20,014 nucleotides of DNA. Origin: a virus. The notes below the pieces were generated by a model that was not told the origin of the DNA, searched no databases, and saw only the letters and a program-made list of their open reading frames with translations. Where the stretch lies: positions 1 to 20,014 of the IMG/VR virus record IMGVR_UViG_3300030109_001549; one strand, given 5' to 3'. This document shows, one piece after another, positions 1 through 20,014 of this stretch (within the stretch, counting starts at the first letter, position 1; each line of letters opens with the position of its first letter). The position numbers were made by a program, and so were the translations under genes.

Positions 1-807
1 CCAAGCGGCTAAAGCTGAGTATGGATGTTCATCAAATGGAACATTCATTAGTTTTCTATCATTAGATCCCCATGAAAAAGTTCTTTGATCAGAAGATAAT
101 TTTAATATCCCCATTTCAGTTGCTCTAATACCAAAGTTTCTAAGTACAACGTTTTCATCATTTACTAACTCTAAGAACAGCTCTGGATTTCTTTTAGCGT
201 ATAATAACAAATCTCTTCTAAGCTCCTTAGAACTCATGTCTGATACCTTAGAACCAACTTCAACTCGCATTATAGCTTCTGCCATATCAATATCGATGTT
301 ATTAGCCGCGTTTAATGCTTCTATTTCCATCTCTAACCAAGCTATTTGGTTTATTGCTTTTGCAACTGGTTTTTCCTCATAAAACATTTTGTTTCTATCA
401 GGGTGATATAATGAAAGTAGTTTTTGTAAAACGGTTTTTTCTCTTTCAACAATTAACATACCATTTCTAAAAATAATATGTTCTAGTCTTTGGTCGCCTT
501 TCATTTCATCTACAAAACAAGTTTTTTGATTTTGACAGTACTTAAGTTCTCTTTCGTAACCTTTTTCTTGATCAAACCAGTGTATGTTTGCAGATCTAAT
601 AGATCTAGATAAAGGTTTTTTATTACCTTTTAATCTGTATATTCTATTTTTTAACTCCCAACCATCTTTTAAAATTGTATTTTTCTTTTCAACTCTTTTT
701 GGTTTTTCTACAACTGTTGTAGCTTCAACTACGTTTTCAACTTTTGGTTGTTCTACAACCGGTGGAGTTGTTTCCACCTCTGTTTTTGTTTCTTTTTTCT
801 TTGTCAT
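1..807 (-). CDS. Conserved phage protein downstream of capsid gene, C-terminus cut by window edge
   Basis: This reading frame is open from an ATG at 807-805 to the first base of the window, 269 codons without a stop, so the C-terminus is missing. The first 45 residues or so are low-complexity and rich in K, E, T, V and P (MTKKKETKTEVETTPP then VVEQPK and VVEKPK repeats), likely disordered. The rest is a globular-looking charged domain that includes the stretches GWELKNRIYRLKG, HIIFRNGMLIVEREKTVL and LYHPDRNKMFYEE. It lies downstream of the major capsid gene, after a probable terminator, and has its own A/T-rich leader with the TTATTAAT element 18 bases before the ATG. A virion or head-completion role fits its position, but I do not recognise the family. 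The frame itself is certain; the function is unknown. Confidence 0.8.
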   Translation of the reverse strand, partial: MTKKKETKTEVETTPPVVEQPKVENVVEATTVVEKPKRVEKKNTILKDGWELKNRIYRLKGNKKPLSRSIRSANIHWFDQEKGYERELKYCQNQKTCFVDEMKGDQRLEHIIFRNGMLIVEREKTVLQKLLSLYHPDRNKMFYEEKPVAKAINQIAWLEMEIEALNAANNIDIDMAEAIMRVEVGSKVSDMSSKELRRDLLLYAKRNPELFLELVNDENVVLRNFGIRATEMGILKLSSDQRTFSWGSNDRKLMNVPFDEHPYSALAAW

Positions 808-825
808 AATATAATATATAATAAA

Positions 826-833
826 ATTAATAA
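826..833 (-). promoter_or_regulatory. TTATTAAT upstream element of the 1-807 gene
   Basis: On the minus strand TTATTAAT lies 18 bases before the ATG at 807. The same octamer (TTATTAAC or TTATTAAT) recurs 14-21 bases before at least six other minus-strand starts. It is either part of a late promoter or a translation-initiation signal; the sequence alone does not decide which. Confidence 0.4.
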
Positions 834-868
834 AAATAAAAGGGAGTGGAGACTAAGCTCCACCCTCT
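834..868 (-). terminator. Rho-independent terminator after the major capsid gene
   Basis: On the minus strand the segment just past the capsid stop codon forms a stem, GTGGAG (851-846 on the complementary strand) with CTCCAC (863-858), closed by a six-base loop. The stem extends outward by a G-T wobble and G-C pairs. It is followed by TTTT-A-TTTTT running toward base 830. Stem plus U-run directly after a highly expressed capsid gene is the classic intrinsic terminator arrangement. It would separate capsid mRNA from the gene at 1-807, which has its own upstream element. Confidence 0.7.
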
Positions 869-885
869 TTTAAAGTAATAAATGC

Positions 886-2397
886 TTATTTCAGTAACAT
901 GAAATTATTAGCACCTTGTGTAACTAAACATCTTTCAGATAAATAGTGAACTTGCATTGCATCTAAAGCAGATGTAGCAGCCCCAACTGAACCTGTAACC
1001 CAAGTTTTTAATCTTCTGTCATCAGTTTGAGAAGCTCTATATCTAACGTGTAAGAAAGGTCTCTTAAGGTTTTTACCTAAACTTTGATCGTAAACTGAAG
1101 ATACACCAGCTGGAACAATAACACCACGAATAGCAGCACTAGTTGCTCTAGAGTTTATTCCACCTCTTGTAGCTTTATCATTTAAGTATCTCATATCAGA
1201 CTTATAAAAATCGTAAGATCCACGTCTGAAACCAGAGAAACCTAAATTTAATGCCATATCTTCAGAGTTGTTAAATACTCCGTAAGAAGTACCACCAGCT
1301 CCGTAAGAATTCATTGAAGCTAACATGTCATCAATAGCTAAAGACGTAGCTCTATTTACAAACATCATATTTTCTTCAATAGCACCTTGATTATCAAACT
1401 CAGCTAATATAGCATCAAACTCAGCTAAATCAGTAGCAGCGTTAACACCAGTAATACCAGAAGTTAAATTACCTCTAGATTCAATAGCAGCAAATAAACC
1501 TTCAGTACCAGAACCGTTAGCACCAGAATCAGCAGCACCTCTAGTCTGACCATCAGCACCAAAGCCAATAGCAGAATCAGCAGCTGTTTTTTCAGCTTCT
1601 AGCATACTCATTTCTAAGTAATCAGTAAATCTAGCTCTAGTTTCACCTTCAGCTTTTAAATACCATAAGTATCCACTTGTACCATCTTCTACAGTTACCT
1701 CAATCCAACCAATTTGAGAAGCATCAGATCCAGAAACTTCGTAGTAATCTTTCATAATAATTGGTTTATTATTATAAGACTTAAACGTTGGAGTGTTAGC
1801 ACCTCTTGAATCAGATTTATAAGTACCAGTTTCATCAGAATAAGACATTCCTTTACCGTACTCAGAACCAATAACCAATACAGTACATGTACCATCGCCT
1901 AGTTCATCATCTGCGATATCATTAGCGTAAGGCTCAATTGAAACAACGTTTGAATCTGGAGTTTCAACAGCTAATGCTTTAATTACAACACCAGCTTGTG
2001 CTATTAATAACATGTCATTAACTCTAATACCGTGTTTTCTAGCTGATGTAGAATCAGAACCCATTTCTGTATTTCCATCAATATCAGAAGTAATTGCTAT
2101 AGTACCATTAGTATCACCAGTCGCGTCTAAAGTCGCTACGTATGATAAATGTAATCTTGATTGTTCAGACCAAACAACTTGATCAGCTGTCATAGCCTCT
2201 TCAGCTCCAACTTGCGAAAGAAATCCTGAGATTGTTCTGTTTCCAAAAACCTCAGCTTCTTTCTCCATTAGATCTGGAACGTATTGTTGCGCCCAACCTT
2301 GTCCAGTTGTTGACGCAAGATCTAGATAATTTGAATTTAACGTTTGCTTCTGTGAAGCTGGAACTTTATTCAAACTACCTCCTGCAGTAATTGCCAT
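886..2397 (-). CDS. Major capsid protein
   Basis: A 503-residue protein that I recognise as the type of major capsid protein found in marine phage contigs. Its features are an N-terminal arm, the segment around residues 52-70 with NRTISGFLSQVGAEEAM, a central E-loop/insert region rich in D, G and T, the segment VSGSDASQIGWIEV followed by ETRARFTDYLEMSMLEAEK, and a later motif IEENMMFVNRATSLAIDDML. Length, an Ala/Gly/Ser-rich composition and position as the last gene of the terminase-portal-scaffold-capsid block all fit an HK97-fold shell protein. The start at 2397 follows an A/T leader without Shine-Dalgarno sequence. A strong terminator follows the stop codon, consistent with high, separately terminated expression. 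There is no visible protease domain in the cluster, so maturation cleavage is not evident. Confidence 0.82.
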   Translation of the reverse strand: MAITAGGSLNKVPASQKQTLNSNYLDLASTTGQGWAQQYVPDLMEKEAEVFGNRTISGFLSQVGAEEAMTADQVVWSEQSRLHLSYVATLDATGDTNGTIAITSDIDGNTEMGSDSTSARKHGIRVNDMLLIAQAGVVIKALAVETPDSNVVSIEPYANDIADDELGDGTCTVLVIGSEYGKGMSYSDETGTYKSDSRGANTPTFKSYNNKPIIMKDYYEVSGSDASQIGWIEVTVEDGTSGYLWYLKAEGETRARFTDYLEMSMLEAEKTAADSAIGFGADGQTRGAADSGANGSGTEGLFAAIESRGNLTSGITGVNAATDLAEFDAILAEFDNQGAIEENMMFVNRATSLAIDDMLASMNSYGAGGTSYGVFNNSEDMALNLGFSGFRRGSYDFYKSDMRYLNDKATRGGINSRATSAAIRGVIVPAGVSSVYDQSLGKNLKRPFLHVRYRASQTDDRRLKTWVTGSVGAATSALDAMQVHYLSERCLVTQGANNFMLLK

Positions 2398-2416
2398 AAT
2401 TTTAAATTTTTAATTG

Positions 2417-3622
2417 TTATTTATTGTTTTTAATTTTAAACTTAAAATCAGAAGAATTATTACCTAACACTCTTACTTTTACTCCACCAGCATCTATTGT
2501 TTTTTGAGATTGTCGTGGATCCATATTTACGTTTTTAGATTTAGCAATACTTTCTTTTAAAGCATCAGCTTTTCCTTGTTCGTAAAAATGTTGAGCTATA
2601 GTATCAGCGTTCATTGCTGTATAAAGTGATTTGTGATAACCCTTAGCGTCTTCCATTGTACCGTCTTTGTTTAGAAACTTTCTAACAAAGTTGTTAATGT
2701 CACTTTGTGTATCTTTAACACCTTTAGCATCTTTAACATTAAATCTAAATTTCTTATCTCCTACATTGTATTCGAAACCTTTAAACTTATTGTTAAACAA
2801 ACTTTCTGTCTTTTTATTAAAAACAGAAACTGTGTTTTGAACTTTTTTATTATTCTCTTCTGACTCCTTGTTGTATCTATTAAAAAAATCTACAGCTTTT
2901 TGTTGTTCGGAAGTCAACTTGCTCCCAGCTTTAATTTCTTCATAGTGTTTAGACTTTTGCCCGTCTAAGTAGGTCCTAGCATTAGCAACTTGCTCTTTTA
3001 ACGCTAGTTTTTTTCTTTTAATATCTCTTTCTTCGTCAACTTCTTCGTCGTAAGAAAAAGAATCTTCCATAAGAAAGTTTATTTCTTCGTTAGTTAAATG
3101 CGGTTTTGTTTGTTTGTAATATTCATATAGAACATCATTGTCATTTAACTTACTAATATCTTGATTTAACCTTACGTAGTCTTCTAAATCACCACCAGTT
3201 TCTTCCATAAAATCCATAAGTTTTTGGATGTTTTCTGGAACTGCTTTACCTGTTTCTTGAGATTCAGTTACAGCTTCTTCTATCTTTTCTTCTAGTTCTT
3301 CAACTTTTTCATCTACTTTTTCATCTGTAATTTCTTCTAAAGCTACTTCTTCTTTTTCTTCAGTAGGTTCTTCAGTTTTTTCTTCTACAATTTCTTCAAC
3401 TACTTTTTCGCTAGTTTCGGATTTGTCGCTTGCAGAAACTTCATCTGTGTCCTGCTCTGAAACGGTGTCTTCTTTTGTTTTTGGTGTTTTATTTAAGTCT
3501 ACTTTAATGACACTATCGTCATCTTTACTTTTAAATTTACTTAGATCAACCTTTGTAACTTCTTCTTTAGGTTGTTCTTGTTTTGTAGTTTCTTCAACTA
3601 CGTTTTCTTTGTTTTCTTCCAT
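2417..3622 (-). CDS. Acidic scaffold-like head assembly protein
   Basis: A 401-residue protein between portal and capsid genes. Residues 1-130 are extremely acidic and low-complexity, with many EE, VEE and TEE repeats and two KVDL segments (near residues 24 and 40). The middle (about 150-260) is predicted helical and charged, and the C-terminal part (about 270-401) is more basic and globular, ending KVRVLGNNSSDFKFKIKNNK. Known phage scaffolding proteins are commonly acidic, helical and encoded immediately upstream of the capsid gene, which is exactly this place. I see no catalytic protease motif. Scaffold is therefore an inference from position and composition, not from recognised homology. 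The start has the TTATTAAC element exactly 17 bases upstream and an AT-repeat leader nearly identical to that of the gene at 1-807. Confidence 0.6.
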   Translation of the reverse strand: MEENKENVVEETTKQEQPKEEVTKVDLSKFKSKDDDSVIKVDLNKTPKTKEDTVSEQDTDEVSASDKSETSEKVVEEIVEEKTEEPTEEKEEVALEEITDEKVDEKVEELEEKIEEAVTESQETGKAVPENIQKLMDFMEETGGDLEDYVRLNQDISKLNDNDVLYEYYKQTKPHLTNEEINFLMEDSFSYDEEVDEERDIKRKKLALKEQVANARTYLDGQKSKHYEEIKAGSKLTSEQQKAVDFFNRYNKESEENNKKVQNTVSVFNKKTESLFNNKFKGFEYNVGDKKFRFNVKDAKGVKDTQSDINNFVRKFLNKDGTMEDAKGYHKSLYTAMNADTIAQHFYEQGKADALKESIAKSKNVNMDPRQSQKTIDAGGVKVRVLGNNSSDFKFKIKNNK

Positions 3623-3639
3623 AATATAATATAATAATA

Positions 3640-3647
3640 GTTAATAA
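3640..3647 (-). promoter_or_regulatory. TTATTAAC upstream element of the scaffold-like gene
   Basis: On the minus strand TTATTAAC ends exactly 17 bases before the ATG at 3622. The spacer is an AT-only string ending ATTATATTATATT. The next gene to the left (1-807) has a closely similar string in the same place, which suggests a shared expression signal. Confidence 0.4.
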
Positions 3648-3651
3648 ATTT

Positions 3652-6072
3652 TTATTTAGGCTCAAAAGCCTCTAAATCAAAACCGCCACCTATTATATCA
3701 TTACCTGCTGATTCAAAGCTTTTAGGTGGTTTACCTGTTTTTCTTTGATCAATAAGCTCTGATTGTTGTGAGGCTTGGATCTTTGTTCTTTCATCTTTTC
3801 TATCTTCCTTTTGTTTTTCTCTATCTTTCATACCATCAACTTCAATTCCTTTAAGTTGCATGTTATAATTAAATTCTAATTCCATTAATTGTTTTTTAGC
3901 TTCAACTTCTTGTTGCATTTTTTCCATATCAATCTGAGCTTGTATTTGTGCTAGTTGAGCTTTAGACTGCGTTAAAGCTTGGTTTTTTTGCATTTCAGCT
4001 TGAGCAGCTTGTTGAGCTGCTTGTGTGTTAGCTTGAGACTGTGCTTGTATATTTTCCATTTGCATCTTTCTATCAGCCTCTTGTTTTTTCTTTCTTCTTA
4101 TTTTTAAAAGTTGATTTGCTAGTTTAATATTTTTTATTTCTCTAACGTCTATAGCGTCTTCTAATTCTATATTTTTTTGTTGTAAAGCCATTTGAATATT
4201 ATTTTCAAGCATTGCTTTTTCTTCTTCATCTGGTTGAAGTTCTATAAATATACCAAAATCATATAAATGTAGTTCTGACATTTCTTCTAATGTAGCCACA
4301 TTGTGTGAGCCTATAGCTTGAATGAAAGCATCTTTAGTAGGAGAATATTCTAAAACATCAGATATTCTTAATGATAAACACTCTGCTGTTTCAGCTGTTA
4401 AATATAAACCAGCTTGCAGCATATGTCTTGTAGCTGTGTTTGAATTTGCTGCTGCTAGTTTTTGCACTCCAACTAATGCGTTTTTATCTGGTGTACTACC
4501 ATCTCTAGCTTCATTTAAACCGGTAGTATCTCTTATCATTTGCATGTAGTAATTATATGTACCAATTAAAGCTTGTAGTTTATTACCACCAGACCCAGAT
4601 GTGATTTCTTGAATAGGTACTTTACCAGGGTTCATATCACCTTCAGAAGTAAATGATCTACCTATTACAGATCCAGTTTGGAAAAACATGTTTAAAGCTT
4701 CTTGTGGATTATAATTTGTACCATTACCTAAGTCTATTTCCGCTAAACCATCAGCATCTAAATAAACACCATCTGGCACCATACGGGCCATAACTTGTTG
4801 AAGTTTTAAATGTGTTAACTGTATCATATCAGCAAAACCAGTTATTCTTCTTACTAAAGATTCTATTTTACCGTTGTATATACGCGGCGCGACAATAGCG
4901 TAATTCATTTTAACTTTTGTAAAATCACTTTTAGGACGCATCATGTTTGAAGCCATCTCCCATTTAAGTAATTTATCTGTACCAAGTATCATAGCTCCAT
5001 CATATAATACCTCTATATTTCTTTGTAGCTTTGAATAACCACCTTCTTTGTTTTCTGGTGGATTAAATGAGTCATCTTTTTCTATGGCTTTTTCAGCTCC
5101 AGTTGAAGTTTCTTTTAACTTATAAACCTCGTTCATATAGGTTTTATAATTAAAATATAAAACTTGTATTTTATTGTTATCTTCTTTATCAGAGTTGTAT
5201 TTACTTCTATTACTGTTTTTTTGATAAGATTTGTTTTTCATAATATCCTCAAGATCACTTTCTGTTAAATGAGGAAACTCTTTTGCCAATTCGTTAACTG
5301 GTATTGATTTAACTTCACCAACATAATATATATCTTCAAAATAAGGAGAGTCGCTGTAAGAATAAACTAAGTTAGCTGGATCTACATAATTAATAGTAAC
5401 ACCTTCAGAAGTATTAAAACTTGTTTTGACACAACCTATACCTAAAACAGCTAAGTCGTAATAAAATCTTTTTTGAATTAAATCGTATTTATTACCCTGC
5501 ATTAAAACATTTATAGCTTGCTCTTCTGCTAACTCAACAGCTTGTTTGTAGTTTAATTGCATGTGTATACCTAGCTCTTCAACGTTTGTTGGTAATTCTT
5601 CTATAGTACTTTCTCTAGTGTTTACACCAAACTCTTCATCCATCGCAACATCAAACTCTTTAGTTTTCATATCATCTAAAATATCTTGCATGTATTTTGT
5701 TCTTTTGTCAACACCATTTGGAGATTGAGAAAAGGCTTTAATGTCATAAGTTCTTTGTGACATTCCGTTAACTAATATATCTACGAATTTTGGGATTATT
5801 GGGACTGGAGTCCAGTCTAAGTTGAGATAAGATAAATCACCATTGATAGATAACTCATCTTTGTATTTTTGAATTGATTGTTCGCCTCTAGCGTATAATC
5901 TTAAATTATGGAAATTATTGTAATTGTTTCTATATCTATTATTATTTCTGTCGTCATTAAACCACTCTGTTTCTATAGCTTTACCTACTTTTAAACCGTA
6001 ATCATAGCTTAGCTTTTCAGCATCGCTAACGGCTTGACTTGGAAAATAACTTTTAATGCCAGAATATGCCAT
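3652..6072 (-). CDS. Portal protein
   Basis: An 806-residue protein encoded directly after the large terminase (5 bases between stop and start). It has the features of the large portal proteins of Bacteroidota phages: an N-terminal domain with LNLDWTPVPIIPKFVDILVNGM (about residues 85-106), the motif YVDPANLVYSYSDSPYFEDIYYVGEVKS (about 225-255) typical of portal wing regions, a crown/stem region near 480-560, and a long glutamine- and lysine-rich helical C-terminal extension (about 650-770) predicted as coiled coil. The portal forms the dodecameric DNA entry channel at one head vertex and docks the terminase. The order terminase, portal, scaffold, capsid is the standard head cassette. Size and motif style recall crAss-like phage portals, but I could not test this by search. 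Confidence 0.82.
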   Translation of the reverse strand: MAYSGIKSYFPSQAVSDAEKLSYDYGLKVGKAIETEWFNDDRNNNRYRNNYNNFHNLRLYARGEQSIQKYKDELSINGDLSYLNLDWTPVPIIPKFVDILVNGMSQRTYDIKAFSQSPNGVDKRTKYMQDILDDMKTKEFDVAMDEEFGVNTRESTIEELPTNVEELGIHMQLNYKQAVELAEEQAINVLMQGNKYDLIQKRFYYDLAVLGIGCVKTSFNTSEGVTINYVDPANLVYSYSDSPYFEDIYYVGEVKSIPVNELAKEFPHLTESDLEDIMKNKSYQKNSNRSKYNSDKEDNNKIQVLYFNYKTYMNEVYKLKETSTGAEKAIEKDDSFNPPENKEGGYSKLQRNIEVLYDGAMILGTDKLLKWEMASNMMRPKSDFTKVKMNYAIVAPRIYNGKIESLVRRITGFADMIQLTHLKLQQVMARMVPDGVYLDADGLAEIDLGNGTNYNPQEALNMFFQTGSVIGRSFTSEGDMNPGKVPIQEITSGSGGNKLQALIGTYNYYMQMIRDTTGLNEARDGSTPDKNALVGVQKLAAANSNTATRHMLQAGLYLTAETAECLSLRISDVLEYSPTKDAFIQAIGSHNVATLEEMSELHLYDFGIFIELQPDEEEKAMLENNIQMALQQKNIELEDAIDVREIKNIKLANQLLKIRRKKKQEADRKMQMENIQAQSQANTQAAQQAAQAEMQKNQALTQSKAQLAQIQAQIDMEKMQQEVEAKKQLMELEFNYNMQLKGIEVDGMKDREKQKEDRKDERTKIQASQQSELIDQRKTGKPPKSFESAGNDIIGGGFDLEAFEPK

Positions 6073-6077
6073 ATTTA

Positions 6078-8294
6078 TTATTTAATTATTTGTGATGTAT
6101 TGCCTGAGTTTTTATACTTTGCAATACTTATGTTTAACTTAGGTTTTTTAATTTTAGCGTTAGGTCTATACAAGTGTCTATTGTTAGCCATTACTGCTAA
6201 ACCAGAACTTATTGTTGCGTCAAACTTTGTTCTTTTATTTATATCAAACTTAGCCCAGTCATTTAGTAAACTATTAAAATATAAATCACCAAACGTACCA
6301 TCTTGTTTCATACCAACGTGATCTTGAATATACATTTCAATAGCGGCAGCGTGAGCTTGTTTTATGTCTTCACTAGTGTTAGGTATTCCTCCAACTTCTT
6401 TTTCTGCAACAGATAATTTATTCCATATTTTATCTGGACGATTCATACTAAAACCTCTATAACCTCTTCTTCTAAGATAATAAAGTAATCTAGGTTTATT
6501 GTTCTCTGCGAGTATTGGCATACCGTAAAATACTAATGCCATTAAAACATCTTCAAAGAATATTTCAGCCGTAGGTGGTCTTGACAAGTACTCTAAAAAA
6601 AAGCTATTTGCTGGAGCGTCCTCCATGCTAAACTTAGTAAGTCCGTGTAATGCTCCTTTAGAGCCTTGACCATCTACGGTGCCTGATATATCATATGAAT
6701 CACAGCCAAAGGCTCCCATATGTTCGTTACCAGGATATTTTATACCGTTTTTTAATACAACTCTGTTTTGTAATTCTTGCTTTGGAACCCAACTAACTTT
6801 AAATCTACCTTTTGGATCTGGATAAAAAATTACTTGTGAATCTTTTATACCGTTAACCCATTGAAAATTACCAGTTGTAATACCAAGAGTTCTAGCCATT
6901 TCTTCGTTGTAGTCTATCTGTTCGTATATTTTTACTAAATTAAATATACTGTTTTTTGTTTCATCTCTAAACGCATGTTCTTCAGTTCTTGGAAATTGCC
7001 TATAAAACTCGTTTAAAGCGTCTTGATCTCCTTTTAAACCCTCTGCTTCATTCTGCCAATGATCTACAACTCCTACGTCTATTAATTCTCCATCTGGGGC
7101 GAACACGTCTGAGCTAGGAGTAATAAAGACAGGAAGTCCGTGCTCGTCAATAAATCCCTCATAGTTCCATTCCATTGGGATAAACAAAGAATATAAACCA
7201 GATTTTGTCTGACCATTTCTATTTCTTTTAGTGACATCTGATGCTGTATATAATTTTTTGAAGTTTTCTCCACCTTTATCTAATGAATTTGAAGTAGAGC
7301 CCATCAAACATTTACCAATAATTCTACTACCTAATCGTAAACATGTTTTTGTAACTCTCCAGTTGTTTAATATATTATCAGGTCTTTCCCATTTACCACT
7401 CTCATCGTGTACTAATAGCGCTAGTTTTTCACCATCATAACTGTTATCACCTGTATTTTTCCAGTCAATAGTAGTATCTAATCCTTCTAACTCTTCAAGC
7501 TTTTCACCACTTGTTATTTTCTTTCGCGTAAACTTGCTAGCTGGTACTCTATAGGCTAGTTCTGTTTTAGGACGGTCCATACCGTCTTGTATTGGTTTAA
7601 AGAAAAATGGGTAATTAATACTGATTGGTACGACTTTGTCTGTAAACATTTTTTTGGCATCAGCACCTGTTTTAGAAAGTATCCCATATCTACTATCACT
7701 CGCTAAAGTAGCTAAGTTAACTGTTTCTGCTGATGACATAAAAGAAAAACCGGAACGTCTATTTTTTAAATAACACATACCGTAGCATCTTTTATCAGCT
7801 TTACAAGCTTCCCAAAATATATAAAATAACCTATTAGCTTCTCTAAAGTCAGGCGCACCTACATCTATTTTGCTCCATTGAAGATACATATAATGAGTAC
7901 CTACTATATATGTTGGCTTGTTATTATTTACAAACCAAAAACCTTCATCTCTTCTTTTAAACTCTTCGTCTATGTAATCAAACCACTGGTCTTTAGCTTC
8001 GTCTGGATAAGATCTCCAGTCAAATATATTTTTAAGTCTTGTTAGTTCTTTTGGTTGATTAAATTTTACCCACTTGTTTAGCTCATGTTTGAACACTTGC
8101 CTTGGCACTTTTGGCAACGCAATTCGCAAATTTTGGATTTCATATATTTCACCAATTTGACCAGTTTTTGATATAACGATAACATCATGTTCTTTATTGT
8201 ATCCATATTTCCATTTTTTACTTTTATTAAGTCTACTTATAGTAGTCTTTTTTATAGGTTCTATTATTTTAATTAAACTTTGCTCGTATTTCAT
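6078..8294 (-). CDS. Terminase large subunit (ATPase-nuclease packaging motor)
   Basis: A 738-residue TerL. The N-terminal ATPase shows an adenine-proximal segment TYIVGTHYMYLQWSKI (128-143), a divergent Walker A region KNRRSGFSFM (177-186), a clear Walker B LALLVHDES (291-299, with D297 E298) and a coupling-motif-like CLMGSTSNS (329-337). The C-terminal RNase H-like nuclease has GCDSYD (D532 and D535 region), an acidic E597 in LAENNK, and KFDATISSGLA (D692) as candidate metal ligands. The protein binds the portal, pumps DNA into the procapsid and cuts concatemers. The start overlaps the stop of the preceding small gene by the four bases ATGA, indicating translational coupling with a probable small terminase. 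The Walker A lysine is not in the usual place (see findings); otherwise the protein looks complete and functional. Confidence 0.88.
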   Translation of the reverse strand: MKYEQSLIKIIEPIKKTTISRLNKSKKWKYGYNKEHDVIVISKTGQIGEIYEIQNLRIALPKVPRQVFKHELNKWVKFNQPKELTRLKNIFDWRSYPDEAKDQWFDYIDEEFKRRDEGFWFVNNNKPTYIVGTHYMYLQWSKIDVGAPDFREANRLFYIFWEACKADKRCYGMCYLKNRRSGFSFMSSAETVNLATLASDSRYGILSKTGADAKKMFTDKVVPISINYPFFFKPIQDGMDRPKTELAYRVPASKFTRKKITSGEKLEELEGLDTTIDWKNTGDNSYDGEKLALLVHDESGKWERPDNILNNWRVTKTCLRLGSRIIGKCLMGSTSNSLDKGGENFKKLYTASDVTKRNRNGQTKSGLYSLFIPMEWNYEGFIDEHGLPVFITPSSDVFAPDGELIDVGVVDHWQNEAEGLKGDQDALNEFYRQFPRTEEHAFRDETKNSIFNLVKIYEQIDYNEEMARTLGITTGNFQWVNGIKDSQVIFYPDPKGRFKVSWVPKQELQNRVVLKNGIKYPGNEHMGAFGCDSYDISGTVDGQGSKGALHGLTKFSMEDAPANSFFLEYLSRPPTAEIFFEDVLMALVFYGMPILAENNKPRLLYYLRRRGYRGFSMNRPDKIWNKLSVAEKEVGGIPNTSEDIKQAHAAAIEMYIQDHVGMKQDGTFGDLYFNSLLNDWAKFDINKRTKFDATISSGLAVMANNRHLYRPNAKIKKPKLNISIAKYKNSGNTSQIIK

Positions 8295-8566
8295 TTTGAT
8301 CTTCCCTCTGCAAATCCTTTAAACACCCTTTGTTTTTTTTCTTCAGGATCTTTACCATCAAGTATATTTTCTTCCTCTTGGATTCTGTTTAATATTTCAA
8401 ACGCATCAAATATAGCTAGCTTTTTAGTAGCTGCTGCATTTTTTAATCTGTCAGCTGATATATCATCGTCACTATCTACAATAGCTTCTTTAGCTACTTT
8501 AATTAGCTCCTCAACTGCTTTGTGCCCAGCTTGGATTATACGTTTCTTCGTTTCCTTGATATTCAT
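8291..8566 (-). CDS. Candidate terminase small subunit
   Basis: A 91-residue, charged, mainly helical protein whose stop codon overlaps the terminase large subunit start as ATGA. I chose MNIKETKK at 8566 as the start. A longer frame to 8653 would overlap the previous gene by 143 bases instead of 56, and its extra residues (MVLDQAVNTSLLL...) look like shadow coding. The sequence has a helical segment AGHKAVEELIKVAKEAIV, then SADRLKNAAATKKLAIFDAFEILNRIQEEE, and a basic tail ending FKGFAEGRSK. Small terminase subunits recognise the packaging site and are small helical proteins encoded immediately before the large subunit. Position and the ATGA coupling support that role. No DNA-binding helix-turn-helix is obvious, so the assignment rests on context. 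Confidence 0.5.
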   Translation of the reverse strand: MNIKETKKRIIQAGHKAVEELIKVAKEAIVDSDDDISADRLKNAAATKKLAIFDAFEILNRIQEEENILDGKDPEEKKQRVFKGFAEGRSK

Positions 8567-9101
8567 ATTTGATTGTAATAAAATTAGATAAAACTCGATA
8601 TAGTCTTTCATTGTCAACAATAAACTCGTATTCACTGCTTGGTCTAAAACCAACTAAATCATTAACTTCAACTGTACCGTCCGAATACTTAACTACACCC
8701 TGTAAAGGTTTTTCAGATTTAATATTAAATTGATCTACAGCTTTTAAAGGCTTAACAAAACAATAACCTTTTGGAGCAATCCACTCTTTGTTTCTTTTGT
8801 ATAAAAAAATTTGATCATTGTTTATAAGGTAAGTAGACTCATTAAAATAAGCTCTGCTGTTTTTTTCTACACCTTTTATATTATGCCATCTACGAAAAAC
8901 ATTGTGATGTACTATGACAGTATCACCTGGTTTTATATCTGTATCACCTACTATTGGAGTTGATATAACAATAGCCTCTCTATTAACATATTGATGATTG
9001 AAAATTTCAGTATTAAGTATTAACTCTGAGTCTCCAACCTTTTTAGTATTGTTATATCTTTGCCCTTTTGGTGTTACAACAAAGTTGTAAACACTCTTCA
9101 T
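8511..9101 (-). CDS. Possible double GroES-like barrel protein
   Basis: A 196-residue protein that I do not recognise by family name, but whose pattern resembles chaperonin-10 twice over. The first half (about 5-118) has a strand FVVTPKG, a loop with hydrophobic residues (SELIL), then NREAIVISTPI, IKPGDTVIVHHNVF and a terminal pair of strands NNDQIFLYKR and GYCFVKP. The second half (about 133-180) has LQGVVKYSDG, VEVNDLVGFRPSSEYEFIVDNERLYRVLSNFITIKYE, laid out like the end of GroES (GD.V.F....S....ID...Y.V....ILA). Its start shares one base with the preceding stop (TAATG). It sits beside the terminase genes while a true groES and groEL lie 5 kb away in the same operon. A head assembly or co-chaperonin role is inference; a simple virion beta-barrel is the alternative. 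Confidence 0.45.
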   Translation of the reverse strand: MKSVYNFVVTPKGQRYNNTKKVGDSELILNTEIFNHQYVNREAIVISTPIVGDTDIKPGDTVIVHHNVFRRWHNIKGVEKNSRAYFNESTYLINNDQIFLYKRNKEWIAPKGYCFVKPLKAVDQFNIKSEKPLQGVVKYSDGTVEVNDLVGFRPSSEYEFIVDNERLYRVLSNFITIKYEYQGNEETYNPSWAQSS

Positions 9102-9322
9102 TAGTATTCTAAATTATACTCTACAGATACAGCCATGTTTTTGTTAAAGTCCTTCCAAGGTAAAACATCTTTATTTTTTTTAATATAAATAGAAAACTTA
9201 TCGTCTTCTTCTATTATATCGCAAATAGTATGCCCACCATAAACCTCTTGCCCAACAGCATAATGCATAGCGTCGTTTTTGTAGTCTTTACCTACACTAA
9301 TCTTCCTTATTAACTTCGCCAT
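9101..9322 (-). CDS. Small phage protein, 73 residues
   Basis: A 73-residue hypothetical protein beginning MAKLIRKISVGKDYKNDAMHYAVGQEVYGGHTICDIIEED. The segment VGQEVYGGHTICDIIEEDDKFSIYIKK suggests a small beta-rich domain with alternating hydrophobic residues, in which a GQEVYGG turn precedes two strands. No transmembrane segment or catalytic motif is visible. It overlaps the previous gene by 26 bases and its stop shares a base with the next start (TAATG), so translation of the three genes is probably coupled. It lies in the head/packaging cluster, but no function can be assigned. Confidence 0.65.
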   Translation of the reverse strand: MAKLIRKISVGKDYKNDAMHYAVGQEVYGGHTICDIIEEDDKFSIYIKKNKDVLPWKDFNKNMAVSVEYNLEY

Positions 9323-9593
9323 TTTCTTTTTGATAATTTATAGTACCATCTTGAATATTAATATCAGCAGTACCGTACTCTTTTTCAAACTCTTCTTGTT
9401 TTTTAGATAAAGTTTCTTGATGCCCAGCAACTATGTGTAATAAGTGGTGTTTTTTCGTTTCTAAAATACCCATATCCATTTGAGCTCTATTTATACTATT
9501 AACAACATCTTGTATTTCTTTTAGTTGCTCTTCTGAAATTTTTTCAGGTTTTAAGTCTACGATTTTTTCTTTTTTTGTTTTTGTTTTTGCCAT
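9297..9593 (-). CDS. Coiled-coil protein, 98 residues
   Basis: A 98-residue hydrophilic protein. Residues 1-15 are lysine-rich (MAKTKTKKEKIVD), and residues 18-75 look like a coiled coil or helical hairpin (ISEEQLKEIQDVVNSINRAQMDMGILETKKHHLLHIVAGHQETLSKKQEEFEKEYG). The C-terminal tail holds a short DINIQDGTINYQKE beta-like segment. Small proteins of this shape are frequent in marine phage structural clusters and usually unnamed. It starts a run of overlapping small genes that leads into the terminase. Its upstream region has a weaker form of the TTAAC element about 15 bases before the ATG. Function unknown. Confidence 0.68.
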   Translation of the reverse strand: MAKTKTKKEKIVDLKPEKISEEQLKEIQDVVNSINRAQMDMGILETKKHHLLHIVAGHQETLSKKQEEFEKEYGTADINIQDGTINYQKENGEVNKED

Positions 9594-9625
9594 GTTTATT
9601 TAATTTAAGTTAATTTTAATTTGTT

Positions 9626-10390
9626 TTAATATTCTAATCCAAGTTGTAAATTAATTGGATTTTTAAGCATAAGCTCTTCTGTGTGGTCTATTTGTGCGCT
9701 AACATTTTTTACTGTCATTGTTGTTGCGCTGTCTACGGAAACAACTTCCATTTCAACTGTATCCGTATGACCTATTACTATATCACCAGGTTGGAATACA
9801 GTTCTAGGATCTGTTCCAGATGTTGTAATTTGTACGGCTGCTGTAGATGCGGCTTGATTACCAGACATATCAAGATCTACTTCTGTGCTATAACTTTGTG
9901 CCGCGCCGTGCGCTAAACCTGCTACGTATATTGTTTGAAAACCTTTTCTAGTTACATGAGGTTCTCCTTGTAAATAAAGCTGAAAACCTCCATCGCCAAC
10001 ATGATCAGCACTAGCAGATTGACCACCTATAGTTATTACATTATAAGTAAGATCTGCTACGTTAGTTGCGGATGCGTCAATAAAAATTTGTCCTATTATA
10101 TTTCTTCTAAACGCAGCAGCTATTGTAGCTGATGTAGCAGCATGTACTGTTCCAAATGTAGCTGGTGCGGCTCCATCTATACTTTTTGCAAAGAAAAGCT
10201 GAAAATCAGCAGCATTACCAGTGCTACCATCTATACCAATAATAGTGCCTTGAATTGTTTTTAATACGCAAGTACCCGAAGGTATTTCAATTGGTGTCCA
10301 ATCAAACAGTATATCATTACCACCAGACGCAGCTCTAAACAATACGTTAATATCTGGTTTCAGTGTTGCTAAATTGTATTTTGAATGCAT
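9626..10390 (-). CDS. Virion-like protein, 254 residues
   Basis: A 254-residue Ala/Gly/Thr/Ser-rich protein with a strong beta-strand pattern and no signal peptide or membrane segment. The N-terminus (MHSKYNLATLKPDINVLFRAASGGNDILFDWTPIEIPSG) leads into repeated strands such as TIQGTIIGIDGS, FQLFFAKSIDG and NIIGQIFID. The C-terminal third contains FQPGDIVIGHTDTVEMEVVSVDSATTMTVKNVSA, a PGD.V.I...T..E.EV..V.S.TT.TV pattern common in phage head-decoration and tail proteins. It lies between the membrane (lysis) genes and the packaging genes. A structural role such as decoration, head-tail or tail component is likely by composition and place; the exact part cannot be named. Confidence 0.68.
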   Translation of the reverse strand: MHSKYNLATLKPDINVLFRAASGGNDILFDWTPIEIPSGTCVLKTIQGTIIGIDGSTGNAADFQLFFAKSIDGAAPATFGTVHAATSATIAAAFRRNIIGQIFIDASATNVADLTYNVITIGGQSASADHVGDGGFQLYLQGEPHVTRKGFQTIYVAGLAHGAAQSYSTEVDLDMSGNQAASTAAVQITTSGTDPRTVFQPGDIVIGHTDTVEMEVVSVDSATTMTVKNVSAQIDHTEELMLKNPINLQLGLEY

Positions 10391-10394
10391 AGTT

Positions 10395-10787
10395 TTATTT
10401 TTTTACTTTTTCAAATGATCGACCACCAAAATAAGCTCCGATCACTGTTATTAATACTAATTGAAGTAAATCAACCCATGATGATTTAACTTCAAACTTT
10501 AATGCACCAGCGTCTATAAATATTAATAGCATGGTGCATACTATTAAAAATATTAATGTCATAGGCCTAACGTTTTTACTAAGCCATGAATCTGATTTTA
10601 AATCTGCTTCCCAACGAGATGTAATGTTCTTTTCCATTTCAATCTCATAGTTAGCTATTAGTTCTTTTACTTTTCTTTCTGCTTCTAGCTTTTCTTCTTT
10701 TGATGTAGTTAAATTATCTATAACTCCACCTACGTTCTTTACCAAGTCTCCAGCACCAGAAGAGAATATTTTTCCTATTATACTCAT
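10395..10787 (-). CDS. Holin of the 3TM type
   Basis: A 130-residue membrane protein. Residues 1-70 are amphipathic/charged, with an N-terminal SIIGKIFSSGAGDLVKNVGGVIDNL segment and a helix EEKLEAERKVKELIANYEIEM. Then comes the hallmark SWLSKNVRPMTLIFLIVCTMLLIFIDAG (about 67-94), followed by a second hydrophobic stretch WVDLLQLVLITVIGAYFGGRSFEKVKK (about 104-130). The W-L-x-x-x-x-R-P-x-T-L motif before the membrane segments and the closing G-x-Y-x-x-x-R-x-x-E-K are characteristic of the gene-transfer-agent/phage 3TM holin family. Holins form lesions in the inner membrane that release or trigger the cell-wall lytic enzyme. A second small membrane protein is encoded immediately before it, 6 bases away. 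Confidence 0.72.
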   Translation of the reverse strand: MSIIGKIFSSGAGDLVKNVGGVIDNLTTSKEEKLEAERKVKELIANYEIEMEKNITSRWEADLKSDSWLSKNVRPMTLIFLIVCTMLLIFIDAGALKFEVKSSWVDLLQLVLITVIGAYFGGRSFEKVKK

Positions 10788-10793
10788 TTAATT

Positions 10794-11006
10794 TTATTTT
10801 TTTGCAAACTTTTCTAATCCGCTTATACCAAAACACCCTAGCACAACAAACACAAAAGAATCGTATACAAATTCATTAATTACCAGATCTTTACCCGTAT
10901 AACCAGTGGCAAGATCCATTATCATTATTACACACATTATTGCAAATGCAATAAATCCTACTATAGATTTTTCGTTCCAGTCGTTATTATCTTTAAATAT
11001 GTTCAT
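10794..11006 (-). CDS. Small two-helix membrane protein, possible lysis partner
   Basis: I chose MNIFKDNNDW at 11006 as the start (70 residues). The ATG-AAC-ATA-TTT-AA junction overlaps the previous stop by 14 bases, and the upstream extension to 11051 would run deep into that gene. Two hydrophobic segments are visible, SIVGFIAFAIMCVIMIMDLATGY (about residues 13-35) and EFVYDSFVFVVLGCFGISGLEKFAKK (about 44-70). The protein ends in a short positively charged tail. Its position directly before the 3TM holin suggests a pinholin, antiholin or lysis accessory protein. The family is not certain, and a simple inner-membrane phage protein is the alternative. Confidence 0.62.
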   Translation of the reverse strand: MNIFKDNNDWNEKSIVGFIAFAIMCVIMIMDLATGYTGKDLVINEFVYDSFVFVVLGCFGISGLEKFAKK

Positions 11007-11427
11007 GACCATTGCTAATATTTGCTTCTTTTTCCCAAGGAAAATCATCATCTCCTGCAGGTTTCCATTTACCGTCTACCAATATAGAATCAACGCCGTT
11101 TACGTCTTTTCTTAAAAACATATCGCCGTTATATAACACATAGTCATCTGTGTAAGCTAGTCTACCGATTTTCATATCAGTAGCATGTTTCATTTCGTGA
11201 TTTACAACCTGTCTTTCTTCAAAACTACCTGGTTCTATTTTATTACTAATATATATACTACCGTCCATATTAGCTTCACCAAGTATTCCTTCTGCTAAAG
11301 GTTTTCTAATAACAGGTGTTCCAGGTACAGACGCATCACCACCAGCTTCTTGACCAAAACGCATTTTAGTTTTAATCTCACCTCTTGTAGCTTCTAAACC
11401 TCTATTTGTACCTAGTTTAAATCCCAT
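10993..11427 (-). CDS. Candidate zinc metallopeptidase with HExxH motif
   Basis: I place the start at 11427 (MGFKLGTNRG, 144 residues), because the previous stop codon reads TAA-A-ATG at this point; a longer frame to 11511 would overlap the neighbour by 83 bases. Residues 73-81 are QVVNHEMKH, containing HEMKH (77-81), a HExxH zinc-binding motif inside a helix. A downstream acidic cluster FPWEKEA (E132 or E134) could supply the third zinc ligand as in gluzincin-type peptidases. The N-terminal third is basic and glycine-rich and may be disordered. The gene lies next to two membrane proteins of the lysis type, so roles include virion protease, wall or host-protein degradation. It is too short to be a complete classical endolysin, and substrate cannot be inferred. 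Confidence 0.58.
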   Translation of the reverse strand: MGFKLGTNRGLEATRGEIKTKMRFGQEAGGDASVPGTPVIRKPLAEGILGEANMDGSIYISNKIEPGSFEERQVVNHEMKHATDMKIGRLAYTDDYVLYNGDMFLRKDVNGVDSILVDGKWKPAGDDDFPWEKEANISNGHEHI

Positions 11428-11428
11428 T

Positions 11429-11653
11429 TTAAAATGTTTTTTTCGTTTTGTGTTTTGATTGAAATTTTGGATCTTCTGTATAATTTTTTTGACTTCTACC
11501 ATGACTAACAATGTTGTCTAATAAAGAATCTAGAGGTTTAATTATTGTGCGGTCACTAGCAGCTTTTTTCATCATATCACCAATACGTTTAGCACCGTTT
11601 ATTTTCATTGGTGACTTCATTTTAAATGGAGTTTTATTTGTTTTTATTTTCAT
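11429..11653 (-). CDS. Small basic protein, 74 residues
   Basis: A 74-residue lysine-rich protein (MKIKTNKTPFKMKSPMKINGAKRIGDMMKKAASDRTII then KPLDSLLDNIVSHGRSQ). The N-terminal KTPFKMKSPMKI segment resembles the K-M-K-S-P-M-K repeats of other small basic phage proteins, such as the one at 16425-16649. Its start overlaps the preceding stop as ATGA, and its stop is followed one base later by the peptidase start, so the three genes are translationally linked. No domain is recognised. DNA or RNA binding is plausible from charge only. Confidence 0.62.
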   Translation of the reverse strand: MKIKTNKTPFKMKSPMKINGAKRIGDMMKKAASDRTIIKPLDSLLDNIVSHGRSQKNYTEDPKFQSKHKTKKTF

Positions 11654-12090
11654 CTATCTTTATCTTTAATCATATCATCTATAGCTTTATTATAAACTTT
11701 GTCTGTATATGATTTGTTATTAAAAAATATACTACGATCAGATGTTGGTAAGTCTTCTTCACCTAAAAGTATTCTGTATATTCTACTTATCATTTGAGAG
11801 CATTTAAAAGAGGTTTTAAACACAGAGTACATAATAGTAGTTCTATTACGATGCCTCCAAGTTTCTATCCAACCTGCTTTTCTAAGCCTCTCCCATCTTG
11901 CTTTATCCCATGAGTATGTGTAAACTCCGTTGATAAAATCGTTTCGTGTAAATCTTCCTTTACAATCTAAATAAATTAATAATTCTAAGTCTGCGTCTTT
12001 TAACCCGTAAGTTTTACAGACCCATTTTCTAGTGAGCCTGTAATACTTAAGGATATTTAATTCACGCAAATCTTGCGCGGTTAATCTCAC
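11650..12090 (-). CDS. Winged-helix-like phage protein
   Basis: A 146-residue protein with the look of a winged helix-turn-helix. It begins with helix LTAQDLRELNILKYYRLTRKWVCKTYGL (about 3-30), then LKDADLELLIYLDCKGRFTRNDFI (helix and turn, 30-55), SWDKARWERLRKAGWIETWRHRNRTTIMYSVFKTSFKCSQMISRIYRILLG (65-115), where RKAGWIETWRHRNRTTIMYSVF resembles recognition helix plus beta wing of MarR-type proteins. The C-terminal part is charged and polar. In marine phages proteins of this type are often found among structural genes, so it may be a virion or DNA-binding protein rather than a classical repressor. The start lies 3 bases after the previous stop. Confidence 0.58.
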   Translation of the reverse strand: MRLTAQDLRELNILKYYRLTRKWVCKTYGLKDADLELLIYLDCKGRFTRNDFINGVYTYSWDKARWERLRKAGWIETWRHRNRTTIMYSVFKTSFKCSQMISRIYRILLGEEDLPTSDRSIFFNNKSYTDKVYNKAIDDMIKDKDR

Positions 12091-12093
12091 TTA

Positions 12094-12435
12094 TTAGCCT
12101 AAAGTGATATTAAGTGCTGTACTAGAGTCAATACATCCTAAGTCACGAAGTTTTTTACTATAAACAGCATTGTCTTCGTCCATGAATATAACTAACTCTC
12201 CACTATCGTCTGATAAAGCATCCGCTAATGCCTCACAAATTGATTTGAATTTACCTGTTACATGCGTAACTAGTATATCATCGTCAGCAGCTGTACCAGC
12301 TTGAGCTTTAAATGATATTCTTGTTGTTGTATCACTAACAGGATCCACACCAGTAAAAGTAGACGCTGGATAAACACAGCAATCACCGGCCGCGTCAGCG
12401 CCTAAGTTTTCTGCAAAATATAAGTATGTTTCCAT
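12094..12435 (-). CDS. Tandem paralogue 3 of a small virion-like protein family
   Basis: A 113-residue protein, the last translated of three adjacent related genes. Shared features are the N-terminal YLYFAEN, the block PASTFTGVDPVSDTTTRISFKAQAGTAADD, then a TH.TGK segment, and a helix SICEALADALSDD. It has an unusual CC pair at about residues 19-20 (GDCCVYPAS), where the other copies have SCM or AM. The Ala/Ser/Thr/Asp-rich, beta-strand-like composition fits a small head or tail surface protein. Its upstream region carries TTATTAAC exactly 17 bases before the ATG. Paralogy is visible by eye; the virion role is inference. Confidence 0.65.
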   Translation of the reverse strand: METYLYFAENLGADAAGDCCVYPASTFTGVDPVSDTTTRISFKAQAGTAADDDILVTHVTGKFKSICEALADALSDDSGELVIFMDEDNAVYSKKLRDLGCIDSSTALNITLG

Positions 12436-12452
12436 TTTGATTTGTTTTTAAA

Positions 12453-12460
12453 GTTAATAA
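12453..12460 (-). promoter_or_regulatory. TTATTAAC element before tandem paralogue 3
   Basis: Minus-strand TTATTAAC lies directly after the stop of the previous paralogue and exactly 17 bases before the ATG at 12435. It is one of the best-conserved members of the minus-strand series of such elements. Confidence 0.4.
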
Positions 12461-12796
12461 TTAAGCAACAGTAGCTATTGCTACGCTAGTAATTTTTTTG
12501 CTATTAGGTAAGTTTCCAATTGAGCTACCGCTTTCTCCATCATGCACTATCAAAAAAGGATTTCTTTGATTAGCTTGCATAAATTTAACCATTTCTGTCA
12601 TGAAAACTTTTGGTGTTGTACCAGTGTGAGTTACCGTTACAACATCGTCAGCCGCAGTTCCATTTCTAGCTTGAAAATGCATAGTTGTTGTAGAGCTACT
12701 CGCAGGTGTCATACCTAAAAACGAAGATAAAGCAAACATACAAGACTCTCCTGTAGTTGCAACATCATCTTCTCCGAAATAAAAATATCTTTCCAT
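12461..12796 (-). CDS. Tandem paralogue 2 of a small virion-like protein family
   Basis: A 111-residue protein beginning MERYFYFGEDDVATTGESCMF. It shares with its two neighbours the opening Y-F/L-Y-F, the central block SSFLGMTPASSSTTTMHFQARNGTAADD and the VTHTGT stretch. It has diverged most in the C-terminal half, where a basic helix VFMTEMVKFMQANQRN replaces the acidic helices of the others. Divergence after duplication, with all three kept intact, implies distinct but related roles, for example alternative decoration proteins. Stop and next start are separated by a 25-base A/T spacer. No membrane or signal segment. Confidence 0.65.
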   Translation of the reverse strand: MERYFYFGEDDVATTGESCMFALSSFLGMTPASSSTTTMHFQARNGTAADDVVTVTHTGTTPKVFMTEMVKFMQANQRNPFLIVHDGESGSSIGNLPNSKKITSVAIATVA

Positions 12797-12817
12797 TTTT
12801 TTTTATTTTTTTTTAAA

Positions 12818-12825
12818 ATTAATAA
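12818..12825 (-). promoter_or_regulatory. TTATTAAT element before tandem paralogue 2
   Basis: Minus-strand TTATTAAT directly follows the stop of paralogue 1 and lies 21 bases before the ATG at 12796. The intervening leader is nearly pure A. It is the longest spacing of the series. Confidence 0.35.
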
Positions 12826-13173
12826 TTAAGCTATAGTTGTTACTTCAACAGTTCCAGTTAAACCAGCGCCGTTACCGTTATCTAAATAAACACTATTAGC
12901 CTCGTCTGCAACTACAATAAATTTAGTTCTTGTTACAGGGCTTGGCGCTAAAACAGATGCTATTAATTCAGCAACTTCTTTATGCTTTCCTGTAGCGTGT
13001 TGCAATAACACATCATCATCAACAGCTGTACCATTTCTAGCTTTAAAAGACAACCTAGTGGTTGTATTTGAGATAGGATCTAAACCTATAAAAGCACTAG
13101 CAGGATACATAGCACCCTCGCCAGTTGCCGCAGTAGAACTTAAATCCGCCTCTGTGAAATATAAATAATTCAT
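12826..13173 (-). CDS. Tandem paralogue 1 of a small virion-like protein family
   Basis: A 115-residue protein, the first of the three paralogues to be transcribed. The shared pattern is MNYLYFTEADL, then MYPASAFIGLDPISNTTTRLSFKARNGTAVDDD, LLQHATGKHKEVAELIASVLAP and a terminal strand region. It is closest to paralogue 3 in the P-A-S-x-F-x-G-x-D-P-x-S-x-T-T-T-R block. Composition suggests a soluble beta-rich structural protein. A 139-base gene-free spacer containing a stable hairpin lies upstream, and TTATTAAT lies exactly 17 bases before the ATG, so this gene probably begins its own expression unit. Confidence 0.65.
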   Translation of the reverse strand: MNYLYFTEADLSSTAATGEGAMYPASAFIGLDPISNTTTRLSFKARNGTAVDDDVLLQHATGKHKEVAELIASVLAPSPVTRTKFIVVADEANSVYLDNGNGAGLTGTVEVTTIA

Positions 13174-13190
13174 AATTTTTTAATTTTTTG

Positions 13191-13198
13191 ATTAATAA
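13191..13198 (-). promoter_or_regulatory. TTATTAAT element before tandem paralogue 1
   Basis: Minus-strand TTATTAAT ends exactly 17 bases before the ATG at 13173. Here it is not overlapped by a previous gene, which argues that the element itself is selected rather than being a by-product of stop codons. Confidence 0.4.
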
Positions 13199-13257
13199 TT
13201 TGTTTGTTCGTTTTGAGTTTAAAGTTTGGAGGTTTACGGTTTAGGTTAATCTATTAG

Positions 13258-13287
13258 TACCACGCCACCTAAATAGATAGCGTGGTA
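13258..13287. other. 8-bp stem hairpin in the 139-base spacer
   Basis: TACCACGC (13258-13265) pairs perfectly with GCGTGGTA (13280-13287) around a 14-base loop. It is the only long stem in a spacer that is otherwise A/C-rich on the transcribed strand. A T-rich run follows on the plus strand, but no plus-strand gene precedes it; in the direction of the minus-strand genes no U-run follows. An mRNA-processing or stability hairpin, or an attenuator, is possible. Confidence 0.45.
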
Positions 13288-13312
13288 ATAATATTTTTGT
13301 TAAGCTAAGCTA

Positions 13313-13795
13313 TTATATGTTACTAAATATAGCTGCTCCAGTACCATCAGCATCTGCTGAAGCTACGTGACCAGATACCATAAATCTATTTGTTTCAACA
13401 TATATAATGTCAACGTAAGATCCTTGTTTTGCTTGGTTGTCATCTAAGTTAGTGTCAAGCGCTATTTGACTGTCGTCAGCAGCAGCCGCAGCGTAACCTT
13501 GAAAAACATTTGCTGTAGCATCAGCAATTATTTGATAGTTAACTCCTCCATCAAACATTTGATTTGTCGTGTCTGAACACTTAATAAGATAAGCGTTATC
13601 ATTATCTAGATTCATTAAGAATCTACAATGCCAGCCAAATTCAATATCAGCGTCAGCAGGCAACGTAATTGCCATAGCCGATGCACTTTGAAGTACAAAC
13701 GTTTTGCCAGAATCACTAGCTAAACATTGATAAGCAGAAACACCTGAATCTAATGTGTGGATGTTTTCTCTTGTGTTAAAAAATACTCTTCCCAT
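13313..13795 (-). CDS. Virion-like protein, 160 residues
   Basis: A 160-residue protein, MGRVFFNTRENIHTLDSGVSAYQCLASDSGKTFVLQSASAMAITLPADADIEFGWHCRFLM at the start by segments: a strand-rich N-terminal domain in which SGKTFVL and AITLPADADIEFGWHCRF look like beta strands. It then has Ala/Asp-rich loops (YAAAAADDSQIALDT) and a final strand segment GSYVDIIYVETNRFMVSGHV. This 'SGKTF.L..A.A.TITLP' arrangement is common in phage decoration or fibre-associated proteins. It is encoded downstream of groES, so the chaperonin pair and virion proteins share a transcript. Exact role not assignable. TTATTAAC lies exactly 17 bases before the ATG. Confidence 0.66.
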   Translation of the reverse strand: MGRVFFNTRENIHTLDSGVSAYQCLASDSGKTFVLQSASAMAITLPADADIEFGWHCRFLMNLDNDNAYLIKCSDTTNQMFDGGVNYQIIADATANVFQGYAAAAADDSQIALDTNLDDNQAKQGSYVDIIYVETNRFMVSGHVASADADGTGAAIFSNI

Positions 13796-13812
13796 TTTTA
13801 ATAATTTTTTTA

Positions 13813-13820
13813 GTTAATAA
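13813..13820 (-). promoter_or_regulatory. TTATTAAC element before the 160-residue virion-like gene
   Basis: Minus-strand TTATTAAC lies exactly 17 bases before the ATG at 13795, in a 62-base spacer after groES. The spacing equals that of three other members. Confidence 0.4.
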
Positions 13821-13857
13821 TTAGTTTAAGTTCGCTGTTACTGGGTTGTGGTAACAA

Positions 13858-14115
13858 CTAGCATACTAAAATGACGTCTCCATCACGAATAACTCTATAA
13901 AGAGTATCTTGCCACGAAATATCGTGCCCAGCATGTTTGTCGTAATATATCGTGTCTCCGTTGTTCAACCCTTCAACTAAGTTGCCACACGATATTATAT
14001 TTGCTTTTATATAACGGTTATCTACATCTGTATCATCCGTCATTATAAGACCAGCAACCTTTTTAGGTTCTGTCTTTATATTTTTTATTATTATATATCT
14101 ATTAATTGCTTTCAT
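13858..14115 (-). CDS. groES: GroES-type co-chaperonin
   Basis: An 85-residue chaperonin-10. The N-terminal strand KAINRYIIIKNIK leads to a mobile loop (about residues 15-28, EPKKVAGLIMTDD) carrying a hydrophobic tripeptide LIM, the equivalent of the IVL that binds the GroEL apical domain. Then come YIKANIISCG, GLNNGDTIYYDKHAGHDISWQDTLYRVIRDGDVILV, matching the GD-strand and the C-terminal D-I-L strand of GroES. It is slightly shorter than the usual 95-97 residues, and the roof loop region is short. The start overlaps the stop of groEL by 14 bases, so the two are translated together, in the order groEL then groES. It would cap the phage GroEL, and perhaps the host GroEL, to fold capsid proteins, as T4 gp31 does. 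Confidence 0.85.
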   Translation of the reverse strand: MKAINRYIIIKNIKTEPKKVAGLIMTDDTDVDNRYIKANIISCGNLVEGLNNGDTIYYDKHAGHDISWQDTLYRVIRDGDVILVC

Positions 14116-15676
14116 TCATTCTCATGTTTGAAATTACACAATTTGCAGATATTATTGTTGAAACTACGCTTACCGCGTTTTTAAGTGCTGACTTAGTTAC
14201 AAGTACTGGATCTATTATTCCTTCTTTGATCATGTCAACTTCTTTACCAGTTACAACGTCTACACCTTCACCTTCCATTTTACTCCATTGTTTACCATCG
14301 TCTGGATATTCAATACTAGCATTATCTAATATAGTTTTGAAAGGAGCTTGAATAGCTTTAAGTAGTATCTCTTCACCACCCGCTTTAGCGGTGATTTTTG
14401 CAGAAGCGTCCATTAGCGCAACTCCACCACCAGGTACTATACCTTCTTTTAAAGCAGCTTTAGTAGCGTAAATAGCGTCTTCTACTCTATCTTTCTTCTC
14501 TTTCATCTCAACTTTAGAATTAGCACCTACCTTAACCATACCTACTGAACCTGATAGCATTGCTAACCTTTGTCTGTGTTTCTTTTGTATAAACGGGTTT
14601 TTCTCCCATTTATCTATAGTTTTCTTAATACTCTCTATTCTTTCTTTCATTTCGTCTTCTGGAGTATCTATAGTTAATACAGTATTTTTGTCATCTGTAA
14701 TTGCAGTATAAGCTTCACCTAAACAATCAACGTCGATTAAATCAAGATCATCACCTAGTTGTTCGTTTATTACTTTTGCTCCAACTAAAAAAGCAAGATC
14801 TTCAACTGTATCTTGTTTAGTAGGACCAAAGCCTGGTAAGTCAACTATATTAACTTTTATATTACCTTTTACCTTATTCATAAGAAGAGCAGCTTTTACT
14901 TGTTGGTCTACTGGAGCCACTATAAGTAGTGGTCGTTTAGTCTTTATAACGTGTTCTAATACTGTCTGTATTTTTCTTATGTTTGGTATTTCTGAAGATA
15001 CTATTAATACTAATGGGTTTTCAAGCTCACATATCTGCTTGTCCTTATCAGTAATAAAATGTGGGGATGTGAGTCCTGAGTCTATCTGTACGCCATCTAC
15101 AACTTCAACGTATGTTTCTTCAGTTGGTGACTCTTCCATTAATACCACACCATCTTTACCTACTTTAGTATAAGCTTCTGCTATAATCTTTCCTAGCTCG
15201 TTATCATTGTTACAACTAATCGAACTAACAGATTCCAGCATATCGCCCTCGATCTTGACAGAAATCTTATCTAGGTAATCGTTTACCTTTTTAAGTCCGG
15301 ATTTTATACCGTCTTTTATTTCTCTTGTGTTAACATCACTTGTGTTAACTTCTTTTATTAGTGCTTCAGCAAGGACGGTAGCTGTAGTAGTACCATCACC
15401 TGCTTCTCTCACTGTATTTCTAGCAGCTTCTTTAATTAGTGTTGCTCCCATGTTTTCCACCGGGTCAAATAAGACTACGCTTTCTGCTACGGTTACTCCA
15501 TCTTTTGTTATGACCGGGTTTCCACGCGCGTCCTCGTATATTACGCACTTACCAGAAGCACCTAATGTTGATTTTACTGCTTGAGCTAGCTTTTCAACGC
15601 CAGCTATTACTTTATCTTTGGCTTTTTTGCCAAAATTGAGATCTTTTACAATCTCACTTGGTTGATTGTATTCCAT
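14102..15676 (-). CDS. groEL: GroEL-type chaperonin
   Basis: A 524-residue chaperonin-60, near the family length of about 545. Key motifs are present: STLGASGKCVIYED (37-49), ITKDGVTVAE with D59, GDGTTTATVLAE (93-104, D94), and VEDAIYATKAALKEGIVPGGGVAL (398-421) with the ATP-hydrolysis aspartate at D400. The apical domain shows VDGVQIDSGLTSPHF and GNIKVNIVDLPGFG. ATPase function therefore looks intact. Deviations are ASGK in place of the usual GPKG, and a C-terminus ending in MRMNESN without the GGM repeats of many bacterial GroELs. This is a phage gene by context, inside the virion operon, and probably helps fold the capsid or the virion proteins encoded beside it. Confidence 0.93.
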   Translation of the reverse strand: MEYNQPSEIVKDLNFGKKAKDKVIAGVEKLAQAVKSTLGASGKCVIYEDARGNPVITKDGVTVAESVVLFDPVENMGATLIKEAARNTVREAGDGTTTATVLAEALIKEVNTSDVNTREIKDGIKSGLKKVNDYLDKISVKIEGDMLESVSSISCNNDNELGKIIAEAYTKVGKDGVVLMEESPTEETYVEVVDGVQIDSGLTSPHFITDKDKQICELENPLVLIVSSEIPNIRKIQTVLEHVIKTKRPLLIVAPVDQQVKAALLMNKVKGNIKVNIVDLPGFGPTKQDTVEDLAFLVGAKVINEQLGDDLDLIDVDCLGEAYTAITDDKNTVLTIDTPEDEMKERIESIKKTIDKWEKNPFIQKKHRQRLAMLSGSVGMVKVGANSKVEMKEKKDRVEDAIYATKAALKEGIVPGGGVALMDASAKITAKAGGEEILLKAIQAPFKTILDNASIEYPDDGKQWSKMEGEGVDVVTGKEVDMIKEGIIDPVLVTKSALKNAVSVVSTIISANCVISNMRMNESN

Positions 15677-15704
15677 ATTTAATTAAATTTAAGTATATTT
15701 GAGT

Positions 15705-15998
15705 TTATTCGAAAGTTTTTACAACCTTTGGGCCTTTTGTAGCCTCTAGTTTTTTAGCAAAATGATCAACGCTACCATTTATAGCAGCTTCAGCACCTTC
15801 TATTGTCTCTCTACGAGTAATATCATGCCAGTTTTTATCATTTTCTGGATTTGAAACCTCTGTTTGGTAAAAACCATTAGGTAATTGCGTTATCCTCCAG
15901 TTCTTTTTGTCTGCAAGATGTTGCCACTGCTCAATAGTTTTTTCGTTAGGTTTTTGGTTGCCAGTAATTGTACTGGTCTTGTAATACAAATAAGTCAT
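15705..15998 (-). CDS. Small phage protein, 97 residues, upstream of groEL
   Basis: A 97-residue protein starting MTYLYYKTSTITGNQKPNEKTIEQWQHLADKKNWRITQLPNGFYQTEV by segments. The opening M-x-Y-L-Y-Y recalls the M-x-Y-L-Y-F start of the three tandem paralogues, but the rest does not align. The middle has NWRITQLPNGFYQTEVSNPENDKNWHDITRRETIEGAEAAI, which could be a small mixed alpha/beta domain; the C-terminus has a helix SVDHFAKKLEATKG. It precedes groEL by 28 bases. A virion component or a chaperonin substrate are guesses from position. TTATTAAC lies 14 bases before the ATG. Confidence 0.65.
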   Translation of the reverse strand: MTYLYYKTSTITGNQKPNEKTIEQWQHLADKKNWRITQLPNGFYQTEVSNPENDKNWHDITRRETIEGAEAAINGSVDHFAKKLEATKGPKVVKTFE

Positions 15999-16012
15999 AA
16001 TTTTGGTTTTAG

Positions 16013-16020
16013 GTTAATAA
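16013..16020 (-). promoter_or_regulatory. TTATTAAC element before the 97-residue gene/groEL
   Basis: Minus-strand TTATTAAC lies 14 bases before the ATG at 15998, in a 51-base spacer. If it is promoter-like it would drive the 97-residue gene, groEL and groES together. Confidence 0.35.
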
Positions 16021-16049
16021 TTGTTTAAATTGGTATAGGTTTCCCTATT

Positions 16050-16424
16050 TTATTCTCCGCACTTTTTAGAAGGATCATCTACCCTTCTCCAGTCTTCTTT
16101 TTTAAACCAGTCGCGGAGTGTAGCACCTTTTTTACGAGCGCCTTTTACGTTTGTTTTTGAAGAACGTCTATATTTGCCTTTTGCTCCAGCTGATTTTTTA
16201 GCATCAACAAGCTTTTTTCTTTGCTCTTTACTCATACTGCGTATTTTATCAGCTGGTAAACATGTTTTAGTAGTTCCACCGCCTTTTTGTTTTTTCTTTT
16301 TAGCTATAGGAGAAGCTTTTACACAACTACCTTTACTAAACTCTGCTGTTCCAGGTTTTCTTTTATAACCCTTCCAACAAGGTAGCGGACTATCTTTAGC
16401 AAGTTTAGACTTTATGTCGTACAT
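16050..16424 (-). CDS. Basic Cys-containing phage protein, 124 residues
   Basis: A 124-residue, strongly basic protein. The N-terminal segment LPCWKGYKRKPGTAEFSKGSC (about 14-34) is a motif I recognise from small basic proteins of marine phages. A KKKKQKGGG linker leads to TCLPADKIRSMSKEQRKKLVDAKKSAGAKGKYRRSS, and the C-terminus has LRDWFKKEDWRRVDDPSKKCGE. Four cysteines (C16, the one near 33, the one at about 55, and the last at about 122) could be metal- or disulfide-linked. It is encoded one base boundary after the KKAAMK protein (TAA-ATG). Roles such as DNA compaction or packaging accessory are inferred from charge. Confidence 0.66.
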   Translation of the reverse strand: MYDIKSKLAKDSPLPCWKGYKRKPGTAEFSKGSCVKASPIAKKKKQKGGGTTKTCLPADKIRSMSKEQRKKLVDAKKSAGAKGKYRRSSKTNVKGARKKGATLRDWFKKEDWRRVDDPSKKCGE

Positions 16425-16649
16425 TTACTTTTTCTTCATCTTTAGTTTCATAGCAGAAACTTTTTTCATTTTCATTGCTGCTTTTTTCATCATCATTACT
16501 GAATCTTTTTTAAGCTTCATTGCAGCTTTTTTCATTTTAGTAGCAGATAATATTTCTTTTTTAAGATTTTCAGGCAGTCTATCTTGTTTTCCAACTAAAG
16601 CTTTTTTAGCAGGAGATTTTTTTGCCATTTTTGCGGGTGCTTTTTTCAT
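16425..16649 (-). CDS. Lysine/alanine/methionine-rich histone H1-like repeat protein
   Basis: A 74-residue protein of very simple composition: K, A and M make up most of it, with segments APAKMAKKSPAKK, TKMKKAAMKLKKDS, MKKAAMKMKKVSAMKLKMKKK. It resembles the C-terminal tail of histone H1 and bacterial lysine-alanine-rich nucleoid proteins, and similar repeat proteins are common in marine phage genomes. It has no membrane or enzymatic motif. The most likely property is electrostatic binding of DNA or RNA, possibly packaged with the genome. Its stop is followed at once by the next start (TAAATG), and its start lies one base after the PAP2 stop (TAA-A-ATG). Confidence 0.68.
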   Translation of the reverse strand: MKKAPAKMAKKSPAKKALVGKQDRLPENLKKEILSATKMKKAAMKLKKDSVMMMKKAAMKMKKVSAMKLKMKKK

Positions 16650-16650
16650 T

Positions 16651-17175
16651 TTAAGTTTGTTTAATATGTTTATACATTGATTTTCCTAGTTTGTTACCAA
16701 AGGTACTGTCGCTCTTATAATGAGCATGTGCCACGTTTCTACTGTCAGATATGTTTTTAGCTGTTTGCATAAATGCAGAGCTTTTACCATACTTATCTTT
16801 TAATACCGATGCTATCAGTATGCTTTGTGCAGAATGACCAGATGGATACGATGGTGTATTCATTGAATCCATTTTAACCTTACTTAAATTTTTATCTAAC
16901 TCGTAAGGTCTTGGTCTATTGTGGTGTTTCTTTAGTTCTAATATTACAGGTGCAGAAGCTTTTATAAGTTTTTTAGCAATATTTTTATCGTAATCTTTAA
17001 CACCTTGCTCTTCCGCTGTCTTTTTAAATGCAGCTTCTATATTATCATACTTCTTAACAAAAGCTTTTTTTAAAGGTATTTTTTTAAGCGCTTTTATTTC
17101 TTGAGCCGTATCGAAACTATTATCACTAGGTGGTTTCATTTTTTTAAAGCTTGATATATCAAAGTCTTTAAACAT
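16651..17175 (-). CDS. Soluble PAP2/acid-phosphatase-family protein
   Basis: A 174-residue protein carrying the complete three-part phosphatase signature of the PAP2/class A acid phosphatase/haloperoxidase superfamily: K82-x6-R89-P90 (in KKHHNRPRP), P111-S-G-H114 (YPSGHSAQS), and S145-R146-x5-H152-x3-D156 (SRNVAHAHYKSD). The histidines H114 and H152 are the expected acid-base and nucleophile residues. No signal peptide and no transmembrane segment is visible, unlike most PAP2 lipid phosphatases, so a cytosolic substrate or virion location is possible. The N-terminus is basic. The gene sits in a block of very basic small proteins and shares one base with the preceding stop (TAATG). Substrate unknown: phosphate monoester, nucleotide or headgroup. 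Confidence 0.8.
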   Translation of the reverse strand: MFKDFDISSFKKMKPPSDNSFDTAQEIKALKKIPLKKAFVKKYDNIEAAFKKTAEEQGVKDYDKNIAKKLIKASAPVILELKKHHNRPRPYELDKNLSKVKMDSMNTPSYPSGHSAQSILIASVLKDKYGKSSAFMQTAKNISDSRNVAHAHYKSDSTFGNKLGKSMYKHIKQT

Positions 17176-17417
17176 TACTTTTTCTTTTTCTTACCACCAC
17201 CAAATTTACTTGGACCACCAGCTCTAGTACATCTTACACCCCAACCAGAAGCATAAGCACTAGGCCATACTTTAAATTTACGTTTAGCCGCTGATTTACA
17301 TGCAGCTGATATTTTTTTAAGTGCGGAGCTTTTTTTCATTTTATTTGGATTACCTTTACCACCATCGGCTTTACTAGCCCATACAGCTTTTCTTTGTGCA
17401 TCTGATTTATATGGCAT
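17175..17417 (-). CDS. Small basic protein with VWPSAYASG motif
   Basis: An 80-residue protein: MPYKSDAQRKAVWASKADGG at the N-terminus, then a lysine-rich helix ALKKISAACKSAAKRKF, the conserved-looking KVWPSAYASGWGVRCTRAGG, and a poly-lysine tail (KKKKK). The motif PSAYAS followed by a basic stretch is one I know from small basic proteins of marine phages and large eukaryotic viruses (DUF5872-like). The function of that family is not established. Its start has an A/T leader, and its stop shares a base with the PAP2 gene start. Confidence 0.7.
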   Translation of the reverse strand: MPYKSDAQRKAVWASKADGGKGNPNKMKKSSALKKISAACKSAAKRKFKVWPSAYASGWGVRCTRAGGPSKFGGGKKKKK

Positions 17418-17428
17418 AATTATTTATT

Positions 17429-17824
17429 TTAACATTTCCATCTACGTCTAGCAGCTTTACCTCTTTCACCGGTCCAACCTTTTGATCTAGCGCAGAATGA
17501 TTTTCTACGTTTAGCAGCTTTACTACCTGGTTTAACTTTACCAGTTACTGCTGTTTTTAATTTACTACCTGGATTTTTACGTTTATACTCCGCAACACCT
17601 TTAGCTGTCATCCCAGCACCTTCTTTTACAGTACGGAAGTTTCTACCTTTACCTTTAGTAGTTTTTCTAGGTTCATTACTTTTTTTACGTTTCTTTTTAA
17701 ATAAAGGTGAACCGTCATTTCTACGTCTACCACAACTAGTAACAGGGAAAGGATTACCTTCCTGCGTATATTGTTTTATAGGTGATGCTTCAAACATGTC
17801 GTTTTGTGCTTTACTTCCTGGCAT
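17429..17824 (-). CDS. Basic phage protein with EGAGMTAKGV motif
   Basis: A 131-residue, very basic protein. The stretch VKEGAGMTAKGVAEYKRKNPGSKLKTAVTGKVKPGSKAAKRRKSFCARSKGW (about 68-118), given here in segments, is highly conserved in marine phages as I remember it: EGAGMTAKGV, NPGSKLKTAVTGKV and RRKSFCARS. The N-terminal part is Pro/Gly-rich, with MPGSKAQNDMFEASPIKQYT. The C-terminal end is extremely arginine/lysine-rich (GERGKAARRRWKC). No enzyme motif is visible. Its start shares one base with the preceding stop (TAATG). A nucleic-acid-binding or virion-internal role is inferred from charge and company. Confidence 0.7.
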   Translation of the reverse strand: MPGSKAQNDMFEASPIKQYTQEGNPFPVTSCGRRRNDGSPLFKKKRKKSNEPRKTTKGKGRNFRTVKEGAGMTAKGVAEYKRKNPGSKLKTAVTGKVKPGSKAAKRRKSFCARSKGWTGERGKAARRRWKC

Positions 17825-18060
17825 TAGCTTTCTTTTTTAGTTCCTTTACCGTCGTTACCTCTATTAGCTTTAACAGATTTAAACCTACCATCTTTGTGAT
17901 CATAGTCCTTACCTTTTATATTCTTACCAGCCTTGATAGCAGCTCGTCTTTTACGTTGGTTCTCTGCTTTCTTTTTCTTTCTTGCAAATGTTTTAGCAAA
18001 CGCTAAATCTCTTTTCTTTTTAGCAGCACTTGCTTTAGGTGATAGTTTCTGTTTAGCCAT
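17824..18060 (-). CDS. Basic phage protein with DYDHKDGRF motif, first gene of the minus-strand module
   Basis: A 78-residue, lysine-rich protein. It has MAKQKLSPKASAAKKKRDLAFAKTFARKKKKAENQRKRRAA as a helical basic N-terminal half (given by segments) and KGKDYDHKDGRFKSVKANRGNDGKGTKKE as C-terminal half. The DYDHK-x-G-x-F-x-SV-x-x-NRGN pattern is familiar from other marine phage basic proteins. It is the most upstream gene of the late module and lies next to the divergent gene-free region, so its leader should contain the module's first promoter. Coupling to the next gene is by TAATG. Function unknown; nucleic-acid contact is likely from charge. Confidence 0.7.
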   Translation of the reverse strand: MAKQKLSPKASAAKKKRDLAFAKTFARKKKKAENQRKRRAAIKAGKNIKGKDYDHKDGRFKSVKANRGNDGKGTKKES

Positions 18061-18124
18061 ACCTATATTATTACATAGAAAAGTGAATTTTTAATCGTTA
18101 TAAATATAGAGCAATAGTGCTGCG

Positions 18125-18146
18125 CCCTCCCCTATAGACCCGCTCC
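18125..18146 (-). other. G-run cluster on the minus strand in the divergent region
   Basis: On the minus strand this segment holds GG, GGG, GGGG and GGG runs separated by 2-6 bases (GGAGCGGG then TATAGGGGAGGG). In a very AT-rich genome such a cluster stands out. It could form a two-layer quadruplex in the leader of the first minus-strand gene, or be a GC-rich operator or origin element. No function is proven. Confidence 0.35.
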
Positions 18147-18217
18147 ACTATCTAAAACAACTTGCAAAAGCCCCACGGGCCCTTGTTTACAACCATTTTG
18201 CCGTAGGTTTTTAGCTT

Positions 18218-18228
18218 TTACCTGGTAA
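18218..18228. promoter_or_regulatory. Perfect inverted repeat TTACC-T-GGTAA, candidate operator
   Basis: An 11-base perfect palindrome around a single central base, in the gene-free region between divergent modules. The size and symmetry fit a dimeric repressor site. No second copy is visible in the window, so this is a weak call. Confidence 0.25.
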
Positions 18229-18308
18229 CACCTCCAAAACTGTGACACTTGCCTGTTACTCTCCTTATATTAATAGCCTAATGTCACATAATATGTATAG
18301 CATTTCTT

Positions 18309-18349
18309 ACAAACTAAATACGGAACAGTATGGATAATATATATGTAAC
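18309..18349 (+). promoter_or_regulatory. Phage-type promoter copy 1 (ACAAACTAAATACG-N8-TGGATAAT)
   Basis: ACAAACTAAATACG (18309-18322), 8 bases, TGGATAAT (18331-18338), then TATATATGTAAC. The GATAAT inside it would be a -10-like hexamer, predicting a start near 18345 and a short leader before the ATG at 18368. All five copies in this module keep the 8-base spacing. Confidence 0.6.
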
Positions 18350-18367
18350 AAATAAAATAAATAAATT

Positions 18368-18529
18368 ATGAAATACGAAATAGAAATCTCACTAAATCAC
18401 GAATTCGAAACATTATATCATACATTCAACGATTTAACTAAAATCAATGAAGAATTAGAATACATAATGAATCTTGAAGAAAAACTACCAATGAATCTAA
18501 TTACTCAAATAAGAATTTACACAATATAA
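18368..18529 (+). CDS. Small acidic protein, 53 residues, first plus-strand gene
   Basis: A 53-codon frame beginning MKYEIEISLN and ending ITQIRIYTI. It is short, but has a proper context: promoter copy 1 lies just upstream, the leader AATAAATAAATT before the ATG is a typical A/T initiation region of this genome, and promoter copy 2 begins within its last codons. The peptide has alternating hydrophobic residues at both ends (YEIEISL and TQIRIYTI) and a helical acidic middle (LTKINEELEYIMNLEEKL), consistent with a small beta-alpha-beta fold. No homologue is recognised. Real coding is likely but not proven. Confidence 0.55.
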   Translation: MKYEIEISLNHEFETLYHTFNDLTKINEELEYIMNLEEKLPMNLITQIRIYTI

Positions 18530-18561
18530 ATACGAGTTATATTGGATAATATAAATGTAAC
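18521..18561 (+). promoter_or_regulatory. Phage-type promoter copy 2
   Basis: ACAATATAAATACG (18521-18534), 8 bases, TGGATAAT (18543-18550), then ATAAATGTAAC. The upstream box overlaps the stop codon of the 53-residue gene. No protein gene of any length follows before copy 3, so the transcript would be an untranslated leader or small RNA. Confidence 0.58.
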
Positions 18562-18660
18562 AAAACTAACAAATGTAAATTAAATTACAATTGTGAATTG
18601 AGAGAAGTGGCGCAATAACACTAGTAACTGAAATAACTAATAAACAAATTGCATACCTTT

Positions 18661-18700
18661 ACAAACTTAACACGAATGTAAATGGATAATAAAAATGTGT
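18661..18700 (+). promoter_or_regulatory. Phage-type promoter copy 3
   Basis: ACAAACTTAACACG (18661-18674), 8 bases, TGGATAAT (18683-18690), then AAAAATGTGT. It lies upstream of the 79-residue gene (ATG 18737) and is the least conserved copy in the first box. Confidence 0.55.
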
Positions 18701-18736
18701 ATAAATAAAATGTTTAACTAAATAAAAATTAAAATT

Positions 18737-18976
18737 ATGAAAAATGTATTAAATGTATTAAAAAGCAAAAGATTTGTAGTAAGAAAGTCACTAATTGGTA
18801 AAAATCAAATTATAACTTTCACTAACAAAAAAGGTGATGAAATCACTTACAATCACGACAAAGTATTTGAAATAATGAAAGATACTTTAACTAACTTACC
18901 ATGCTGGACAAAGTATAAGTCATACACGGCAACTAATAACATACCAATGATTTGTAGAGGTAAAGAGTTAGTATAG
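18737..18976 (+). CDS. Small basic protein, 79 residues
   Basis: A 79-residue protein (MKNVLNVLKSKRFVVRKSLIG, then NQIITFTNKKGDEITYNHDKVFEIMKDTLTNLPCW). A positively charged N-terminal helix is followed by a beta-hairpin-like region and a helix, with two cysteines near residues 56 and 73. No signal peptide. The leader AATAAAAATTAAAATT before the ATG fits the genome's style, and promoter copy 3 lies 37 bases upstream of it. Position in the plus-strand module with small genes suggests an early-expressed host-interaction or regulatory protein, without recognised homology. Confidence 0.62.
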   Translation: MKNVLNVLKSKRFVVRKSLIGKNQIITFTNKKGDEITYNHDKVFEIMKDTLTNLPCWTKYKSYTATNNIPMICRGKELV

Positions 18977-19156
18977 CCAAAAGCAGAGTCAAAATAGCTC
19001 CATGTGAAGTGCTGAGTAGCACAGAGTGACTCAAGTCGTAGTTACACTTTGTTTAGCGACTTATAAAAAATGCGAACAAGTAGACTAGGTAGAAAGGCGG
19101 CCGAATAATCGAGTGGGTTCAAGTCCCACACTACCACTAACAAATAAATTAAAACT
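18977..19156 (+). ncRNA. Structured noncoding stretch with tRNA-like T-arm
   Basis: About 180 bases without a gene, in which several stems are visible: GTGCT/AGCAC with loop GAGT (19009-19022), AAGTCG/CGACTT (19033-19038 with 19057-19062), and the T-arm GTGGG-TTCAAGT-CCCAC (19113-19129). The T-arm matches the tRNA GGTTCAAGTCC box exactly. It is flanked by GGTAG (19088-19092) and CTACC (19131-19135), forming an acceptor-like stem; alternatively AGTCGTAGT (19034-19042) pairs with ACTACCACT (19130-19138) with one mismatch. I could not build a canonical cloverleaf: no D-loop GG or anticodon arm fits. It may be a minimal tRNA-like RNA, a decayed tRNA, or an attachment core copied from a host tRNA end. 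Confidence 0.4.
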
Positions 19157-19363
19157 ATGTGTAAATTTGAAAGAACTTTAAACAAAATCTATTTAATAAG
19201 CGGTTTTATACTGTTAATAGTAGTAATAATGTGTATGACTTCTTGCGGTAGCGCAAACTATGTCACTAGTTGTCCTGCTTATGCAAATGTTGAAACTCAC
19301 CAACAATTACAAGCAATGTCTAGTGATAGCTCAAATTGTGAAAATTGCGACGAGATTGACTAA
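19157..19363 (+). CDS. Small lipoprotein, 68 residues
   Basis: A 68-residue protein with a clear export signal: a short basic N-terminus (MCKFERTLNK), a hydrophobic core IYLISGFILLIVVIMCM (about 11-27) and a lipobox MTSC-GS with the lipidated cysteine at about residue 30. The mature part is only about 39 residues, contains VTSCPAYANVETHQQL and a CENCD pair near the end, and is acidic. Lipobox plus a short cysteine-containing C-P-A-Y tail resembles small lipoproteins of Bacteroidota. A phage gene in an early-type module that makes a surface lipoprotein could block superinfection by related phages, but that is inference. Its leader follows the tRNA-like element directly. Confidence 0.66.
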   Translation: MCKFERTLNKIYLISGFILLIVVIMCMTSCGSANYVTSCPAYANVETHQQLQAMSSDSSNCENCDEID

Positions 19364-19377
19364 TTTCGTTGCTATAC

Positions 19378-19416
19378 ACAAACTAAATACGATTACTAAT
19401 GGATAATAATGTAAAT
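19378..19416 (+). promoter_or_regulatory. Phage-type promoter copy 4
   Basis: ACAAACTAAATACG (19378-19391), 8 bases, TGGATAAT (19400-19407), then AATGTAAAT. The start of transcription would be about 11 bases before the ATG at 19425, giving a very short leader. Confidence 0.58.
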
Positions 19417-19424
19417 ATAAAATT

Positions 19425-19682
19425 ATGAAACAAATAAAAATTACTAAATATGAAGGCAACACTCATTACAGTGTATATGTGATCGATAGCTTCGGTACTT
19501 GTCACCATATTGGCTATGAAAGCACGCTCGATAACACTATATTAGCTAAAATTGAGCAAAAAGCTTGTGATATTTGGGCTAGCGAGCAGGCTCCATGTCC
19601 AAAACAAGAGCTAGAAGCAAGAGCTATCAAAGAAATGATAGATATAGATATAAAAAATGGTATAACTCCAAGTTTAGACTAA
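19425..19682 (+). CDS. Small soluble protein, 85 residues
   Basis: An 85-residue protein (MKQIKITKYEGNTHYSVYVIDSFGTCHHIGYESTLDNTIL at the start, by segments), with a beta-rich N-terminal half (YSVYVIDSFGTCHHIGYES) and a helical C-terminal half (AKIEQKACDIWASEQAPCPKQELEARAIKEMIDIDI). Cysteines occur at about residues 27, 48 and 58. No membrane segment or signal is visible. Its stop shares the bases TAATG with the next gene, so the two are probably translated together. No family recognised; the position after promoter copy 4 marks it as an early-type gene. Confidence 0.64.
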   Translation: MKQIKITKYEGNTHYSVYVIDSFGTCHHIGYESTLDNTILAKIEQKACDIWASEQAPCPKQELEARAIKEMIDIDIKNGITPSLD

Positions 19683-19903
19683 TGGTAAGAAATATAATAT
19701 TTGCAATAGCGTTACTAATATTTGTTAATTGGCTACTAAATTTAGCTAGAATTAATGAATTAAAACGTGAAATAGATCAAATAGAAGTAGAAAATGAATA
19801 CTTACAACAGCAAATTACTATTAAAAGAAGTCATATAGATAGTTTAGAAAGAGCGATAATAGATACAATGTGGAAATACAAACACAAATTAAATACGAAT
19901 TAA
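19682..19903 (+). CDS. Membrane-anchored coiled-coil protein, 73 residues
   Basis: I chose the ATG at 19682 (MVRNIIFAIALLIFVNWLLNLARINELKREIDQIEVENEYLQQQITIKRSHIDSLERAII by segments) rather than an upstream ATG at 19595. The 19682 start forms a TAATG junction with the preceding gene, and the upstream 29 residues are shadow coding inside that gene. One transmembrane helix (about residues 4-21) is followed by a coiled coil with heptad-like spacing (about 24-60) and a basic tail. The topology, N-terminal anchor plus coiled coil, resembles FtsL/DivIC-like division proteins and inner-membrane spanins. An effect on host division or a lysis role is possible, but neither can be shown. Confidence 0.6.
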   Translation: MVRNIIFAIALLIFVNWLLNLARINELKREIDQIEVENEYLQQQITIKRSHIDSLERAIIDTMWKYKHKLNTN

Positions 19904-19919
19904 GTTGGATAATATAAAT
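19884..19919 (+). promoter_or_regulatory. Phage-type promoter copy 5 with almost no leader
   Basis: ACAAATTAAATACG (19884-19897), 8 bases, TGGATAAT (19906-19913), then ATAAAT followed by the ATG at 19920. If GATAAT is the -10 box, transcription would begin at or next to the start codon, making the transcript leaderless. Confidence 0.55.
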
Positions 19920-20014
19920 ATGAAATGTAAAAAATGTGATAATATAATACCTCAAGGCAGAGTTGATCTTGGTTACAAAGTGTGTGTCGACTGTTCTCAA
20001 GTCGAAAGATATGG
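19920..20014 (+). CDS. Zinc-ribbon protein, C-terminus cut by window edge
   Basis: A frame open from the ATG at 19920 to the end of the window (31 residues seen, no stop). It begins MKCKKCDNIIPQGRVDLGYK and continues VCVDCSQVERYG, with two CxxC pairs (C3-x2-C6 and C22-x2-C25) that should bind one zinc ion as a zinc ribbon. The pattern with D-L-G-Y-K between the pairs and S-x-V-E-R after them is familiar from small phage proteins of marine viruses, often close to nucleic-acid metabolism genes. Its function is unknown. The promoter-start codon arrangement suggests leaderless initiation. Confidence 0.6.
   Translation, partial: MKCKKCDNIIPQGRVDLGYKVCVDCSQVERY

Follow-up and report, generated by a model that had tools for sequence, protein, structure and literature searches.

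A two-part element that occurs five times in the window, the stretch of 20,014 nucleotides of viral DNA analysed here, is a predicted promoter class of a large uncultured clade of marine flavobacterial phages with relatives in Pervagoviridae and Elemovirus. On sequence grounds we regard it as almost certain that the five copies are promoters, and it is very probable that the class is phage-specific. The genes behind the motif would be early ones, judging by the layout of the genomes. As to what reads these promoters, the balance tips slightly toward a phage-encoded sigma factor acting on the host core RNA polymerase.

Five copies of the motif in the window

The window, 20 kb of a tailed-phage genome, is a fragment and stops short of any sigma gene. 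It carries a structural arm (Table 1) and a plus-strand arm of very short genes that starts at about 18300. The terminase, portal and capsid proteins place it near MW202828, Elemovirus, Maribacter phage Panino and Cellulophaga phage phi38:1 (Pervagoviridae), and its terminase is 64% identical to that of MW202828. The nearest complete relative, L420 (79% in TerL), has the sigma gene described below and six copies of the motif.

The original prediction had listed five pairs of elements, each with a gap of 8 bases and all before plus-strand units. All five pairs were recovered at the expected places, with a gap of exactly 8 bases between ...ACG and TGGATAAT in each. When both strands of the window were searched with 3 mismatches allowed, these five copies were the only matches and none was on the minus strand; 100 dinucleotide shuffles of the window gave a mean of 0.02 matches and a maximum of 1. 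No convincing gene in the window contains any of the copies. The Bacteroidota box TAnnTTTG is absent from all five, in agreement with the earlier statement that they are not promoters of that type.

Table 1 Features of the window; promoters and +1 positions are putative
Feature	Position	Strand	Details
Structural (late) arm	886..18060	-	Major capsid protein, portal, terminase, GroES-like, GroEL and others; zero motif copies
46-bp imperfect palindrome, GTGACA..AGCC/GGC..TGTCAC	18242..18287		Divergent early/late intergenic region
Promoter copy 1	18309..18338	+	-35 ACAAAC, accessory TAAATACG, -10 GATAAT; putative +1 at G 18345; leader of about 23 nt to ATG at 18368
53-aa ORF	18368..18529	+	Behind promoter 1
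Promoter copy 2	18521..18550	+	Putative +1 at G 18557; upstream member of a tandem pair before the 79-aa gene
Promoter copy 3	18661..18690	+	Putative +1 at G 18697; leader of about 40 nt to ATG at 18737
79-aa first early protein	18737..18976	+	Homologue in 10 of 10 motif genomes compared, 0 of 4 references
Promoter copy 4	19378..19407	+	Putative +1 at A 19414; leader of about 11 nt to ATG at 19425
85-aa ORF	19425..19682	+	Behind promoter 4
Promoter copy 5	19884..19913	+	Putative +1 at A of ATG at 19920, i.e. leaderless

The gene behind copy 5 encodes a small CxxC zinc-ribbon-like protein, with a zinc-ribbon homologue in ORF20 of G012. A fold search with the 79-aa protein gave no significant match. 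No tRNA or Rfam feature was found in window positions 18050-19300; a tRNA-like 3' half (gtgggttcaagtcccacactaccac) at 19066-19140 was rejected as a tRNA by ARAGORN and Rfam. Other repeated elements were seen in the relatives. In MW202828 (L114 43749-50744 and beyond), the closest annotated relative, a perfect 16-bp palindrome, GTGTCGTTAACGACAC, occurs about 14 times over the early arm, mostly in intergenic positions, and may be a repressor operator or another repeated site. In phi38:1 and Panino (L113, L117), AAACACTATCA is found shortly upstream of many early-arm start codons and looks like a translation-start signal.

The motif recurs on the early arm of a phage clade

Exact matches to a stricter pattern of the motif were found in 107 IMG/VR stretches. 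Twenty whole records of 60-80 kb carry 5-12 copies each, almost all on one strand, and a reversed control pattern gave 1 match in total over the same 20 records. A profile scan of ten assembled genomes returned about 80 matches, nearly all intergenic, which lie on the strand opposite the structural genes and are grouped where the short-gene arm begins. Across 30 genomes, mostly full-length, 207 sites are on the strand that carries the sigma gene (the early-arm strand) and 9 on the other, and 16 sites fall inside ORFs of at least 80 aa. The proposed search of related contigs thus found the motif to be recurrent, strand-biased and mostly intergenic rather than at random positions, and the ratio of 207 to 9 supports the prediction of a phage-specific promoter family before early-arm units only.

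The profile scan found no copy in the cultured relatives phi38:1, elemoE, Panino and MW202828. Since the annotated phage collection contains neither a convincing copy of the motif (among 50,697 records) nor a close homologue of the sigma factor, the clade appears to be uncultured. No description of the motif was found in a literature search whose coverage leaves out most subscription journals.

Transcription start site and promoter layout

The logo built from 323 unique sites reads tACAAACTAAATACGA-N7-TGGATAATAtaaaTR. Among 189 first ORFs in the 30 genomes, an ATG that opens an ORF of at least 40 codons lies exactly 7 nt after GATAAT in 41 cases and upstream of that base in 3. An earlier set gave the same picture: in 53 of 339 unique sites the first such ATG follows the last T of GATAAT at a distance of 7 nt, and it almost never comes earlier. 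The base at this offset is A or G in 204 of the 207 sites, and a T precedes it in 81% of the logo sites. Because leaderless mRNAs amount to only 5.5% in Flavobacterium psychrophilum (PMC9723704), an excess of ATGs at a single offset would mark the start site. From the leaderless ATGs and the purine we infer that the base 7 nt after GATAAT is +1, consistent with the earlier placement of the start about 7 bases downstream of the motif.

With +1 so placed, GATAAT falls at -12 to -7 and ACAAAC at -36 to -31, separated by a spacer of 18. GATAAT matches TATAAT in 5 of 6 positions. The upstream element is constant and lies at the distance of a TTGACA-like -35 element (spacer 16-18), but its sequence is ACAAAC. 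An accessory AAATACGA box occupies -29 to -22 inside the 18-bp spacer, and an A at -6 follows the -10 element. The motif had been described as a poor match to the sigma-70 -35/-10 pattern; this description does not hold for its geometry, which is of the sigma70 type.

The consensus of individual phages, taken from sigma-bearing contigs, shows which parts are constant, except that these sites, gathered by anchoring on GATAAT, cannot show the conservation of those six bases. ACAAAC and GATAATA persist, while TACGA is changed to TACAA or lost in several phages, including six that lost the TACGA half and kept the remaining elements. In one small clade of four phages, -36/-35 is CG. The supposedly invariant 8-base spacing, exact as it is in the window, is therefore not the defining constant of the class, since the TACGA box degrades and ACAAAC-N18-GATAATA stays; the gap from TACG to TGGATAAT is a by-product, as two positions are fixed in the common form.

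A sigma factor accompanies the motif

A 252-aa protein encoded in all ten motif genomes and none of the four references, and later found in all 30 genomes, belongs to the sigma70 family by four tests. It matches Pfam regions 2 and 4 with E values of 2.5e-4 and 1.5e-4, both below the curated cut-offs, and PHROG 351 'RNA polymerase sigma factor' with an E value of 3e-19 over residues 32-241. A PDB profile search retrieved SigA (E 1e-8), and the sigma2 domain predicted by AlphaFold superimposes on solved sigma70 domains at 2.0-2.4 A over 97-99 residues. In the alignment from the PDB profile search, KR replaces the WW pair of region 2.3. Alternative sigma factors that need stringent promoters likewise do without this pair.

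A search of IMG/VR with the sigma factor alone gave 80 loci, and 67 of these have the motif on the same strand as the sigma gene (392 matches, versus 4 on the opposite strand). Twelve of the 13 loci without the motif have less than 2.2 kb upstream of the sigma gene; the remaining one, L347, carries GATAATA sites that are divergent. Strict motif matches occur in 35 of 43 records longer than 50 kb, and control matches in 0. Between most motif copies and the sigma gene, further down the same arm, there are kilobases of sequence; a copy stands directly before the sigma gene itself in L330, L346 and L361. The association is strong, but as a result of shared ancestry this co-occurrence is largely one evolutionary event. 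A phage polymerase or a phage sigma factor had been suggested as the reader. A sigma gene was found, and a phage RNA polymerase gene was not (24 records searched with PF00940); the phage sigma factor is favored for this reason.

Position -13 differs between phages

The base at -13 is uniform within a phage and may be any of the four letters between phages (0.80 vs 0.34 overall, z = 33). Sharing within a phage is next strongest at -23, -30 and -36/-35, with little or none at spacer positions -20 to -17; the phage-specific positions of the upstream box are -23, -24, -30 and -35/-36. Mapped on the sigma tree, -13 shows 20 changes (24.8 at random) and the box 17 (16.8 at random). After multiple tests, no association with -13 beyond chance was seen for sigma residues, for other early-arm proteins or for 45 gene families in 27 genomes. 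Either part of the specificity is read by another factor than those tested, or the tests are underpowered. Since -13 is shared by the promoters of one phage, differs between sister phages and has no counterpart in the neutral spacer positions, it could be a specificity letter. We tentatively put forward, as a possibility we rate well short of probable, that a fast-changing phage or host reader, which is neither the sigma factor nor a shared gene tested, sets the promoter code through this base. If true, a sigma70-style promoter would here be the basis of a T7-like promoter arms race.

Host-type promoters and other elements

In the four references, TAnnTTTG occurs 28 times in the late arm versus 3.7 expected and 13 times in the early arm versus 3.4 expected. 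The corresponding counts in the 30 motif genomes are 14 versus 19 expected and 32 versus 22 expected. The motif clade has lost the host TAnnTTTG box from its late arm, and the excess in its early arm is slight. The four relatives without the sigma gene have no motif and use the host box. Compared with the Bacteroidota sigma-A promoter (TTG ... TAnnTTTG), the motif shares the distance between its -10-type element and the putative start, as well as the expected hosts; unlike that promoter, it does without TAnnTTTG, a box whose frequency in the motif genomes is that expected by chance or close to it.

An AT-only box, TTATATTATA, was considered as a late promoter and is enriched before two structural genes (29 vs 1.3), but it abuts the ATG and for this reason looks like a translation signal. 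In nearly all motif genomes, two structural genes have the AT-only stretch TTATATTATATTATG immediately before the start codon (29 vs 1.3 expected; e.g. L154 near 19695 and L145 near 9343), at a place where relatives have a TATCTTTG promoter. It probably acts as a translation signal for genes with high expression.

The palindrome in the divergent intergenic region (Table 1) has the form GTGACA-nn-AGCC-(about 18)-AGTAAC-n-GGCT-nn-TGTCAC and is the second regulatory element of the clade. It recurs in about 24 of the 30 genomes over the start codon of a helix-turn-helix (HTH) gene, which is directly upstream of the sigma gene and overlaps it (e.g. L153 near 5877). Both palindrome and HTH gene are missing from L293, L327, L334 and L343. 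The palindrome is likely an operator or an RNA hairpin, and the simplest reading would be an operator by means of which the HTH protein regulates both the late arm and the operon to which it belongs. The HTH protein was also considered as the reader of the upstream box of the promoter; this idea was dropped, as the HTH gene and the separate palindrome are missing together.

Alternative readers of the motif

The promoters stand ahead of the arm's first genes, whose transcription needs something present at infection. They may thus be immediate-early promoters read by the host holoenzyme, through a host activator or a host sigma other than the TAnnTTTG reader, with the phage sigma serving other promoters; we consider this unlikely, though worth keeping in view. 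The variation at -13 that is unrelated to any phage gene would fit differences between hosts. Moreover, seven marine Bacteroidota genomes carry 1-2 genuine copies each, exact or near-exact, before chromosomal genes and with their own extended consensus, AAATACGAGAG-N4-TGGATAATAG, so that something in uninfected cells might read the motif. Against this, a copy with fewer than 3 mismatches occurs in two alone of 199 Flavobacteriaceae genomes, both already known, and no regulon is visible. The known flavobacterial promoter classes, namely TAnnTTTG, sigma54 and the ECF-type CGT box, do not match the motif either (PMC9723704). A scan of GTDB with AAATACGA-N7-TGGATAAT as a host promoter gave for the most part no more than chance predicts; there were 10-13 strong profile matches, some of them on phage contigs in bins.

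The genes behind the bacterial copies (L246/L280, L285, L268/L279, L213/L284, L161/L282, L233/L278, L215/L283 and L222/L281) encode, by eye, small secreted proteins, possibly a CAP-domain protein, and TerB-like proteins. These could be genes switched on by phage infection, cases of a captured promoter or members of a rare host class. No homologue of the sigma factor was found at E 0.1 in the seven copy-bearing genomes, in a search run without a positive control.

The uniformity of -13 within a phage and its switching between phages resemble the coevolution of promoter and polymerase, which is known in T7-like phages. Like T7-type promoters, the motif is a long conserved unit with several copies per genome and letters that are common within a phage. 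The possibility that these are promoters of a virion-carried or phage-encoded RNA polymerase, as in crAss-like phi14:2 or N4, nevertheless strikes us as quite unlikely. The clade does share a muzzle protein domain of the crAss type, and the virions of crAss-like phages contain an RNA polymerase (PMC10136315). However, the geometry of the motif is sigma70-like, with the conserved part at -37 to -6 compared with about -17 to +6 in T7-type promoters. No T7-type polymerase gene was found with PF00940 in 24 records, a search without a positive control in that no control genome gave a match either. The giant virion protein (about 2300-3350 aa; L155 16801-19467 and homologues) is poorly conserved over its first 1900 residues; its conserved C-terminal part of 900 aa contains a HAD-like motif (DFDDT, within VFDFDDTLA) and neither an RNA polymerase signature nor a family match.

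We also weighed whether a phage activator might redirect the host polymerase from the long box at -37 to -22 in the manner of T4 MotA/AsiA, without a phage sigma. T4 middle promoters, with a MotA box at -30 and a -10 element, similarly have a long box instead of a standard -35 and a canonical -10. The upstream box of the motif is 16 bp, longer than a -35 hexamer needs, and it contains the phage-specific positions given above; the HTH gene next to the sigma gene is absent from all four phages with CG at -36/-35. These four phages form one clade on the sigma tree, though, and thus represent a single event, and the HTH protein more plausibly reads the palindrome, which is gone in the same phages. 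Unlike in T4 middle promoters, the constant part here is ACAAAC at the exact -35 position, and the box nearer -26 is optional, its TACGA half having been lost in the six phages mentioned. An activator of this kind is in our view very improbable.

Discussion

We propose that the five copies would start transcription of the short-gene arm and that the host core RNA polymerase with the 252-aa phage sigma, encoded further down the same arm, is most likely what reads them. About a fifth of the promoters would drive leaderless mRNAs, the ATG being the start site itself, and the phage class would replace the host TAnnTTTG promoters that relatives keep. The first sigma molecules might come from low readout by the host enzyme, from a hidden host-type promoter or from sigma carried in the virion.

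Phage-encoded sigma factors with promoters of their own are known from Bacillus phage SPO1 (gp28 and gp34) and from T4 (gp55). As in those systems, near-identical promoters of the -35/-10 type are paired here with a phage sigma70-family protein that would redirect the host core polymerase. Unlike those promoters, the present class is found on the first short-gene arm and not on middle or late genes, its sequences differ, and it belongs to an uncultured clade in which the pairing is one of co-occurrence.

These results provide a promoter grammar, precise to the level of the putative start site, for a large uncultured group of phages that infect marine flavobacteria. They also supply a candidate cognate sigma factor in a phylum with unusual promoters of its own. 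The redirection of Bacteroidota RNA polymerase by a small phage sigma, the shedding of host-type promoters and the reader of the base at -13 are thereby opened to test, and the promoters could serve as markers of these phages and their early arms in metagenomes.

Follow-up and report, generated by a model that had tools for sequence, protein, structure and literature searches.

The stretch of DNA analyzed here, which we call the window, is IMG/VR virus record IMGVR_UViG_3300030109_001549 (20,014 nt, positions 1-20,014). PHROG profiles name terminase, portal, GroEL and GroES-like proteins in the window, and its terminase resembles those of Flavobacterium and Cellulophaga phages, the best match being MW202828 at 64%. 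The isolated elemoE phage is organized similarly: one strand carries small genes and the other the late genes. A structured RNA sits among small plus-strand ORFs of the window, between ORF79 and ORF68; the late block begins to be seen ∼0.9 kb away, where its nearest minus-strand ORF lies (17824-18060). The phages that carry such RNAs are probably a large, uncultured group of phages of Bacteroidota. The features at the locus are as follows.

18737..18976, + strand: ORF79, small protein gene 5' of the RNA, 79 aa, no known family
18986-19139, + strand: whole RNA, consisting of hairpin P1/P2, then an H-type pseudoknot, then a tRNA-like structure (TLS)
18986..19032, + strand: P1/P2 hairpin, with P1 at 18986-18990/19028-19032 and P2 at 18997-19004/19020-19027
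19005-19019, + strand: cap loop of P2, 15 nt
19033..19081, + strand: H-type pseudoknot, with S1 at 19033-19038/19057-19062 and S2 at 19046-19054/19074-19081
19063-19073, + strand: A-rich loop of the pseudoknot
19088..19139, + strand: TLS with acceptor-like stem, GG-containing D-loop and T-arm, from the sequence and a 58-copy alignment
19088-19092/19131-19135, + strand: acceptor of the TLS, GGTAG/CTACC, 5 bp
19093-19112, + strand: D-loop, the 20 bases between acceptor and T-arm, with GG
19113-19117/19125-19129, + strand: T stem, fully paired (100% of cells) across 58 copies
19118-19124, + strand: T-loop
19136-19139, + strand: tail ACTA
19157..19363, + strand: ORF68, lipoprotein-like (lipobox by eye), start 21 nt past the acceptor

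The T-arm GTGGG-TTCAAGT-CCCAC noticed in an initial annotation is real and lies at 19113-19129, and GGTAG and CTACC enclose it as had been read. The alternative enclosure suggested there, AGTCGTAGT/ACTACCACT, finds no support: AGTCG instead pairs with CGACT (19057-19061) in a stem that covaries in relatives and the ACTACCACT side varies between copies. The TLS has neither a D stem nor an anticodon arm. The anticodon stem is therefore missing, as had been noted, but an equivalent of the D-loop, also thought to be missing, does exist, and the sequences of a D-loop/T-loop elbow are present. A sixth acceptor layer in the window would be A-A. On the 5' side, the window's own P2 has mismatches in two of its eight pairs, and we take its cap loop to resemble a sarcin-ricin/loop E motif. 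The loop of S1 (ACTT-n-GTTT) pairs with GAACAAGT just 5' of the acceptor, and in the window a single base is bulged out of S2. A kissing interaction of the P2 cap loop with the loop of the pseudoknot would suit several copies by eye; it fails in copies L001, L004, L006 and L011 and was rejected.

Standard searches do not classify this RNA. ARAGORN calls no tRNA or tmRNA in the window, a tRNA-model search of the 20-kb record finds neither, and Rfam has no match at gathering score in the window for any family, including tRNA (RF00005), tmRNA and the plant viral TLS families. At E≤10, Rfam returns a single chance-level match on 18900-19250, at 13.6 bits against a cut-off of 50. These results bear out the earlier reading that there is no cloverleaf: set against RF00005, the RNA has the T-arm and elbow sequences of a tRNA and lacks the cloverleaf and the score. 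Its folding energy is ordinary relative to shuffled sequences (z of -0.65 and -0.80). Because the minimum free energy was uninformative, comparison of relatives had to decide.

An exact 25-mer identified one relative and the 20-mer GACTTATAAAAAATGCGAAC eleven viral contigs, and two further patterns brought the total to 16 copies besides the window. A covariance model built from eight copies (R1) finds one strong copy in each of the 15 IMG/VR records searched whole (15/15), with a second, weak match (E 0.147) in one of them. It gives two weak matches on MW202828 (E 0.03 and 0.67), no match in phi4:1 and nothing strong in the elemoE stretches searched. The copies share P1, P2, AAGTCG/CGACTT, the A-rich stretch and a TLS with a 5-7 bp acceptor, D-loop and T-arm. 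The one Lak phage blastn match inspected is an ordinary tRNA, and a weak candidate match of the model in Lak-A1 (21.7 bits, E 0.013) covers mainly the T-arm. A very loose pattern gave at least 109 new loci (L040-L148); none of the 76 that were modelled (L040-L115) scored at E≤1, a level reached in that run by L039, which a separate pattern had found. Four matches to a strict TLS descriptor among the 109 resemble, by eye, parts of ordinary tRNA genes.

The stems of the RNA are maintained by compensatory change. When the strands of 17 copies were aligned by hand, 38 of 40 cells paired in P1 (8 distinct strand pairs), 85 of 88 in P2 (11 distinct strand pairs) and 58 of 60 in the acceptor (10 distinct strand pairs), values as high as these occurring in 0 of 5000 shuffles; the T stem paired in 28 of 30 cells (6 distinct strand pairs), which 18 of 5000 shuffles equalled. 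The pseudoknot core is highly conserved among these first copies, and AAGTCG/CGACTT, being near-invariant, is uninformative in that set. A larger alignment comprises 58 matches at E≤1e-4 from 85 chosen sources (earlier hits and part of a second search described below). It is fitted to the structure of the model and thus biased towards it, and kinship inflates its shuffle tests; with these qualifications, 95.7% of its cells pair, compared with 62.2% in shuffles (0/500 as high), and 394 cells show changes on both sides, compared with 106.5. Sliding the partner strand by 1-3 columns lowers pairing to 25-50%. Changes on both sides occur in 24 of 25 pairs, which is weak evidence alone given a shuffle mean of 21.3 and 2 of 500 shuffles reaching 24. 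By helix, pairing is 91.3% for P2, 95.1% for S1, 98.8% for the acceptor and complete for the T stem, and all six pairs of S1 change on both sides.

The second helix of the pseudoknot was assessed separately, with S1 chosen independently of S2. S2 pairing is kept despite changes, as in GC-n-TTGTTT/GAACAAGC, ACTTCGTTT/GAACGAGT and AGTATTC/GAATACT. Over 57 distinct loop/tail sets the S2 score is 350.0, compared with 320.2 (sd 6.7, max 343.5) after loops and tails have been swapped among the sequences, and 0 of 2000 swaps score as high; the margin is moderate because the strands are identical in many copies. Among 47 representatives the values are 286.0 and 257.0 (0/2000 as high). S1 followed by an A-rich tail is present in 61 of 88 TLS units. 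The strict TLS descriptor, which demands an acceptor of at least 6 bp and so is failed by the window's own 5-bp acceptor, matches 18 sites when run on the family records (761 kb) and no site in five shuffled versions of them. We consider the structure of the RNA to be well supported by these comparisons, and treat its mechanism below as an inference from them.

A survey covered 80 distinct TLS that lie behind ORF79. The D-loop contains GG in all 80 and is 9-13 nt long in 57, the T-loop is TTCGATT in 66, and the acceptor is 6 bp long in 61, with 38 different acceptor sequences; a crude position count finds G3-U70 in none of the 80. The tail is ACTA in 46 and ACAA in 15, so that A-C-T/A-A accounts for 61 of 80. 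A list of true tRNA genes from these loci has 24 entries, one with an odd anticodon; by reading, 21 of the 24 carry the same tail (the exceptions are in L175, L180 and L248). The 3' edge of the TLS looks like that of the phages' own tRNA genes. The perfect T-arm could in principle belong to a tRNA gene in decay, or to a copy of the 3' end of a host tRNA that served as an attachment site, both of which had been raised at the outset. Compensatory change in the acceptor and T stems contradicts a remnant, the variety of acceptors lends no support to an attachment core, GG and the T-loop are kept throughout, and the pseudoknot and ORF79 are constant partners. With the 58-copy alignment largely refuting it, such an origin is extremely improbable. 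The description of a minimal tRNA-like RNA, offered alongside it, fits.

Other tRNA-like sequences were observed in these phages. A second class of TLS away from ORF79 has a 7-8 bp acceptor, the D-loop CTACGGTACTAARGT and a T-arm (L165 1194(-), L175 5285(-), L234 ∼4092, L242 ∼5598 and L267 ∼5085); its five acceptors all differ and all pair, and in two records it lies beside or near tRNA-Met. Another group of tRNA-like genes has an TGGGCGTG or GGGCGTG-type acceptor, with 42-66 nt of varied sequence replacing the D and anticodon arms. The sites of this group are L214 4959, L225 5995, L229 5829, L231 5432, L246 5544, L247 5532 and L272 5172, of which ARAGORN calls L231 alone, with an odd anticodon. 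By eye, L159 (∼7700-7490, minus strand) has a long self-complementary stretch and then a TLS-like element with a 7-bp acceptor, and in Cellulophaga phage phi4:1 (L019, 878-1026) the anticodon loop of one tRNA-like gene seems to harbor a whole tRNA-Ile gene. MW202828 (L021, ∼523-700) has, also by eye, a tRNA-Leu-like gene with a long anticodon-loop insert and then a tRNA-like gene with D-arm and T-arm and without an anticodon arm; ARAGORN finds neither.

The gene upstream of the RNA is the invariant part of its surroundings. All 16 other records (16/16) have an ORF79 homologue upstream of the RNA and on its strand, with 8-136 nt between the ORF79 stop and P2 except in L039 (1066 nt), and the ORF79 stop codon forms part of P1 in G007 and G010. 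ORF68 has homologues in 2 of the 16, and the downstream neighbor is not constant; control of the lipoprotein gene, as first proposed, is therefore unlikely in that form. The AF2 model of ORF79 (pLDDT 87.5) has four strands, two helices and a strand, and a fold search of PDB and BFVD gave no match at E≤0.001. Weak matches were to a Tad2-like protein (E 0.076), a PHROG family (E 0.0071), PADLOC (best E 0.0088, in 1 of 14 members) and a PDB sequence (E 0.0071, with no passing stretch), and we found no convincing toxin or defence match.

These properties bear on whether the RNA acts in trans as a decoy, its pseudoknot for instance for an RNA-guided toxin of the type III toxin-antitoxin kind or its TLS for tRNA-attacking or tRNA-modifying enzymes. 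There is a precedent in a pseudoknot RNA of a phage that imitates the antitoxin ToxI (PMC3475682, in part), the pseudoknot core is strongly conserved in the first 17 copies, and a TLS without an anticodon arm could escape anticodon nucleases. However, there is usually a single pseudoknot per element, the pseudoknot repeats beside a ToxN-like gene that mark a type III antitoxin RNA are absent, ORF79 resembles no toxin or defence protein convincingly, and the coupling to ORF79 is constant. We regard a decoy as unlikely.

A profile of ORF79 detects at least 548 relatives in IMG/VR. Among the best 80 of these at least 548, R1 matches 32 loci at E≤1e-4, and 53 have a five-pair T-arm within 450 nt past the stop. 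A second search, started from a different first sequence, yielded 80 loci, some of them on contigs that the first search had given, and the pooled set contains 241 ORF79-like ORFs, 189 of them distinct and with at least 150 nt downstream. At these 189 ends there is a TLS alone in 62, a TLS with a P2-type hairpin in 26, a P2-type hairpin alone in 11, a hammerhead in 3 and none of these elements in 87, fractions that hold for this set only because its loci were picked by ORF79 similarity. By comparison, 1561 sampled ends of mechanical ORFs have 18 TLS, 4 hairpins and 1 hammerhead. A cleaner count places a TLS at 86 of 183 distinct ORF79 ends, the descriptor finding none at the other 97, and at 42 of 4253 other mechanical ORF ends, where 23 of the 42 lie inside ARAGORN tRNAs. 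The ends of the longest non-overlapping ORFs, a fairer stand-in for genes than mechanical ORFs, have a TLS or tRNA at 35 of 1575, true tRNAs counted in, and Markov-shuffled ORF79 3' regions match the TLS descriptor in 0 of 3780 cases. On some contigs there are two or more ORF79 paralogues, each followed by a different sequence (L224/L300, L195/L345 and L204/L350).

Beyond these uncultured phages, tblastn with three versions of ORF79 against 50,697 phage records gave nothing at E<1, and the RNA has no convincing copy in those records at the sensitivity used. Two scans of bacterial genomes with two patterns of the pseudoknot core gave no matches. We found no published description of this RNA in the open-access literature searched. 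tRNA-like structures are a known kind of element, and the T-arm is part of a structured RNA that is not a tRNA and appears to be undescribed.

In three loci (L195, L204 and L308), a different element occupies the position directly past the ORF79 stop. Hammerhead ribozymes are recognized by CTGANGA and GAAA boxes, three closed stems and an H before the cut. By descriptor, all three loci fit a hammerhead, with CTGANGA and GAAA, three closed stems and the H ahead of the expected cut, the first box lying 8-9 nt from the first base of the stop codon, and their stems differ and yet pair (GTTATA/TATAAC, GATTCA/TGAATC). The descriptor finds just three distinct elements in 1.66 Mb (the window and L149-L353), none in five shufflings and none in 978 kb of other viral contigs; since it finds no others in the window and L149-L353, the single hammerhead among control ends is probably one of these three. 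Two of them recur in overlapping loci L345 and L350. In L195 and L204 the hammerhead does not reach the Rfam gathering score.

The modules also occur in other combinations by eye, with a TLS and no pseudoknot in L214, L215, L252 and L270, a pseudoknot and no TLS in L305, L348 and L351, and two pseudoknot-like units 5' of the TLS in L230 and L239. Stems followed by T-runs are seen in L196, L211 and L221, and the TLS of L203 seems to sit atop a longer stem that is itself followed by a T-run (all by eye). Some known riboswitch folds are pseudoknots with an A-rich third loop, as the pseudoknot here has, and together with the terminator-like stem of L203 this could point to a switch or attenuator that acts in cis, regulating the gene downstream in response to a ligand or a tRNA-binding factor. 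We find this quite improbable, as the downstream genes differ among phages and a T-run after a strong stem is present at 2 of 88 TLS-bearing ends. A further recurrent structured element, GTGACAATTGCC... and later ...TAATGTCACA, lies past ORF79 in L310, L320, L337, L154 and others, and GTGTATAGCA repeats are found behind ORF79 elsewhere (both by eye).

We think it on balance probable that the RNA is the 3' part of the ORF79 message, in which a hairpin and a pseudoknot precede an anticodon-less TLS that is cut by host enzymes, leaving the pseudoknot to guard the end. Host RNase P would cut 5' of the acceptor-like stem and host tRNA 3'-end enzymes would trim the other side of the TLS. The transcript would thereby be split between ORF79 and the next gene, and the pseudoknot would keep exonucleases away from the 3' end thus created on the ORF79 RNA. 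The shape of the TLS fits an RNase P substrate, cleavage itself being a prediction, and its free acceptor sequence and lack of G3-U70 are as expected of a processing substrate recognized by shape. The next start codon is 15-37 nt past the TLS in 59 of 80, so there is something to separate. The hammerheads would cut themselves, and the simplest outcome that ribozyme and TLS could share is that the transcript is severed between ORF79 and the gene that follows. Such a cut would place the pseudoknot at the new 3' end; in the window, its last strand ends 6 bases before the predicted site. Other observations count against processing: the descriptor sees no TLS at roughly half of the ORF79 ends, no CCA is encoded at the TLS, acceptors are 6 bp in most TLS and 5 bp in the window, some pseudoknots lack a TLS, and cutting in L203 would destroy the longer stem that its TLS caps.

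A fairly unlikely variant is that the TLS is retained as the mature 3' end, gains CCA and protects the ORF79 message or aids its translation, as in plant RNA viruses. The order of parts, pseudoknot and then TLS, is the same as at the pseudoknot-plus-TLS ends of plant viral RNAs (PMC10976276, in part), the tandem pseudoknot-like units of L230 and L239 would suit it, and the 3' flank is tRNA-like. Nevertheless, another gene follows closely, so that a downstream cut would still be needed, freely varying acceptors make charging by one synthetase unlikely, and hammerheads at the same place leave no TLS. Extending the processing model, it is plausible, if somewhat less than probable, that these phages punctuate their transcripts with end-making RNA modules, in which anticodon-less tRNA mimics recruit host tRNA-processing enzymes, pseudoknots act as guards, and hammerheads and perhaps terminators can be exchanged for the mimic. 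If true, such modules would do for these viruses what tRNA punctuation does in mitochondria.

tRNA mimicry towards the 3' side of messages is classically associated with plant RNA viruses. The order of pseudoknot and then tRNA mimic is now seen repeatedly in tailed DNA phages, whose messages carry the mimic as a very small elbow, and in three cases a ribozyme substitutes for the mimic. These RNAs offer natural test cases for the minimum that RNase P, CCA addition and tRNA 3' processing require, and for the ways in which phages generate RNA ends. They also illustrate that standard tRNA finders miss tRNA-like RNAs that comparison of relatives uncovers.

Among known systems, the 3' TLS of tobamo- and tymoviruses is alike in having one or more pseudoknots followed by a tRNA mimic at the 3' side of a viral message. 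The phage element differs in lying between genes of a DNA phage rather than at a genome end, and in having a real D-loop/T-loop elbow and a nested acceptor stem where the plant viral acceptor is pseudoknotted; it lacks an anticodon mimic and its acceptors are variable. The tRNA-like domain of tmRNA consists of an acceptor, a D-loop without a D stem and a T-arm, with no anticodon arm, which are the same parts. In the phage RNA, however, the two TLS strands are adjacent, ARAGORN and Rfam are negative, and there is no conserved tag frame: a tag-like reading frame from the ATG at 19070-19072 was rejected, as by eye the frames differ between copies. In mammals, the long RNA MALAT1 has a triple helix and obtains its 3' end by an RNase P cut before a tRNA-like RNA, mascRNA. 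The scheme proposed here is alike in that a structured RNA 3' end would be made by an RNase P cut before a tRNA-like RNA, and differs in being a phage mRNA with an H-type pseudoknot. Model substrates of RNase P, hairpins of acceptor and T-arm, have the same minimal shape as the TLS, and the C4 antisense RNA precursor of phages P1 and P7 is a phage RNA that RNase P cleaves (PMC11143913, in part). In contrast to such model and non-tRNA substrates, the TLS is natural, conserved in many phages and equipped with a D-loop GG and a tRNA-type 3' flank, while its cleavage is a prediction. Theta ribozymes of gut phages, which are HDV-like and cleave no more than 5 nt from a tRNA, are likewise RNA-processing elements tied to tRNAs in phages of Bacteroidota and Bacillota (PMC10879173, in part); in the present RNA, by contrast, a pseudoknot is the partner and a mimic takes the place of the tRNA.
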